NCBI GenBank assembly: GCA_017443765.1
Contig: JAFSYB010000128.1
Location: forward strand, 1-64,000
DNA length: 64,000 nt
Direction: 5' to 3'
Source: Muribaculaceae bacterium
GTDB taxonomy: Bacteria > Bacteroidota > Bacteroidia > Bacteroidales > Muribaculaceae
A program made the translations under genes and the position numbers. Positions 1 to 64,000 of this stretch are shown piece by piece. How positions within the stretch are numbered: position 1 is the stretch's first letter; every line of letters begins with the position of its first letter. The notes under the pieces were generated by a model. The model saw nothing but the letters and a program-made list of their open reading frames with translations, ran no database searches and was not told where the DNA came from.

Positions 1-80
1 ATGTTTTGGACATCGAACCTCACCTGAAATCATATCTTTCAGCTTCCTCATCTTTAATTAAAAGCATTGTTGACATGAAA

Positions 81-845
81 CTACATATTAGAGTATTGAA
101 TATAATGCTTATTCAGCAAATTTATATCTGGTGCAAATTTTTCAGGCATATTCATTTCGCTCCCTTTTATTCTAACAAGATAACTCCTAAAATTATCATC
201 AATAATGGAATCAATCAGCTCTTGTTTGATGTCAATGACGTAATCGGGTGTTATTGTAAATAGCCAATTGTCGAATGCTTTATGGAAAAAGCTATTTAGA
301 CATAATCCATTTGCAGGATTTGTTCTATTCTTTACATCTTCAGCCCAAGGCGAAATATGGCAAGCTTCGATTAAGGATGGTGTTGTTACGCCAGAAACAC
401 AACAAGTACCATGATACGCGGCGATTACAGAATCTCTGAAGAACTGTTGATTCACTCGTTGTCGGACGACACGCTCCTTCTCAATGCCTTGGGGCAAGTC
501 GTTAATTGAGACATTTAATATATTCTCAACATTCGTTTTTCTTAACTTGGCTATTATACGTTCACTCTCGTATGATAAAGCCTCTGGATTGCTCATGAAT
601 TCATTCCAAACACACTCATCGAGTTTACTGCCATTCACTAAACCTGTTATTCCTTTGGCTTGCAGCAATGGATCAAAACGGCCTAAATTGCCTATCTTTA
701 GATTCATTGCTGCTGGCGAGCGCCCTATGAGTTTCGCATATTCAATCACTAAAGGATGGCTTGCACGACTCTCCTTGAATGAAATCTTGCAATAAAGATT
801 TAGGGCAACAATCAATTCTTCTCGTGTCCAATTGTGTTTTGCCAT
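81..845 (-). CDS. HNH endonuclease-like protein
   Basis: Predicted nuclease of 254 aa. The C-terminal half carries an HNH-type core: a His in ACHISPW, then NPANGLCLNSFFHKAFD with the Asn and second His, preceded by CCVSG. This matches the HNH_2-like family found in many orphan nuclease and restriction-like proteins. The N-terminal part (WTREELIVALNLY, then GRSPAAMNLKIGNLGRFDP) is typical of these proteins and may bind DNA. I chose the ATG at 845 because a promoter -7 box covers 864-871, so an ATG seven codons upstream would sit at the transcription start; AGGAG lies just before the chosen start. The gene is clearly AT-richer than everything to its right, which suggests recent transfer. No methylase or partner is visible, so the biological target is unknown. 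Confidence 0.8.
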   Translation of the reverse strand: MAKHNWTREELIVALNLYCKISFKESRASHPLVIEYAKLIGRSPAAMNLKIGNLGRFDPLLQAKGITGLVNGSKLDECVWNEFMSNPEALSYESERIIAKLRKTNVENILNVSINDLPQGIEKERVVRQRVNQQFFRDSVIAAYHGTCCVSGVTTPSLIEACHISPWAEDVKNRTNPANGLCLNSFFHKAFDNWLFTITPDYVIDIKQELIDSIIDDNFRSYLVRIKGSEMNMPEKFAPDINLLNKHYIQYSNM

Positions 846-863
846 ATCTCCTACTATGAAATG

Positions 864-871
864 CAAAGGTA
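864..871 (-). promoter_or_regulatory. -7 box for the HNH gene
   Basis: TACCTTTG on the minus strand matches the Bacteroidetes -7 consensus TAnnTTTG. It lies about 20 nt before the chosen ATG. No clear -33 TTTG is seen. A second identical box lies at 950-957 on the same strand, 86 bp upstream. Confidence 0.5.
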
Positions 872-1211
872 GTCATTTTTCTTGTAACGATGCCCATTGA
901 GGGCAAAATTGTGAATAACTTTTTGTGACCTGCCTTTACATTCACGTTGCAAAGGTAATGTCAAGGTGTGCCAAAACTCGGTGCATCTTTATGGAAAATT
1001 CTTAACGAGGCTGTTTTTTGCGAGGTCGCTCAAAAAAGCGCAAGCCGAAATCCAGCGTTGATGGTATCTTTTTGGCTCCTGTTCGTCAAGCCAGATTTTT
1101 GCTATTGCTTCTTTGCGTTAGCGCTTGAAACTTACAAGTGGCAATAGGGTTCTGGCGATTACGCCCCGAATGGACTTTCACCGCTGATGTAAAAATAGGC
1201 CCATCTGACCC

Positions 1212-1245
1212 AAAAAGCCGTCCCGACATCACGTCGGGGCGGCTT
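1212..1245 (-). terminator. Intrinsic terminator of the giant gene
   Basis: Twelve paired bases (1216-1227 with 1233-1244, one G-U) close a 5-nt loop, and on the minus strand the stem runs straight into five T residues. It lies about 150 nt past the stop codon of the leftward 2,179-aa gene. Confidence 0.8.
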
Positions 1246-1283
1246 CACAATTGTTACTATATAATACGAGCTGAATGAATGTT

Positions 1284-1385
1284 GGATAATGGATTATTCC
1301 GCTATGCGCAAAATTGCCGCCGTTTGGCGAGGTGTACCCGGCTACGGCTCAAACATTAGCTCATCTACTGAATTATCCATTATCC
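1284..1385. repeat. Inverted repeat enclosing about 80 nt
   Basis: GGATAATGGAT at 1284-1294 is exactly inverted at 1375-1385, with further partial matching inside. ATAATGGATAATT-like motifs often occur in dispersed intergenic repeats of this group. It may be a small non-coding repeat element; no target duplication is evident. Confidence 0.4.
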
Positions 1386-1396
1386 GTATTCCATGA

Positions 1397-4300
1397 TCAA
1401 TTGCTCATCACCTTTGTGGTGGTGACGGAGCCATCGGTGTGACGTGTGACCACGATGTTCACGCCGTGGAAGGGCTTGTCGCTCTTCATGCCGGCTGCGT
1501 TGACGTAGGTCACACTCTCCACGTCGGCCGTCGTGCGCACATCGGCTACTGCGGTGGCCGCGCTGGCGGTGACGGTGAGTTGCACATACTGCGTCTGTCC
1601 GCGCTGGGTGGCCCACACAATCACCTCCTGGCTTCCGCCGTTACCGGCATTGACATTGATCATGCCGTCGTCGCTGAGTGTGAGGGTCATCTCGCCAGCT
1701 GCCGGCGCGCCCTGGCCGTGGGCACCGCCAGTGGGAATCTCCATGCCGTAGGCAACGGTGCTGCCGTCCTGCGCCAGGGTGAAGTAGGGAGCCAGGTCAA
1801 TGGTTGAACTGCCCGTGCTCACTTCGGCAGTGGCGGCGTTCATGTCGCGCTCGCAGTTGAAGTCGTCCATCACGAAGTAGGCAGCGGTGTTCAGGCCATA
1901 GGTACCCTTGTCGCTGCCGTCGAGGGTGAAGCGCACCTTGGTGACCTTGCCGAGCGGGCGAAGGTCCATCCACTGCCAGGTGTCGAGGATGTAGTGGTCA
2001 GCGGTGTTCTCGCTGCGGTAGTCGCCCAGATAGAACGTCACCGTGCCAGTCTGTGTGCTGCCGTTGAAGCCGATGGCGTTGACGGCAAACCACGAGCCCT
2101 GCGAGAACTTGGTGGCGAATCCGTCACCCACGGCCATGCCATTGTAGGCATAGGCGTTGTTGCTCACATACACACCCCGCAGCTCGTCGCCATCCTCGCT
2201 GTTGGTCACTTCCACAAACTGTCCCTCGGGGAAGGCCACCACATAGTTGGCCGAGCCATTGTGTCCCTGCCCCACTGCGCTGTGCCACTGGTCGTCAAGG
2301 CCAGTGTAAGTGGTGGCGGTCTCGTTGCTCAGCGAGTAACCATACCAGTAGTTATAGCTGGGCCAAGCGCCGGTGTTGAAGTAGTAGGAGCCGCTGTAGA
2401 ACCCGTCGCTGACCGTGCTGGCCGTTGTGGGGTCGTAAGCCCAGTGGCTCTCCTGCTCCAGGTGGTTGTCGTCGATTGTGGCGGTGACAGCATCGCCGAG
2501 CACACGCACAGCGGTCTTGGCGGTGGCCGATTGGCCATCGGCGCTGGTCACCGTGAGGCGGTAGGCGTAGCTGTAGTCGGGCGTGACGGTGAGGTTCAGC
2601 TCACTGCCCACCACTTGGTTCATCTGGTCGCGCCACTCAATGGTGTACGGCTCGTCGCCTCCGGCCACAATAGCCTCGATGGTGGCAGCCTCGCCGGCCT
2701 GAACGGTCTGCACGTCGTCCACCTCGACCACGAGCGGCTCGATGTGGCGCTGCGTGGTGAACAATTCAGTCTCAACGATGTCGCTTTCCACTCCGAGTGC
2801 GCTCACCGTCATCATGTAGGCCTTGTAGCTCGTGGCGGGCTGCAAGTCGCTGATGGAGGTAGTCACCTCGGCGTCGGCAGTGATGTCTTGCGGCGTGGCA
2901 GCCTTGAGCTCGTCGACAGCCGGGGCCTTGCGCAGGCGTGCGGGCGCACCCTGTTCCGGCTCGGTGACTGCCTCGGCAAGCACATAGAGCTTGCCGCCCA
3001 CAGTCCACCTGCTGGTAATGGTGGCAGTGGTCTCGGTGACGTTGCCCACAATGGGATAGCCCTGGGCCATCACGGGTTTCTCTTCCACCATCTCGGCATA
3101 CTCGTAGGCGCCCACGGTGGGCGACGCAGTGCTGCGCACGTTGCCATCGGCATCGGTGGTGATGAAGTCGACGGGCAGACCCATGTTCAGGTTGCCCGGC
3201 TCAAGCAGGTGGAGGTCGGCCTCGCTCAGGAACTGAGCCTGCTCGGCCACGTTGCCGCTGTTGCCCTCGAGCTCGTTGAGTGCGTCGACGGTGGTGCCGT
3301 CAAGCACAGTCTCGCCCCAGAACGCATTGTTCACAAACTGTGCCATGCCGCTGTAGTCGGCGTGGATAAACATGGCCGGGCTTCCGGTGAGGTTCTGCAG
3401 CAGGTTGTTCTGCAACTTGATGCCGTTGTAGGAGGCGCCGCTGCGTCGGGCTATGTAGTAGCAGTAGCCGCCATTGCCGGCGATGCGCACGGTGTTGTTG
3501 TACAACTCGATGAACTTCTGGTCGCCGTCAATCTCGATGCCCGCGCTGCTGTTGCTGGGCGAGGCGGTGATGTTGATCACGTTGTTGTAGACCAGGACAG
3601 GCTGCTCGGCGGTGCCATAGGTTTCGCCACGCAGCTCAATGCCGCCGCTGTAGTAAGTGGTGGCGCTGGTCACCTTGTTGCCCCGCACCACGCTGGCGCC
3701 GCGCAGGCGTGCCAGGTCAAGTCCCCAGTAACCCGTCTTTTGAACGAGCGACTGATAGACGGTGTTGTTCTCAATAAGGGCATCGTCCTCGTCGTAGACA
3801 TACACGCCCTTGGAGCCGGCCTCGTTGATGACGTTGCCGCGCACCACCAGTCCCCGCTCACGGGTGAGCCCCACATTGTTGGTGCCGCCCAGATAGAGTG
3901 CGATATAGCCGCCATCGAGCAGGTTGTTCTCAAAGGTGGCGAAGTCGTTGTTGCGGTCATTCTCGTTCACGGCGCTGGTCTTCACCAGGTTGATGCCGCT
4001 GTAGCCGCTGGTCACCGGCGTGGCCTGCACGTGGCAGCCGCGCAGGGTGAAGTGGTGGCTGCGGTCGTAGGTCTGCACGATATAGCTGTACTCGCTCTCC
4101 TTGGCGGGAACGAAGCTCATCTTCTCGAAGGTGACGTAGGGCGTGTTCTCGACATAGACCATTCCTTTCTTGTAGCTGCTGGAGCCGGGCAGGTATTCCG
4201 AGAAGCCGGCCCCCGTCACCACCACTGCGTCGCGGTTGCCGCTCAGGCTGGTGAAGGTGATGGTGTTCTGCTGGCCGGCACCAGGCACGGCGGCAAACCA

Positions 4301-7300
4301 CACATTCTCGGCGTAGGAGCCGTCTTCCACCTGGAAAGTCACAGCGCCCTCCACGCCCTCTTGGAGCGCGGCGGTAGCGGCGGCAAAGGTGGCATAGTGT
4401 GCCAGGTCGCTGGAGCCGATGATGTAGTTGCCCTTGAGGCCGGCCTTGACGATGCGCTGGGCAGTTTCGCCGTTGACGGCCATCTCGCTCTGCGACACGC
4501 CCAGTTCGGTGGTCTGTGCCGCCACGGCGTTGCCGGTGGTGGCTTCGGGCGCGATGTCGTAGGCCAGCCACAGGTAGTAGTCGCCATTGTCGGCAATGGT
4601 AAGCGGCTGGTCCAGGTTCACCACGTTCTCGCCGTCGGCCAGCGTGGTGAGCGTGCCCATCAGGCGATTGGAGCTGAACAAGGCGTTGTGCTCGGTGTAG
4701 TAGACCCGTGCAGCAGCCACGTCGCCCAGCGAGGTGGTGCCGGCGGTGCTGAACTTCACACTGCTCACATACAGAGGCTCCTTGTCACCGCTCACCGTGA
4801 GGTGCAACTGCTGCATGGGGCTGCCTACGCTGTTGCGCATCACCGGGTCGGTGGTGTTGGCCACATCGATGCTTTCGATGGTGAATGGGGCTTTCTCGTG
4901 CAGGCTCACCTCCATCTCCCAGCCATCAAGCGTGGAGGCGGTGGTGTTGGCCTCGAAGACCACGGTGAGCGAGCCGTCCTCGGCCTTGCTCACCAGGTTG
5001 GCCGGGCCAGTGGTGGTGCTGTAGCCCGTAACCTTGCCCAGAATGTTGTCGGCATTGGCTTCGCGCCCGCTGTAGACCATCATCTTGCCACTGCCAATCG
5101 AGAAGGTCGACAGGGTGTTGATTTGCACGGCACTGTTGTCGCGTCCGGGCACAAAGGTCACAGTGCCTTTGAAGCCCTTGGTGAGTTTGCCGTCCTTGCC
5201 GCCATCGTCGTAGAAAAGCATGGGTTCGGTGACGGTGACCACCTTGCTGCCGCTCTCCATGACGTAGAGGTACTTCACCACGCGCTCGCCGGTGGGGTCG
5301 CCGTTCTCAACGGTTATGACAGCGTTGTTGTCATCGGTGAGGCTCACAAGCTTGGCATCGACCACCGTCTCGGCGGGAGCATCGGCCTTGATGTCGGCAG
5401 TCACCCAGAAGTAGTTTCCGCCTTCGGCCAAATCGCGCTCGCCATTCACGGTGACGGCACTGGCCTCGGGATTCTCGACGGTGCCGAAAGCCACAGCGCT
5501 GGCGCGGTCGTTCACATTGTTATAGTATACGCTTACTTTCGAAACGGCTGCGTGCGAATCCTTGAGGTCGAGATTCACGGCCTTCACCGTGGTTACGCTA
5601 AGCGTGCCCTCGGTCTCGACGTTGAAGTCGATCAAGGCAGCATCGGTGGCACCAACGGCCATCACATCGCTGCTGGTTTGGTTCACGGTCACGCTCTTCA
5701 CCTCCATATTGTGGTTTTGGAACGGCTGCACAGTGGCCGTCCAACCCGTTCCGGCATAGTAGCTGCTGGAGGTCTTGGGGTTGAAACGGATGGTGAGCGA
5801 GCCGTCGGCACTCTGCGAGCGCAGTTTCTTGCCCGGCCCCACGTTAGCCTCGCTGGCATCCTTCAGGTTCCACAGCAGGTTGGCACTGCTCACCTCAGTG
5901 CCGCTGTAGATTTCAAACACGGCCTTGGTGCCGTAGCTTGAGCTGGCGTAATAGACATCGAAAGTCGAGAAGTCAATCTCGGCCACAGTGTTCTCCAAAG
6001 TGGGCGTGAAGGTGACGATGTAGTCGGCATCGACGGTTTCATACTTGCCGCTGTATCCCTCGGTGTTGGTGAAGGTCCACGGTCCGCTGATGTTGTGGCT
6101 GTGGCTGCCTTGGGTGGCTCGGCAGATGTTCTGCACCAAGCGCATGGCAGTGACGGTCGAGGCTGGAGCTTGCGTAGCCTCGCCCACAGTGGCGGTGTTC
6201 AGCGTCAGCGTGATTTCGTCACCATTCTGCGCCTGCTCGTTCAGGTCGAGCACCACAGCCAGGTAGTTGTGTCCCTCGGTGAGTTCCTGGTCACCGGTGA
6301 TGGCGAAGGTGGTGCCGCCCACGGTTGCCTCACCAAACGTGTTGGTGGTGGCGAAAGTGTTCTTTTTTCCTAAATAATAAGCACGTGCGCGCACAATATT
6401 CGCAGCATCGACCGTGCTCAGATTCAGTCCCTTGAGAATCAGCGGATTGCTGGTGTTGTCGGTGATCACGTCCACCACAAGCATCTGCACGTCGGTGTCG
6501 CCAGCGGCCACGGTGGCCGTAGCGGAGGCCTCGGCAGTAATGCCTGCCAGTGTCATGTCGCCTGGCAGGAACTGGCTCACCACAGCCTCCCAACCGCTCT
6601 TGGGATAACCGGCAGTGCTCTTGAGATATACGGTCATCGAGCCGTCGGTGGCGGTCGATTTCACAATTTCCGGCTCATCGAGCAATGTGGCGATAAGGTT
6701 CTCCTCGTTCACCTCGCGACCGTTGTAGAACTTGAATACATCGTTGTAGCCCACGGAGGAGGTGTTGAACAGGTCGAGTTTCGAGAAATCGACTTTGATG
6801 GCCATTCCCTCGGTGGCGGGGACGAAGGTAATCTGTCCCTCGAAGCCCTGGGTGATGTTGCCATCCACGCCGCCGTCGTCATAGAAGTTGTAGGTGATGT
6901 CGCCCACGGTAATGACTTGCGGTGTGGCACTGATGAGCGCGATGGCCGGCTTGGCCACAGCCACAGAGGTGGCGGCGGTGAATGGTGTTACGCCATCGGG
7001 ATGCGCCGCTGTGGAAATGCCGGTGATTTCCACCTGCGCTTTGGAGCCAGGGGCCGCATCGCCAAGGAACTCGCCGGCAATCGAGAACAGGTTGTTGCCC
7101 TCGGTGAGGGACTCGTTCAGGGTAAATGCGTAGCCATCGCCGGTAGCCGCCACGGTGGCATTGAGAGCCGTTTCGCCCTTGAACGTAGCCAAGGCACCCT
7201 TATAAAGGCGCAGGCTCAGCGGGTCGATGGCGCTCTCGTTGGTCGGCACTTGGAACGAGATGCCCGTCACAGCGTCGGCATTCATAATGCCAGTGGCAGT

Positions 7301-7936
7301 CACCGTTGCCGTACCGAAATTGATGGCCTCGGTGGCAGTGGTGGCGGCCTCTACCATGGAGTAGTCGCTTCCGGCACCGGTCACGGTCATGTCGTCGAGC
7401 GTGATGCAGCGCACGGTGGCGTTCCAGCCCTGAATGGCCTTGGCAAAACGGTAGAGATAACCCACCGAAATGATGCCGGTGGCATCGGTGGCCGTGTAAG
7501 TTAGATTCGTGTAGGTGCCGTCGAGTTTCTCGAGCACAGTACCAGTGGGCAAGGTGCTCGAACTGGAGACACCGCTCGTTGAGGATGCGTAACTGAACGA
7601 TTCGTCGGCATCGGGGTCGCCGGCATACACGTTCACATAGGCTGGCCAGCTGGTTCCGTCGTTGCGCACATCGAGGTTGGCGAACGTGATTTGAATCGCC
7701 ATGCCATCGGCGGGCTTGAACACCGTGAGCGATTGCGAATTGCTGCTGTTCGACGAGGAGATGCCCGTGTATCCGTTCATGTCTTGGAACGTGATCACCT
7801 CATCGGCCGCAACTTCAATCGTCTGCTTGCCAAACTGCAGTTGTTTCACCACGCGGTCGGCACGTGCCGGCAAGGCCAACGCCGTGAGCGTGAGAAGCAG
7901 TGCAGTTGTCTTGGAAAACATTGTAAAGTGCTTCAT
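1397..7936 (-). CDS. Giant secreted multidomain protein with DUF4465-like domain, under B12 riboswitch
   Basis: 2,179 aa with a signal peptide (about 1-26, ending ALPARA). From the N-terminus I see four alternations of a CUB-like beta domain (about 48-180, 349-462, 615-742, 902-1015; features such as YDDGG, YSGRE and DGSLTV) with a domain resembling the N-terminal domain of BNR neuraminidases. A right-handed beta-helix follows (about 1169-1608, many N-rich turns), then an FN3-like segment, an Ig/PKD-like domain (about 1732-1815) and a DUF4465-like domain (about 1825-2027, ending YFVMDDFNCE). The last 50 residues (AAGMKSDKPFHGVNIVVTR) look like a type IX or related C-terminal sorting tail. A cobalamin aptamer lies in its leader. 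I infer a cell-surface cobamide-binding or capture protein. As I recall, the Bacteroides B12-binding BtuH proteins are of this kind, but that needs checking. Domain limits are read by eye. Confidence 0.8.
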   Translation of the reverse strand: MKHFTMFSKTTALLLTLTALALPARADRVVKQLQFGKQTIEVAADEVITFQDMNGYTGISSSNSSNSQSLTVFKPADGMAIQITFANLDVRNDGTSWPAYVNVYAGDPDADESFSYASSTSGVSSSSTLPTGTVLEKLDGTYTNLTYTATDATGIISVGYLYRFAKAIQGWNATVRCITLDDMTVTGAGSDYSMVEAATTATEAINFGTATVTATGIMNADAVTGISFQVPTNESAIDPLSLRLYKGALATFKGETALNATVAATGDGYAFTLNESLTEGNNLFSIAGEFLGDAAPGSKAQVEITGISTAAHPDGVTPFTAATSVAVAKPAIALISATPQVITVGDITYNFYDDGGVDGNITQGFEGQITFVPATEGMAIKVDFSKLDLFNTSSVGYNDVFKFYNGREVNEENLIATLLDEPEIVKSTATDGSMTVYLKSTAGYPKSGWEAVVSQFLPGDMTLAGITAEASATATVAAGDTDVQMLVVDVITDNTSNPLILKGLNLSTVDAANIVRARAYYLGKKNTFATTNTFGEATVGGTTFAITGDQELTEGHNYLAVVLDLNEQAQNGDEITLTLNTATVGEATQAPASTVTAMRLVQNICRATQGSHSHNISGPWTFTNTEGYSGKYETVDADYIVTFTPTLENTVAEIDFSTFDVYYASSSYGTKAVFEIYSGTEVSSANLLWNLKDASEANVGPGKKLRSQSADGSLTIRFNPKTSSSYYAGTGWTATVQPFQNHNMEVKSVTVNQTSSDVMAVGATDAALIDFNVETEGTLSVTTVKAVNLDLKDSHAAVSKVSVYYNNVNDRASAVAFGTVENPEASAVTVNGERDLAEGGNYFWVTADIKADAPAETVVDAKLVSLTDDNNAVITVENGDPTGERVVKYLYVMESGSKVVTVTEPMLFYDDGGKDGKLTKGFKGTVTFVPGRDNSAVQINTLSTFSIGSGKMMVYSGREANADNILGKVTGYSTTTGPANLVSKAEDGSLTVVFEANTTASTLDGWEMEVSLHEKAPFTIESIDVANTTDPVMRNSVGSPMQQLHLTVSGDKEPLYVSSVKFSTAGTTSLGDVAAARVYYTEHNALFSSNRLMGTLTTLADGENVVNLDQPLTIADNGDYYLWLAYDIAPEATTGNAVAAQTTELGVSQSEMAVNGETAQRIVKAGLKGNYIIGSSDLAHYATFAAATAALQEGVEGAVTFQVEDGSYAENVWFAAVPGAGQQNTITFTSLSGNRDAVVVTGAGFSEYLPGSSSYKKGMVYVENTPYVTFEKMSFVPAKESEYSYIVQTYDRSHHFTLRGCHVQATPVTSGYSGINLVKTSAVNENDRNNDFATFENNLLDGGYIALYLGGTNNVGLTRERGLVVRGNVINEAGSKGVYVYDEDDALIENNTVYQSLVQKTGYWGLDLARLRGASVVRGNKVTSATTYYSGGIELRGETYGTAEQPVLVYNNVINITASPSNSSAGIEIDGDQKFIELYNNTVRIAGNGGYCYYIARRSGASYNGIKLQNNLLQNLTGSPAMFIHADYSGMAQFVNNAFWGETVLDGTTVDALNELEGNSGNVAEQAQFLSEADLHLLEPGNLNMGLPVDFITTDADGNVRSTASPTVGAYEYAEMVEEKPVMAQGYPIVGNVTETTATITSRWTVGGKLYVLAEAVTEPEQGAPARLRKAPAVDELKAATPQDITADAEVTTSISDLQPATSYKAYMMTVSALGVESDIVETELFTTQRHIEPLVVEVDDVQTVQAGEAATIEAIVAGGDEPYTIEWRDQMNQVVGSELNLTVTPDYSYAYRLTVTSADGQSATAKTAVRVLGDAVTATIDDNHLEQESHWAYDPTTASTVSDGFYSGSYYFNTGAWPSYNYWYGYSLSNETATTYTGLDDQWHSAVGQGHNGSANYVVAFPEGQFVEVTNSEDGDELRGVYVSNNAYAYNGMAVGDGFATKFSQGSWFAVNAIGFNGSTQTGTVTFYLGDYRSENTADHYILDTWQWMDLRPLGKVTKVRFTLDGSDKGTYGLNTAAYFVMDDFNCERDMNAATAEVSTGSSTIDLAPYFTLAQDGSTVAYGMEIPTGGAHGQGAPAAGEMTLTLSDDGMINVNAGNGGSQEVIVWATQRGQTQYVQLTVTASAATAVADVRTTADVESVTYVNAAGMKSDKPFHGVNIVVTRHTDGSVTTTKVMSN

Positions 7937-7955
7937 TGTGAATAATTTAGGTTAA

Positions 7956-7999
7956 TAAAAACAGTTGTCCTCACTCGGCGTGCTCCACGCAGTGAGGAC
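7956..7999 (-). terminator. Terminator-like hairpin between B12 aptamer and start codon
   Basis: GTCCTCACT (7967-7975) pairs with AGTGAGGAC (7991-7999). Inside, GCGTG pairs with CACGC around a CTC loop, with a 2-nt bulge. On the minus strand five T residues follow after a short gap. It sits 20 nt before the giant gene's start, so it could act as the expression platform of the riboswitch. No anti-terminator pairing has been demonstrated. Confidence 0.55.
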
Positions 8000-8160
8000 G
8001 AAACACTTTATCAACGGGTAATGGTGAGATTGAAGCTGACAGCGCAGCGGCGCAGCGTGGCCCCTCGAATGTCAATTTCAATTTTCAATTCACAATTGAC
8101 AGCGTGAGCTGCTCGCCTGCCATCAACGGAAATTGTCCAATTATCGATTCACAATGTGTG
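8000..8160. other. Leader segment between B12 aptamer and hairpin
   Basis: No gene seen. It contains a CAATT-rich imperfect palindrome at about 8076-8102 (TGTCAATT against AATTGACA), similar to dispersed intergenic repeats of this group. Confidence 0.4.
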
Positions 8161-8164
8161 TTTC

Positions 8165-8397
8165 GGCCCTAAGTCCACGAGAGCACGAAATCGTTCTCGA
8201 TAACGAGGCAGGTCTTCTGGCTCATCTCCGTCGTCTTGCCTGGGCCTTCCCACCGGTGCCTGTGTCCGGCAGTGACCGCTATGGCGGCAAGCGACAACGT
8301 GGAGAAATACAGCAGCGGGTTCTGCCCAGGATTCACACCTGGTTCCCTTTTCAGCTGCCGCAGGAGCGGGCGCTCGCGGCAGCCACCACATTATCAC
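8165..8397 (-). ncRNA. Cobalamin (B12) riboswitch
   Basis: Read on the minus strand, the segment shows the conserved core of the cobalamin aptamer in order: GGGAA followed by GGTGTGAATCC (about 8331-8347), CCCGC with CTGT, CACTGC, GGGAAGG, and the B12 box GCCAGAAGACCTGCC (8207-8221). A strong hairpin (about 8354-8381) lies upstream. In this family adenosylcobalamin or related cobamide binding lowers expression of the downstream gene. Here the only downstream gene on this strand is the 2,179-aa protein. The outer limits are approximate. Confidence 0.93.
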
Positions 8398-8401
8398 GCC
8401 G

Positions 8402-8433
8402 CAAAATTACTGCTTTTTCGCGAAACACACAAA
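8402..8433 (-). promoter_or_regulatory. Promoter of the riboswitch transcript
   Basis: On the minus strand TTTG (8430-8433), a 20-nt spacer and TAATTTTG (8402-8409) match the Bacteroidetes consensus exactly. Transcription would start near 8397, just before the B12 aptamer. Confidence 0.8.
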
Positions 8434-8630
8434 TTTTTGAGTATCTTTCTGCGTTCTTTTTACGATTCCGATTGCAGTAGGCGCATGATGCTATTTATGC
8501 CGAAAGTACGTCAAAATGCGGAACACCCGCAAAACTGCGTGTTTTGCAGGCATCCCTTAAATTCGCCTAATTCGTGCAATTCGCATTTAAGGTGAATTAC
8601 CCACGCAAAACCTTACAGAGCCATATTTTG
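8434..8630. other. Spacer between divergent promoters
   Basis: No gene seen. It contains a hairpin GCAAAAC/GTTTTGC (8529-8547) and an inverted repeat CCTTAAAT/ATTTAAGG (8555-8562 and 8585-8592) around AATTCG-rich repeats. These may be operator or repeat sequences. Confidence 0.4.
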
Positions 8631-8662
8631 TTTGCGAGTGTGCAAAAAAACAACTACTTTTG
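8631..8662 (+). promoter_or_regulatory. Promoter of the Cys/His protein and TonB receptor
   Basis: TTTG (8631-8634), 20 nt, TACTTTTG (8655-8662). The expected start of transcription is near 8667, which coincides with the GTG start codon proposed for the next gene. Confidence 0.75.
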
Positions 8663-8666
8663 CGGC

Positions 8667-9020
8667 GTGAAACGGAAAGACAAGGCATATTGGTCGGCCT
8701 GGGTGTTGCTGTTGGTGTTTGTGCCAATGGTTCTGCTCTCGTCAGTTCACTTTCATGCCGCCTTGAACGACAGTGGCGCCGCTTGCCCTGAGTGTCTGAA
8801 ACATGCCGTGCACAAGGGTCACTTGATGACTCACAGTGCGCATGTGGATTGTCCGTTGTGCGCCTTCCAGAACAATGTCTATCAAGCTGCCGATGAGCAG
8901 CCGCCCACTGTCTCCCCAGTATTCACCCGCCTGACGCAAGTGTGTGCCGTTCCGGCCCTTGCACTGGGTGCAACAACCAATCAAAAAAACCGCGCCCCAC
9001 CCTTTACGTTCTGTGACTGA
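8667..9020 (+). CDS. Small membrane protein rich in Cys and His
   Basis: 117 aa if the GTG at 8667 is used. That start places VKRKDK before a hydrophobic helix (about 9-26) and fits a promoter whose start point falls on the same base, so the mRNA may be leaderless. Upstream ATGs would lie inside the promoter. The exported part carries HFHA, CPEC, several His and CPLC within about 45 residues, a likely metal-binding patch. It is 36 bp before the TonB receptor gene and probably shares its transcript. I infer a periplasmic metal sensor or chaperone for that receptor. No named family was recognised. Confidence 0.65.
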   Translation: MKRKDKAYWSAWVLLLVFVPMVLLSSVHFHAALNDSGAACPECLKHAVHKGHLMTHSAHVDCPLCAFQNNVYQAADEQPPTVSPVFTRLTQVCAVPALALGATTNQKNRAPPFTFCD

Positions 9021-9056
9021 GAGCATTTGTCCTATTAATCCCATCACTATCACAGA

Positions 9057-11363
9057 ATGAAAAGAATGAATCATTTCATGCTGTTGACAGCCCTGTGCAT
9101 GTCGATAGCAGTCGCTGCGGCTCATGCCCAGACGACGACACTGGCCGGCACGGTGACGCACGACGGCGACGGCGAGCCCCTGCCAGGAGTAACCTTGTTT
9201 TTCCCCGACCTTAACACCGGGACAATCACCGATGTCTCGGGTAACTATGAAATCGCCGGGTTGCCCCTTGCCAGAGTCACCGTTCAGGTGAGCTACATCG
9301 GTCATCAAACCATCGTAAAAGATGTAGACCTGCGCCTGACCACGCACCTCGATTTCATGATGAAAGAGAGCAACGCGATGATTGACGAGGTGGTGGTGAC
9401 TGCCTTTACCGGGACCTCGCAACTGAAAAAATCGCCCACGCCCGTCAATGTGGTCTCGCACCGCAACCTTCACGCGGTGGGTTCGACCAACATCATCGAT
9501 GCCCTATCCCAGCAGCCCGGCGTAGCGCAACTCACCACTGGCGGAGCCATTTCCAAACCCATCATCCGCGGCCTGGGTTACAATCGCGTGGCGGTTGTCA
9601 GCGATGGCATCCGCCAGGAGGGGCAGCAATGGGGCGACGAGCACGGCATCGAGGTGGATGCCGACCGCGTGCAGAGTGCCGAGATTCTCAAAGGCCCCGC
9701 CAGCCTGTTGTACGGCAGCGATGCCATGGCGGGCGTGCTGGTGCTCAACAACATTCCCAGTGTGGCAAAAGACCATTTTGAGGCCAACCTCGGCACGCAA
9801 TACCAAAGCAACAACGGGCTGTGGGACTATTCGATTGATGTGGCGGGCAACAAGGCCGTGCTGTGGGATGTGCGCTGGAGTGAACGCATGGCGCACGCCT
9901 ACAAAAACCGCCACGACGGCTATGTGGTGGGTTCGCAGTTCCACCAGCGGGCATTGTCGGGCCTGATGGGCTTGAACCGCAAATGGGGAAACAGCACACT
10001 GTCGCTCAACCACCTCCACCTCACTCCCGGCATTGTTGAAGGAACACGCGATCCCCTGACTGGCGATTTGGTGACACCCGGCAACGACTACAATTTGACG
10101 ACCTACCACAAGTCGCTGCCGTTTCAGCAGGTTTACCACACCAAAGCGGTACTCGACAACTCCATCTTTCTCGGCGACGGACGCTTGAAGCTCATCCTTG
10201 GCTACCAGCACAACAAGAGGCAGGAGTTTGACGAAGCACCCGACGAGGCCGAACTGGACTTCCGCCTGCACACGCTGAATTACGACACGCGGTATGTGTT
10301 CGGAGTAGGAGGCTGGAAAGTGGCCTCGGGAGTCAACGGAATGTGGCAGCACTCGCTCAACAAGGGCGAGGAAGTGCTCATTCCCGAATACAAACTGTTT
10401 GACATCGGCGTGTTTTCCACCGCGAGCTACGACATCGGCCGCTGGACGCTGAGTGGCGGCCTGCGCTTTGACAACCGCCACATTCACAGCTTGGCGTTGG
10501 AAAGCATCTTCACCGACTTCACGCGCAACTTTAGTGGATTGACCGGGAGTGTGGGTGCCGTACTTCGTGCCACCGACCGCTTGAACGTGAGGGTGAACGC
10601 CTCGCGCGGCTTTCGCACTCCAAACATGAGCGAACTTGCCAGCAACGGCGTTCACGAGGGCAGCATACGCTACGAACTCGGCGACACGGACTTGAAGTCG
10701 GAGTTCAGCTGGCAATTTGATTTGGGTGCCGACTACTCCTCGGCGGTAATCTCGGCCCAGGTGGCGCTGTTCTTCAACCGCGTCAACAACTTCATTTATA
10801 TGAAACGCCTGACGGGTGTGGAAACCGAGGGGTACCCCACCTACCGCTACACCAGCGGCAACGCCCGGCTGTGGGGTGCCGAGCTCACCGTGGATGTCCA
10901 CCCTGTGGAGCCGCTGCATTTCGAGAACTCGTTGGGCTTTGTCGATGCTCGGTTGATGAACCAGCCACTTGAGAGCCGATACCTGCCCAGCACACCCCCA
11001 CTCCATTGGAAAAGCGAATTGCGCTACGACCTCATTCGCGACGGCCGCACATTCACCAACACTTTCGTTGCCGTGGGTGTTGACTGCTATGCGCGCCAGA
11101 ACCACTATCTCATGGAAAGCGGCAGCGAGACGGCCACTCCGGGGTATGCGCTGCTGAATGTAAGGGTGGGCACACAGGTGAAGCATCATGACCGCGTGAT
11201 TGCCAATGTGGGCGTCATTGCCGACAATCTGCTTGACAAAGCCTATCAGAGTCATCTGAGCCGATTGAAGTATGGCGATGTGAACGCGGTAACAGGCCGC
11301 ATGGGGGTGTTCAACATGGGCCGCAACGTCACACTCAAGCTCGACATTCCCCTGTCGTTCTGA
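9057..11363 (+). CDS. TonB-dependent outer-membrane receptor, possible metal uptake
   Basis: 768 aa. A signal peptide (about 1-24, ending AAAHAQ) is followed by a carboxypeptidase-regulatory-like domain (about 26-105: LAGTVTHDGDGEPLPGV), a plug (about 115-225: VVVTAFTG, IRGLGYNRVAVVSDGIRQ, ILKGPASLLYGSDAMAGVL) and a 22-strand-type barrel ending in LDIPLSF. The plug segment QQWGDEHGIEVDADRV resembles ZnuD-like zinc receptors, although similar plugs occur in other siderophore and metal receptors. The adjacent Cys/His-rich protein supports a metal substrate. It is divergent from the B12-controlled gene but has no riboswitch on its own strand, so a role in cobalamin uptake is possible but not supported by the leader. 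Confidence 0.88.
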   Translation: MKRMNHFMLLTALCMSIAVAAAHAQTTTLAGTVTHDGDGEPLPGVTLFFPDLNTGTITDVSGNYEIAGLPLARVTVQVSYIGHQTIVKDVDLRLTTHLDFMMKESNAMIDEVVVTAFTGTSQLKKSPTPVNVVSHRNLHAVGSTNIIDALSQQPGVAQLTTGGAISKPIIRGLGYNRVAVVSDGIRQEGQQWGDEHGIEVDADRVQSAEILKGPASLLYGSDAMAGVLVLNNIPSVAKDHFEANLGTQYQSNNGLWDYSIDVAGNKAVLWDVRWSERMAHAYKNRHDGYVVGSQFHQRALSGLMGLNRKWGNSTLSLNHLHLTPGIVEGTRDPLTGDLVTPGNDYNLTTYHKSLPFQQVYHTKAVLDNSIFLGDGRLKLILGYQHNKRQEFDEAPDEAELDFRLHTLNYDTRYVFGVGGWKVASGVNGMWQHSLNKGEEVLIPEYKLFDIGVFSTASYDIGRWTLSGGLRFDNRHIHSLALESIFTDFTRNFSGLTGSVGAVLRATDRLNVRVNASRGFRTPNMSELASNGVHEGSIRYELGDTDLKSEFSWQFDLGADYSSAVISAQVALFFNRVNNFIYMKRLTGVETEGYPTYRYTSGNARLWGAELTVDVHPVEPLHFENSLGFVDARLMNQPLESRYLPSTPPLHWKSELRYDLIRDGRTFTNTFVAVGVDCYARQNHYLMESGSETATPGYALLNVRVGTQVKHHDRVIANVGVIADNLLDKAYQSHLSRLKYGDVNAVTGRMGVFNMGRNVTLKLDIPLSF

Positions 11364-11470
11364 CTTACCCAAACCATGCTACGCTGTTTTTGAAGTCTGC
11401 TGAAACGGGCTTGGGAAAAATGGGGTGAAACGACAGATTCTTAACCACCTGAGCCGATGGCCACACATTG

Positions 11471-11510
11471 CAGGAGGGAGCGTGCAAGCGCAGCTTTCCT
11501 TCCTGTTTTT
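11471..11510 (+). terminator. Terminator after the TonB receptor gene
   Basis: CAGGAGGGA (11471-11479) pairs with TCCTTCCTG (11497-11505, one G-U), followed at once by five T residues. Confidence 0.75.
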
Positions 11511-11550
11511 GTGAAAAAATGTTGGCATTTGTGCGTTTTGGCGACCGTCT

Positions 11551-11582
11551 TTTGGCTGTTCGCTCGTTTAGTTGTAATTTCG
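11551..11582 (+). promoter_or_regulatory. Promoter of the DUF5106 gene
   Basis: TTTG (11551-11554), 20 nt, TAATTTCG (11575-11582), one base off the -7 consensus. The start codon follows 27 nt later. Confidence 0.6.
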
Positions 11583-11608
11583 CTGATTGTATTCAAAACA
11601 TTTCATCC

Positions 11609-12487
11609 ATGAAGAAACGACTTCACGTCTTTGGCCTGGCGGTATCCGCCTTGCTTGGTGCTGCATCCGTCACAGCGCAAGCGCAGGAGAGCCAGCCCGC
11701 GCTGTTCACCTATCCGCAGGCCCCCGACACCTGCTCCTCGCTTGAGAGCCGCAGCAACTATGTGCTCCAGCACTTTTGGGACACTTTCGACTTTGGCAAA
11801 CCCATCACCGACGACCGGGCACTGGTTAAGACGTTCCGCGACTATGCCGACATGTTCAAGTACGGCCACCGCAACGTGGTGATGGCCAGCGTGCGCGACT
11901 TTATGTTCAAGCTCCGCGTCAATTCCGCCAACCTGAGCAAGGTGGGTCAGGTGGCCGAGATGGTGCTCTACGGCCCAATGGCCGACTTCTGGAGCGACGA
12001 GGTGTACGTTGAGTTTGCCAAGTCGCTGGCCTCGGCCACAGTGCTTCAGAAGGAGGAGCGCGAGTACTATTCGCGGCAAATCGCGCTGATAGGCTTGTGC
12101 CAAGAAGGGGCTCCCCTCCAGCTGGAGTTTATCGATGCCACAACGGGCGGCAAACGCACCATCGAGCAGACCGACACGGTGACCACGCTGGTGCTGTTTG
12201 TTAACGACGGCATCGACAGCCGCACCGGGCGCACAATGCTCGATGCCGACCTCACACTCACGCAGCTCGTGGAACAAGGCAACGTGAGCGTGCTGTGCAT
12301 CTTCGACGGCGTCCCGTCGAAGGACTGGGCGGCAACCCTGCCGGCCGCTTGGCAGAAAGGCTATGCCGAGCGCATCGAGCAACACATCGACCTGCGCTTC
12401 CTGCCCGCCTGCTTCCTGCTCGATGCCGAGCACCGCATCTTGCAAAAAAACATGAGCATACAAGACCTAAAAGAGGCTCTAAATTAA
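11609..12487 (+). CDS. DUF5106 protein with thioredoxin-like C-terminus
   Basis: 292 aa. The start at 11609 gives a clean signal peptide (MKKRLHVFGLAVSALLGAAS, cut after QAQ). The segment FTYPQAPDTCSSLESRSNYVLQHFWDTFDF is the hallmark of DUF5106, found in Bacteroidetes exported proteins that usually continue into a thioredoxin-like domain. The C-terminal part has that outline (TTLVLFVNDGID, then LPACFLLDAEHRIL), but the CxxC redox motif expected after the first strand is absent. It is therefore probably not an oxidoreductase. Next gene DoxX follows after 19 bp. Confidence 0.82.
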   Translation: MKKRLHVFGLAVSALLGAASVTAQAQESQPALFTYPQAPDTCSSLESRSNYVLQHFWDTFDFGKPITDDRALVKTFRDYADMFKYGHRNVVMASVRDFMFKLRVNSANLSKVGQVAEMVLYGPMADFWSDEVYVEFAKSLASATVLQKEEREYYSRQIALIGLCQEGAPLQLEFIDATTGGKRTIEQTDTVTTLVLFVNDGIDSRTGRTMLDADLTLTQLVEQGNVSVLCIFDGVPSKDWAATLPAAWQKGYAERIEQHIDLRFLPACFLLDAEHRILQKNMSIQDLKEALN

Positions 12488-12506
12488 CGAATAACACGAT
12501 TGTCTT

Positions 12507-12983
12507 ATGTTGAAAAGATTGTTTCTCTATAGCGCCGGTCACACCTACAGCAACCTGTCGCGGCTGTTCCTGCGCATGTTCACGAGTGTGATGTTCCTGC
12601 AGCTGTGCGTCAGGCAGCTGTTGCACATCGACCAAGTGGCCCCGGCCTTCGAGGGGTTGATGGGTCTGTCGCCCGAGACCTCGGTGACGGTGTTGCTGGT
12701 TGTCGAGTCGCTGTGCGCGGTGTGCGTCATGGTGGGCCTGCTCATGCGCCTGGCCCTTATCCCGCCCATTGTGATCATGGGCCTGGCCGAGTGGGAACTG
12801 CTCACCCTGACAGCCGGACAGGCAAATGGCATTCTCAGCTTCCAGCCCGGCTACCCCATGATGTTCCTGGGCATTTTCATCTACCTGATGCTTGCCGGGC
12901 CAGGCAAAATCTCGCTCGACTACGTTATCGGAGTTCACCTGATCGACACCCGCGAGGACGACCAAGTCCTCGACAAGGCATGA
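12507..12983 (+). CDS. DoxX-family membrane protein
   Basis: 158 aa with four predicted membrane helices (about 20-40, 58-80, 82-100, 112-132). The order and spacing fit the small DoxX family, whose biochemical role is mostly unclear though some members are linked to redox or oxidative stress. It follows the DUF5106 gene by 19 bp and is likely cotranscribed. No catalytic residues can be assigned. Confidence 0.75.
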   Translation: MLKRLFLYSAGHTYSNLSRLFLRMFTSVMFLQLCVRQLLHIDQVAPAFEGLMGLSPETSVTVLLVVESLCAVCVMVGLLMRLALIPPIVIMGLAEWELLTLTAGQANGILSFQPGYPMMFLGIFIYLMLAGPGKISLDYVIGVHLIDTREDDQVLDKA

Positions 12984-13060
12984 GGGAAAGCGGGAAAGCC
13001 GTAAGCGGCAAGTGATGATACTCGCAACACGATTGCTCACACGTTTACTTGTTTAGTATA

Positions 13061-14137
13061 ATGGCCATTGCAGTATTGATTTCGGGCGGTGTCGACAGCG
13101 CCGTGGCAGTGCACCGGCTGGTGGAACAAGGCTGCGACCTGCACCTGTTCTACATCCGTATAGGCATGAAAGACGGCGAGGGCGACTGCTCGGCCGACGA
13201 GGACATCGAGATGTGCACGCTCGTTGCGCGCCACTATGGGTTGCCATTCGATGTGGTGTCGCTTCAAGACGAGTATTGGGACAACGTGATGGACTATGCG
13301 CTGCGCACCGTCAAGGCCGGCCTCACGCCAAACCCCGACATGATGTGCAACCGCATGATTAAGTTTGGCTGCTTTGAGCAGCGTTGGGGACGCGAGTTCG
13401 ACCTCACCGCCACCGGCCACTACGCCACCACCGACGTGATTGACGGCGTGAAATACCTGGCCACGGCGGCCGACCCGGTCAAGGACCAAACCGACTTTCT
13501 GGCGCAAATCACCGGCAAACAACTCAACCACTTGGTTTTCCCCATCGGCGACCTGCCCAAGGACGAAGTGCGCCGCCTTGCAGCCCAGGCGTGCCTGCCC
13601 AACGCCACGCGCAAGGACAGCCAGGGCATTTGCTTCCTGGGACAAATCAACTATAACGATTTCATTCGCAGCCATCTGGGCGAGCGTCCCGGCCCCATCA
13701 TCGACATTGCCACCGGGCGCAAGCTGGGCGAGCACCGGGGCTACTGGTTCCACACCATCGGGCAGCGCAAGGGCCTGGGGCTGAGCGGCGGGCCGTGGTA
13801 TGTGGTGCGGAAAAATGTTGACGAGAATGTGATTTATGTGTCGGGTGGCTTCGGCACCGAGCGGCAGTATGGCCGCGTGCTGCACCTCGACGGAATGCAT
13901 TTCATCAGCGGCAATCCCTGGCCTGACGCCGAACACCCGGTGCGCATCACGTTCAAGAACCGCCACACGCCGGTGTTCATGCAAGCCACGTTCACGCGGA
14001 TTACCGACCGCGAGTGGGTCATCGAGAGCGACCAGGACGTGCAGGGCATCGCTCCGGGGCAGTATGCCGTGGTCTACGACGAGAACAAGCACTTGTGCTA
14101 CGGCAGTGGAATGATTGTTGAGAACATTGGTGTTTAG
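13061..14137 (+). CDS. mnmA: tRNA-specific 2-thiouridylase MnmA
   Basis: 358 aa cytoplasmic enzyme that thiolates U34 of tRNA Lys, Glu and Gln. The start at 13061 is the first ATG; a TTG lies four codons upstream. The PP-loop SGGVDS is at residues 8-13. The two redox cysteines of the family are at about 96 (MMCNR) and 191 (SQGICFLG). The C-terminal beta-barrel part with WHTIGQRKGLG-like sequence (GYWFHTIGQRKGLGLSGG) is present. Bacteroidetes genomes often carry more than one mnmA-like gene. Confidence 0.93.
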   Translation: MAIAVLISGGVDSAVAVHRLVEQGCDLHLFYIRIGMKDGEGDCSADEDIEMCTLVARHYGLPFDVVSLQDEYWDNVMDYALRTVKAGLTPNPDMMCNRMIKFGCFEQRWGREFDLTATGHYATTDVIDGVKYLATAADPVKDQTDFLAQITGKQLNHLVFPIGDLPKDEVRRLAAQACLPNATRKDSQGICFLGQINYNDFIRSHLGERPGPIIDIATGRKLGEHRGYWFHTIGQRKGLGLSGGPWYVVRKNVDENVIYVSGGFGTERQYGRVLHLDGMHFISGNPWPDAEHPVRITFKNRHTPVFMQATFTRITDREWVIESDQDVQGIAPGQYAVVYDENKHLCYGSGMIVENIGV

Positions 14138-14191
14138 ACGTTGTACTTTTTGTTTAAGAATCCAAGCATAAAGCACTGATAATCAAATCAC

Positions 14192-14761
14192 ATGGGAATT
14201 TCAGAAACAGTGGAACTTGAAGTGATGGGCATCACGCGCAAGGCCTATGAGGCCAACGCATACGCCCTGCTGCTGAAAGAGAAAAACGGCCAGCGAATCT
14301 TGCCGCTGGTAGTGGGCGTGAGCGAGGCCCAGGCCATTGCCGTGCGGCTGGAGGGCGTGATGCTTCCACGCCCAATCACCCCCGACCTGATGGTGAGTGT
14401 GTTCCACGCCTTCGGCATCATGCCCGAACGCGTAGAGATATATGATTTCGACGGCGGCGTGTTTTATGCACGACTGCACTTGTTGAACCGCGAAACCGAA
14501 CTGGGTCTTGAGGCTCGCCCGAGCGATGCCGTGGCCATAGCCCTGCGCACGGGAGCACCCATCTTCACCACAAGCCAGTTGCTCGACAAGGCTGGCTATG
14601 TGCCTGGCGAAGATGGTATGCCGCAGCGCGAAACCGAAACCACCCCCATCGAGGCACTCCCCGTCGCTCGCCTTCAACAACTTTTAAATCAGGCCGTTGA
14701 GAATGAGCAATATGAACGAGCCGCCGAGATACAAAAAATAATTGCCTCAAAAATGGCGTAA
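14192..14761 (+). CDS. Bifunctional nuclease family protein with UVR motif
   Basis: 189 aa. Residues about 1-135 form the BFN/DUF151 domain (PLVVGVSEAQAIAV, RPSDAVAIALR), known in other organisms for RNase and DNase activity or stress roles. The last 35 residues (ARLQQLLNQAVENEQYERAA) form a UVR (UvrB/UvrC) protein-interaction motif, a combination common in Bacteroidetes. It is transcribed after mnmA with a 54-bp gap. Confidence 0.87.
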   Translation: MGISETVELEVMGITRKAYEANAYALLLKEKNGQRILPLVVGVSEAQAIAVRLEGVMLPRPITPDLMVSVFHAFGIMPERVEIYDFDGGVFYARLHLLNRETELGLEARPSDAVAIALRTGAPIFTTSQLLDKAGYVPGEDGMPQRETETTPIEALPVARLQQLLNQAVENEQYERAAEIQKIIASKMA

Positions 14762-14776
14762 TTGACAGAAAATTGC

Positions 14777-14784
14777 TACCTTTG
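14777..14784 (+). promoter_or_regulatory. -7 box for nucleoside permease gene
   Basis: TACCTTTG lies 56 bp before the ATG at 14841. A clear -33 element is not seen. Confidence 0.5.
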
Positions 14785-14840
14785 TCGCGAAATTGCGTCA
14801 ATTATATACAGAAACTTGAATCTTTATTACTTCAGACGAT

Positions 14841-16184
14841 ATGAACAACCTGAAACTGCGACTGATAGTGATGAACTTCCTGGAGTTTGCCGTGTGGGGT
14901 GCCTACCTCACTTGCATGGGAAATTACCTGGGCAAGGCCGGCATGGGAAGTGAGATTGCTTTGTTCTATGCCATTCAAGGAATAGTGTCGATATTCATGC
15001 CCACCATCATGGGTATTGTGGCCGACAAATGGGTTCAACCCCAGCGTCTGCTGGGATTCTGCCATCTGCTGGCGGGTGCGGCCATGATTTCGCTGTTTTT
15101 CATGGGTCAGACGGCCGAAGCCGCCGGCGTGTTGCCCAACAAAGCCATGTTTATCGCCATTTACACGCTCAGTGTGGCCTTCTACATGCCCACACTGGCA
15201 TTGAGCAACACTGCCGCGTTCACCATCCTCAAGGACCACGGCATGGACACCGTGAAGGAGTTCCCGCCCATTCGCGTGTTTGGCACCGTGGGCTTTATCG
15301 CCTCGATGTGGTTTGTGAACTGCGCAACACTTGACGGCGCAACGTTCACCTTCACGCTGGCCGAGAGTGCCGGCAAGTTCCAGTACACCTACATGCAATT
15401 CCTGGTGTCGGGTGTGCTGAGTTTGGTGCTGTTTGCCTTCTGCTTCACGCTGCCGCAGTGCAAACTCACGCCCAAGCCCTCGCAGTCGCTTGTTTCGACA
15501 CTGGGATTGGACGCGTTCAAGCTTTTCAAGACCAAGAAGATGGCCTTGTTTTTCGTGTTCTCGGCATTGTTAGGAATGTCGTTGCAGGTGACCAATGGTT
15601 ACGCCACGCCGTTCCTCACCAGCTTCAAGGGCAGTGCCGACCCGGCGATGGCCAACTCGTTCGGAGCAAATAATGCCACGATGCTCATCTCGCTCTCGCA
15701 GATTGCCGAGGCATTGTGCATTCTGCTCATTCCTTACTTCCTCAAGCGTTTCGGCATCAAAGTGGTGATGCTCATTGCCATGTTTGCGTGGGTGTTCCGC
15801 TTTGGCTTCTTTGGCTTGGGCAACCCCGCCATGCCTGGCGTGCTGCTGTTTGTACTCTCCTGCTTGGTCTATGGCGTGGCCTTCGACTTCTTCAATGTGT
15901 CGGGTGGCCTGTTTGTCGACAAAGAGTGCGCCCCCGACATCAAGGCCTCGGCCCAGGGCTTGTTCATGCTCATGACCAATGGCCTGGGAGCCACCATCGG
16001 CACATTGGCCGCCGGAAAAATCGTCAATCACTTCTGCCAGTGGAAAGACGGATACCTGGTGGGTGACTGGCAGTGGGCCTGGTTCATCTTTGCCGGCTTT
16101 GCCCTCGCTGTCGCAGTAGCCTTCATGTTCTTGTTCCAATACAAGCACGAACCCGAAAAAATGCTTCATTTAAAAAAGGACTGA
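14841..16184 (+). CDS. Nucleoside:H+ symporter-like MFS permease
   Basis: 447 aa with about twelve membrane helices. The N-terminus LRLIVMNFLEFAVWGAYLTCMG is typical of the NupG/XapB-like nucleoside permease branch of the MFS, as is KEFPPIRVFGTVGFI after helix 4. It would import nucleosides across the inner membrane. The gene has its own -7 box and is followed by rsmE after 48 bp. Confidence 0.87.
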   Translation: MNNLKLRLIVMNFLEFAVWGAYLTCMGNYLGKAGMGSEIALFYAIQGIVSIFMPTIMGIVADKWVQPQRLLGFCHLLAGAAMISLFFMGQTAEAAGVLPNKAMFIAIYTLSVAFYMPTLALSNTAAFTILKDHGMDTVKEFPPIRVFGTVGFIASMWFVNCATLDGATFTFTLAESAGKFQYTYMQFLVSGVLSLVLFAFCFTLPQCKLTPKPSQSLVSTLGLDAFKLFKTKKMALFFVFSALLGMSLQVTNGYATPFLTSFKGSADPAMANSFGANNATMLISLSQIAEALCILLIPYFLKRFGIKVVMLIAMFAWVFRFGFFGLGNPAMPGVLLFVLSCLVYGVAFDFFNVSGGLFVDKECAPDIKASAQGLFMLMTNGLGATIGTLAAGKIVNHFCQWKDGYLVGDWQWAWFIFAGFALAVAVAFMFLFQYKHEPEKMLHLKKD

Positions 16185-16232
16185 GACCCAAGCCGAAGTT
16201 AGTATCAGATACTGCTCTCAATATTCACTGCC

Positions 16233-16952
16233 ATGCCTCGTTTCTACTGCCCCGACATAGCCGCCACGCAGGTGCTGCCCGAGGAGGAATCGCGCCACTG
16301 CGTGAAAGTGCTGCGCCTGGCCGAGGGCGACCCCATCGATGTGGTGGACGGGTGCGGCAACCGCTATGCTTGCCGCATTGCGCTGGCTCACCCCAAGCGG
16401 TGCGCTGTCGAGGTGTGCGCCGTGCAGGCCGTTCCCACGCACTGGCAACACCAGATTGGGCTGGCCGTGGCACCCACCAAGCATCTCGACCGCATGGAGT
16501 GGATGGTTGAGAAATGCGTGGAGATGGGCGTGAACCGCATTGTGCCACTGCGCTGCCACAACAGCGAGCGCACTGAGTTGAAAGCTGAACGGCTACGCAA
16601 GATTGCCGTTGCGGCCATGAAGCAGTCGCTGCAGGCCACCCTGCCGCAAATCGACGAGATGACTCCGCTGTCGGCCCTCCTCGACGAGCCATGGAGCGGA
16701 CAACGCTTCATCGCCTACTGCGATGCCGAGTTGCCGTGCGACCAGCGCAAGCCCTTGGCACAAGGCTACAAGGCGGGCTGCGACGTGATGGTGCTTATAG
16801 GCCCCGAGGGCGATTTCAGCCCCGAAGAGGTTTCCCGGGCCGTGAAAGCCGGCTTTGAACCCGCAACACTGGGCGAGAGCCGGTTGCGCACCGAAACGGC
16901 AGCTGTCAAGGCCTGCGCAACACTGCACACAATAGATGAATTAAAGCAATAG
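16233..16952 (+). CDS. rsmE: 16S rRNA m3U1498 methyltransferase RsmE
   Basis: 239 aa, normal family length. An N-terminal PUA-like domain (about 1-70) is followed by a SPOUT methyltransferase domain with the knot motifs LIGPEGDFSPEEV and TLGESRLRTETA. It methylates U1498 in the 30S decoding region using SAM. kdsA starts 5 bp after its stop, so the two form an operon. Confidence 0.93.
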   Translation: MPRFYCPDIAATQVLPEEESRHCVKVLRLAEGDPIDVVDGCGNRYACRIALAHPKRCAVEVCAVQAVPTHWQHQIGLAVAPTKHLDRMEWMVEKCVEMGVNRIVPLRCHNSERTELKAERLRKIAVAAMKQSLQATLPQIDEMTPLSALLDEPWSGQRFIAYCDAELPCDQRKPLAQGYKAGCDVMVLIGPEGDFSPEEVSRAVKAGFEPATLGESRLRTETAAVKACATLHTIDELKQ

Positions 16953-16957
16953 AACTA

Positions 16958-17779
16958 ATGAATACGATAGAAATGCTCACCCATGCCCCCGAGGGGCAAT
17001 TCTTTCTGCTTGCCGGTCCGTGTGTGATTGAGGGCGAGGAGATGGCGTTGCGCATTGCCGAGCACCTGTGCGGCATCACGCAACGGCTGGGCATCCCCTA
17101 CGTGTTCAAGGGCAGTTACCGCAAAGCCAACCGTTCGCGCATCGACTCGTTCACCGGCATTGGCGACGAGGCAGCCCTGCGCATCTTGCGCAAGGTGAGA
17201 GAGACCTTTGCGATACCCGTGGTAACCGATATCCACACGCCCGACGAGGCAGCTGCGGCAGCGCAATACGTCGATGTGCTGCAAATCCCGGCCTTCCTCT
17301 GCCGCCAAACCGACCTGCTTGTTGCCGCTGCGCACACAAGCCGGATGGTCAACATCAAGAAAGGCCAGTTCCTCTCGCCGCAGGCCATGCAACATGCTGT
17401 GCAAAAGGTGCTGGATGCCGGGGGCAGCCAGGTGGCGGTCACCGAGCGCGGCACCACATTCGGCTATCAGGACCTCGTGGTCGATTTCAGGGGCATTCAG
17501 GTGATGCGGCAATTCGCACCCGTGATAGTGGACATCACCCACTCGCTGCAACAGCCCAACCAAACGGCGGGCGTCACCGGCGGACAACCTGAGTACATCG
17601 AGCTGATTGCCCGTGCAGCCATCGCAACCGGAGCCGACGGAATCTTTATGGAGACCCACCCCGACCCGGCACACGCCAAGAGTGACGGCGCAAATATGCT
17701 CCCGATGAACCAGGCCGAAGGTTTGCTCTCACGCCTGGCCGAGCTAAAAAAGACTGTGAACCGAATTAGTGACAAGTGA
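16958..17779 (+). CDS. kdsA: 3-deoxy-8-phosphooctulonate synthase KdsA
   Basis: 273 aa cytoplasmic enzyme that joins phosphoenolpyruvate and arabinose 5-phosphate to Kdo 8-phosphate for lipid A-core. Motifs: LAGPCVIEGEE near the start, FKGSYRKANRSR, TDIHTPDEA, and VTERGTTFGYQDLVVDFRG. The partner step enzyme KdsB is encoded at 38.5 kb on the other strand. Confidence 0.95.
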   Translation: MNTIEMLTHAPEGQFFLLAGPCVIEGEEMALRIAEHLCGITQRLGIPYVFKGSYRKANRSRIDSFTGIGDEAALRILRKVRETFAIPVVTDIHTPDEAAAAAQYVDVLQIPAFLCRQTDLLVAAAHTSRMVNIKKGQFLSPQAMQHAVQKVLDAGGSQVAVTERGTTFGYQDLVVDFRGIQVMRQFAPVIVDITHSLQQPNQTAGVTGGQPEYIELIARAAIATGADGIFMETHPDPAHAKSDGANMLPMNQAEGLLSRLAELKKTVNRISDK

Positions 17780-17877
17780 CGAATAAGATTGAAATAGGTG
17801 TATTCAAGTGACTGACTATCACCGAAGAACCGATAAGTAATCACTAAAAAAACGAAAACTGAAAACTGATACAAGAT

Positions 17878-19518
17878 ATGAAGAAATTGTACATCGTGAA
17901 GATTGCCGTGTTTGTGTTGCTTGCATTGTCGCCAACTGTGCTGCGTGCGCAGATGTCAGATGATGACATCCGGCTGCGCGAACGCATCAACGCGGCTGTC
18001 ATGGAGGTCTATGACAAAGCTTTGGACAAGGATCCCAACGACTATTTCACACGTTTCTCCCGGGCCAACCAACTTTACCTGAATGGTGAGTACGACCGTG
18101 CCATCGACGATGTGAAGATGGTTATTGCAGCCAACACCAACAAGGAGAAGGAATTGCGATTCGACTGCTATCTGCTTTTGGCACAGCTCTATGACGCCAA
18201 AGGAAGCTATCAGGACGAAATCAACAGCTTGAAAGCAGCTGCTGAAATCAACCCGCACTCGCTTGCCTGCACCGACCTCTTGGCCAAGGTGAGCTACAAG
18301 GTGGGCGATTACAATGCCGCTGAACGCAATTTCCAAATCATCTTGCGTGACTCGCCCATGAACTACGACGCGCTATACGGTATGGCAAAGGTGGAAGTCA
18401 TGCGTGGCAACTTTGAGAAAGCCGCTAACTACGTCGACCGCGCCGTGTCGTTGTTTACCGCCGAGCCGCAGGTCTATATCAACCGTTCCGAGGTGCTTAA
18501 CATGATGCAGCAGTACGAGGCGGCCGCCCAAGACCTGATTTCGGCATTAAGCGTCGGCAACGACAGTGGCAAGGCACTTAACGCGCTGTTTAACATGAGC
18601 GACACCCAATACGATGCCGTGATGAACGCGCTGGCCTCGAGTTGCGAGAAAGCCCCCAATGTGGGAATGTTCTTCTATGTGCGTGCCATGATTGCCATGC
18701 GGCATTTCCACTACGGACAAGCACTGCGTGACCTTAAAGCCATCATCGCCGGCAACCTCTATGACTATCACAGCATCTACTACTACACCGGCAAGTGCCA
18801 AATGGAGTTGTGCCAATGGGACGATGCTATCGCAAATCTGAACAAGGCCATCGAGATGAGTTCGACCGAGATGGATTATTATGTTGCCAAGGCTGTGGCC
18901 GTGCGCCATAGCGGGCGCGGCAACAACATCGACGAGGCGCTGGAAGTGCTCGGGCAGGCATTGGCGATTGAGGCCACCGCTCCATCGGTGCTGATGGCCA
19001 AGGCGCGTCTGCTGCTCGACAAGCGGCAGGACACCCAGGCACTGGAATGTGTGAGCACCGTGCTGACCAACTATTCCAACGATGCCGAGGCGCTGCTGCT
19101 GCGCGGCTGGATTAACAAATATCGGCTCAACCTCCCCGACATCGCCAAGACCGACTTTGCCCGCGTGGCAGAGATGGGCAGCGACCTGCACAACCTTGCC
19201 GGCTTTGCCATGCATGAGCTGGGACGCGACGACCAGGCCCGCCAGTGGGCCGAGCAGGTTATCCACGACGGTGTCCTGCCCGGCGGCGAGTCCTACATCT
19301 ATGCATCCGCTCTGCTCAGCTGCATTGGCAACTACGACAAGGGCGACAAGACTCATGCACTCGACTATCTGCGCAGCGCACTCGCCAATGGCTACGGCAG
19401 CTTGTACGAGATAAAGGTGAACGAAAACCCTTACGTCAATCTCAAGCTCGCGCGACGCTATCCCGACTTCGAGACCATCATCAGCCAGAACCAGGACAAC
19501 TTCCAGGAGAGGCCGTAA
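17878..19518 (+). CDS. Exported TPR-repeat protein
   Basis: 546 aa. A signal peptide (about 1-25, ending LRAQ) is followed by tetratricopeptide repeats over almost the whole length (for example YFTRFSRANQLYLNGEYDRAI, DAIANLNKAIEM). Such proteins scaffold assemblies in the periplasm. No enzymatic domain is seen. It ends 3 bp before the BamA/TamA-like gene, which suggests joint work in the envelope. Confidence 0.85.
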   Translation: MKKLYIVKIAVFVLLALSPTVLRAQMSDDDIRLRERINAAVMEVYDKALDKDPNDYFTRFSRANQLYLNGEYDRAIDDVKMVIAANTNKEKELRFDCYLLLAQLYDAKGSYQDEINSLKAAAEINPHSLACTDLLAKVSYKVGDYNAAERNFQIILRDSPMNYDALYGMAKVEVMRGNFEKAANYVDRAVSLFTAEPQVYINRSEVLNMMQQYEAAAQDLISALSVGNDSGKALNALFNMSDTQYDAVMNALASSCEKAPNVGMFFYVRAMIAMRHFHYGQALRDLKAIIAGNLYDYHSIYYYTGKCQMELCQWDDAIANLNKAIEMSSTEMDYYVAKAVAVRHSGRGNNIDEALEVLGQALAIEATAPSVLMAKARLLLDKRQDTQALECVSTVLTNYSNDAEALLLRGWINKYRLNLPDIAKTDFARVAEMGSDLHNLAGFAMHELGRDDQARQWAEQVIHDGVLPGGESYIYASALLSCIGNYDKGDKTHALDYLRSALANGYGSLYEIKVNENPYVNLKLARRYPDFETIISQNQDNFQERP

Positions 19519-19521
19519 ATA

Positions 19522-21897
19522 ATGCATAGTCCACAATGCACAATGCACAACCAAGCGCGCGCCGCACACAACGCTTTGCGCTGTTGTGCATTGTGCGTTG
19601 TGGTTTTTGCCCTGCTCGTTGTCGGTAGCGGCTGCAGCAGCACGCGCCACGTGCCACCAGGCAAGATGCTGCTCGACCGGGTGAGCATCAACATCACCGA
19701 TTCGGCCAGCCCCCTCGCCCCGACCGAGCTAACAGGCTATCTGCGACAGACCGAGAACCACAAGGTGCTGGGAGGCCTCAAGTTGCAGCTGGCCTTGTAT
19801 AATATGAGCGGTCGCGATTCGTCGCGCTGGGTCAACCGCTGGATTCGACGCCTGGGCGCCCCCCCTGTGCTATACGACTCCGCGCTCACCGCTGCCAGCG
19901 AGCACCAGCTGCACGCGGCACTGCGCAACCGGGGCTACGTGCACAACCAAGTCATCACACGTGTGCAGGCCGACACAACGCATCGCAAAGCAAAGGTGGA
20001 CTACGACATCACCCTCGGTGAACCCTACCGCATCCGGTCGGTTGACTACGACATACCCGACGACACGTTGCGGCAGCTGATTCTTGCCGATTCGGCACAC
20101 TTCCCCGTCAAGACAGGCACAGTCTTCGACCTGGGGCAGCTCGAGACCTGGCGACAGACAATCACCGACGAGCTGCGCAACAAAGGCTACTATGCGTTCA
20201 GCAAGGAATACATCACCTTCACGGCCGACACTGCCGCGGGCAGCCTGGACGTGGATGTGACTCTTGCCACACACAAGCCCCTGAGCAGCGAGCGGCTGCC
20301 GTTCTACAACGAGCACCGACCGTTCTATATCCGCACGGTGACCTACGTAACCAACTATGACCCGGTAGCCATGCGCGAGGCGTATATTGCCACCGACACC
20401 ACCCACTATGGCAACATCGTTGTGCTTGCCGACCGCAACGACCGCTACCTGCGCAGCAGCACCATCGACGAGTGCAATTACATTACCGCCGGCCAACCCT
20501 ACAGTGCCAGCGATGTGGCACGCACCTATCGTGCGCTGGGAAGATTGGGCATCATCAAGTTCATCAATGTTGAACTGCGCCCCGTGGGCGAACTTGATGG
20601 CAAGCTGTGGCTCGATGCCTATGTACTCCTCCAGCGCGACAAGCAGCACGCCGTGAGCGTTTCGCTTGAGGGCACCAACAGCGAGGGAGACCTGGGCTTC
20701 GGGGTCGGTTTCGACTACAAACACCGCAACCTCATGCACGGTGCCGAGATGCTTGGGGCCAAGTTCCGCATGAACTACGAGAGCCTGTCGGGAAATCTGA
20801 GCGGGCTCATCAACAACAACTACTCGGAATATGTGGGCGAGGTGGGCATCACCTACCCCAAGTTCAAGTTTCCGTTCCTCTCGGGCAACTTCAAGAAAAA
20901 AATTCAGGCCAGCACCGAGTTGGCCACGAGCTTCACCTATCAGCAGCGGCCCGAATACACACGCATTATCGCCGGCGCCGGTTGGCGCTATATGTGGAGC
21001 GAGCGGCAAGCCACGGCACGACACACGTTCAACCTGGTGGACCTCAACTACGTTTATCTGCCCAAGAGCCGCGCCAATTTCCTTGACAGCATCGCCAATC
21101 CGCTGCTGCGTTATTCCTACGAGAACCACTTCATCATGCGCATGGGTTACAACTTCTACGCGACCAACAAGCGGCAGGGCACCCTGATTGACAGCCGCTT
21201 CCAGCGCAACGTTTACACCTGGCGGGCCGCCATAGAAACTGCCGGCAACCTGCTCTACTCCCTGTCGCGGCTCACCCACCAGCACCACGAGAGCGACGAC
21301 AGCTACAAGGTGTTTGGCATTCGCTACTCGCAATACGTCAAAGCCGAGGGCGACTACTCGTTCACACACTATTTCGACACGCGCAACTCGCTTGCTGTTC
21401 ATGTGGGAGCCGGCATCGCCGTGCCCTATGGCAACAGCACTGTGCTGCCGTTCGAGAAACGCTTCTATGCCGGCGGCGCCAACGGCGTGCGTGGCTGGGG
21501 TGTGCGCACATTGGGGCCTGGCAGCTACGACACCTCGCGCTCACTGAGCAGCTTCATTTACCAGTGCGGCGACATACGCTTTGACGCCAACGTGGAGTAC
21601 CGCGCCAAGCTTTTTTGGGTTATCGAGCTCGGCGCTTTTGTCGATGTGGGCAACGTATGGACCATTCGCGACTATGAGGACCAGCCAGGCGGTGTGTTCA
21701 AGTTCAACACATTCTACGAGCAGCTGGCGGCCGCTTACGGGGTCGGAATCCGTCTCGACTTCAACTATTTCCTTGTCCGCATTGATTTGGGCATGAAAGC
21801 CCACAATCCGGCCACCGGCCAGGAACACTGGCCGCTGTTCAACCCGCAATGGAAACGCGACAGCGAGTTCCACTTCTCGGTGGGATACCCATTCTAA
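19522..21897 (+). CDS. BamA/TamA-family outer-membrane protein (lipoprotein N-terminus)
   Basis: 791 aa. The N-terminus has a hydrophobic stretch and a lipobox-like VGSGC at about residue 38. POTRA-like domains follow (about 60-350: RGYVHNQVITRVQ, PYRIRSVDYDI, YITAGQPYSASDVARTYRALGRLG), then an Omp85 barrel with the family signature FYAGGANGVRGW and a C-terminal FHFSVGYPF. It should insert or export outer-membrane proteins. Unusually, the codons of the first 28 residues are made largely of a 21-bp inverted repeat with a T-run, so the exact start (19522 or 19543) is uncertain. Confidence 0.87.
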   Translation: MHSPQCTMHNQARAAHNALRCCALCVVVFALLVVGSGCSSTRHVPPGKMLLDRVSINITDSASPLAPTELTGYLRQTENHKVLGGLKLQLALYNMSGRDSSRWVNRWIRRLGAPPVLYDSALTAASEHQLHAALRNRGYVHNQVITRVQADTTHRKAKVDYDITLGEPYRIRSVDYDIPDDTLRQLILADSAHFPVKTGTVFDLGQLETWRQTITDELRNKGYYAFSKEYITFTADTAAGSLDVDVTLATHKPLSSERLPFYNEHRPFYIRTVTYVTNYDPVAMREAYIATDTTHYGNIVVLADRNDRYLRSSTIDECNYITAGQPYSASDVARTYRALGRLGIIKFINVELRPVGELDGKLWLDAYVLLQRDKQHAVSVSLEGTNSEGDLGFGVGFDYKHRNLMHGAEMLGAKFRMNYESLSGNLSGLINNNYSEYVGEVGITYPKFKFPFLSGNFKKKIQASTELATSFTYQQRPEYTRIIAGAGWRYMWSERQATARHTFNLVDLNYVYLPKSRANFLDSIANPLLRYSYENHFIMRMGYNFYATNKRQGTLIDSRFQRNVYTWRAAIETAGNLLYSLSRLTHQHHESDDSYKVFGIRYSQYVKAEGDYSFTHYFDTRNSLAVHVGAGIAVPYGNSTVLPFEKRFYAGGANGVRGWGVRTLGPGSYDTSRSLSSFIYQCGDIRFDANVEYRAKLFWVIELGAFVDVGNVWTIRDYEDQPGGVFKFNTFYEQLAAAYGVGIRLDFNYFLVRIDLGMKAHNPATGQEHWPLFNPQWKRDSEFHFSVGYPF
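19531..19608 (+). repeat. Terminator-like inverted repeat inside signal-peptide codons
   Basis: The 21-nt arms at 19531-19551 and 19583-19603 match at 20 of 21 positions when inverted, and five T residues follow. It lies within the 5' coding part of the BamA/TamA-like gene and just after the TPR gene's stop. Similar CACAATGC-based palindromes occur near 43.7 and 61.9 kb. Confidence 0.75.
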
Positions 21898-21919
21898 TCA
21901 TCTTATTATAACCATTGCC

Positions 21920-23161
21920 ATGAGTTCGCCTCCTTTTGATTGGCTAAGACAGCACAAAGTTCTCCTGTTGCAAATTGGATTGTGCTTGCTGCTGTTTGCA
22001 ATCGGCCTTGTGTTGCCCTCGCCTTTTTTCGATGGCGGCAAACCCTCAACAGTCGAAGAGGAGAACTTGGTCGATACCACCAATATGGTGATTGGAAACG
22101 GGGTCTACTCGGGTACCATCGCCAGCAATAGCAAGGCGAGGAACGGCTATGGACGTTATGAAACCAACGATGGGTCGGTGTATGAGGGCGACTGGAATAA
22201 TGACCAGCTGGTTTATGGCACCAGAACTACCAAATCATCGGTTTACAAAGGAAATTTCGATGCCGACCTGAAAAACGATGGCTTTGGCATCATTGAGTAC
22301 ACCGATTATTACATAGAAGGAAAGAGGAGCCAAGGACTGGCCGATTCGGAAATCATCAGGACCTACGTTGGAAACTGGAGAAACAATACCAAGCAAGGTT
22401 TAGGGCGGTCGATGAAGTGTGACGAGAGCATCGAGTTTGGCCACTATGCCGAGGGGGTGCTTGAGCCCGTCCCCGACGCCAATTACCGAATCGGAGGCAG
22501 TGTTTACGGCATCGACCTTTCACATCACCAGAAAGACAAAGCAATCGACTGGAACAACCTGGCCTTGTTTTGCGACCGGAATGGCAACGTATTCAGCAAC
22601 GCCCCCTCAAGCAAACGCTATATGCAACCGGTGTTTTTCGCTTATATGAAGGCGACCGAGGGAGCCACAACCAAGGATGCCACATTCAGCGCCAAAATGC
22701 TGGAGGCCGAGCGTCACGGCATTGTCAAGGGTGCCTATCACTACCTGCATTTGAACGTATCCATCGACGACCAGCTGAAGAATTTCCTTGAAACGGCAAC
22801 ATGGACTCCCGGCGATATGCCACCAGCCCTTGACGTGGAAGAGGAGCAAGAAATCAGGGATTACGGCACCGACGCGCTGCAATCCATGGCACTGAAATGG
22901 CTCGAAACCGTGGAGAAAAAGATGGGAGTTAGACCTGTCATTTACACACGGGAACCCATACGCAACCGATATTTCAACGACTCGCGATTCAAGAAGTACC
23001 AGTTCTGGATTGCCCGATACAACACCAAGGGCCCCGACAATTTCGACTGGCAAATTTGGCAAAAGAGTGACAACGGCCGCGTCAATGGCTACAAGAAAGC
23101 TGTCGACATCAACCTTTTCAAAGGCGATTACGGCTCATTCAAGAAGTTCCTCGAGCTGTGA
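21920..23161 (+). CDS. GH25 lysozyme-like hydrolase with MORN repeats
   Basis: 413 aa. An N-terminal membrane helix (about 12-32) is followed by MORN-like repeats (about 55-165: GYGRYETNDGSVYEGDW) and a GH25 domain (about 192-410). The GH25 part begins VYGIDLSHHQ, with FAYMKATEGAT, ALDVEEEQE, and WQIWQKSDNGRV. The Asp and Glu residues of these motifs fit the family's catalytic centre for cutting the MurNAc-GlcNAc bond of peptidoglycan. The helix suggests anchoring to the inner membrane with the enzyme in the periplasm. The MORN fusion is unusual for GH25. Confidence 0.87.
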   Translation: MSSPPFDWLRQHKVLLLQIGLCLLLFAIGLVLPSPFFDGGKPSTVEEENLVDTTNMVIGNGVYSGTIASNSKARNGYGRYETNDGSVYEGDWNNDQLVYGTRTTKSSVYKGNFDADLKNDGFGIIEYTDYYIEGKRSQGLADSEIIRTYVGNWRNNTKQGLGRSMKCDESIEFGHYAEGVLEPVPDANYRIGGSVYGIDLSHHQKDKAIDWNNLALFCDRNGNVFSNAPSSKRYMQPVFFAYMKATEGATTKDATFSAKMLEAERHGIVKGAYHYLHLNVSIDDQLKNFLETATWTPGDMPPALDVEEEQEIRDYGTDALQSMALKWLETVEKKMGVRPVIYTREPIRNRYFNDSRFKKYQFWIARYNTKGPDNFDWQIWQKSDNGRVNGYKKAVDINLFKGDYGSFKKFLEL

Positions 23162-23254
23162 GTGCAAGCCAAAAAACGCAAAAAAAGAGCCTTGCCTTGC
23201 GCTTAAATGAGTTTTTTGACGTTATATGAGTAGCTTAACCTAACAATACGCAAA

Positions 23255-23698
23255 ATGAAAAAATTGTTTATGTTGATTGCCATGGCTGCAATCTGTGTTT
23301 CGGCAGCCTGGTCGGCCGACAACAACGAATTGAAAACCATCGACCCGCAAAAGCTGCCACCTATCACACAAAGCATCATCAAGACCTACTTCCCCGATGC
23401 CCAAGTGGTGACGGCGACCAAACAGAAAAGCAAGGTGCGCAACTCGTTTGACGTCACCCTGAGTGATGGAACCGAGCTGCGATTCGACAAGGACGGGCAA
23501 TGGCAACGTGTTTATCGCGGCGGCGAACCCATTCCCCAACGCATGGTGAATCTGAAGATTGCCGCCCACGTCAACAACGGCTATCCCGGCACCAGTGTGG
23601 TCATGATGGAGAAGGACAAAAAAGGCAATTACCAAATTCAGCTCTCCGACGGAACTATGCTCGTTTTCGACAATCAGTTCCGTATTAAGGGGTATTGA
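23255..23698 (+). CDS. PepSY-like exported protein
   Basis: 147 aa with a signal peptide (about 1-20). It resembles the PepSY-like DUF2874 proteins of Bacteroidetes: KLPPITQSIIKTYFPDAQVVTATK, then DVTLSDGTELRFDKDGQWQRV, followed by a second copy of the same pattern (IQLSDGTMLVFDNQFRIKGY). The role of these proteins is unknown; they are often periplasmic. Confidence 0.8.
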   Translation: MKKLFMLIAMAAICVSAAWSADNNELKTIDPQKLPPITQSIIKTYFPDAQVVTATKQKSKVRNSFDVTLSDGTELRFDKDGQWQRVYRGGEPIPQRMVNLKIAAHVNNGYPGTSVVMMEKDKKGNYQIQLSDGTMLVFDNQFRIKGY

Positions 23699-23768
23699 GA
23701 TTGCGCCACAATCCTGCACTTGCGCCTGGTTGATTATTGTTTTTCCCCGATTAAACAGGAGTGGATAA

Positions 23769-25850
23769 ATGAGGACGATATGGATTCATCTTGTATGTGT
23801 CCTTGCAGCCTTGTTGGCGGCTGAACACCACGCTTGCGCGCAAATCAACACCGACCAGGTGATGCGCATCGGCCGCAACTCGCTCTATTTCGAGGACTAC
23901 ATCTTGTCCATTCAATATTTCAACCAGGTCATCAGGGCCAAGCCGTTTCTGGCCGAGCCCTACTTCTACCGCAGCGTGGCAAAAATCAACCTCGAAGACT
24001 ACAAGGGAGCCGAAGATGATGCCACGCTGGCCATTGAGCGAAACCCCTTTATTGTCGATGCCTATCAGGTGCGCGGCGTGGCGCGCCAAAACCAGCGAAA
24101 CTTCGAGGGGGCAATCGAAGACTACACGCATGGGCTGACGCTCAGCCCCGAAGACAAGATTTTTCTGATGAACCGGGCGGTATGCCTCGACGAGGTGGGC
24201 CGTTACGATGAGGCACAACGCTCCTACGACCAGCTGCTGAGCCTCGACCCCAAGAGCGACCGGGCCTTTCTGGGCCTGGCGCACCTCGACCTCTCGCGGC
24301 GCGACACCACAGCTGCCCTCGAGCATATCAACCGCAGTTTGGAACTGTCGCACAACAACGCGGGGGCTTTGGTGATGCGCGCCGAGGTGCTCATGCGATT
24401 CAAGGAAGACTATGCCGCCGCACTGGCCGACATGGACGAGGCCATCAAGCTCGAACCGCACTTTGCCGGAAACTTTGTCAATCGCGCTTTTATGCGTTAC
24501 AAGCTCGACGACTACGCCGGAGCCATGGCCGACTACGACTACGCCATCAGCCTTGACGCCACCAGCATCGAGGCTCATTTCAACCGGGGGCTACTCCATG
24601 CCGAGGTGGGCGAGAACAACAAAGCCATCGACGACTTCACCACCGTGCTCAATGCCGAACGCGACAATTTCATGGCACTCTACAACCGGGCTCTGCTCTA
24701 CTTCAACACCGGACAATATGAAAAGGCTGTGGCCGACTACGACCGCGTGCTGGAGAAATACCCAAAATTCGAGGCTGGTTACATGGCGCGTGGCGAGGCA
24801 AAGCGCAAAATGGGCAACACACGCGGCAGCAATGCCGACTACGACCGCGCTCTTGCCATTTTCAAAGCCAAGAAAACCCGCGTGAGCGACTTCAACCCAG
24901 CACAAATCGAGGCCGATGCCGCCCGACAGCGAGCCGAGCAACGCGCACAGGCGCACGAACCCGAGCCTCCAGCAACATCCGATGAAATTATCTCACGCTT
25001 CAACGAGCTGCTCACCGTGAACACCGACAACCCCATCAAGCCCGAATACGACAACAAGCAGCGCGGACACATCCAGAACAGCAATGTGGAGGTGGAGCCC
25101 GAACCCATGTTCCTGCTTTCTTATTATTCGCACGACAACAAGCTAAACGGAACCACGGCATATATGAAAGAGGTTGCCGAGGTGAACGAGTTGCGCTTGC
25201 TGCCCACCACCCTGACACTGGTGCCCGGTGAATGGCCGCTCACCGAGGAGGAGATAGCCAAGTGCTTCGCCAGCATTGACTATTACAACGGGCTGCTCGC
25301 CACCGCCGAGCCCCGCGCCGTGGACTATATAGCACGAGGGATTGCACAGCTGCTGGTCAAGAACCCCGAGGCCGCCATCGCCGACGCCAACCGCGCCCTG
25401 ACGCTCATGCCCGATTCGCCGCTGGCCTGGTTCCTGCGTGCCAATGCTCACCATCTCAAGTGGCGGGTCATCAAAGCCGGAGCCTCGGCCGACGCCGTAG
25501 CCACCGACGACAAGACCGCGCAAGCACTGCTTCACCGGCAAGAGAACACGCAAGAGCTTCAGGCCGTGCTGGCCGACCTTGATGAAGTGATCAAGCGCTC
25601 GCCACGCAACGTCTATGCGCTCTACAACAAGGGGAATGCCTGCATTGCCATGGGCGACCTCACAGGAGCCATAAGTTGCTATAACGCCGCCCTGGACATC
25701 AAACCCGACTTGGGCGAGGCATACTACAACCGCGGCCTGGTGTACTTGCGCATGGGCAATCGCGACAAGGGGGTTGCCGACTTGAGCAAAGCTGGCGAGC
25801 TGGGCATCTTGCCCAGTTACAACGTTCTCAAGCGCATGAACGTCAAATAA
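23769..25850 (+). CDS. Exported TPR-repeat protein
   Basis: 693 aa. A signal peptide (about 1-25, ending HACAQ) precedes two blocks of TPR repeats (about 30-360 and 510-680), with repeats such as GAMADYDYAISLDATSIEAHFNRG. A low-repeat linker lies between them (about 365-500). It follows the PepSY-like gene by 70 bp. A scaffold role is inferred; no catalytic domain is visible. Confidence 0.85.
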   Translation: MRTIWIHLVCVLAALLAAEHHACAQINTDQVMRIGRNSLYFEDYILSIQYFNQVIRAKPFLAEPYFYRSVAKINLEDYKGAEDDATLAIERNPFIVDAYQVRGVARQNQRNFEGAIEDYTHGLTLSPEDKIFLMNRAVCLDEVGRYDEAQRSYDQLLSLDPKSDRAFLGLAHLDLSRRDTTAALEHINRSLELSHNNAGALVMRAEVLMRFKEDYAAALADMDEAIKLEPHFAGNFVNRAFMRYKLDDYAGAMADYDYAISLDATSIEAHFNRGLLHAEVGENNKAIDDFTTVLNAERDNFMALYNRALLYFNTGQYEKAVADYDRVLEKYPKFEAGYMARGEAKRKMGNTRGSNADYDRALAIFKAKKTRVSDFNPAQIEADAARQRAEQRAQAHEPEPPATSDEIISRFNELLTVNTDNPIKPEYDNKQRGHIQNSNVEVEPEPMFLLSYYSHDNKLNGTTAYMKEVAEVNELRLLPTTLTLVPGEWPLTEEEIAKCFASIDYYNGLLATAEPRAVDYIARGIAQLLVKNPEAAIADANRALTLMPDSPLAWFLRANAHHLKWRVIKAGASADAVATDDKTAQALLHRQENTQELQAVLADLDEVIKRSPRNVYALYNKGNACIAMGDLTGAISCYNAALDIKPDLGEAYYNRGLVYLRMGNRDKGVADLSKAGELGILPSYNVLKRMNVK

Positions 25851-25881
25851 CGAATCCGAACAGCCTCGCCCCGTATTGCCC

Positions 25882-26163
25882 TCACGGGTTGTACAAGTCG
25901 TGGTCGTAGAAGTTGAGGATTTCCTGCATGGTGCGGTAGGCTTGCGCTGCGGGGCCTTCGGGGTCGAGATCGATGGCCTCAAGGTAGCTGTTCATGGCTT
26001 GGCGCATATCGCCTTGCTGACGATAGGCATTGCCACGTAGATAGTAGGCCTGGGCAAGCACTCGGCGGTCGCCGCCCTGGGCAACCAACTCATCGACTGC
26101 CGCCACCACTTCGGCTGAACGGCTTGCGGAGAGCATTTGCTTGATTTCTTCGATGGTTTTCAT
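25882..26163 (-). CDS. Small TPR-like protein
   Basis: 93 aa, no signal peptide. It contains about two TPR-like helices pairs (AQAYYLRGNAYRQQGDMRQAMNSYLEAIDLDPEGPA). It has a divergent promoter arrangement with the TerB-like gene. It converges on the upstream TPR gene with a 31-bp gap. Function unknown. Confidence 0.75.
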   Translation of the reverse strand: MKTIEEIKQMLSASRSAEVVAAVDELVAQGGDRRVLAQAYYLRGNAYRQQGDMRQAMNSYLEAIDLDPEGPAAQAYRTMQEILNFYDHDLYNP

Positions 26164-26182
26164 TTTGCACGATTTTTTTTTG

Positions 26183-26221
26183 CAAATGTAAGGCTTATTG
26201 GCGGATTATTCTGTAATTTTG
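26183..26221. promoter_or_regulatory. Divergent -7 boxes
   Basis: TACATTTG on the minus strand (26183-26190) serves the small TPR gene, and TAATTTTG on the plus strand (26214-26221) serves the TerB-like gene. The -33 elements are poor. Confidence 0.55.
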
Positions 26222-26241
26222 CAGAGATAATTTATTTTGAG

Positions 26242-26592
26242 ATGGAAAAACCAGGGCTTGGACAGGTGAAAAACCTGATTATGCTGGCGCTTGCCGACGG
26301 CAAGGCCACCGAAAGCGAGCTGGCAGTTATTGCCGGCGCGGCAGCGCGTGAGCAGCTCACGCAAGAGGAACTCGACAAACTGATTGAAAACCCCGACAGC
26401 GTGCGCATCACCCTGCCCGAGGATGATGAAACGCGGCAGCGCTACCTCAAAGACATGGTACAGCTCATGATGATTGACGGCGTGATCGACGACACCGAGA
26501 TGGCAATGTGCAAGATTTATGCCATCAACCTCGGCTTTGAATCGACTGCAGTGGAACAGATTGTACTCGAGTTAACCTCGAAGCTTGAGTGA
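26242..26592 (+). CDS. TerB-like (tellurite resistance family) small protein
   Basis: 116 aa, cytoplasmic. The pattern MLALADGKATESELAVI and MMIDGVIDDTEMAMCKIYAINLGF fits TerB-like helical proteins, whose acidic residues may bind metal. The start at 26242 follows the -7 box by 20 nt; an upstream ATG would lie in the promoter. Its role is not established. Confidence 0.72.
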   Translation: MEKPGLGQVKNLIMLALADGKATESELAVIAGAAAREQLTQEELDKLIENPDSVRITLPEDDETRQRYLKDMVQLMMIDGVIDDTEMAMCKIYAINLGFESTAVEQIVLELTSKLE

Positions 26593-26646
26593 GGCCAGGC
26601 GCACGTCGCAGGATCACGCGCGATGTCATGATTGCCGGTGTGTGCT

Positions 26647-27504
26647 TTAACGCAGGGTGATGGGCACCAGCACCAGGACATTCTTCCCCTTTTCATCTAA
26701 CAGCGCCATTGCCCCGGCCTCCAAGCGCCGGCAACCCACTGTCTGTTCCAGAGCCACCAGCACTGAGGTTTCCACATCTATATGTTCGCACATATTGCCT
26801 GTTGAGTGCAAATCCTCGAATTGTATGGCTCGGTTTTTCTCGGGGTCGATCGTAATGATTCCGTTGATTATGTTGCAGCCGGTGTTACCGTGCAAGGTGC
26901 GCATCTCGGCATCAACAACAATGCGCACGTTTTGCGCCGACACGTCCTCGCCGCCGGCCTCCTTCACCAGCCACACCCCGCTCAGGAAGTCCAGGTTTTG
27001 CCGCCGCAGGGTTATCAACGCCTGACCCTTGGCATTGGTGAGCGTGAGTAGCTCCATGTCGTCGAGCAAACTCAGCTGTAAATGCTGCACCTCGCTCAGA
27101 GCCTTCATCACCGTGCGCTCGCTGGTGCCGCTGTGGCACGTCTCGCTGGTGGTCACCATGTCGCGGAATGTGATGTCCTCGCCCGCCTGGCGGAACGTAC
27201 CGTTAAGGCTGTTGCAGCCATTGTTGCCATACACTTTGTGCGACTGGAAGTCTAAGTAAAGGTAAGCCCGCTCGCGGGTTAGTACGGGCTTGTTGCGGAT
27301 AGTCTGGATATTCCACTCGCCATAAAGCTGCGATGCGGCATTGGTGATTGTTACCGGCTGGGGCGTCAGCTCGGCGGTAATCGTTTGCTCAACAGCAACT
27401 TCTTTCTTCGCATATTTCGTCTTCTTCTTGCGTGCCATCGCATCGGCAGGAGCCAGCACCATCGCCGCCGCAAGCAAAATGCAAGAAAGGATTTTTATTT
27501 TCAT
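26647..27504 (-). CDS. Exported protein with two META domains
   Basis: 285 aa. The ATG at 27504 gives a signal peptide (MKIKILSCILLAAAMVLAPADAMA). Two META/HslJ-like domains follow (about 50-165 and 170-285), each with a NGCNSLNG- or TGCNIINGI-type motif. META proteins of the HslJ type are linked to stress or novobiocin resistance in E. coli, but the mechanism is unclear. The gene converges with the TerB-like gene. Confidence 0.83.
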   Translation of the reverse strand: MKIKILSCILLAAAMVLAPADAMARKKKTKYAKKEVAVEQTITAELTPQPVTITNAASQLYGEWNIQTIRNKPVLTRERAYLYLDFQSHKVYGNNGCNSLNGTFRQAGEDITFRDMVTTSETCHSGTSERTVMKALSEVQHLQLSLLDDMELLTLTNAKGQALITLRRQNLDFLSGVWLVKEAGGEDVSAQNVRIVVDAEMRTLHGNTGCNIINGIITIDPEKNRAIQFEDLHSTGNMCEHIDVETSVLVALEQTVGCRRLEAGAMALLDEKGKNVLVLVPITLR

Positions 27505-27873
27505 TGGCTTTGTGAGTTGAAAAGAATGTCCAAATTTCGGAATAATTGCCCGAATAAGCAAACCGACGCAATAATTTTAAGAAATATTTGTAGTGAACCG
27601 AGAAGCTCGCTTGTGGTTGAGCAGTGTGTTGAGGTCGCTGGCAAGTGGGGCGTGCGTGCGCGTCGGTGGCGGCGATGGAAACGCCGCTTGCGGGCAAGGG
27701 GTTGCTGGTGAGTGAGAACTTGGGCTCGGTGGCGGCGATGGGCTTGCCACACTTGGGACAATCCCAAATCAGTCCCAAATGGGCGTACAATATTATGCAA
27801 AGTGCGCAAAATCACAAGGAACTTTAACGGTGATTTTCTCCGTTAAAGTTCCTAACTGCTTGATTTCCAATTG
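27505..27873. other. Gene-free spacer with hairpin and short repeat
   Basis: About 370 bases with no supported gene. TCGGTGGCGGCGATGG occurs twice (about 27663 and 27726). Read leftwards this includes a CPKCGKPIAATE-like fragment that could be a decayed zinc ribbon. A tRNA-associated hairpin is at 27817-27853. Confidence 0.5.
27817..27853 (-). terminator. Hairpin after tRNA-Gly
   Basis: A perfect 14-bp stem (27817-27830 with 27840-27853) around a 9-nt loop lies 20 nt past the tRNA's 3' end on the minus strand, followed by a weak T-rich stretch. A competing pairing AAAATCAC/GTGATTTT shares part of the stem. Confidence 0.6.
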
Positions 27874-27946
27874 AGCGGTAAACGGGACTCGAACCCGCGG
27901 CCCTCAGCTTGGGAAGCTGATGCTCTACCAACTGAGCTACTACCGC
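27874..27946 (-). tRNA. tRNA-Gly (CCC)
   Basis: 73 nt without encoded CCA. Acceptor GCGGTAG/TTACCGC, D-arm AGCTC...GAGC, anticodon stem TCAGC/GCTGA with loop TTCCCAA giving anticodon CCC, T-arm GCGGG TTCGAGT CCCGT and discriminator T. It starts 9 nt after the stop codon of the lipoprotein gene on the same strand. Confidence 0.95.
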
Positions 27947-27955
27947 ATCTTGTTG

Positions 27956-28294
27956 TTAATACACTTCGCTGTTTTGGACGCCAATCACGCTGTCGCCCTG
28001 CTCGGTGGTGACGTAACGCACCGTGAGCGTCTCGCCAATCTCGTATTGCAAGTCGAACGACGGATCCAGTTCAAAACTGTAGGTACTGTCGCCAACCTGC
28101 ACGTAGATATTGCGTCGGCTGCCGTCGACAACTTCTCCGCGCAAGACATGGATGCTGTCGCCCGGAACCTCGGTGCTGACCACTTGCTGGTTGATGCTGT
28201 CGTTCTGATTGGTGTTTTCACTGCCTGTGAACATCTCGCAAGAGGAAAACCCGAGCATCATTGCCGCCATCAGCACTATGGGTTGACGTTTCAT
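27956..28294 (-). CDS. Small lipoprotein
   Basis: 112 aa. The signal peptide ends in a lipobox MLGFSSC (Cys at about 19). The mature part (RGEVVDGSRRNIYVQVGDSTYSFELD, then GETLTVRYVTT) looks like a small beta-barrel domain. Function unknown. A good promoter lies upstream and the tRNA-Gly gene follows 9 nt after the stop codon, so one primary transcript may contain both. Confidence 0.82.
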   Translation of the reverse strand: MKRQPIVLMAAMMLGFSSCEMFTGSENTNQNDSINQQVVSTEVPGDSIHVLRGEVVDGSRRNIYVQVGDSTYSFELDPSFDLQYEIGETLTVRYVTTEQGDSVIGVQNSEVY

Positions 28295-28321
28295 TGTTTC
28301 AAGCGTTTTCTAAATCTTCGG

Positions 28322-28353
28322 CAAAATTACTCCTTTTTTTGATATTGAGCAAA
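28322..28353 (-). promoter_or_regulatory. Promoter of lipoprotein (and tRNA-Gly) unit
   Basis: On the minus strand TTTG (28350-28353), 20 nt, TAATTTTG (28322-28329): an exact consensus match. Confidence 0.8.
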
Positions 28354-28431
28354 TCTTTTGCGTTTTTTTTCATGCATCGCATTTGATTCACGGGATAGAA
28401 CGGGTTTGTGAAGGTGGATCGAAGCATCGCA

Positions 28432-28728
28432 TCACGGCCACTGAATGGAGTACTGTCGCCCTGCGATGTGTGGGGCAATGTGCTGGTTTTGTGCGGCAAT
28501 GCGCCGTCGTGCGACCAGTGCCAGGAGCTGGTTCCAGCCGCGTGTCTTGTTGCGGATGTTCAGCCGTGCCAGGCCGATGAAGTTTCCGGCAAGAGCTTTG
28601 AGTGTGCGCACCACCTCGTCGGTGCTGCTGAACCCGCTGCGGGCCACGCTGGCCAGTGTGGTGCCGCCCACCTCGATCGAGGCAATGATTTGGTCGCTCA
28701 ATTCAATTTGATTTGCTGTTGCTGTCAT
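28432..28728 (-). CDS. Small uncharacterised protein
   Basis: 98 aa, not recognised. It is predicted mostly helical (SFSSTDEVVRTLKALAGNF-like region) with a basic C-terminal half (RLNIRNKTRGWNQLLALVARRR) that could bind nucleic acid. A -7 box at 28761-28768 and an unusually good AGGAG before the ATG support expression. No signal peptide is seen. Confidence 0.6.
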   Translation of the reverse strand: MTATANQIELSDQIIASIEVGGTTLASVARSGFSSTDEVVRTLKALAGNFIGLARLNIRNKTRGWNQLLALVARRRIAAQNQHIAPHIAGRQYSIQWP

Positions 28729-28760
28729 GATGGTCTCCTTTCTTCTTTTGTTTCACGGTG

Positions 28761-28768
28761 CAAAATTA
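28761..28768 (-). promoter_or_regulatory. -7 box for the 98-aa gene
   Basis: TAATTTTG on the minus strand, 33 nt before the ATG. No clear -33 TTTG. Confidence 0.5.
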
Positions 28769-28821
28769 GAAAGGCAAAGTGCCATCAGTTGGCACATCAA
28801 TCAAAATCAAAGTTAACACAC

Positions 28822-28889
28822 AAAAAAGGTTGCGGCCTTCGAGGCAATAGGCGCATAGTGCGCCGCGCCTCGGAAGGCCGCAAGCTTTT
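28822..28889. terminator. Strong bidirectional terminator
   Basis: A stem of about 16 bp with one bulge (28830-28845 with 28867-28883) contains a further inner GGCGC/GCGCC pairing. On the minus strand it is followed by six T residues, ending the GH2 gene; on the plus strand by CTTTTTATT. Confidence 0.85.
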
Positions 28890-28914
28890 TATTCCCTGCC
28901 CAGAATGGGGCAAC

Positions 28915-30759
28915 TTATTTTCCCAGGCTGTGCGTCACCTGACGGTTGATGGCACTGAAGCGGTCCATTTCCATCTTCACCACCCGGCGGTCGTAGGTCA
29001 TGATGCCATTCACCTCGGTCTCGCAGTCGGTGGTTTGGGTGTAGATGGCTCCCGAGCATCCCTGCCGCGCGAGGTCGAGGAGCATGGTGGCATACTCGAC
29101 ATAGGTGTCGGTGACCTCGCGTGTGGAGTTGAACTTGACGTAGCCCCAGTTATCGTCGCTAACCACCCAGGTGTGTCCCTTGATGGGATAGCCTATACCG
29201 CCGTACTCTCCCACCACATTCACGCGGTCGTGATCCCAGAGCATTTGCACGGGTTCTGGATAATGGTGTGCGTCGAGCACGTCGCCCGTGGCACAGAAAT
29301 TTCCACCGCTGGCGGGGTTCACCAAGCGCGTGGGGTCTTTCTCCTTGGTCCATTTGGCCACGCTCCAGGTGTTGAACTGCCCCCAGCGCTCGTTAAACGG
29401 AATCCAAGAAGCGATGCACGGGAAGCCCCGAAACTGATCGATGATGTCGCCCCACTCGCGGTAGTAGTTGTCGATGCTTTCCTGTGAGCGTTTGTTCTGC
29501 GGCCCGCGGTAGTAGGCCTCGCGCTGCCATTCGGGGCTGGTGGAGTAGTCACCGCTGGGCATGTCCTGCCACACGATGATACCCACATGGTCGCAGTGGG
29601 CATACCACAACTCGGGTTCCACCTTGACGTGCTTGCGAATCAGGTTGTAGCCCCATTGCTTGGTTTGGTCGATGTCGTAGCGTAGAGCCTCGGGCGACGG
29701 AGCGGTGTAGAGGCCATCGGGCCACCAACCCTGGTCGAGGAGGCCGAACTGGAAGATGTCGTTGCCATTGAGCGTGAAACGCATGTGTCCCTCAGCATCA
29801 CGGCGCGTGCCAAACTCACGCATGGCCATGTAGCTGGCCACCTTGTCGACCACCTTGCCGGCTTGATCCCGCAAAGTGATACGCAGGTCGTAGAGGTTGG
29901 GCTCATCGGGCGACCACAGTCGCACAGGAGCCGGCAGCTTCACGTTGACCGTGGTTGTTTTCCCGGCGACGGTCACACGCTGGACGGCCACGGGCTTGTC
30001 CTGGCTGAGAGCCTCGACCTCGATGGTCATGCCCAGCGCACCGCCACCGACAGCCACATGAGCCGTGGAGGCGGCAAGGTCGGTGGTGGTGGTCACCGCC
30101 GTGACCCCATGGTCGGGCACCGTTTCAAGCCAAACAGTCTGCCAGATGCCGCTCACAGGAGTGTACCAGATTCCGCGTGTCTTGCTGCGCTGCTTGCCGC
30201 AGGGCTGGAAGCCCGTGTCGGTGCCATCGAGCACGCGCACCACGAGTTCGTTGCTGCCCTTGGTGTTCAGTGCCTCGGTGATGTCGAACGAGAAAGCGGT
30301 GTATCCGCCCTGGTGGTTGCCCACTTCGTGTCCATTGACCCACACGCGGGCATCCCAGTCCACAGCGCCAAAGTTGAGGCGAACCCGCTTGCCGGCCTCG
30401 TGCTTGGGGGTCTTGAAAGTGAGGTGATACCACAGTGCCTGGTCGGCCGAGAGGCTGTCGCCCACGCCCGAGAGCGACGATTCGAGTGCAAACGGCACGA
30501 GAATGCGGCCTTTCCAAGTCGAGGGAGGCGAGGCGTTCTTGGCCGTGATGGCGTAGTCCCACAACCCATTGAGGTTGGTCCACTGGTCGCGCACAAGCAG
30601 CGGGCGCGGATACTCGTTCCACACTTTCGAGGGGTTGACCTTGGCGGCCCACTCGGTGGCGATTCGCCCGCCCACCGGGGCGTAGTTCTGCGCACTGGCA
30701 CCGGCACACACCAAGGCCAGGCCGCAGCAGGACAGAAGAATGCGTTGAGAAATGTTCAT
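28915..30759 (-). CDS. Glycoside hydrolase family 2 protein
   Basis: 614 aa with a signal peptide (about 1-23, ending AGASAQ). An N-terminal GH2 sugar-binding jelly roll (about 45-210: LWYHLTFKTP, FGAVDWDARVWVNGHEVG), an Ig-like domain (about 215-325) and a TIM barrel follow. In the barrel, WIPFNERWGQ (about 455) and VGEYGGIGYP (about 519) place the acid/base Glu and nucleophile Glu of retaining GH2 enzymes. The sugar specificity (beta-galactoside, glucuronide or mannoside) cannot be told. It is not next to SusCD genes. Confidence 0.88.
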   Translation of the reverse strand: MNISQRILLSCCGLALVCAGASAQNYAPVGGRIATEWAAKVNPSKVWNEYPRPLLVRDQWTNLNGLWDYAITAKNASPPSTWKGRILVPFALESSLSGVGDSLSADQALWYHLTFKTPKHEAGKRVRLNFGAVDWDARVWVNGHEVGNHQGGYTAFSFDITEALNTKGSNELVVRVLDGTDTGFQPCGKQRSKTRGIWYTPVSGIWQTVWLETVPDHGVTAVTTTTDLAASTAHVAVGGGALGMTIEVEALSQDKPVAVQRVTVAGKTTTVNVKLPAPVRLWSPDEPNLYDLRITLRDQAGKVVDKVASYMAMREFGTRRDAEGHMRFTLNGNDIFQFGLLDQGWWPDGLYTAPSPEALRYDIDQTKQWGYNLIRKHVKVEPELWYAHCDHVGIIVWQDMPSGDYSTSPEWQREAYYRGPQNKRSQESIDNYYREWGDIIDQFRGFPCIASWIPFNERWGQFNTWSVAKWTKEKDPTRLVNPASGGNFCATGDVLDAHHYPEPVQMLWDHDRVNVVGEYGGIGYPIKGHTWVVSDDNWGYVKFNSTREVTDTYVEYATMLLDLARQGCSGAIYTQTTDCETEVNGIMTYDRRVVKMEMDRFSAINRQVTHSLGK

Positions 30760-30788
30760 GAGTTATTAATGATGATGAATATCGACTG

Positions 30789-30819
30789 CAAAGTTACGGA
30801 TAAAAAACGAAAGGCGCAA
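30789..30819 (-). promoter_or_regulatory. Promoter of the GH2 gene
   Basis: On the minus strand TTTG (30816-30819), 19 nt, TAACTTTG (30789-30796). It sits directly after the dnaG stop codon. Confidence 0.7.
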
Positions 30820-30821
30820 AT

Positions 30822-33074
30822 CTATTTCGGATTGACTACCCGGTCGCCAATGAGCTTGGCCAACTCGCTGCGGACTCGGAAAAGCTCCTGGAGGCGCCGC
30901 AGCAACTCGGCACTTTCGTCACTGGGCTTCCCGGCCATCTGTTTTTGCAGTTCCTTGATTTGCTCGGCCACCAGCGTGTTCTTCCAGTTGTGAATCGCCT
31001 TGGGGACAAGCGAGAGCAAACGGTCGAACTCGGTAGCCACGTAAGCATTTTGGGTGTAGATTTTACTCAGCTGGTGCTTATCGCTCACGAGGTCGCAAGT
31101 CACCTCGCGCACGTCGTCGTCGTGGTGCGAGCAGAGGCGCTTTTCGAGATAGTTCTGGCGAAATTCATCGATTCGCCGCTGCGACTGCTCGATGACCGAG
31201 GCACGGATTTCCTCCTCTTTTTTCTGCAACTCTTCGCTGGTCAGGCCCGTAGGGTTGAGCCGGTTCAGTCGGTCACGAAACTCCCGGTCGCTCCACGCCT
31301 GCATCTCCTGCTGACAGGCCGCCAAATCGTCGTAGAAAACAGGAACCATGGCCAGCGAGAGCGTGAAGATTTTTTTATAAATCGGCACTGTGAAATGAAT
31401 CTGGTCGATTTCAAGCTCGCTGTGAATGTATTCCAGCACTGTGGTTGGGGCTTGCTGCTGGTCCTCGTAGTCGGTGTCGCACAGGTAGCACATTCCAAAC
31501 TTAGTCACGTAGCGAATCACGTCGCGCTCTTGCTGTGCGGCACTGCGCAGTGGCGTGGCGGGCGTGCGCCGTAAGACCGGCTGCGCGGTTGCTGTTGTGC
31601 CCTCGCCGCCGTGTGCGGGCTGTGGTGGCTGGCTGGCCTCGCCGCTTGCGGGCTGCTGTGGCGCGGTGCCGGCATCGCCATTCGGGGGTGCCGGCGACTG
31701 CGGCAAGCTGTCGTTGAGACGTTGCTGTCGCTCACGCTCGCGCTCGCGGCGCTTGTGCTCCTCGTCCTTGTTTTTGCGAATGTGCTTCTGTATTTCGCGC
31801 AGCAGCACGCTCTCCTGAATACCGAACATCGCCGCACACTCCTGCGCATAAACCGACCGTGTGATTTCCATGGGAATAACGGCAATCGACTTAACCACGT
31901 CGTCGATGGCCTGTGCGCGGCGAATGGGGTCGGAGCCGCAGTCACGCAGCAGGATGCCGGTCTTGAAGCGGATAAAATCCTGCTCGTGCTCGGCGATGTA
32001 CTGCTCCACCTCGCTCGAGGAGTGGCCTTGTGCATAACTGTCGGGGTCCTCGCCATCGGGCAGGAGTAGCACCTTGATGTTCAGCCCCTCGCGCAGGAGC
32101 ATATCGATGCCGCGCAGTGCGGCGTGAATGCCGGCAGCATCGCCGTCGAAGAGCTCGGTCACGTTCTGCGTGAAGCGGTGCAGCAGGTGGATGTGCCCCT
32201 CGGTGAGCGCGGTTCCCGACGAGGCAATCACGTTCTCGAAGCCCGCCTGGTGCATCGAAATCACATCGGCATATCCCTCGACGATAAAGCACTTGTCGTG
32301 CTTGGCAATGGCGCGCTTGGCCTGGTAGAGGCCATACATCGTGCTCATGCTCTTGTTGTAGACGAGCGAATCGGGCGAGTTGAAGTATTTAGCCTTGTCG
32401 TCTTTCTTGAGCGTGCGTCCGCCAAAGGCAATCACCTTGCCGGCCACGTTGAAGATGGGAAACATCACTCGGCCGCGGTAGAAGTCAAACGCTCCGCCGC
32501 GTGTGTCGTCCTTGCACAAGCCCAGCTTGAGCAAGAGGTCGCGGCTGTATCCCTGCGTGATGGCGGCCTGGTAGAGAGCGTTTCGGATGTCGGGCGAGTA
32601 ACCGAGCCTGAAGCGTCGGATGGTGGCATCGGTAAAGCCCCGGTGCCGGAAATAGGTGAGGCCCACCTCCTGGCCCTCGGTGGTGTTCCACAGCTGATTC
32701 TCGAAAAACTGCGCGGCCCACTCGTTGAGCACAAGCATCGACTCGCGCTCGGTTTGGGCAGTGCGCTCCTCGTCGGTGAGCTCTCGCTCCTTGACTTCGA
32801 TGTGGTATTTCGCCGCCAGGTATTTGAGTGCCTCGACGTAGGTCATCTGCTCGTGCTTCATGATAAAGTTCACGGCACTGCCGCCCTCGCCACAACTGAA
32901 ACACTTGCAAATGCCCTTGGCTCGCGACACATAGAACGACGGCGTGCGGTCGTTGTGGAACGGGCACAGCCCCACCCAGTTGGTGCCGCGCTTGCGCAGG
33001 CTCACAAAGTCGCTCACCACATCGACAATGTCGGCGGTGTCGAGAATTTGATTCACGGTAACTTGATCGATCAT
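30822..33074 (-). CDS. dnaG: DNA primase DnaG
   Basis: 750 aa, longer than many DnaG. Starting at 33074 gives MIDQVTVNQILDTADIVDVV, the usual N-terminus. A CHC2 zinc finger (CPFHNDRTPSF, later CFSCGEGG) is at about 38-65, the catalytic core and Toprim region follow (EGYADVISMHQAGFEN, LFDGDAAG), and a long C-terminal part contains a Pro/Ala/Gln-rich linker (about 455-530) before the presumed helicase-binding domain. It synthesises RNA primers for replication. Confidence 0.94.
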   Translation of the reverse strand: MIDQVTVNQILDTADIVDVVSDFVSLRKRGTNWVGLCPFHNDRTPSFYVSRAKGICKCFSCGEGGSAVNFIMKHEQMTYVEALKYLAAKYHIEVKERELTDEERTAQTERESMLVLNEWAAQFFENQLWNTTEGQEVGLTYFRHRGFTDATIRRFRLGYSPDIRNALYQAAITQGYSRDLLLKLGLCKDDTRGGAFDFYRGRVMFPIFNVAGKVIAFGGRTLKKDDKAKYFNSPDSLVYNKSMSTMYGLYQAKRAIAKHDKCFIVEGYADVISMHQAGFENVIASSGTALTEGHIHLLHRFTQNVTELFDGDAAGIHAALRGIDMLLREGLNIKVLLLPDGEDPDSYAQGHSSSEVEQYIAEHEQDFIRFKTGILLRDCGSDPIRRAQAIDDVVKSIAVIPMEITRSVYAQECAAMFGIQESVLLREIQKHIRKNKDEEHKRRERERERQQRLNDSLPQSPAPPNGDAGTAPQQPASGEASQPPQPAHGGEGTTATAQPVLRRTPATPLRSAAQQERDVIRYVTKFGMCYLCDTDYEDQQQAPTTVLEYIHSELEIDQIHFTVPIYKKIFTLSLAMVPVFYDDLAACQQEMQAWSDREFRDRLNRLNPTGLTSEELQKKEEEIRASVIEQSQRRIDEFRQNYLEKRLCSHHDDDVREVTCDLVSDKHQLSKIYTQNAYVATEFDRLLSLVPKAIHNWKNTLVAEQIKELQKQMAGKPSDESAELLRRLQELFRVRSELAKLIGDRVVNPK

Positions 33075-33168
33075 AACAGTACTACTAATAATAAAAATGT
33101 GTGTTGTTTCATCTCCCCAATCCATGGGGAACTCACGTGAAGCGGCCAAATGCGCATATCACGGAATG

Positions 33169-33176
33169 CAAAATTA
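33169..33176 (-). promoter_or_regulatory. -7 box for dnaG
   Basis: TAATTTTG on the minus strand, about 95 nt before the dnaG start. No convincing -33 TTTG. Confidence 0.5.
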
Positions 33177-33230
33177 CAAATAAATCTTGAATAAATGGCC
33201 ATGAACAATGCGCAAATGATTGAGAAACTT

Positions 33231-33262
33231 TTTTCGTGTGTCAGAAAAAATGCGTACATTTG
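33231..33262 (+). promoter_or_regulatory. Promoter of the nucleotidyltransferase gene
   Basis: TTTT (33231-33234), 20 nt, TACATTTG (33255-33262). Good -7, weak -33. Confidence 0.55.
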
Positions 33263-33336
33263 CAGCGATATTGCTCTGCGCGGCAGAGTCCATCACTCCT
33301 ACCCTAACATTACTAAATCAAGCGATAGATTGCATT

Positions 33337-34242
33337 ATGAAACCGACACTGTTTGTACTTGCTGCGGGCATGGGCAGCCGCTATGGCGGCCTGAAGCAGC
33401 TCGATGGCCTGGGGCCGCACGGCGAGACCATCATGGACTATTCCATCTACGATGCCATCAAGGCCGGATTCGGCAAGGTGGTCTTTGTGATTCGCAAAGA
33501 CTTTGAGGCCGATTTCCGCGAAAAAATCCTCTCGAAATATGAGGGTCACATCCCCGTCGAGGTGGTGTTCCAGGCGGTGACCGACCTGCCCGAGGGGTTC
33601 ACCTGCCCATCGGAGCACGTCAAGCCATGGGGCACCAACCATGCGCTGCTCATGGGTCGAGACGTGATTCACGAGCCGTTTGCCATCATCAACAGCGACG
33701 ACTATTACGGCACCGACAGTTTCCGCGTGATGTCGGCCGAGCTGTCGTCGCTTCCCGAGGGTAGCACTGGCCACTACAGCATGGTGGGCTTCCAGGTGGG
33801 TAACACCATGAGTGAGAGCGGCACCGTGTCGCGCGGTGTATGCGAGACGCGCGCGGGCTTGCTCACCGGCGTGGTCGAGCGCACCGCCATCGGCTACGAC
33901 GAGGAGCACCGCATCTCGTTCACCGACGAACACGGCACAAAACAAGTGCTTGACTACGACACCCCCGTGTCGATGAACTTCTGGGGATTCACGCCCGACT
34001 ATTTTGAGCACAGCGAGCGGTTCTTTGTCGAGTTCCTGCGCGAGAACATCAACAAGCCCAAGGCCGAGTTCTTCATTCCCACGCTGGTGAACGAGCTTTT
34101 GCATGCCGGTACGGCACAGGTGCGCGTGCTTGCCACAACATCGAAGTGGTTCGGGGTCACTTACAGCGACGACCGCCCCGGCGTGGTGGCCAAGTTTGCC
34201 GAGCTCCACGCCACCGGGGTCTATCCCGACACGCTGTTCTAA
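33337..34242 (+). CDS. Sugar-nucleotide-type nucleotidyltransferase
   Basis: 301 aa. The start at 33337 gives MKPTLFVLAAGMGSRYGGLKQ, the signature loop of nucleotidyl transferases that make NDP-sugars. NSDDYYGTDSF supplies the metal-binding Asp pair. The family member and sugar are not clear; such genes are common in Bacteroidetes surface-glycan pathways. It stands alone, divergent from dnaG. Confidence 0.83.
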   Translation: MKPTLFVLAAGMGSRYGGLKQLDGLGPHGETIMDYSIYDAIKAGFGKVVFVIRKDFEADFREKILSKYEGHIPVEVVFQAVTDLPEGFTCPSEHVKPWGTNHALLMGRDVIHEPFAIINSDDYYGTDSFRVMSAELSSLPEGSTGHYSMVGFQVGNTMSESGTVSRGVCETRAGLLTGVVERTAIGYDEEHRISFTDEHGTKQVLDYDTPVSMNFWGFTPDYFEHSERFFVEFLRENINKPKAEFFIPTLVNELLHAGTAQVRVLATTSKWFGVTYSDDRPGVVAKFAELHATGVYPDTLF

Positions 34243-34322
34243 TCGGGATTCCGACGAATGCCCCCAACAATAGACACGCGCTATCGCCGATTTATCGTTG
34301 CCATAGCGCGTGCCTATCAATT

Positions 34323-34601
34323 TTAATTCGTTTCGTTATCGGTATCGATTGGTTGTTTCTCGACGCCGGAATAGGTGCCGTATTGCTCCTCGTCGCGTTG
34401 CCATCGCTGGCGCAGTTTGTCGCGGCGGCGAAGCACCAAGTAAAGCAGGCCGATAATGACCAGCGAGCCGCCAATCACACCGAAATAGTAGAGGTATTCG
34501 CCGCTGTAAAGGCGGCCACGAGCCCACCAGGCCAGAACAGCCAGATAGACCAACAGGGCGAGCGGCAGCAGCGTGGTGCGGGTGAAATTAGTGCGTTTCA
34601 T
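34323..34601 (-). CDS. Small membrane protein
   Basis: 92 aa with two membrane helices (about 10-27 and 36-57) and a charged C-terminal tail (LRRRDKLRQRWQRDEEQYG). It begins 14 bp before the end of the exonuclease gene and is translationally coupled with it. Function unknown. Confidence 0.78.
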   Translation of the reverse strand: MKRTNFTRTTLLPLALLVYLAVLAWWARGRLYSGEYLYYFGVIGGSLVIIGLLYLVLRRRDKLRQRWQRDEEQYGTYSGVEKQPIDTDNETN

Positions 34602-35214
34602 TCGTGATTTCGTGGCGAAAGGGTGATTGTTCGGGGTCAAACGATCCATTGGTGAGGCGGTTATAGATGTTGATGCAAGCCCAGGCGTCGGTAGCGGCAT
34701 AGCGCTGCTGGCCATGGGTGAGGGTGTCGGCCTCCCAGTTGGTGAGCCGCTGACTCTTGCTGATTTTTTGCCCGAAAAGAATGGCATAAATTTTCTGCAA
34801 GCTCATTTCGCCAATGTGATTCAGCGCCACCATGTCCTGGATTTCGTCGAACCCATCGGGGAACACCTCGTAGTGCCGGCGCAGCACACTCCAGTCGTCG
34901 TGCAGCGAGAGGCCCACCTTGTGGCAAGTGGCATCCTCGATATAGCTGCGGAGCGATTGGGGAAGGCCGATACGGTTAATGCGGAACAAAAAGCAAATGT
35001 CGGGAGCCGAGATTTGCATGAGTGCCGTTGGGTGCAGCACACCGCGCTTGAACGCCGGGCGTGTTTCGGTGTCAAAGCCCACCAGCGGGTAGGTGCGCAG
35101 TGCATTGACTGCGGCACGCACCTGCGACACAGCATCAATCACCACAATACGCCCCTCGAAAGCCACCATGGGCATTGCGTTGATTTGCTCTTTATCGATT
35201 GTTATGGTGTACAT
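34588..35214 (-). CDS. 3'-5' exonuclease, RNase D-like
   Basis: 208 aa. The DEDDy exonuclease fold is visible: GFDTETRP (Asp and Glu), SLHDDWSVLRR (Asp) and RYAATDAWA (Tyr and Asp). It lacks an HRDC domain, so it is a short RNase D-like protein of the Bacteroidetes type, acting on RNA or DNA 3' ends. I start at 35214 because the promoter -7 box (35234-35241) puts the transcript start near 35228. Confidence 0.85.
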   Translation of the reverse strand: MYTITIDKEQINAMPMVAFEGRIVVIDAVSQVRAAVNALRTYPLVGFDTETRPAFKRGVLHPTALMQISAPDICFLFRINRIGLPQSLRSYIEDATCHKVGLSLHDDWSVLRRHYEVFPDGFDEIQDMVALNHIGEMSLQKIYAILFGQKISKSQRLTNWEADTLTHGQQRYAATDAWACINIYNRLTNGSFDPEQSPFRHEITNETH

Positions 35215-35233
35215 CGCATTTGCTTTCACACTG

Positions 35234-35264
35234 CAAAATTACTGAAAAAATAGGGGCGGTGCAA
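35234..35264 (-). promoter_or_regulatory. Promoter of the exonuclease gene
   Basis: On the minus strand TTG (35262-35264), about 20 nt, TAATTTTG (35234-35241). Confidence 0.6.
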
Positions 35265-35313
35265 GAAAAAATGCAAATTTTGCCATCATTGCTGGCGGAG
35301 CGCGAAAAACGCC

Positions 35314-35350
35314 AAAAAATCCCCCTCACCGCTGTCGCAGCGGTTGAGGG
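35314..35350 (-). terminator. Second terminator after pfp
   Basis: A GC-rich stem (35321-35350, one bulge) is followed on the minus strand by six T residues. Confidence 0.75.
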
Positions 35351-35372
35351 AGATGCAAGCAGAAAAGAGGTA

Positions 35373-35427
35373 AATAAATAAAAACACCCTGTGCGCTCGT
35401 TGCGGCTCGCGCCACACGGCACACAGG
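35373..35427 (-). terminator. First terminator after pfp
   Basis: CCTGTGTGC pairs with GCGCACAGG (outer ends 35427 and 35388) around an inner stem, then GTGTTTTTATTTATTT on the minus strand. It lies 8 nt past the stop codon. Confidence 0.75.
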
Positions 35428-35434
35428 ATTTTTC

Positions 35435-37087
35435 TCATTCTTGGGTTTGCTCGTAGTAGAGCGTCCTTGGCGGCTGGTCGCAGACCTCGGCGGGACCGAA
35501 GTACTGGATGGGGCCGGGATAGATGTAACAGGTGTCGTGAGCCCACTTGTCGCGCATGGCGGCAAATGCCTTGAAAGGCCGTGCCTCGAGGTCGACGAGT
35601 GCTTTCTTGATCACGGGCTTCTTCTCGGCGTTGCGAACCTCCATGTTCATCATCATGGTGATGGGGAACCCTCCGGCAACCCACTCGGTAGATGGCTTGG
35701 TGAGGCCTCGCACGCTCGACATGTAACCGGTGGCGCCACAGCCCACGAGATGCGCGGCGTTGTAGCCCAGGGCGTAGCAATAGTCGGCATCGAAATTCGA
35801 TGGTGCCGCGCAGCGTCCCTCGTAGCCGAAGAAGTGCGTTTGCGCGGCGAACTTGCCGTTGTACTTGCCATCCATCTTCATCTCGATCAGGCGCTTGCGC
35901 ACCATCTCGGCAAGCATCTTCTCGGTTTCGACGAGCGAGAGCTGCACGTTGCCGTGCGAATCGCGGTCGAGGGTGAGCTGGCGCGAGACGCTCAACGGCA
36001 GGCGCATGAACACCAGCGCACTGTCGTTGCTCAGGTGCGAGATCACATACTCGCGGCGCTCGTCGGCATAGAGCTGACCGAAAGTGGTGTGGTTGGCAAG
36101 CATCAAGTTCATCTCGTTGATGAGCTTGCGGAAAGCGGGAATGAACTCAATCAGGCCTTCGGGCACGAGCACGGTGCCGTAGTTCATGCCCCGTGCCGCA
36201 CGGTCGGCCACCACCTGGGCGATGTCATTGACCAGGTCGTTGAGCGTCATGTTCTTGGCCTCGACTTCCTCGCTGATGATGCACACGTTGGGCTGGGTTT
36301 GGAGCCCACACTCGAGGGTGATGTGCGAAGCCGAGCGGCCCATAAGCTTGATAAAGTGCCAGTATTTCTTGGCGCTGTTGCAGTCGCGCTCGATGTTTCC
36401 GATAACCTCGGCATAGACCTTGGTGGCGGTGTCGAAGCCGAAAGAGGTTTCGATGAACTCGTTCTTGAGGTCGCCGTCGATGGTCTTAGGGCAACCAATG
36501 ACCTGCACGGGCACGTTGTTGGCCTTGTAATACTCGGCAAGGATAGCGGCGTTGGTGTTGCTGTCGTCACCGCCAATGATCACGAGCGCGCTAATGTTGA
36601 GTTGCTCAAGAATGATGCGACCTTTCTCGAACTGCTCCACCTTGTCGAGCTTGGTGCGGCCCGAGCCGATAATATCAAAGCCGCCAGTGTTGCGGTATTC
36701 ATCGATGATGTCGGCGGTGAGTTCCTTGTATTCGTGGTTGACGAGTCCGTCGGGACCCATGAGGAAACCATAGAGTTTATTAGCCGGATTCATAGCCTTG
36801 AGGCCATCAAAAAGTCCGCTAATCACGTTGTGTCCGCCAGGTGCTTGTCCGCCGGAAAGAATCACGCCCACATTGGTGACGGGGCTGGGTGCTGCCGGAG
36901 CATCGGTCTTTTCGAAAGTGATTTGCGGTTGGCCATAGGTGCAAGGGAAAATCCGCTTGATGTCGTCCTGGTCGGCCACCGATTCTGTAGGAGTGCCCAT
37001 GACCGCTCTCACGGGACCACGGAGCACCTCGGGAAGTTTGGGTTGATAGTCAGCCCGCAGCTGCTGAAGTACGCTTTTATTTGCCAT
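35435..37087 (-). CDS. pfp: Pyrophosphate-dependent phosphofructokinase
   Basis: 550 aa, typical of the long PPi-dependent form. It reversibly phosphorylates fructose 6-phosphate with pyrophosphate. GGDDSN (in place of the GGDG seen in ATP enzymes) and PKTIDGDLKN are the PPi-type signatures, and ILSGGQAPGGHNV is the N-terminal nucleotide loop. A GTG lies one codon upstream of the ATG used. Two tandem terminators follow. Confidence 0.95.
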   Translation of the reverse strand: MANKSVLQQLRADYQPKLPEVLRGPVRAVMGTPTESVADQDDIKRIFPCTYGQPQITFEKTDAPAAPSPVTNVGVILSGGQAPGGHNVISGLFDGLKAMNPANKLYGFLMGPDGLVNHEYKELTADIIDEYRNTGGFDIIGSGRTKLDKVEQFEKGRIILEQLNISALVIIGGDDSNTNAAILAEYYKANNVPVQVIGCPKTIDGDLKNEFIETSFGFDTATKVYAEVIGNIERDCNSAKKYWHFIKLMGRSASHITLECGLQTQPNVCIISEEVEAKNMTLNDLVNDIAQVVADRAARGMNYGTVLVPEGLIEFIPAFRKLINEMNLMLANHTTFGQLYADERREYVISHLSNDSALVFMRLPLSVSRQLTLDRDSHGNVQLSLVETEKMLAEMVRKRLIEMKMDGKYNGKFAAQTHFFGYEGRCAAPSNFDADYCYALGYNAAHLVGCGATGYMSSVRGLTKPSTEWVAGGFPITMMMNMEVRNAEKKPVIKKALVDLEARPFKAFAAMRDKWAHDTCYIYPGPIQYFGPAEVCDQPPRTLYYEQTQE

Positions 37088-37170
37088 CACAATTAACCTT
37101 TATTAACCTTTAGTTTATTTCAGATTGCAAATTTCGCAAAATTCTTGCACACGCACAAAAGAAAAGCGGG

Positions 37171-38487
37171 TTATTCGTTGAAATATTTTCTCAATCGGTT
37201 GCAGTCGCCAGCAATTACGGTAATCATGCGCTCCTCGCGCAAGTATTGTCGCGCCATTTCGAGCAGATCGGCCGCTGTGACGGCGAGAATGTCGCGCACC
37301 TGGTCGTTGAAATACTCGGGATACATGCCAAAGGTGATAATCGACGACACGTAGCTTCCCACGCTGAATGGCGTGTCGAGCGTCTTGACCAAATCGCCGA
37401 GCATGTACTGGCGCACGAGCTGCAATTCCACGTCGGCGACAGGCTCCTCGCGCAAGCGGCGCATCTCGCGACAAATCTCAGCAAGCACGTCATGAGTGTG
37501 CTCCACATCACACTCGGTGTTGATGCCAATGAAGCCATCATGCTCGCGCCCGGCAAGGAATGCATTGATGCCGTAGGTGTAACCTTTCTGCTCGCGCACA
37601 TTGCTCATCAGCCGGCTGCCAAAGTAGCCCCCAAACACCGTGGCCAGGATGCGAATTTTGAAATAGTCGGGGTGGCCTCGCTTCACGGCGGGAATAGCGA
37701 TGGCGATGGCCGACTGCACGGCATCGTCAAGATGCACCAGAAGCTGTTGCGGCCCGGCAGGTTGGCTGAAAGTGCTCCAGTCAAACGCGGGTGTTGCTTT
37801 GCCGGGCATTAGCAAGCGGCCCAGTGTGTCGTCGGTGCGACGGCGAATGTCGTCGGTGATTTGCCCGGCAAGCACCACGGCCATATTGGCGGTGCAATAA
37901 TGGTTCTGGTGAAAGTCGGCCAGTTGGTCGACCTTGAAGTCCAGAATGCTCTCGGGTGTGGGGCTGGCGGCCAATGGGTGGCTGGCGCCATAATACAGCT
38001 CTCGCAACTTGACAGAAGCCAAGTATTTGACTTGACGAAGCGCGGCGGCACACGAGGCTGCATGTCGGCGTTGCAACTGTGCCAGGTCGTACACACGAAA
38101 GGCGGGCTGCGTGAGGCAGTCGCACAGCACATCGAGCGAGGCCTGATAGTTGTCGTTGAGCGAGCTGAAGGCAATCTCGACCCACTCGTCGTAGGCCTGC
38201 GCCGACTTCCAGGCCCCATAATAGTCGAGTTTCTCGGCAATCTGCTGCGAGGATTGGGTTTGCGTGCCCTCGAGTGCCGTGAGTGCCGTGAAGGCGGCCA
38301 GCATGGGTTTCTGCTCATGGAGCACGCCGCCACGCACGAAAACCGACAGACGGTTCACCCCATCTTGACCGGCGTTGACAACACGGATGGAGATGCCGTT
38401 GCTCAAATGTTCGACCGGCGGCACATCAAGCCTCACATCGGTGAACGGGTGCACAGGCGGTTGGTTGTGGTTGTTATGCATTTGCAT
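37171..38487 (-). CDS. M16-family peptidase homologue without zinc motif
   Basis: 438 aa, no signal peptide. It has the two-domain M16 fold: FVRGGVLHEQKPMLAAFTALTALEGT in the first half and the substrate-binding EQKGYTYGINA in the second. The HxxEH zinc site of active members is replaced by TALEG, so it is probably the non-catalytic type that pairs with an active M16 subunit. It overlaps kdsB by 14 bp. Confidence 0.85.
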   Translation of the reverse strand: MQMHNNHNQPPVHPFTDVRLDVPPVEHLSNGISIRVVNAGQDGVNRLSVFVRGGVLHEQKPMLAAFTALTALEGTQTQSSQQIAEKLDYYGAWKSAQAYDEWVEIAFSSLNDNYQASLDVLCDCLTQPAFRVYDLAQLQRRHAASCAAALRQVKYLASVKLRELYYGASHPLAASPTPESILDFKVDQLADFHQNHYCTANMAVVLAGQITDDIRRRTDDTLGRLLMPGKATPAFDWSTFSQPAGPQQLLVHLDDAVQSAIAIAIPAVKRGHPDYFKIRILATVFGGYFGSRLMSNVREQKGYTYGINAFLAGREHDGFIGINTECDVEHTHDVLAEICREMRRLREEPVADVELQLVRQYMLGDLVKTLDTPFSVGSYVSSIITFGMYPEYFNDQVRDILAVTAADLLEMARQYLREERMITVIAGDCNRLRKYFNE

Positions 38488-39238
38488 TGTGGATTAAGAA
38501 TTGTTCGGCACGTTGCAAGTCGGTCGGGGTGTCGATGCCGATGGTCTGCTCAGTGCTGGTGGCAGCCTGAATGGTATAGCCGTTCTCGAGCCATCGCAGC
38601 TGCTCGAGCGATTCGGCCAGCTCCAGCGGCGACTGCGGCAGTCGAGTGATGGCTGCCAGCACCGAGGCACGGTAGGCATAGAGGCCGATGTGGGTGTAAT
38701 ACTGCGTGAGCGTGGGCCATTGCTCGCGCTGACAGCCGCGCACATAGGGAATCACCGAGTGCGAGAAATAGCGCGCCCGCATGTGGGCATCGAGTACCAC
38801 CTTAGGCGTGTTGGGGTTCTCCAGCTCGGCGTAAGGCCGTGTTGGCTCAAACGGCCTCACCAGCGTTGCGATATCGGTTGCCTGGTTGTCGAAACAAGCC
38901 ATCAGTGACTGCAACTGCCTTGGGTGTATAAACGGCTCGTCGCCCTGGATGTTGACAACCACATCGGCCGGATTGCCGAGCGTGGCGAAAGCCTCGTGGC
39001 AGCGGTCGGTGCCGCTGCGGTGGCTCGTCGATGTCATCACGGCCTGGCCGCCGAAGGCCTCCACAGCATCGAGAATGCGGCTGTCGTCGGTGGCCACCAC
39101 CACGCGGTCGAGCACAAGGCTCACCTGCTCCCACACGCGCTGAATCACGGTCTTGTCCCCAAGCATCGCCAGCGGTTTCCCCGGGAACCGCGTGGAGCCA
39201 TACCGCGCAGGGATAATGCCAATAAACGAAAGTGTCAT
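38474..39238 (-). CDS. kdsB: CMP-Kdo synthetase KdsB
   Basis: 254 aa cytoplasmic enzyme that activates Kdo with CTP for lipid A-core synthesis. Motifs: IIPARYGSTRFPGKPL near the start, VVATDDSRI, VVNIQGDEPFI, and QLRWLENGYTI near the end. It is cotranscribed with the M16 gene, which overlaps its stop codon. Confidence 0.95.
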   Translation of the reverse strand: MTLSFIGIIPARYGSTRFPGKPLAMLGDKTVIQRVWEQVSLVLDRVVVATDDSRILDAVEAFGGQAVMTSTSHRSGTDRCHEAFATLGNPADVVVNIQGDEPFIHPRQLQSLMACFDNQATDIATLVRPFEPTRPYAELENPNTPKVVLDAHMRARYFSHSVIPYVRGCQREQWPTLTQYYTHIGLYAYRASVLAAITRLPQSPLELAESLEQLRWLENGYTIQAATSTEQTIGIDTPTDLQRAEQFLIHNANA

Positions 39239-39315
39239 TGATAATGAGGAATTAGGAATTAGAAATGAGCGGCAAGGAGCCTCAAAGCCTCCCCCTTGAA
39301 GAGGGCACTTGATTC

Positions 39316-41154
39316 TTAGTTCTTGGGTAGCGAGATGCGATAAATGGCGCCCTCGATGAGCGAGCAGTAGACATCGCCAGTGGCGGCGTCTACCTCGAAG
39401 CCGTTGACCTCGCTGGTTCCCATGCGGCAGGTGAAAAGGCGCTCATGGGTTGCGGCATTGAACACGGCCAGCATTCCCCGCCGCGAGCCCATCAGCACAA
39501 AACCCTGGTGCTCGAGCACAATGCAGGGCGCGTGCTCGTAGCCGAACCCCGCATCGGCCATCCACAGCAACTGGTAATGGTCGCCCTCGGTGCTCATGGC
39601 CACCAGCTCGCCGTCCATGGTCTTGGCGTAGGCCACCCGGCCATCGACACTGCGGCCAAGGCTCTCGCGCACCTTGTATTGGTTTTTCTCGCGCCAGATT
39701 AGCTGGCCGGTCGAGCGGTCGAGTGCCGTGGCCACCCTGTCGGGAGCCACAATAATCACTTTGCCGGGTGTGACCACGGGCACCACGTTGCCTGGGCTGA
39801 ACAGGTTGCCCGGCTTGCCGTTGTCCCACTGCCAGCGCAGTGCGCCAGTGCGTCGGTCGAGCACGCGCAGGCGGGTGTCCCAGGCACCGAACACCACATC
39901 ACCGCCATCGACCACGGGAGCCGCCTGACAATAGTTGTTGATACTGTCGTAGTGCCACAGCAGGCGGCGACGTTTCACATCCCAGGCCTGGAACGTCTTG
40001 TAGCCACCCTGATAAAGCACGCCATTGGCCACTACCCCATCGGCCACATAGGGGCCTGCGGCCTCGTATTCATAACGCACTTTGCCCGTGCGCTTGTCTA
40101 TCCACAAAAGGCGCTTGTCGGCGGTGGGGACAACAAGCACATCATTGGCCACTGCGGGGCGCGAGAAAAGCATGGCTCCGGTCTTGTGCTGCCAGCGCAC
40201 CCGGCCAGTGGCCTTGTCGAGGGCTTTCACCCAACCCAGCGAGTTGCCGAAGTAGATGTCGTGTTCGTCCACGCCGAGGCGCGTGAAGATCGAGGCGTCG
40301 TCGGCATATACCCGCTCGACACGGAACCCAGCCGGCACTGTCCCGACCTTGGCCTGCGGCGGCAGGTCGTAATAGTCGAGGTTGATTTTGTAGGCGTACT
40401 TGAGTTCGGGCTCGCTGCCTAATACCTTATTATAAACGTGAATCCACATACGGTCGAGGTCTACATCCAAGAGCGTGTAGCCCGGATGGTTGTCGCGCAT
40501 GTCGAGTGCACGCACCATCACGCCACTGATTCCGCACGTTTCGTATTGCTTCCAAGAGTGGTAGTGGCCGCTTTGGTGGGTAATCACCGGGTATTTCTTC
40601 AGCACGTCCACATAGTCGCGGTAGTTGTCCAGGTCGTCGAGCAGCGGGTAATGGTTGACGCTGAGCACCCGCTTGCCTGGTGTGACGCGCTCGGCCAGTG
40701 TGCGGTCGAGCCACAGGAGGTCTTCCTGCTTGATGTGTCCGTCGCCCATTTTCATAAACGGCCCGCAGTTCATGCCCACAACCACCAGGTTGCCCAGCTC
40801 AAACACAAACCGGTCGCTGCCCCAAAGGTCGTTGAACGTTTTGCAGGCGCTCTGGCTCCAGTTGTTCTCGTGGTTGCCCGGGATTACATACAGCGGCTTG
40901 TTGATGCCGTCGAGGATAGCCTTTACGTTGAGCAACTGGACATCGCTGCCCTCGTTTGTGAGGTCGCCGGTCATGAGCACCGCGTCGGCATCGCCGGCGT
41001 TGATTTCCTGCACCGCCAGCCGCAGCGCGGCCTCGTTGTCGTTGCCCGGCGAGACGTGGATGTCGCTCAAGATGGCCAGCCGTTGCGCCGCCGCCAGCAG
41101 CGGCAAGGCCAGCATTATCAGTGCCAAAATGGCGCGGGTGATGGTTGTTTTCAT
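39316..41154 (-). CDS. Metallophosphoesterase fused to PQQ-like propeller
   Basis: 612 aa. The ATG at 41154 gives a signal peptide (MKTTITRAILALIMLALPLL, then AAAQ). A calcineurin-like phosphoesterase domain (about 26-265) has LSDIHVSP, MTGDLTNEG, IPGNHENNW, and later SVNHYPL and HQSGHYHS for the metal ligands. A beta-propeller of PQQ-type repeats (about 300-610: ALDKATGRVRWQHKTG, LDRRTGALRWQWDNG) follows. The substrate is unknown; periplasmic or surface location is likely. Confidence 0.85.
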   Translation of the reverse strand: MKTTITRAILALIMLALPLLAAAQRLAILSDIHVSPGNDNEAALRLAVQEINAGDADAVLMTGDLTNEGSDVQLLNVKAILDGINKPLYVIPGNHENNWSQSACKTFNDLWGSDRFVFELGNLVVVGMNCGPFMKMGDGHIKQEDLLWLDRTLAERVTPGKRVLSVNHYPLLDDLDNYRDYVDVLKKYPVITHQSGHYHSWKQYETCGISGVMVRALDMRDNHPGYTLLDVDLDRMWIHVYNKVLGSEPELKYAYKINLDYYDLPPQAKVGTVPAGFRVERVYADDASIFTRLGVDEHDIYFGNSLGWVKALDKATGRVRWQHKTGAMLFSRPAVANDVLVVPTADKRLLWIDKRTGKVRYEYEAAGPYVADGVVANGVLYQGGYKTFQAWDVKRRRLLWHYDSINNYCQAAPVVDGGDVVFGAWDTRLRVLDRRTGALRWQWDNGKPGNLFSPGNVVPVVTPGKVIIVAPDRVATALDRSTGQLIWREKNQYKVRESLGRSVDGRVAYAKTMDGELVAMSTEGDHYQLLWMADAGFGYEHAPCIVLEHQGFVLMGSRRGMLAVFNAATHERLFTCRMGTSEVNGFEVDAATGDVYCSLIEGAIYRISLPKN

Positions 41155-41328
41155 CTTTGAATCTCTTTCTTGTTCTTGGTGGCTATTGAAGCTGGTGACC
41201 CAGCTCATGGGTTTATCATCTTCCAGGCCATGCGCGGCAAGTTGAGTGCCACATTGGCCGGCGTCGCTCGGCGGCACTTTTGGCGTGTCGTTGCCAGCCT
41301 GCGGCGCGAAGTCTTTCATTCTGCGCTG

Positions 41329-41360
41329 CAAATTTAGACAAAAAAAACAACAGCGGCAAC
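41329..41360 (-). promoter_or_regulatory. Promoter of the phosphoesterase gene
   Basis: On the minus strand GTTG (41357-41360), 20 nt, TAAATTTG (41329-41336). The leader before the chosen ATG is about 170 nt. Confidence 0.6.
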
Positions 41361-41505
41361 AATGTAGCTCATGTATTTTGCAAAGTGCGGCGATTCAAAG
41401 CCTGATTTATCCGGCCCATTCTTTTCATTTTTGCCTTTTATCAAACCCACTGTATGCAAATGCCAAGATGTTGAACGTGGCCACCGAGCGCGATTGGCCA
41501 AAAAA

Positions 41506-41537
41506 TTTGCGTATTCGCAAGGATTGCACTACCTTTG
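41506..41537 (+). promoter_or_regulatory. Promoter of fbp
   Basis: TTTG (41506-41509), 20 nt, TACCTTTG (41530-41537): an exact consensus match, 40 nt before the ATG. Confidence 0.8.
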
Positions 41538-41576
41538 CAGCGAAATTACCTAATCACACAACAGCATTAGCGCCAA

Positions 41577-43592
41577 ATGGAAAAGAAAAAACATCGTTAT
41601 ACCGAGCATGAGCTGCACTTCTTGCAGCTGTTGTCGCGCAGTTTCCCCAACGTGGCCACCGCCACCACCGAGATTATCAACCTGGAGGCTATCCTGAACC
41701 TGCCCAAGGGCACCGAGCACTTCCTGGCCGACCTTCACGGCGAGTACGAGGCATTCCAGCACGTGCTGCGCAACGCTTCGGGCACCATCAAGCGAAAGGT
41801 CACCGAGATTTTCAACGAGACACTCAGCATACGCGAAATCAAGGACTTGTGCACGCTCATCTACTATCCCAAGGAGAAGCTGGAGCTGATGAAGGAGAAA
41901 TACACCGACGAGGAAGAACTCAACGACCGCTACTTCATCACCATCAACCGCCTGGTGCGCGTGTGCCGCAACGTGTCGTCGAAATACACTCGGTCAAAGG
42001 TTCACAAGGCACTGCCGGCCGACTTTTCGTACATCATCCAGGAGCTGCTCCACGAGCGGTCGAGCGACCCCAACAAGCAAGCCTACGTCGACGGCATTGT
42101 CCACTCCATTATCGAGACCAGCCGTGCCGATGCTTTCATCATCGCCATCTGCAACCTGATCCAGCAGCTCACCATCGATGTGCTGCACATTCTGGGCGAT
42201 GTGTTCGACCGCGGCCCCAGCCCCGACAAAATCATGGATATCCTGTGCAACTACCACAACTTTGACATCCAGTGGGGCAATCACGACATCCTGTGGATGG
42301 GAGCAGCCGCCGGCAACGACTGCTGCATTGCCAACGTGCTTCGCGTGGCGTTGCGCTACGGCAACCAACACGTGATTGAGAACAGCTACGGCATCAACCT
42401 GCTGCCGCTGGCCACCTTTGCCATGGCCACCTATCATGGCGACTGCTCGGCCTTCCGTCCCAAGGTGATTGAGGGGCGCACCGACGACTTGCAGGACAAC
42501 CAGCTGCTCGCCCAAATGCACAAGGCCATCACCATCATCCAATTCAAGCTCGAGGCGGCAACCATCGCCCGCCGGCCCGACTTTGAGATGGACGACCGCC
42601 GCCAGCTGCACCAGATTGACTACGAGAACAAGTGCATCACGCTCGAGAATGGGAACACCTACGACCTGCTCGATGTGGACCTGCCCACGGTGAACCCCTC
42701 CGACCCGTACACGCTCACACCGGGCGAGGCCGCCGTGGTCGAGCACCTGCACGAGGCGTTCACCAGCAGCGAGAAGCTGCGCCGCCACATCCTGTGCATG
42801 TTCCGCAACGGCTGCATCTACACCGTGACCAACGGCAACCTGCTCTATCACGCGTCGATTCCGCTCAACGAGGACGGCTCGCTGAAAGACGTGTGCATCC
42901 AGGGCAAGGCCTACCACGGCAAGGCACTGCTGAAAAAGGCCGGCGAACTGATTCGCGAGGCTTACTTTGGAGCCGAGACACCCGAGCAGCACCAATTTGC
43001 CATCGACTACATCTGGTATCTGTGGTGCGGCAAGGACTCGCCAGCTTTCGACAAGGACAAGATGACCACCTTTGAGCGTTACTTCATCGCCGACAAGGAG
43101 GCCTGGAAGGAGAAGAAAGGCTACTACTACGCCATGCGCGACAACCCCGATGTGTGCGACCGCATCCTCGACGAGTTTGGCGTCACCGGCCAGTTCCGAC
43201 ACATCATCAACGGCCATGTGCCCGTGAAGACCATCAAGGGCGAAAACCCCGTCAAGGCCGGCGGCAAGCTCATGGTGATTGACGGCGGCTTCAGCAAGGC
43301 CTACCAGCCCACCACGGGCATTGCCGGCTACACGCTTGTGTACCACTCACGCGGTTTCCAGCTCGTGCAGCACGAGCCGTTCACCTCCATAGCCAAGGCC
43401 ATCGAGGAAGGACAGGACATCGTATCGACCCACCAGCTCGTGGAGATGGCCGACCACCGCATACTCGTCAAGGACACCGACAAAGGCGAGGAGCTCCGCC
43501 GGCAAATCGACGACCTCAAGCTCCTGTTGCGCGCCTATCGCGACGGCGAAATCAAGGAAACCACCTCAAACCCCATCACCAACAAACGCTGA
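41577..43592 (+). CDS. fbp: Fructose-1,6-bisphosphatase class 3
   Basis: 671 aa, the usual length for the class 3 (Firmicutes/Bacteroidetes) enzyme. It removes phosphate from fructose 1,6-bisphosphate in gluconeogenesis. HILGDVFDRGPSPD and WGNHDILWMG supply the phosphatase metal ligands, and NGHVPVK lies in the C-terminal half. Together with pfp it runs both directions of the fructose 6-phosphate step. Confidence 0.94.
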   Translation: MEKKKHRYTEHELHFLQLLSRSFPNVATATTEIINLEAILNLPKGTEHFLADLHGEYEAFQHVLRNASGTIKRKVTEIFNETLSIREIKDLCTLIYYPKEKLELMKEKYTDEEELNDRYFITINRLVRVCRNVSSKYTRSKVHKALPADFSYIIQELLHERSSDPNKQAYVDGIVHSIIETSRADAFIIAICNLIQQLTIDVLHILGDVFDRGPSPDKIMDILCNYHNFDIQWGNHDILWMGAAAGNDCCIANVLRVALRYGNQHVIENSYGINLLPLATFAMATYHGDCSAFRPKVIEGRTDDLQDNQLLAQMHKAITIIQFKLEAATIARRPDFEMDDRRQLHQIDYENKCITLENGNTYDLLDVDLPTVNPSDPYTLTPGEAAVVEHLHEAFTSSEKLRRHILCMFRNGCIYTVTNGNLLYHASIPLNEDGSLKDVCIQGKAYHGKALLKKAGELIREAYFGAETPEQHQFAIDYIWYLWCGKDSPAFDKDKMTTFERYFIADKEAWKEKKGYYYAMRDNPDVCDRILDEFGVTGQFRHIINGHVPVKTIKGENPVKAGGKLMVIDGGFSKAYQPTTGIAGYTLVYHSRGFQLVQHEPFTSIAKAIEEGQDIVSTHQLVEMADHRILVKDTDKGEELRRQIDDLKLLLRAYRDGEIKETTSNPITNKR

Positions 43593-43708
43593 AACCGATT
43601 TCAAGACCGCCACAACCCAATCCCGAAGGTGAGGGTTTAGCGAAGTGACATGAAGCGAAGAACCCGAGAACCGAACACCGAGTACCCAAAACCAAAAGCC
43701 AAGAACCG

Positions 43709-43728
43709 CAATGCGGAATTGCGCATTG
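43709..43728. repeat. Short palindrome upstream of lon
   Basis: CAATGCG (43709-43715) and CGCATTG (43722-43728) form a perfect 7-bp stem in the 161-bp spacer before lon. It matches the CACAATGC-type palindromes near 19.5 and 61.9 kb. Confidence 0.5.
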
Positions 43729-43753
43729 TGAATAGTGGATTATGCATTAAACT

Positions 43754-46195
43754 ATGTTTGACGACTTTGAGAACGAAATGAGCGATGCGGCCTCCACGCG
43801 CATGGTGCCCATCTTTGCCGAAATACCCAACAAAACCGAAGATGACAAGCAGCTGCAAAGCGGCGACAAGATGGAAGTTGCCATCTTGCCGATGCGCAAC
43901 CTGGTGCTTTTCCCCGCAATGACCACCTCGGTGGCCATCGGCCGCGAGAAGTCGATGCGCCTCGTGCAGGAGTGCATGCGCAAGCGCCGCACCATCGGCG
44001 TCATCTGCCAGTTCGACAGCCACGTGGAGAACCCCACACAGGCCGACCTCTACCAAGGGGGCACGCTGGCCGACATCATAAAAATCCTGGAACTGCCCGA
44101 CGGCTCAACCAACGTAATCCTGCAAGGCCGCTCCAGCTTTGTGCTGAACGAAATCACCGCCACCGAACCTTACCTCAAGGGTAGCGTCACCCTGGTGGAA
44201 GACCTCCTGCCCGACAATAATGACAAGGAGTTCGCCATTCTTATCGAAACCATCAAGGAAACCACCTCAAAGTTGCTCAAATATTTCGAGGAGGGCGGCC
44301 GCGACCTGGCGTTTGCGTTGAAGAACATCGAAAACCCGGTGTACATGATGCACTTTCTGGCCACCAACCTGCCCTTTGAGGCAAGCGAGAAGCAGACGAT
44401 GCTCGAAGAGCGCGACGTGCGCAAGCGAGCCTATCTGCTCTACACCTACCTGCGCCGCGAGGCACAGCTGCTCGAGCTCAAGGCCGACATCCAGTCGCGC
44501 ACCCGCGAGGACCTCTCGCAGCAGCAACGCGAGCACTTCCTGCAACAGCAAATCCGCACCATTCAGGAGGAACTCGGCACCAACGACGAGGACTTGAACG
44601 AGCTGGAGGCCCGCGCACTGAAAATCAAGTGGAGCGATGCCGTGGAGCAGCACTACCAAAAAGAGATGAAGAAGCTCGAACGGCTCAACCAGCAGTCGCC
44701 CGACTACTCGGTGCAATATAGCTACCTCGACACCATGCTCTCGCTGCCTTGGGAGAAATACAGCCGCGACAATTTCAACCTGAGCCGCGTGGAGGCCAAA
44801 CTCAACAAGGACCACTACGGATTGGAGAAAGTGAAAGACCGCATCCTCGAGCACTTGTCGGTGCTCAAGCTGCGCGGCGACCTCAAGGCCCCCATCCTGT
44901 GCCTGTACGGTCCTCCGGGCGTGGGCAAGACCTCGCTGGGCCGCTCGGTGGCCGAGGCCCTGCACCGCAAGTATGCCCGCATCTCGCTCGGCGGGCTGCA
45001 CGATGAGGCCGAAATCCGCGGGCACCGGCGAACCTATATCGGTGCCATGCCGGGACGCATCATCGAGGCTCTGAAGAAATGCGGCACAAGCAATCCCGTA
45101 ATCGTACTCGATGAAATCGACAAAGTGGGCCAGGACTACAAGGGCGACCCGTCGTCGGCTCTGCTCGAGGTGCTCGACCCGGAACAGAACAACAAATTCC
45201 ACGACAACTACCTGGATGTGGACTACGACTTGTCGAAGGTGCTGTTCATCGCCACAGCCAACAACCTGAGCACCATCAGCCAGCCACTGCTCGACCGCAT
45301 GGAGGTTATCGAAATCAACGGCTATATCACCGAGGAAAAAATCGAGATTGCCAAGCGCCACCTGTTGCCCAAGCAACTCGCCGACAACGGCTTCAAGCCC
45401 CGCGAGGTGAAGATGAACGCCGAGGTGCTCACCGCCATCATCGAGCGCTACACCCGCGAGAGCGGCGTGCGCGAGCTGGAAAAGAAAATCGCCCAGGTGC
45501 TGCGCAAAATCGCACGCCTCAAGGCCAGCGAGCAGGAGTTCCCCACCACTGTCACTGTGGAAATGCTGCCCGACTACCTCGGCGCTAAGGACTTTGCCCG
45601 CGACACCTACGAGGGCAACGAGTTTGCCGGCGTGGTCACCGGCCTGGCCTGGACTGCCGTGGGAGGCGAAATCCTCTACGTGGAATCATCGCTGGCCAAG
45701 GGCAAGGGCGAGAAGCTCACCCTGACGGGCAACCTGGGCGACGTGATGAAGGAATCGGCGGTCATCGCCCTTCAATACCTGCGCTCGCACAGTGTCCTGC
45801 TGGGCATAGACGTGGAATTGTTCGACCGCTACAATGTGCACATCCACGTGCCCGAGGGGGCCATTCCCAAGGACGGCCCATCGGCCGGCATCACCATGGT
45901 CACCTCGCTCGCCTCGTCGTTCACCCAGCGCAAGGTGCGCGACCACCTGGCCATGACCGGCGAAATCACCCTGCGCGGCAAGGTGCTGCCCGTGGGAGGC
46001 ATCAAGGAGAAAATCCTCGCCGCCAAGCGCGCCGGCATCACCGACATTATCCTGTGTCGCGCCAACGAGAAAGACATCGCCGAAATCAACGACATCTATC
46101 TGCGCGGCCTCACCTTCCACTACGTCGACACCATCAAGGACGTCCTCGACTACGCCCTGCTCGCCGACAAAGTGCGCGACGCCATCGAGCTGTGA
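43754..46195 (+). CDS. lon: ATP-dependent protease Lon
   Basis: 813 aa cytoplasmic protease for damaged and regulatory proteins. The N-terminal substrate domain is about 40-240. The AAA+ module has Walker [10 protein letters not shown] (386-394) and [11 protein letters not shown]. The catalytic Ser is in KDGPSAGIT (S710) and the Lys in GGIKEK (K751). The next gene starts 56 bp on. Confidence 0.96.
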
Positions 46196-46251
46196 CCGAA
46201 TCCAGACAACAAAAGGCACAAGAACAGAAAGCAGTGGAAAACCCACAGAAT

Positions 46252-47457
46252 ATGGATATTGCAATTTTCACATTGACATCGGCCCTGCACGACCCGCGTG
46301 CGACCGAAGCGTCGACCAATGAGTTCCTGAACAAGCTCGGCCTGAGCCGTGATTGCCTGATGGGCGACGACTACCGCACCTACGGCAGCCACGCGCTCGA
46401 CCTGATTTATTTGCGCACGGGCGGCACCGAGGGTGGTTTTCTCGAGTTGCTGCCTCGTCTTGTGTCGCAATCGAGCAAGCCGTTTTACCTGCTCACCAGT
46501 GGCGAGAGCAACTCGCTGGCGGCATCGCTCGAGATACTGTCGTACCTGCGCAGTCAGGGCTTGCGCGGCGAGGTGCTTCACGGACAGCCGGAATTTGTGC
46601 GACGACGAATCGACCTGCTCACCACAGTGGGCAAGGCACTGCGCAAACTCAAGGGCATGAGGTTGGGCGTGATTGGGCGACCGAGCGACTGGCTCATTGC
46701 CAGCCAGGCAGACCGCGAGCTCGTGAGGCAACGGCTGGGCATCGAGCTGGTTGACATCGGCATAGACGAACTGCTGCAAGCGGTGCAAGCAACCACCCCA
46801 CCCCCGGTGACCAACGAGCTGAAAAGCAAGGCACAGACGGCGCAGGTGGTCGAATCGCTCGGCATGGCCTTGCGCATCCACAAGGCACTGGAGCAAGTGG
46901 TGTCGCAGCATGGGTTGTGCGGGTTCACGCTGCGCTGCTTCGACCTGCTCACGGCAGTGCGCAACACGGGTTGCCTTGCCCTGGCCCTGCTCAACGCCCG
47001 CGGCACCGTGGCCGGTTGCGAGGGCGACGTGCCCGCAATGCTGTCGATGGCCATTGGCCAGGCACTGGTGGGTGAGCCAGGATTCCAAGCCAACCCCTCG
47101 CGCATCAACCCCGACACGGGACAGATTCTGCTCGCCCACTGCACCATCCCGCTCAGCATGGTCAAGCGCTACGAACTCGACACGCACTTTGAATCGGGGC
47201 TGGGCGTGGGCGTGCGCGGCTTCATGGCCGAGGGGCCAGTGACCATCTTCAAGGTAGCGGGCAACCTGAAACGCCACTTTGCCGAGGAGGGCATCCTCAT
47301 CAGCAACCCCGCCTACCCCACCCTATGCCGCACTCAGCAAGTAATCCAGCTGCGCGACCAGCACCGAATGAGCTACTTCCTCACCGACCCCATTGGCAAC
47401 CACCACATCGTGCTGCCCACACACTGCAAAGCCCAGCTCGACGAGATGCTTAACTGA
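46252..47457 (+). CDS. Fucose isomerase-like protein
   Basis: 401 aa. The ATG at 46252 gives MDIAIFTLTSALHDPRATE. The C-terminal region (SCEGDVPAMLSM-like: VAGCEGDVPAMLSMAIGQAL, then HCTIPLSMVKRYELDTHFESGLGVGVRG) resembles the L-fucose/L-arabinose isomerase fold family. It is shorter than FucI and has no sugar-utilisation neighbours, so substrate and activity are unclear. Confidence 0.75.
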   Translation: MDIAIFTLTSALHDPRATEASTNEFLNKLGLSRDCLMGDDYRTYGSHALDLIYLRTGGTEGGFLELLPRLVSQSSKPFYLLTSGESNSLAASLEILSYLRSQGLRGEVLHGQPEFVRRRIDLLTTVGKALRKLKGMRLGVIGRPSDWLIASQADRELVRQRLGIELVDIGIDELLQAVQATTPPPVTNELKSKAQTAQVVESLGMALRIHKALEQVVSQHGLCGFTLRCFDLLTAVRNTGCLALALLNARGTVAGCEGDVPAMLSMAIGQALVGEPGFQANPSRINPDTGQILLAHCTIPLSMVKRYELDTHFESGLGVGVRGFMAEGPVTIFKVAGNLKRHFAEEGILISNPAYPTLCRTQQVIQLRDQHRMSYFLTDPIGNHHIVLPTHCKAQLDEMLN

Positions 47458-47637
47458 ACCGCACCTGCCACTTTTGCAGTCGCGCACGATTTTTGCAGGA
47501 AGGCATAATATATATCTATAGGTGGGAGCCAAAAGTTGCATCAACCGGATTGGGGTTACGCAGTCGCTTTCATCTCAATTTGGGCTTTACTTTTTGCTAT
47601 TCACAGATTCCGCCAAAACAAAGACTCACTCACCGAC

Positions 47638-49854
47638 ATGAACATCAACGAAATCAACCACCAGCACCGCAAGGTGATGTCACTGATAGAGCAAACACGA
47701 CTCGTCGAGGCGTTTGCCGCCCTTGAGCCCCTGCTGGCCGAGGCCGGGGTGTGGACACTGCGCGAGCAGGTGGAGCAGTTGCAGATGTCCTACAACTTCA
47801 TGCTTCAATATCTGGCGCAAGGCATAACCGACCCGCAACGCCACGAGGTGCTGGCCCACATCACCCATCGGCTTGCCACCATAAGCGACCAATGCGCGAT
47901 TGCCTTGCTGGAGCCGCAAAGCCCCAACGTGTTTTACGCACGCCGCCGCGAGCTGGGTGACACCCCGCTGGCCGACATCGTGCAACGATACCACGCCGAG
48001 CGGAACAAGCTGTCGCTGCTTGAATCGGTACCCGCCGGCGAACGCGACAATAAGTCCATCGCCACCATCATGCAGCAATGCGAATTGCAGGAAACAGCCA
48101 TTTTCAACAAAATATGGAGCACGTTCCCCACAACCGACGACGAATCGGCAGTGATTCAGGAGTTGCTGTGCAACGCCGAGAGTGCCGACCACACCAAGTG
48201 CCTGGTGGTGTCGGCCCTGCTGCTGGGCCTGCTGTGCTACTACGATGAGCGCAAAGTGGCCCTCATGGCCGACACCTACCGCACAAGCACATCGGCTCAG
48301 GTGCAGCTCCGTGCCGTGGTGGGCTTGCTGCTCACGCTGAAACTGCACGCCTGGCGCGTGAAACTGTCGCCAACCCTCGCCAGCCGCTTGCAGGCGATGA
48401 GCGACCACCCGCAACTGGCAAGCGACCTGGGCATGGCGCAATTCCTGCTCACTCGCACCCGCAACACCGAAAACATCACCCGGCGCGTGCAACAAGACCT
48501 AATGCCCGACATCATGAAAATGCACCCCGGCATCCTCAGGAAAATGCGCGACCAGGGGAGCGACATGATAGACCTGGAAGCCAATCCCGAATGGCAGCAG
48601 ATGCTTGAGGACAGCGGCATAGCCCGCAAGATGGAGGAGTTCAACGAGATGCAGCTCGATGGCAGCGATGTGTTCATCTCCACCTTCTCGAGACTGAAAA
48701 GTTTCCCGTTTTTCCAAACCCTCTCCAACTGGTTCCTGCCGTTCCACACGCGGCACTCGGCAGTTCACGGCGCGTTCAGCGGCGACGATGAGCCGCTGCG
48801 AATCCTGGTGGAGCGTGCGCCATTCCTGTGCAACAGCGACCGATACTCGTTCAGCCTCTCACTCGCCGCCGTGCCGCCAAGCCAGCGCCGGCTCATGCTC
48901 GGACAAATCAAGGAACACACCGACGAGCTGGGCGAGATGCCAAGGGCTGAACTGCCCGACGCTCAACGCGAGCGAGAGCGAATCACCAATATGTATGTGC
49001 AGGATTTGTACCGCTTTTTCAAGCTGTTCTCACGGCGGCGCGAGTTCCTGCCTGCTTTCGACGGCGACTTGGACTTCACCGGCGTGCCTTATCTTGGCGA
49101 ATGGACTCGCTCAGCCAAAAGCATTGAATTGGTTGCAGAGTTCTACTTCAAAAATGGTTTCCACGATGATGCCATCAAATTCTACAACCTGCTGCTCAAG
49201 AGCAGTGAGCAGGCCGACCCGCACATTTTCCAAAAGCTTGGTTTTTGCTACCAAAGCAAGGGGAATGCCGACGAGGCCCTGCGACAATACCGCCGCTACG
49301 AATTGGCCAACGACAACGACTTGTGGACCCTGAAACACATTGCCGCCTGCCATCGCGAGCTCAAAGAATACGAGCAAGCACTGGCGTGCTATCAACGAGC
49401 CAACGAGCTACAGCCCGACAACGTGGCCAATATCCTCAACATGGGTCACTGCCTGCTCGAGCAAGGCAAAACGGAGGAGGCGATGCAGCTCTACTTCAAG
49501 GCCGACCTGGCCGAGGAGGGAAGCTCGCGACATCGCGCATGGCGTCCTGTGGCGTGGTGTTCGTTCCTGCTTGGCAACGACGAGCGCAGCCTGAAATACT
49601 ACGACCAAATCATCGCACAAGGAACTGCCACCGCACAAGACCATCTCAACCGCGGCCACGTGCTGCTGGCTGACGGGCGCATCACCGAGGCAGTGAGCTG
49701 CTATCGCCAGGCCCTGACGCTTGAAAACGGGGACACCGAGCGGCTGCGACGTGCCATTCTCGCCGACCAGGAAGCATTGCTCGCACGCGGCATAAGCACC
49801 AACGACCTGCCATTAATCATCGAAGCCGTGACTGCCTGCAGCCAAGCCACCTGA
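47638..49854 (+). CDS. Large TPR-repeat protein
   Basis: 738 aa, no signal peptide with the chosen ATG. The first 450 residues are helical without clear repeats. The last 200 hold TPR repeats (FYFKNGFHDDAIKFYNLLLKSS, PHIFQKLGFCYQSKGNADEALRQYRRYE). A TTG 34 codons upstream would add a hydrophobic stretch, so membrane anchoring cannot be excluded. Function unknown. Confidence 0.8.
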   Translation: MNINEINHQHRKVMSLIEQTRLVEAFAALEPLLAEAGVWTLREQVEQLQMSYNFMLQYLAQGITDPQRHEVLAHITHRLATISDQCAIALLEPQSPNVFYARRRELGDTPLADIVQRYHAERNKLSLLESVPAGERDNKSIATIMQQCELQETAIFNKIWSTFPTTDDESAVIQELLCNAESADHTKCLVVSALLLGLLCYYDERKVALMADTYRTSTSAQVQLRAVVGLLLTLKLHAWRVKLSPTLASRLQAMSDHPQLASDLGMAQFLLTRTRNTENITRRVQQDLMPDIMKMHPGILRKMRDQGSDMIDLEANPEWQQMLEDSGIARKMEEFNEMQLDGSDVFISTFSRLKSFPFFQTLSNWFLPFHTRHSAVHGAFSGDDEPLRILVERAPFLCNSDRYSFSLSLAAVPPSQRRLMLGQIKEHTDELGEMPRAELPDAQRERERITNMYVQDLYRFFKLFSRRREFLPAFDGDLDFTGVPYLGEWTRSAKSIELVAEFYFKNGFHDDAIKFYNLLLKSSEQADPHIFQKLGFCYQSKGNADEALRQYRRYELANDNDLWTLKHIAACHRELKEYEQALACYQRANELQPDNVANILNMGHCLLEQGKTEEAMQLYFKADLAEEGSSRHRAWRPVAWCSFLLGNDERSLKYYDQIIAQGTATAQDHLNRGHVLLADGRITEAVSCYRQALTLENGDTERLRRAILADQEALLARGISTNDLPLIIEAVTACSQAT

Positions 49855-49929
49855 CTGGAACGAAAACACCGCTTGAGCGATGAACACCTGCCAAAATCAC
49901 CACCAAGAAAGAATTTTTTTCGGCAAACA

Positions 49930-49961
49930 CTTGCAAGATTCCCATCTTTGCAGTAATTTTG
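49930..49961 (+). promoter_or_regulatory. Promoter of the candidate RNA
   Basis: CTTG (49930-49933), 20 nt, TAATTTTG (49954-49961). The transcript would start near 49966, about 300 nt before the next ATG. Confidence 0.7.
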
Positions 49962-49965
49962 CAGG

Positions 49966-50240
49966 TGCAAAGGGAAACTCCCAATGCTATTTGTAGTTCC
50001 AACACATTGTGCCACATTAAAGACGATCGGGATACTCTTCATTTTTTATTTGAAATACCGAGAAAAGCTTCCTCTCCGATGGCGGGCCTCAACCGCAAGG
50101 TGTTTCGCAAGAAACCAGAGGATTACAAAGGTTTGGAAGCCCTCAAATCCTGTTTTTTCGGAGTTTCATCACATCCCTTTGATGTGGCATCCCACCACAG
50201 GAGCCGCTCAGCATGCGTTGACGGCTCCTGACGTTTCTTT
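49966..50240 (+). ncRNA. Candidate structured RNA or leader of the membrane-protein gene
   Basis: A long-range 12-bp helix (50011-50022 with 50177-50188, one G-U) encloses a multibranch region. Inside are two adjacent hairpins with GCAA tetraloops (50092-50101 and 50102-50115) and a 6-bp helix (50119-50124 with 50146-50151). A GGGA/TCCC hairpin lies at the 5' end. A 9-bp GC-rich stem (50198-50206 with 50222-50230) closes the 3' end. I do not recognise a known class (not tRNA, tmRNA, SRP or the B12, TPP or FMN aptamers). It may be a free RNA or a riboswitch or attenuator for the next gene. Confidence 0.55.
50198..50240 (+). terminator. Terminator-like hairpin of the candidate RNA
   Basis: Stem 50198-50206 with 50222-50230 (9 bp, plus a TCA/TGA inner pair), followed by GACGTTTCTTTC, a weak T-rich tail. 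It is 40 nt before the next start codon. Confidence 0.55.
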
Positions 50241-50269
50241 CTGTATCGCCGTCCTTAAACGAATATTTT

Positions 50270-51187
50270 ATGTCATACCTGTTATTATTGTTGTGTTTGG
50301 CGGCTCTAAGCACTGCTTTATGGCGTGCAAAGACCGACAAAAACCGGCACTCGTTGTGGGTGTTGATTGCCACTGTTGCCTACAGTCTCGTGTTTACAAT
50401 GGGTTTTCTCCGTTACAAAGGAGTGTTGCCCCCAGTAACAGACCCAAGGTTTAGCCAAAGCAGCTCATACTTGAGCAGCCAGTCGATCACGGCAGTGGGG
50501 GTGGCGCTTGCCGCGCTGCATGCTTTTGTGGCGTGGGCGATATGGAAAAGAATCCCCTTGCGGCGTTTTGCCGCCATTGTTGTGGGCGTTTATCTGCTTG
50601 TGGGCCTCTCCTTGCCAATCATCAAACAGATTGTGCCTGTGTACACCCTAAATGTCTATTCGGGCTTGATGGCACCCATATACACACTATTCGGCCTGTG
50701 TTGTGCAACCATGGCGGTGATCGGATGGGCATTGGGACTCACCTACAGCGAGTTCTGCGTGCTGGGGAACAACTGGCTGCAAATGGGCATCGTGACTGCA
50801 TCGGCGTTGTGGGTGCTGTGGCGTGCATGGGCAGCACTGCGCGAACATTCCTGCCCAATCAACGTGGCCAACACCGCAGCCGGCATCGTGCTTGGCGTGT
50901 GTTACTGCGGACTGTTCGCCTCCATGGCGCACCACTACCCCATGTCGCTCGATGCGGCCTTCACGGCTTGCGTGGCCGATTTGCAAGCTTTAGCCACGGC
51001 ATGGCACACCAACTACTATGTAATAAACATTGTGATTTACATCATCGCATTTCTTGCCGCGCTATGTGCGAATGTGTTCACGGCGAAGTTGCTCCGCCAC
51101 CCCAAAACCAGGGAATGGGCATTGGCGCTGATGTTGTTGCATTTGGCATGCTTTGTCACCGTGTGGCTCTGCTGGCGTTCTGTGTGA
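50270..51187 (+). CDS. Uncharacterised polytopic membrane protein
   Basis: 305 aa with about eight predicted membrane helices (for example 2-14, 26-46, 71-91, 100-122, 136-162). No motif recognised. It has a long, structured leader and may be controlled through it. A transport or sensing role is a guess only. Confidence 0.7.
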   Translation: MSYLLLLLCLAALSTALWRAKTDKNRHSLWVLIATVAYSLVFTMGFLRYKGVLPPVTDPRFSQSSSYLSSQSITAVGVALAALHAFVAWAIWKRIPLRRFAAIVVGVYLLVGLSLPIIKQIVPVYTLNVYSGLMAPIYTLFGLCCATMAVIGWALGLTYSEFCVLGNNWLQMGIVTASALWVLWRAWAALREHSCPINVANTAAGIVLGVCYCGLFASMAHHYPMSLDAAFTACVADLQALATAWHTNYYVINIVIYIIAFLAALCANVFTAKLLRHPKTREWALALMLLHLACFVTVWLCWRSV

Positions 51188-51341
51188 AAACGCTCCCACA
51201 CCATAGCTTTTGACGCCGAAATTGGCAACAATACACATTAATAAATTACTGAGGCGTTACCGACAAGGCAAGTAATCGTTAAGCTTCTTGAAAAGGCGGT
51301 GTTTTTCGGCCTAAAAAGTGCGAGTTGTCAATAATTAGTTG

Positions 51342-51349
51342 TAATTTTG
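51342..51349 (+). promoter_or_regulatory. -7 box for mutAB
   Basis: TAATTTTG, 81 nt before the mutA ATG. No clear -33 TTTG, and no B12 aptamer motif was seen in the leader. Confidence 0.55.
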
Positions 51350-51430
51350 CAGATTCAATGATTCGCTGCGTTTTCAGCGGATTGTTGAATTATGTGACGA
51401 CATCAAGTTACTATATAATCATAAAGAATC

Positions 51431-53266
51431 ATGGCAGAAAACAGAAAGAAACTGTTCGAGCAATTTGCGCCGGTCACTCCCGAGGAGTGGCGCGCCAAGG
51501 CCGAGGTGGACCTGAAAGGAGCCGACTTCGACAAGAAAATGGTGTGGCGTAGCAACGAGGGCTTCAACGTGCAGCCGCTGTACCGTGGCGTGGACATCAA
51601 GGACTTGAAGGCCACGGAATCGCTGCCGGGCGAGTATCCATACGTGCGCGGCACACGCACCGACAACGACTGGCAACGCCGCCAGGACATCGTGGTCGAT
51701 GACATTGCGCAGGCCAACGCCAAGGCCCGCGAGCTGCTCACCAAGGGCATCACCTCGCTGGGACTGAAAGTGAATGCCGACCACGCGCCGCAGATGGGAA
51801 GCCTGCTCGCCGGCATCGACCTGAACACGGTGGAGGTGAACCTGAAGTGCTGCCCCAAGTGCGCACTGGCACTCACGCAGGCATTGGTGGCCCTGGTTCG
51901 GCAAGCCGGTGCCGAGGACACGTTCCACGGCTCGGTGGCATTCAACCCGTTCAAGCGCCAGCTCAAGCATGGCGTGAAATTCCCTGGCGACATGGTGGCG
52001 ATGGCTGGCGAGCTGCTGCGCACCGCCGCCCCGGTGAAGCACCTGCGCGTGCTCAGCGTGGATTCGCTGATGCTGTGCAACGCCGGCGCCTATATCTACC
52101 AGGAGCTGGGTTACGCCCTGGCATGGGGCAACGAGTGGATGGCCTGCCTCACCGACGCCGGCTTCAAGGCCGACGAGGTGGCTCGCCGAATCAAGTTCAA
52201 CATGGGCATTTCCACCGTCTATTTCATGGAGATTGCCAAGTTCCGCGCCGCGCGTCAGTTGTGGGCACAGATTGTGAAGCAGTACGGCCCCGAGTGCGAC
52301 TGCGCCTGCAAGATGGTGGTGAACGCCGAAACCACCACGTTCAACCTCACGGTGTTTGACGCCTACGTGAACCTGCTGCGCACGCAAACCGAGGCCATGA
52401 GCGCCGCCCTGGCCGGTGTGGATTCGATTGTGGTCACGCCATTCGACGCTCCCTATAAGGCGAGCGACGACTTCAGCGAGCGCATCGCCCGCAACCAGCA
52501 GATTCTGCTGCGCGAGGAGAGCCACCTCGACAAAGTGGTGGACCCCGCCGGCGGCTCCTACTATGTGGAGATGCTCACCGCCTCGCTTGCTCAGGAGGGA
52601 TGGAAACTCTTCCTCGACGTGGAAGATAAGGGCGGTTTTGCTGCCACACTCGAAGAGATAATTAATAATGTGAACGCCAGCGCCACGGCCCGTTTCGACA
52701 AGGTGGCCAAGCGCAAAGAGCAGCTGCTGGGCACCAACCAGTTCCCGAATTTCACCGAGAAGGCTGCCGACAAGGTGGCCGCGACGTGCGGCTGCAAATG
52801 CGGTTGCGCCCCCGAAGAAGACGGCGGTGTGGCCTTGAACAAGAAGCGGCTGGCCAGCCAGTTCGAGGAAATCCGCTTGGCTACCGAGGCTGCCGCCCAC
52901 ACGCCCAAGGCGTTCATGCTCACCATCGGCAACCTGGCCATGCGCCTGGCCCGCGCACAGTTCTCGTGCAACTTCTTTGCCTGCGCCGGCTATGACCTGG
53001 TGGACAACAACGGCTTCAAGACCGTGGCCGACGGCATCAACGCCGCCATGGAGCAGAAGGCCGACATCGTGGTGCTGTGCTCGAGCGACGACGAGTACGC
53101 CGCCCTCATCCCCGAAGCCGTGAAACTGCTCGACGGCCGTGCCGAGCTGGTGCTTGCCGGCCCCGAAACCGACGAGTTCAAGGCCCTGGGCATCACCCAT
53201 TTCATCAATGTCCGCACCAACGTGCTGGGCACATTAAAAGCTTTCAACGCCAAACTGTTAAAGTAA
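51431..53266 (+). CDS. mutA: Methylmalonyl-CoA mutase small subunit
   Basis: 611 aa, the non-catalytic partner of MutB. A TIM-barrel domain (about 40-440) and a degenerate B12-binding fold (about 485-605) are present; the latter lacks the DxHxxG cobalamin ligand, as expected for the small subunit. The linker contains CGCKCGC (C453, C455, C457, C459), an unusual Cys cluster. mutB follows 9 bp on. Confidence 0.94.
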   Translation: MAENRKKLFEQFAPVTPEEWRAKAEVDLKGADFDKKMVWRSNEGFNVQPLYRGVDIKDLKATESLPGEYPYVRGTRTDNDWQRRQDIVVDDIAQANAKARELLTKGITSLGLKVNADHAPQMGSLLAGIDLNTVEVNLKCCPKCALALTQALVALVRQAGAEDTFHGSVAFNPFKRQLKHGVKFPGDMVAMAGELLRTAAPVKHLRVLSVDSLMLCNAGAYIYQELGYALAWGNEWMACLTDAGFKADEVARRIKFNMGISTVYFMEIAKFRAARQLWAQIVKQYGPECDCACKMVVNAETTTFNLTVFDAYVNLLRTQTEAMSAALAGVDSIVVTPFDAPYKASDDFSERIARNQQILLREESHLDKVVDPAGGSYYVEMLTASLAQEGWKLFLDVEDKGGFAATLEEIINNVNASATARFDKVAKRKEQLLGTNQFPNFTEKAADKVAATCGCKCGCAPEEDGGVALNKKRLASQFEEIRLATEAAAHTPKAFMLTIGNLAMRLARAQFSCNFFACAGYDLVDNNGFKTVADGINAAMEQKADIVVLCSSDDEYAALIPEAVKLLDGRAELVLAGPETDEFKALGITHFINVRTNVLGTLKAFNAKLLK

Positions 53267-53275
53267 TCGACCGAC

Positions 53276-55414
53276 ATGAGACCAAACTTTAAGAACATAG
53301 ATATTGCAAACGAGGCTTTTAATGTGGAACACAAGCCTCTCGTGATGGGAGAACCGTGGAAAAATGCCGAGCTTCTCGACATCAAGCCCATCTACACCAA
53401 GCAGGACCTCGAGGGTTTGGAGCACCTGGACTATGTGGCCGGCATCCCCCCCTTCCTGGGCGGCCCCTACAGCCTGATGTACCCGTTCCGTCCGTGGACG
53501 GTGCGCCAGTACGCCGGTTTCTCGACGGCAGCCGAGAGTAACGCCTTCTACCGCCGCAACCTGGCCTCGGGCCAGAAGGGTCTGTCGGTGGCCTTCGACC
53601 TTCCCACGCACCGCGGCTACAACGCCGACAACCAGCGCGTGGTGGGCGATGTGGGCAAGGCCGGTGTGAGCATCTGCTCGGTCGAGGACATGAAAGTGCT
53701 CTTCGACGGCATACCCCTGAACGAGATGTCGGTGTCGATGACCATGAACGGCGCTGTGCTGCCCATCATGGCTTTCTACATCGTGGCCGGTCTGGAGCAG
53801 GGTGCCAAGCTCGAGCAGATGGCAGGAACCATCCAGAACGACATCCTCAAGGAGTTTATGGTGCGCAACACCTACATCTACCCGCCCAAGTTCTCGATGG
53901 AGATTATCGCCAGCATCTTTGAGTACACCTCGAAGTATATGCCCAAGTTCAACTCCATCTCCATTTCGGGCTACCACATGCAGGAAGCCGGAGCCACGGC
54001 CGACATCGAGCTGGCCTACACGCTGGCCGATGGCATGGACTACATCCGCACGGGCGTGAACGCCGGTTTGAGCGTTGATGCCTTCGCGCCACGCTTGTCG
54101 TTCTTCTGGGGCATATCGATGAACTTCTTCACCGAGATTGCCAAGATGCGCGCCGGTCGCCTGCTCTGGGCCAAGATTGTGAAGAGCTTTGGCGCGGAGA
54201 ACCCCAAGTCGATGTCGCTGCGCACCCACAGCCAGACGTCGGGTTGGTCGCTGACGGCGCAAGACCCGTTCAACAACGTGGGCCGCACCTGCATCGAGGC
54301 CATGGCAGCCGCTCAGGGCCACACCCAGTCGCTGCACACCAACGCCCTCGACGAGGCCATCGCACTGCCCACCGACTTCTCGGCCCGCATTGCCCGCAAC
54401 ACGCAGATTTACATCCAGCAGGAGACCTACATCACCAAGGCCATCGACCCCTGGGCCGGCTCCTACTATGTGGAGGCACTCACCGACGAGCTCGTGCACA
54501 AGGCCTGGTCGCACATCGAGGAGATTGAGAAACTGGGCGGCATGGCCAAGGCCATCGAGACCGGCGTGCCCAAGATGCGCATCGAGGAAGCCGCCGCACG
54601 CACACAGGCCCGCATCGACAGCGGCCGCCAGACCCTGGTGGGCGTGAACAAATACGCCCTGGAGAAAGAGCCGCCCATCGACATCCTGGAAATCGACAAC
54701 ACCGAGGTGCGCCGCGAGCAGGTGGAGGGGCTGGAGAAGCTCCGCGCCAGCCGCGACGAGGCAAAGGTGCAGGCTGACCTCGAGGCCATCACCCATTGCG
54801 TGGAAACCGGCGAAGGCAACCTGCTCGAACTGGCAGTGGAGGCCGCCAAGGACCGTGCCTCGCTCGGCGAAATCAGCGATGCCTGCGAAAAAATCGTGGG
54901 ACGTTACAAAGCAGTTGTTAAAACCATTTCAGGCGTGTATTCATCAGAAACCAAATCCGATCCCGACCTGCAGAAGGCCCGCGACCTCACCGCTAAGTTC
55001 GCGGCCCAGGAAGGTCGCCAGCCACGCATCATGGTGGCCAAGATGGGCCAGGACGGCCACGACCGCGGTGCCAAGGTGGTAGCCACTGGCTATGCCGACT
55101 GCGGTTTCGACGTGGACATGGGCCCGCTGTTCCAAACCCCCGAAGAGGCCGCCCGCGAGGCCGTGGAGAACGATGTGAACGTGCTGGGCGTGTCGTCGCT
55201 GGCCGCCGGACACAAGACGCTCGTGCCCGCTGTGATTGCCGAACTCAAGAAGCTCGGCCGCGAGGACATCATCGTCATTGCCGGCGGTGTGATTCCGGTA
55301 CAAGACTACGACTTCCTCTACAAGGCCGGCGTGGCCGCCATCTTCGGCCCAGGCACCAACGTCATGAAGTCGGCCATCGAAATCATGAACATCCTTCTCG
55401 ACGAGGAAGACTGA
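53276..55414 (+). CDS. mutB: Methylmalonyl-CoA mutase large subunit
   Basis: 712 aa catalytic subunit, converting succinyl-CoA and (R)-methylmalonyl-CoA with adenosylcobalamin. In Bacteroidales it feeds the succinate-propionate pathway. The barrel carries [13 protein letters not shown] and [12 protein letters not shown]. The C-terminal B12 domain has the [12 protein letters not shown] ligand motif, with His at 595. Cotranscribed with mutA. Confidence 0.97.
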
Positions 55415-55442
55415 CCTAACCAGCCCCAAGCTGGCACAGCAG

Positions 55443-55482
55443 AATCACCCAGGAAAGCCATCAGTCGCTTTCTTGGGTGATT
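55443..55482 (+). terminator. Hairpin after mutB
   Basis: A 16-bp stem (55443-55458 with 55467-55482, one G-U) around an 8-nt loop, 28 nt past the mutB stop. The T-run is short. Confidence 0.65.
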
Positions 55483-55563
55483 TGCGTCATACGCCGACGA
55501 TTTCAACTTGGCACGCCACGGGTCATATAATTCGTTACAGAGCCAAAAAGGCACGCGAGATTC

Positions 55564-55594
55564 TTTGTCAAACAAATATATTGTTGTAAATTTG
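55564..55594 (+). promoter_or_regulatory. Promoter of the CYTH gene operon
   Basis: TTTG (55564-55567), 19 nt, TAAATTTG (55587-55594), 42 nt before the ATG. Confidence 0.75.
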
Positions 55595-55635
55595 CAAAGT
55601 GTTTTTCACCCCCTTGCAGTTATACGATTATTATC

Positions 55636-56085
55636 ATGGCAACAGAAATCGAGCATAAATACCTTGTCACCGACGATAGCTACAAGTCGATGGCCACCGA
55701 GCGTCACCACATCGAGCAAGGCTACCTGAATCGCGTGCCGAGCCGCACGGTGCGCGTGCGCATCATCGACGACCACGCGGCAATCACTATCAAGGGTGCC
55801 AACCGCGGTGCCGCGCGCCCCGAATTTGAATACCCCATTCCCGTGTCCGACGCCCGCCAATTGCTGGAGCAGTGCGAGCCGCCGGTGATTGTGAAGACGC
55901 GCCACATTGTTATATATGAGGGCAACCGGTGGGAAGTGGACGAGTTTGGCGGTGCCCTGCGGGGTCTCGTGCTCGCCGAGCTGGAGATTCCCACCGAAAG
56001 CTACCGCTACCCGCTGCCCCCCTTTGTGGGAGCGAACGTGACCGACAACCCGAAGTATTATAATTCGCAACTTGGAACAGCATGA
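55636..56085 (+). CDS. CYTH-domain protein
   Basis: 149 aa. The family signature EIEHKYLV at residues 4-11, with GYLN, TVRVRI and ITIKG following, places it in the CYTH superfamily of triphosphate-tunnel enzymes (inorganic triphosphatase or related). The tunnel-lining Glu, Lys and Arg residues are present. Its stop overlaps the holB start by 4 bp. Confidence 0.88.
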   Translation: MATEIEHKYLVTDDSYKSMATERHHIEQGYLNRVPSRTVRVRIIDDHAAITIKGANRGAARPEFEYPIPVSDARQLLEQCEPPVIVKTRHIVIYEGNRWEVDEFGGALRGLVLAELEIPTESYRYPLPPFVGANVTDNPKYYNSQLGTA

Positions 56086-57218
56086 GATTCAGCGACACTA
56101 TCGGCAATCGAAAAGCCGTGGAGCAAGTGCGCAGGCTGATTGACAGCGGTCGCCTGCCGCACGCCTTGCTGCTTCATGGCGCACCCGGCGTACCCAAGCT
56201 GGCACTGGCGCGCGCTGCGGCGCAGTACCTGCACTGCACCAACCGCCACGATGGAGACTCCTGCGGCGAGTGTCCCAGCTGCCGGCAGCACCAGTCGGGC
56301 AATAACACCGACACGTTTTTCTCGTTTCCTTACATAAAACCCAAGAACGCCTCTTCGGACAAAGTATATTATTGCGACGACTACTTCAGCGAGTGGAATG
56401 AGTTTCTCGCCCAGTGCCCCCAGTTGGAAGACTATCAAAAGTGGCTGGCGCTGCTGCGCAACGACAACGCACAGCCCAAGATTGTGGTTGCCGAGAGTTC
56501 GGCCATTGTGCGCAAGATGAGCCTGACGTCGATGAGCGGCCAGGACAAGGTGCTGATTATGTGGTTGCCCGAGAAGATGACCGAGGAGGCGGCCAACAAG
56601 CTGCTCAAGCTCATCGAGGAACCCTACGACGACTGCCGCTTCATCTTGGTGAGCGACAACGCGCAGGCCATTTTGCCCACCATCTACTCGCGTGTGCAAC
56701 GCATCGAGCTCAAGCCACTATCGACCGACGAGATTGCGCACTACTTGGAACGCCGCCACCACCTGGCCTGGCAGGATGCCGTGGCCGTGGCCGGCCCAGC
56801 GGCAGGCAACGCCCTGGAGGCCGAGCGGGCTCTCGACGAGGGCAACGAGAACCAGGAGTTCCACAACCGATTTGTGGAGCTGATGCGCCTGGCCTACCAG
56901 CGCGACCTGGCACGCCTGCGACTGTGGGCCGAGACGATTGCCGAGATGAAGCGCGAGAAGGCCCGGCGTTTTCTCGCCTACTGTGCGCGGCAGACACGCG
57001 AAAACTTTTTCTATAACCTGCACCTGCCCGGCCTCACCTACCTGACCCGCGCCGAGGAACAGTTCAGCGCCCGTTTCTCACCCTTCATCAATGAGCAAAA
57101 CGTGGAGCGAATTTACGGCGAATTTAACCGCGCCGAAAACGACATCCAGGGAAACGGGAATGCCCGAATCATACTCTACGACATGGCCGTGGCCATTACT
57201 ATACTTATCAAGGTTTGA
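56082..57218 (+). CDS. holB: DNA polymerase III subunit delta'
   Basis: 378 aa AAA+ clamp-loader subunit. HALLLHGAPGV replaces a true Walker A, as usual for delta'. A zinc module CTNRHDGDSCGECPSC is present (about 47-63), and the sensor region SNLLKLIEEP-like (ANKLLKLIEEPYDDCRF) is present. It loads the beta clamp at the fork. Confidence 0.9.
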   Translation: MRFSDTIGNRKAVEQVRRLIDSGRLPHALLLHGAPGVPKLALARAAAQYLHCTNRHDGDSCGECPSCRQHQSGNNTDTFFSFPYIKPKNASSDKVYYCDDYFSEWNEFLAQCPQLEDYQKWLALLRNDNAQPKIVVAESSAIVRKMSLTSMSGQDKVLIMWLPEKMTEEAANKLLKLIEEPYDDCRFILVSDNAQAILPTIYSRVQRIELKPLSTDEIAHYLERRHHLAWQDAVAVAGPAAGNALEAERALDEGNENQEFHNRFVELMRLAYQRDLARLRLWAETIAEMKREKARRFLAYCARQTRENFFYNLHLPGLTYLTRAEEQFSARFSPFINEQNVERIYGEFNRAENDIQGNGNARIILYDMAVAITILIKV

Positions 57219-57337
57219 ATACGTGGAGATGTGAGTTCAAAGGCAGGGCTAAGCAACCACTTCGCGCACCCCACTTGCTGTGAACCCATTCCTGCAACCC
57301 ATTCCCTTTGACCTATTATTCCTTTGCCCCACTTCCT

Positions 57338-60316
57338 ATGACACCATTCCTGCGGCAGGTGGCCGCCCATTACAGCGACAAGCAGCATCTTGAGGACTAC
57401 TGCTTTGTGTTTCCCAACCGGCGCAGCGGCCAGTTTTTTGAGAAAGAATTGGTGAGCCAGCTCACGGCACCCCGAATCATGCCCGCCGTGCTCACCATAT
57501 CAGACTGGATTGAGCAGATGAGCGACTTGAGCGCAGCCTCGACAATCGACATGGTGTTCCTGCTCTACCAGGCCTATTGCGATGCTTTTGGCCCGGCGGC
57601 CTCGGAGTTTGACAAATTCATCTACTGGGTTCACATCATCATCACCGACTTCAACGATGTGGACATGGCCATGGCCGACGTCAACAGCTTGTACACCAAC
57701 CTGAGGGACTTGCGCCAGATTGCCACCGACTACATTGACCCCGAGTTGAAGGTGGAGATTGGCCGAATCTTCAACATCCAGTTCACCGAAAGCGATAGTT
57801 TTTGGAATCACCCCCCCGCTGCCGTGGCCGACGACCCCACGTCGCCCTCGGCTCAATACCACACATTGTGGGACAAACTATCTGAGATATACGACCGCTT
57901 TCACGCCCTGTTGCAAGCCCGTGGCTTGGCCACGCCAGGCCGGCTATACCGCGACCTGGCCCGGCGGCTGCCCTCGATGACGGCCAACGAGCTGGGGTAC
58001 GAGCGCATTGTGCTGGTGGGCTTTGCCGCCCTGAGCGTGAGCGAGGACAAAATTTTCAAGTCGCTGCGCGAGATGAACGTGGCCGACTACTGGTGGGACG
58101 ATGCCTCGCCGGCTTTTGACCTGGAGGCCAATGCCGGCGGCCAGCTCGTGCGCGTGTTCAGCAAGCGCTACCCCGCCCCTGCGGCACTCGACACCATTGC
58201 CACTGCCCCCCCACGCATCCATGCGATGGCCGCACCTACCGATGTGGGCGAGGCCAAGTGGGCCTTCCACCTCGTGGAGCAGATGGGCCTGACCGACGAA
58301 CAGCGACGCGACGACATCCGCCCACTGGAACTGCCCCACGTAAACCTGTCGAATGCCATCAACACGGCCATCGTGCTGCCCGACGAGAACCTCTTTGTGC
58401 CCCTGTTGAGCAGTGTGCCCCCTGGTGTGGGGCAGATGAATGTCACCCTGGGATACCCCATGCGTCACGCAGGCATCGTCTCGCTCATGCACCTTGTGGC
58501 ACGCGCCCACCGACAAGCAACCCACAGCAACACCACCAACCAATGGATGTTCTACCGCGAGGACGTTCTGGACATCCTCTCGCACCCCATCATCAAGTCC
58601 ACCTTCATCAACGATGTGCTGGCCATCTCACAAGCCATGGAGCAGAGCCGCGACTTCAACGTGAGCGAGAACACGTTCATCGGCACGGCGCTCAAGCCCC
58701 TGTTCACCACGGTTCGCATTCTTGAGAGCAAGGCCGAGGTGCTGGCCTACATCGACCGTCTGATGGAGTTTGTAGGCGAACTCGACCGGCGCGTGCGCAG
58801 CCACGATGGCACCGACAACGGCTTGCTGCCGCTGCAAAGCGCCTTCAACGTGCACTATGCCGATGCGCTGCGCAACCTGCGGCAGGCCATCGACGAGAGC
58901 AACCACCTGCCCACCGAGGGCACTTCGGTGTTCTACTTGATTGACCGGCTGACGGCCAGCCTCTCGGTGCCTTTCACCGGCGAACCCCTGGAGGGCTTGC
59001 AGCTCATGGGCATGCTTGAGACACGCAGCCTCGACTTCGACAACCTCATCGTGCTGTCGATGAACGAGCGTGTGTTTCCCAGCCGCCGTCCCATGAGTTC
59101 GTTCATTCCCGACTACCTGCGAGCCGCCCACCTCATGCCCACCAATGCCTGGCACGAGGCGGTGATGACCTTCCACTTCTACCGCTTGCTGGGCCGTGCC
59201 AGTGACGTGATGCTGATTTACAACTCCAGCTCGCAAGGCACGTCGAGCGGCGAGCCGTCGCGGTTCATTGCCCAATTAGAGATGACCTACGGCCTGCCCG
59301 TGCGGCACACCACGGTCGACACCAGCGTGAGCCCCGCCCCCGAGCTGCACATCGAGGTGCGAAAACGCCCCGAAATGATTGAGCACTACACCCTACCCGG
59401 CGGCACGCCCCCACTGTCGGCCAGCGCCATCAAGAAATACCTGAAATGCCCGCTGATGTTCTACCTGCGCCACGTGCAGCACCTGCGCGACGACAACGAC
59501 ACCGGCGACTTCATGGACGCGCGCACCTTTGGCACCGTGGTACACAACACGCTGCAAGAGCTGTACTATCCGCACGTGAACAATTGCCTGCGGACAGGTT
59601 CCTACACCGTGACCCGGGAGATGATTGACGACTTTGAGAGTCGGTGCCTCGCCGCCACTGTCGTGCGCGAGGTGAACCGCACCTACTTGTTCCGGAGCGA
59701 TGACCAGCTCAACCAGCCGCTCCACGGCGACGCACTAATCCTGCTCGACACCATCAAGACCTATGTGCAAAACGTGCTCACCTACGACCGCCAGCTCATC
59801 AAGGAACACGGTCCCATCGAGGTGCTTGAATGTGAGGTTCCGCACCTGCTGGCCCTCGACCTGAACGGGCTGAAAGTGAACTTCACGTTTGTCATCGACC
59901 GCCTGGACCGTGTGGGCGGCTGCGTGCGCCTGATTGACTACAAGACGGGCAACGACGAGACAAAATTCACATCAGCCGACGAGCTGATGAGCACCACCAG
60001 TCACAAGAAGCACGCCCTGATGCAGCTACTGCTCTACTGCAACGCGCTGCACCAGATGCGACCCGAGTTCGACACGGTTCAGCCCATGATTTACAAGCTT
60101 CGCAAGATGGACGAGAGTGGCATGCTCATTGGGCCGCAGCGCGGCGAAAAACATCAATACACCTTCACGCCCGGCGACCCGGTGAACGGGGAGTTCACCG
60201 ACGCGCTGCACCATGTGCTTGCCGAGATGCTCGACTGCGAAACACCATTCAGGCAGGCAACAAGCACCAATGCGTGCAAATACTGCCACTTCACCGAGTT
60301 CTGCCGCCGTAATTAA
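57338..60316 (+). CDS. AddB-like PD-(D/E)XK nuclease
   Basis: 992 aa. An N-terminal inactivated-helicase-like part is followed by a C-terminal nuclease domain: KKYLKCPLMFYLRHV, VLECEVPHLLAL, FVIDRLDRVGGCVRLIDYKTG. Cysteines in KCPL and CKYCHFTEFC could hold an Fe-S cluster as in AddB. No addA-like helicase gene is in the window. The ATG at 57338 replaces a TTG ten codons upstream. Confidence 0.87.
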   Translation: MTPFLRQVAAHYSDKQHLEDYCFVFPNRRSGQFFEKELVSQLTAPRIMPAVLTISDWIEQMSDLSAASTIDMVFLLYQAYCDAFGPAASEFDKFIYWVHIIITDFNDVDMAMADVNSLYTNLRDLRQIATDYIDPELKVEIGRIFNIQFTESDSFWNHPPAAVADDPTSPSAQYHTLWDKLSEIYDRFHALLQARGLATPGRLYRDLARRLPSMTANELGYERIVLVGFAALSVSEDKIFKSLREMNVADYWWDDASPAFDLEANAGGQLVRVFSKRYPAPAALDTIATAPPRIHAMAAPTDVGEAKWAFHLVEQMGLTDEQRRDDIRPLELPHVNLSNAINTAIVLPDENLFVPLLSSVPPGVGQMNVTLGYPMRHAGIVSLMHLVARAHRQATHSNTTNQWMFYREDVLDILSHPIIKSTFINDVLAISQAMEQSRDFNVSENTFIGTALKPLFTTVRILESKAEVLAYIDRLMEFVGELDRRVRSHDGTDNGLLPLQSAFNVHYADALRNLRQAIDESNHLPTEGTSVFYLIDRLTASLSVPFTGEPLEGLQLMGMLETRSLDFDNLIVLSMNERVFPSRRPMSSFIPDYLRAAHLMPTNAWHEAVMTFHFYRLLGRASDVMLIYNSSSQGTSSGEPSRFIAQLEMTYGLPVRHTTVDTSVSPAPELHIEVRKRPEMIEHYTLPGGTPPLSASAIKKYLKCPLMFYLRHVQHLRDDNDTGDFMDARTFGTVVHNTLQELYYPHVNNCLRTGSYTVTREMIDDFESRCLAATVVREVNRTYLFRSDDQLNQPLHGDALILLDTIKTYVQNVLTYDRQLIKEHGPIEVLECEVPHLLALDLNGLKVNFTFVIDRLDRVGGCVRLIDYKTGNDETKFTSADELMSTTSHKKHALMQLLLYCNALHQMRPEFDTVQPMIYKLRKMDESGMLIGPQRGEKHQYTFTPGDPVNGEFTDALHHVLAEMLDCETPFRQATSTNACKYCHFTEFCRRN

Positions 60317-60392
60317 CTGCAAAAAAAACATAAAAATCAGGCCGACACGAAGAAATGCCTCCAAAACAGGCAAATGAACAGAAATAAATTTG

Positions 60393-60400
60393 TACCTTTG
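60393..60400 (+). promoter_or_regulatory. -7 box for rplY
   Basis: TACCTTTG. The leader to the ATG is about 80 nt and contains an AT-rich stem AAATTAAG/CTTAATTT followed by T residues. Confidence 0.55.
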
Positions 60401-60485
60401 CACCGCTTTTTAAACAAGACCCGTGTGATGGGAAATTAAGGAGCAAGAAACAACACTTAATTTTTAGTAACACAACCCATTAAGA

Positions 60486-61169
60486 ATGAAAACATTCGAA
60501 CTCACCGCCGAGCCGCGAATCGACCTCGGCAAGAAGGCCGCCAAGGCCCTTCGCAAAGAGAACAAAATCCCCGTGGTGCTCAACGGCGGCAAGATTGTTG
60601 AGCTGAACAACGGCAAGTATGAAGGCCAGCTGAATGCAGGCGAGAAAGTGGTGGAGATTGGCCGCGACGGCAAGGGCATCATCACCACCGACCTGATGGT
60701 GAACCGCGCCGATGTGCGCAAGCTCATCTACACCCCCGAGGTGTTTGTCATCAACCTCACGGTGAACGGCGCCACCAAGAAGTGCGTGCTCAAGGACTTG
60801 CAATTCCACCCGGTTAACGACTCGGTGTTGCACATCGACCTGCTGGAGGTGAACGAGGAGAAGCCCGTCACCGTCGAGGTGCCCGTGCACGTCGAGGGCC
60901 ACGCCGCGGGTGTGAAGGCCGGCGGCAAGCTCTTCCTGGCACTGAAGAAGGTTAAAGTGCGCGGCATCTACACCAAGCTGCCCGAAGATGTGAAGATTGA
61001 CGTGAGCGACCTGCAAATTGGTCAGGCCGTGAAAGTGCGCGACCTGCATTTCGACGACTTCGAGATGGCCAGCCCGATGGACCTGGTGATTGCCGGTGTG
61101 CGCGCCACCCGTGCATCGCGCGACGCTTCGGCCACCACCCAAGAGGGCGAGGAAGCCGCAGCCGAGTAA
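60486..61169 (+). CDS. rplY: Ribosomal protein bL25 (Ctc form)
   Basis: 227 aa, the long form with a C-terminal domain. It binds 5S rRNA. It starts with MKTFELTAEPRIDLGKKAAK, and the L25 domain covers about 1-95. Pro-rich joining segment and a beta-rich C-terminal part follow, ending in EEAAAE. pth follows after a terminator. Confidence 0.94.
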   Translation: MKTFELTAEPRIDLGKKAAKALRKENKIPVVLNGGKIVELNNGKYEGQLNAGEKVVEIGRDGKGIITTDLMVNRADVRKLIYTPEVFVINLTVNGATKKCVLKDLQFHPVNDSVLHIDLLEVNEEKPVTVEVPVHVEGHAAGVKAGGKLFLALKKVKVRGIYTKLPEDVKIDVSDLQIGQAVKVRDLHFDDFEMASPMDLVIAGVRATRASRDASATTQEGEEAAAE

Positions 61170-61189
61170 TCGACCGACAACCATTCCAC

Positions 61190-61232
61190 AAGGAGCCAGG
61201 GCAACAACAACGCTCCCGGCTCCTTGCTTTTT
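61190..61232 (+). terminator. Terminator between rplY and pth
   Basis: AAGGAGCC (61190-61197) pairs with GGCTCCTT (61218-61225), with further inner G-C pairs, then GCTTTTT. Confidence 0.8.
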
Positions 61233-61307
61233 CAATGGGCTATGATTCTCGACAAACTCCTGCGGCTCCTCGGCCGCAAGCAGCAACAACCGCAAGACCC
61301 CACAGTC

Positions 61308-61871
61308 ATGAAATTCCTCATCGTCGGCCTGGGAAACATTGGTGCCGAATACGCCGGCACACGCCACAACATGGGCTTTGCCGTTGCCGACGCGCTGGCC
61401 GCCTCGGCGGGCGTCACATTCTCCACGCAACGCTACGGCGACGTGACCCAAATGCGTGTCAAGAACCAGCAGCTCATCGTGCTCAAGCCCTCCACCTATA
61501 TGAACCTCAGCGGCGAGGCTGTGCGCTATTGGGCGCAAAAGGAGAAAATCAACCTCGACCACATTTTGGTGATTGTTGACGACCTTGCCCTGCCCTTTGG
61601 AGCCATTCGCCTGCGCGGCAAGGGCACCGACGGCGGACACAACGGGCTGAAAAGCATCGACCAGCTCATGCACTCGCAGCAATATGCCCGCTTGCGGTTC
61701 GGCATCGGCAACGACTACCCGCGAGGCGCGCAGGTGGATTATGTGCTCAGCCGTCCCACGCCCGAGGAACAGGCCATCTTGCCCGAGCGGGCACGCTTAG
61801 CTGCCGAAGCCGTGAAAGCATTCTGCCTGTCGGGGCTCGACTTTGCCATGACACAGTATAATAACAAGTGA
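61308..61871 (+). CDS. pth: Peptidyl-tRNA hydrolase
   Basis: 187 aa, normal length. It frees tRNA from stalled peptidyl-tRNA. [22 protein letters not shown] carries the catalytic His, and VDDLALPFG and GGHNGLKS complete the active site. The ATG at 61308 is the family-typical start; upstream in-frame ATGs lie at 61224 and 61242, but the first lies inside the terminator. Confidence 0.94.
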
Positions 61872-61880
61872 GATGCAAGA

Positions 61881-61917
61881 TGCAAGGCGCAATGTGCTGC
61901 ATTGCGGGTGTCTTGCA
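61881..61917. repeat. Palindrome between pth and the S4 gene
   Basis: TGCAAG (61881-61886) against CTTGCA (61912-61917) encloses a perfect CGCAATG/CATTGCG stem. It is related in sequence to the palindromes near 19.5 and 43.7 kb. Confidence 0.55.
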
Positions 61918-61938
61918 CATGAATGTTCCCCCCGCCCT

Positions 61939-62430
61939 ATGACCGAAGTAAGAATTGACAAGTGGCTTTGGGCCACACGAATATTCAAGACGCGCACAAT
62001 AGCCACCACAGCGTGCAAGCTGGGCCGCGTCACCCTCGACGGCATGACCGTGAAACCGTCGCGCATGATCAAGGTGGGCGACCGCATTGCCGTGCGCAAG
62101 CCCCCTGTGACCTACACATTCGAGGTTATCGGCCTGGTTCAGAACCGTGTGGGTGCGAAACTCGTACCCAACTACCTGCGCAACGTCACCACCCGCGACC
62201 AGCTCGAATTGCTGGAGATGGTGAGAATCGACGGTTTCGTCAACCGCCAGCGCGGCCAGGGCCGCCCAACAAAGAAAGAGGGACGCGAGATGAAAGAGTT
62301 CACCGACGATGCGTTCTTCGGCTTCGACAGCCCGATTGACGATGCGTTTGACTGGGAGGAGGACGAAAACCCCTTGTGGACTGCCGAAGACGACGCACGC
62401 CTCGACGGACAGAGAGGCAAGCGAGAATAA
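61939..62430 (+). CDS. S4 RNA-binding protein, Hsp15-like
   Basis: 163 aa. The ATG at 61939 gives MTEVRIDKWLWATRIFKTRT, the Hsp15/S4 start. The S4 domain covers about 3-70. Hsp15 recognises stalled 50S subunits carrying peptidyl-tRNA, which fits its place after pth. The C-terminal tail is acidic and variable. Confidence 0.88.
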   Translation: MTEVRIDKWLWATRIFKTRTIATTACKLGRVTLDGMTVKPSRMIKVGDRIAVRKPPVTYTFEVIGLVQNRVGAKLVPNYLRNVTTRDQLELLEMVRIDGFVNRQRGQGRPTKKEGREMKEFTDDAFFGFDSPIDDAFDWEEDENPLWTAEDDARLDGQRGKRE

Positions 62431-62639
62431 AGGCGGTTTTCGGGAAATCGCTTGAGGCATATTGGGTTTTGATTGCCGAACCGAATTGGCTTAATCCAGG
62501 CGAATCTGGCTACGGCTATCTTGTGCAAGTGAGCGCTGCGTGGAACCCGCTCCGGCACTGCCGAGCGCAGCCAAGAGCGGATAAAGCCAGCGACTTGTGA
62601 AGCGACTTGAGACCAAAAGGGAAAAAAATTGCGAAATAA

Positions 62640-62671
62640 TTTGGCCAATTCAGAAAGAAGTAGTAATTTTG
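62640..62671 (+). promoter_or_regulatory. Promoter of tRNA-Met
   Basis: TTTG (62640-62643), 20 nt, TAATTTTG (62664-62671): an exact consensus match 18 nt before the tRNA. Confidence 0.85.
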
Positions 62672-62689
62672 CACTCGCAAATCGGAAAC

Positions 62690-62763
62690 GGCGGGATAGC
62701 TCAGTTGGTCAGAGCGTCGGATTCATAACCCGGAGGTCCTGAGTTCAATTCTCAGTCCCGCTA
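62690..62763 (+). tRNA. tRNA-Met (CAT)
   Basis: 74 nt without CCA. Acceptor GGCGGGA with TCCCGCT (terminal G-U), D-arm GCTC...GAGC, anticodon loop TTCATAA giving CAT, T-arm CTGAG TTCAATT CTCAG, discriminator A. The G1-U72 pair argues against the initiator. A CAT tRNA could also be the Ile tRNA modified to lysidine. Confidence 0.93.
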
Positions 62764-62770
62764 CCGTAAG

Positions 62771-62806
62771 AAAGGGTCAACCAATGAGTTGACCCTTTTC
62801 TTTTTC
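62771..62806. terminator. Bidirectional terminator
   Basis: AAAGGGTCAAC (62771-62781) and GTTGACCCTTT (62788-62798) form a perfect 11-bp stem, followed by TCTTTTT on the plus strand. It ends tRNA-Met and probably the leftward SH3 gene. Confidence 0.85.
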
Positions 62807-62821
62807 AGCAAAAGGTGAATG

Positions 62822-63334
62822 TCAGCAGCAATTGGTGAGCGGGTTTGAGCACAGCCAAACGTCCTCAATCCAGCCCTCATGTCGCCCGTCGCTGGTTACC
62901 ACTTTCACCCATTCACCATCCACCTCAAGCGGGTGCACGACACATTCGCCGTCAATCGAGAACACAGGCTTGGCCTTCACAGAAGGCTTGTCTCGCAAGG
63001 TGATTCGCTCGCCGCCGTAATTGCGCGTACCGAGACAGACCACGCTGCTGTGTACCCAATACTGGTTGGTAGACGACCCCGCGAGGGGCACCTCACGGGC
63101 TTCCTCGGCTATCTCGACGTATTTCACCTGCCACCACCCATTGCGCGGTGTGATAAGCTCGACAATGTAAGAGCTCTCGGTGGGCAGGGCGAGCACCACC
63201 TCGCCACGCGGGGCATTGCGCACATTGGTGGGCGTGCTGTCGAAGATAAAGGCACAAATGGTGTCGCTCTTGGCCTGGCTATATGCTGCAACCGAAATCA
63301 CGGCCAGCAACAAAGTGAGAGAAAGCTTATTCAT
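62822..63334 (-). CDS. Exported SH3-like domain protein
   Basis: 170 aa with a signal peptide (about 1-20, ending AAYSQ). Two bacterial SH3-like units are suggested: NVRNAPRGEVV... and TLRDKPSVKAKPVFSIDGE, the latter ending in EGWIEDVWL. Such domains bind peptidoglycan or other ligands. Function unknown. Confidence 0.8.
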   Translation of the reverse strand: MNKLSLTLLLAVISVAAYSQAKSDTICAFIFDSTPTNVRNAPRGEVVLALPTESSYIVELITPRNGWWQVKYVEIAEEAREVPLAGSSTNQYWVHSSVVCLGTRNYGGERITLRDKPSVKAKPVFSIDGECVVHPLEVDGEWVKVVTSDGRHEGWIEDVWLCSNPLTNCC

Positions 63335-63474
63335 AGTTAATTAGTTATTTAACAGGCGTTATTTGGAGTAAACAAGTAGACGGCGTTCTTTTCGGCCATG
63401 AGTGACGAATGGGGCTAATGGTCCTAACAGGATTAATGGCCGCTGTGGATTCCAAAAGGAACGCAATGTATTCT

Positions 63475-64000
63475 TTAAGATGGGTTTGGCGAGGGGGAGA
63501 CCTGTCTTTTTCTGAACAAAAATCGTGCCCTGACGTTGTCGTCGCCATCGACAGCGATGGCCAGGTGCCAGTCGTTGGGCGCGCACTCGGCCTTGACGAC
63601 CTGGGCCTGCTGGCCATAACGTGTTTCGCGCACAAAGGCTATCTCAAGGCGCTGCACCTGGTTGCAGTCGAAATAGTCGAGGGTGAACTGGTTGAGCATC
63701 AGCTCAAGGTAGCGCACGGTGTTGACGTGGCGGTTGAAGTCGCACTCGGCATAGCCAAAGGTGTGATTCACACGCATGGTGGGTTCAAACGGACGGAGCT
63801 TTCCCTGCGGGGCAATGGGACACCGTCGCGAACTGATGTTGTCGCGGATGTAGGTCAACTGGGAGATGTCCACGCTTTGCCGCGTGGTCAGGTCGATAAC
63901 CATCCAGATGGTGCGCACATATCCCATCACCTGCCCCTCGGCATCGGCGACCATCATGTGGCGCTGGCTGAACATTCGGTTGTAGTCCTCGACCCAGGTG
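63475..64000 (-). CDS. Acyl-ACP thioesterase, 5' end cut off
   Basis: The frame runs to the window edge; at least 175 residues are visible. WVEDYNRMFSQRHMMVADAEG followed by RTIWMVIDLTTRQ and later FGYAECDFNRHVNTVRYLELML is the FatA/B-type acyl-ACP thioesterase fold with the Asn-His pair. It releases fatty acids from acyl carrier protein. The N-terminus lies beyond 64000. Confidence 0.88.
   Translation of the reverse strand, partial: TWVEDYNRMFSQRHMMVADAEGQVMGYVRTIWMVIDLTTRQSVDISQLTYIRDNISSRRCPIAPQGKLRPFEPTMRVNHTFGYAECDFNRHVNTVRYLELMLNQFTLDYFDCNQVQRLEIAFVRETRYGQQAQVVKAECAPNDWHLAIAVDGDDNVRARFLFRKRQVSPSPNPS

Follow-up and report, generated by a model that had tools for sequence, protein, structure and literature searches.

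Vitamin B12 is a contested nutrient in the gut and mouth, and the known B12-capture proteins of Bacteroides are small lipoproteins. In humans, B12-laden intrinsic factor is bound by CUB domains of cubilin. The B. thetaiotaomicron protein BtuH2 (BT1956) binds B12 at the cell surface and has N-terminal Ig/PKD domains followed by a C-terminal B12 domain. A separate family is defined by DUF4465 (IPR027828). B12 binding by the BtuJ family was reported in 2025-26 and has been demonstrated for eight divergent DUF4465 proteins (PMC13398666); it has also been published that 229 of 824 bear a type IX tail (PMC13398666, PMC12751083). BtuJ1 and BtuJ2, whose genes sit in B12-riboswitch loci (PMC13398666), and D5EK51 are proteins of about 230-300 aa, the first two being lipoproteins.

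The locus described here lies in a Muribaculaceae bacterium (assembly GCA_017443765.1, contig JAFSYB010000128.1, forward strand, 1 to 64,000); this whole 64,000-nt stretch is referred to as the window. The source organism is a rumen-type gut bacterium. The 2,179-aa product, hereafter the giant, shares with BtuJ1, BtuJ2 and D5EK51 the DUF4465 domain, its fold (Z 20-28) and the tyrosine of the HI-loop, but in the giant DUF4465 makes up only about one tenth of a non-lipoprotein that also carries CUB/BNR repeats and a beta-helix.

Promoter, riboswitch and leader

The DNA had been read in a preliminary description as one leftward unit with a consensus promoter, a clear cobalamin aptamer and a single gene, and all of these were borne out: the transcription unit holds one gene and runs from promoter to RF00174 aptamer to giant ORF (Table 1). 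The promoter, TTTG-N20-TAATTTTG, is of the Bacteroidales -33/-7 type, and a pattern search placed promoters of this type upstream of many orthologous aptamers. The expected transcription start, close to 8398, falls at the 5' edge of the aptamer's P1. A sigma-70 promoter scan, whose coverage does not extend to this promoter type, gave nothing useful. The match to the RF00174 covariance model is full-length (model positions 1-189), and its score of 99.0 bits clears the 31.5-bit cut-off.

Table 1 Features of the giant locus and of its B12 context in the window
Feature	Position	Strand	Evidence or remark
Promoter TTTG-N20-TAATTTTG	8402-8433	-	read from sequence and found by pattern
Cobalamin riboswitch aptamer (RF00174)	8405-8190	-	99.0 bits, E 1.6e-23
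Hairpin GTCCTCACTGCGTGGAGCACGCCGAGTGAGGAC	7967-7999	-	-20.2 kcal/mol; then U-run at 7961-7957
Giant ORF	1397-7936	-	ATG start; 2,179 aa; 231.7 kDa
Signal peptide, Sec-type, aa 1-27	7856-7936	-	read from sequence
Repeat 1, CUB-like + BNR_assoc_N-like, aa 40-330	6947-7819	-	divergent; repeat-2 profile, iE 1.8e-11
Repeat 2, CUB + BNR_assoc_N, aa 345-600	6137-6904	-	Pfam, profile, AlphaFold pLDDT 93; its CUB is the best-conserved stretch of the giant
Repeat 3, CUB + BNR_assoc_N, aa 610-885	5282-6109	-	iE 1.9e-44
Repeat 4, CUB + BNR_assoc_N, aa 890-1160	4457-5269	-	iE 2.5e-42
Right-handed beta-helix, aa 1165-1620	3077-4444	-	PF13229 E 4.7e-5, just below cut-off
Fn3-like domain, aa 1621-1734	2735-3076	-	inferred from sequence
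Ig/PKD-like domain, aa 1735-1812	2501-2734	-	AlphaFold model matches Ig/PKD domains, Z about 10-11
DUF4465 (BtuJ-type) domain, aa 1818-2028	1853-2485	-	PF14717 and AlphaFold fold match
Sorting-type tail, aa 2133-2179	1400-1540	-	tail common to about 19 other genome proteins
TonB receptor	9057-11363	+	divergently transcribed; heme/metal kind
B12-dependent methylmalonyl-CoA mutase, both subunits	51431-55414	+	PF01642, 743.9 and 456.2 bits

Just 5' of the ATG lies the hairpin GTCCTCACTGCGTGGAGCACGCCGAGTGAGGAC, which, taken with its flanks, has a z of -3.8, none of 200 shuffles being equally low. The layout of hairpin and U-run recurs in 15 of the 36 leaders from the genus, against 3 of 169 control genes; in these 15, the window and 14 others, a strong hairpin is followed within a few bases by TTTT in the style of an intrinsic terminator. 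Hairpin and U-run are probably such a terminator, acting as the expression platform, and this likely terminator ahead of the giant's start codon is new here. A simple terminator scan, whose coverage does not extend to hairpins set 5 nt apart from their U-run, gave nothing useful.

Domains of the giant protein

The giant is predicted to be exported; its signal peptide has no lipobox cysteine, the first Cys being residue 177. The CUB-like repeats seen earlier proved to be four in number, with a Pfam CUB match above the cut-off (E 1e-4, 23.0 bits against 21.4) and a modelled CUB fold; repeat 2 matches CUB structures with Z up to 15.8 and sialidase N-domains with Z up to 15.5. PF14873 (BNR_assoc_N) is found in three stretches (E 6.9e-27), the best at aa 1022-1148 in repeat 4. 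The same N-terminal beta-sandwich is present in GH33 sialidases of Bacteroidota (NanH, Sialidase26; PF14873, Z about 15), which have a sialidase catalytic domain, whereas a Pfam domain search found none in the giant. The beta-helix of the preliminary description is a conserved block among orthologues, although its Pfam score falls short of the cut-off.

By sequence and modelled fold, the terminal domain is a true DUF4465 of the BtuJ family. PF14717 matches aa 1860-2026 (E 1e-49, 169.7 bits against a cut-off of 25), and the AlphaFold model has the augmented jellyroll fold, matching the B12-bound structure of D5EK51 (9hmu_A; Z 27.6, 2.1 Å, 207 residues, 29%) and BtuJ1 (Z 25). The HI-loop reads NTAAY (family motif NTPxY), and 51 of 52 giants retain its tyrosine, Y2020. 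The domain is predicted to bind cobamides. It had been described as DUF4465-like and BtuH had been proposed for comparison; the former is now bona fide, and BtuH was dropped as the main label since both sequence and fold searches led to DUF4465/BtuJ. Giant and BtuH2 are alike in placing an Ig/PKD domain before a C-terminal B12 domain, but the B12-binding domains differ: the fold match of BtuH2 (7biz) is confined to the Ig domain preceding DUF4465 and there is no sequence match.

About 19 further exported proteins of the genome end in the same tail, with 54-76% identity along a stretch of about 40 aa. It had been called type IX-like, and this stands in part: TIGR04183, the NCBIfam type IX tail model, gave no match on the giant's own tail but matches three orthologues (L077, L078 and L081, 37.7-50.6 bits). 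The type IX sortase PorU is represented in the genome by three tandem NF033707 matches (901, 707 and 672 bits), and the giant is probably exported by the type IX route. The architecture of CUB/BNR repeats, beta-helix, Fn3/Ig and DUF4465 with what appears to be dedicated B12 control is new here.

Relatives and B12 context

Riboswitch and giant are paired in 36 of 36 loci examined from the Sodaliphilus-type genus and in 17 of 17 from other Muribaculaceae genera. The pair is also present in 28 of another 32 Bacteroidales, among them named strains of Prevotella, Hoylesella and Bacteroides; no riboswitch was detected at the giants of four relatives (L146, L151, L164, L168). Full-length orthologues in the genus are 41-78% identical to the giant. 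Judged from these sequences, it is a conserved gene of gut and oral Bacteroidales and not a one-genome oddity. Several of the carriers are cultured strains, and culturable examples are Bacteroides salyersiae (L156) and Xylanibacter muris (L171). Full-length homology supports a common architecture of the giants; a single origin was not recovered on a tree of DUF4465 only (8 label changes, long branches).

No BtuB gene lies near the giant within the window. The earlier remark that the two are not linked holds to that extent, but relatives carry the giant in or beside BtuB loci. BtuB clusters contain it in three relatives (L071, L072, L146): riboswitch-BtuB-BtuG-X-giant operons occur in two relatives from the same genus, and the order BtuB-BtuG-giant in a Carboxylicivirga. 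It adjoins BtuB and the X gene in L063 and L065, and lies directly 3' of a riboswitch and btu gene X in seven others (L148, L149, L155, L158, L159, L160, L180). Short forms of 465-478 aa with their own riboswitch have arisen beside giants; they group with their neighbours and look like local duplications. As they keep only Ig, DUF4465 and tail, the B12 head seems to be the part worth copying.

The genome has only two RF00174 copies, the second of which leads a BtuB-BtuG-X-BtuJ operon. The bacterium appears to use B12, as the window encodes both subunits of a B12-dependent mutase (Table 1), and no gene for its biosynthesis was found, cobI/cbiL being absent from the genome.

Proposed role and alternatives

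The giant is probably a B12-repressible trap for B12 at the cell surface, and would be a large device for B12 capture that has been overlooked. This reading draws on the aptamer, the fold and tyrosine of DUF4465, the pairing in relatives, the BtuB loci and the mutase without cobI/cbiL, and also on the sortase copies, the shared tails and the terminator-like hairpin. The unusually large cobamide-capture protein first proposed is thus well supported, though it is of the BtuJ type, widespread and in some relatives BtuB-linked. When cell B12 is low, transcription would read through the leader and a 232-kDa protein would be made and exported, first by Sec and afterwards probably by type IX secretion. 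Its tail would hold it at the surface with DUF4465 near the outer membrane, by BtuB-BtuG, and the CUB/BNR repeats and beta-helix extending outwards; DUF4465 would bind cobamides and pass them on to the transporter BtuB, whose gene is at the second locus. At high B12 the aptamer would bind its ligand and favour the hairpin/U-run, stopping transcription. Against the trap reading, and unexplained by simple B12 capture, CUB2 is better conserved among giants than DUF4465 (0.84 vs 0.68), CUB2 and CUB3 being the most conserved parts, an observation that is likewise new here; the failure of the tail on TIGR04183, the broken U-runs and the four relatives lacking a detected riboswitch also count against it.

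The switch may instead act on translation start, with the hairpin as a sequestering stem, a difference of mechanism only that is compatible with B12 capture. The U-run is interrupted in several close relatives (L047, L049, L061) and 20-30 nt separate the hairpin from the ATG, as this would suggest; the TTTT shared by the window and 14 other leaders, and the published repression of B. theta riboswitch genes, visible at the RNA level (PMC8941943), speak for transcription, and action on translation is possible but somewhat doubtful. That the giant is an adhesin, in which DUF4465 only senses B12 or has lost it and the riboswitch drives adherence to B12-rich partners or niches, is highly improbable: adhesins and glycan-binding proteins often carry beta-helix, CUB and sialidase-N-type domains, but the fold and pocket tyrosine are retained and the short forms keep DUF4465 under their own riboswitch.

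The conservation of CUB2 and CUB3 speaks for DUF4465 being the B12 site while the CUB/BNR arms do the main business of binding, cubilin-like, some other B12 carrier, such as a vesicle, another cell or a B12-binding protein of host or bacterial origin. With a C-terminal anchor the CUB domains would be farthest from the cell, DUF4465 is present in every untruncated protein retrieved by the CUB profile, and the best PDB sequence match of that profile is cubilin (3kq4_B, E 0.0037; fold Z 14.8). That match is borderline, however, and the fold has many ligands, the CUBs of PCPE-1, neuropilin and cubilin being equal by fold; intrinsic factor is not normally met by rumen bacteria, and shorter natural forms (L092, L093) lack the first three repeats and keep the riboswitch. 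This division of labour is unlikely. A full bacterial counterpart of cubilin, whose outward-facing CUB arrays would catch protein- or vesicle-bound cobamide and pass it to a DUF4465 site close to the membrane and to BtuB, is by analogy less probable still. Cubilin too carries CUB domains in tandem and in the context of B12 capture, but it reaches B12 via intrinsic factor, and common descent with the giant is unsupported beyond the CUB fold. If the analogy held, Bacteroidales would reach B12 locked in carrier proteins.

If the giant is a B12 trap, a riboswitch-controlled surface protein of the 2,000-aa class, conserved from Muribaculaceae to Prevotella, Bacteroides and Marinilabiliaceae, would give B12 capture a second format. 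It raises the question why some 1,800 residues, including the most conserved part, go to CUB repeats.

The divergently transcribed TonB receptor was considered as a partner of the giant; homologues of this receptor adjoin mini-DUF4465 genes in three relatives (L067, L074, L075), so a link is conceivable. The partner role was rejected, as the receptor scored best against heme/metal models and matched B12 models weakly, below the cut-off.

The riboswitch and its gene

The preliminary description had seen a promoter, a cobalamin aptamer and a single secreted gene here, and this observation was right: the aptamer matches the cobalamin riboswitch family RF00174, a promoter, TTTG-20-TAATTTTG, ends at its 5' edge and the next gene encodes a large predicted surface protein, called here the giant. 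The only same-strand gene downstream, of HNH type, is 530 nt away and the genes upstream are divergent, so the unit looks monocistronic. The HNH-type gene had a weak match, below cut-off, to a phosphorothioated-DNA restriction endonuclease.

Features of the window, its genome (G000) and related loci (L numbers)
Feature	Source	Position	Strand	Detail
HNH-type gene	window	81-866	-	
Giant gene	window	1397-7936	-	2,179 aa; next after aptamer
Leader hairpin	window	7999-7967	-	from folding; near-perfect, then U-run, then ATG of giant
RF00174 aptamer	window	8405-8190	-	99 bits, full model length
Divergent cluster	window	8574-14137	+	
Bacteroidales-1 (suggested 6S) RNA	window	50010-50195	+	109.8 bits
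Methylmalonyl-CoA mutase	window	51431-55414	+	both subunits; B12-dependent
Type IX sortase (PorU-like) genes	G000, contig C81	1316-12256		three in tandem, 672-901 bits
Gene X	L005	9030-10256	-	PAPGQFVN motif, dockerin end
Two cobalamin riboswitches	L175	2033-2596	opposite	back to back; one heads giant

Folded with its flanks, the leader hairpin gave -21.7 kcal/mol (z -3.8). Hairpins of -10 kcal/mol or below, before TTTT and within 75 nt of the ATG, were found in 15 of 36 genus leaders, compared with 3 of 169 other genes at these loci and 0.9% of shuffled sequences; their position is fixed across species and their stem sequences are very different. The window hairpin is probably the riboswitch terminator. 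Translational control by the riboswitch is also possible, because the U-run is interrupted in some relatives.

Domains of the giant

The giant has a signal peptide and lacks a lipobox. Pfam gave DUF4465 (PF14717, a B12-binding domain; E 1e-49), three BNR_assoc_N (BNR) matches and CUB, with a beta-helix just under cut-off, and a profile made from repeat 2 defined four CUB + BNR units (aa 64-310, 345-599, 640-868 and 905-1158). AlphaFold models of two regions were compared with the PDB. Residues 1735-2035 (pLDDT 95) matched B12-bound D5EK51 (Z 27.6, 2.1 A, 207 residues), BtuJ1 (Z 25) and BtuJ2 (Z 20), from which the model differs by an extra Ig domain in front. In residues 335-605 (pLDDT 93) a CUB domain (Z up to 15.8) precedes a beta-sandwich of the kind found at the N-terminus of GH33 sialidases (Z about 15). 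Eight divergent DUF4465 proteins were shown to bind B12, with an HI-loop tyrosine as the hallmark (PMC13398666). This residue (Y2020 in the window protein) is Y in 51 of 52 giants; at position 1929, 52 of 53 have Y or W. The suggestion that the giant captures cobamides under B12 control is likely right, but the domain fits the BtuJ family rather than BtuH, to which it had been likened. Earlier work covers the domain and its function; searches of open-licence PubMed Central papers turned up no account of the giant, of the riboswitch dedicated to it or of how widely it occurs.

Within the genus CUB2 (0.84) and CUB3 (0.80) are the most conserved parts, more so than DUF4465 (0.68), a pattern that B12 capture by itself would not account for. 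Their best PDB sequence match, a weak one (E 0.0037), was human cubilin, the receptor for B12 bound to intrinsic factor, and may simply reflect typical CUB sequence. Natural short forms without three repeats (L092, L093) and mini forms that consist of Ig-DUF4465-tail and have riboswitches of their own (L063, L065, L067, L075) point to the B12 head as the one part that cannot be lost. In the latter four loci the mini gene (465-478 aa) stands in tandem with a riboswitch-giant unit, apparently through two or more local duplications in which the riboswitch was copied too.

The window giant's tail does not pass TIGR04183, which three orthologue tails do; it also ends about 19 other proteins of the genome. 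The giant is best explained as type IX cargo anchored by its C-terminus, which would place the B12 domain beside the membrane and leave the CUB repeats facing outwards.

Spread and B12 context

DUF4465 proteins occur in 96 of 101 genus genomes, about forty of which encode a giant of roughly 2,000-2,200 aa. All 36 genus loci (the window and 35 fetched) have RF00174. In 34 it lies directly upstream of the giant; in the other two, L071 and L072, it heads a BtuB-BtuG-X-giant operon. Named loci group the genus with Candidatus Sodaliphilus and its uncultured Muribaculaceae relatives (rumen, horse); in other Muribaculaceae genera the riboswitch was present at 17/17 giants or shorter forms. The CUB profile alone retrieved 80 loci from an 85,000-species contig set, every untruncated protein having DUF4465. 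Carriers include Hoylesella marshii, Xylanibacter muris, Bacteroides salyersiae and Prevotella pectinovora, P. aurantiaca, P. corporis and P. falsenii. Among 32 newly seen loci with upstream DNA, 28 had the riboswitch, recognised by cmscan in 19 and through the conserved 3' box in 9; it was not detected at L146, L151 (Porphyromonas catoniae), L164 and L168. At L146 (Carboxylicivirga) the giant lies within a BtuB-BtuG-giant cluster.

The window's genome has exactly two RF00174 copies, the second heading BtuB-BtuG-X-small DUF4465 on contig C117; this small protein and the giant share the same C-terminal tail. Methylmalonyl-CoA mutase is present, and searches of the genome found neither cobI/cbiL nor a match to MetH; the organism therefore looks like a B12 user dependent on import.

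Gene X, the third btu-operon gene, has no Pfam match apart from dockerin. It recurs in btu loci and directly precedes giants in seven Bacteroidales, the order riboswitch, gene X, giant being found in seven loci; its product is a candidate B12-handling protein.

The divergent cluster encodes a DUF2946-like small protein, a heme/metal-type TonB receptor, a DUF5106 protein, a DoxX-family protein and a tRNA-thiolation-type gene product. Homologues of the receptor adjoin mini-DUF4465 genes in L067, L074 and L075.
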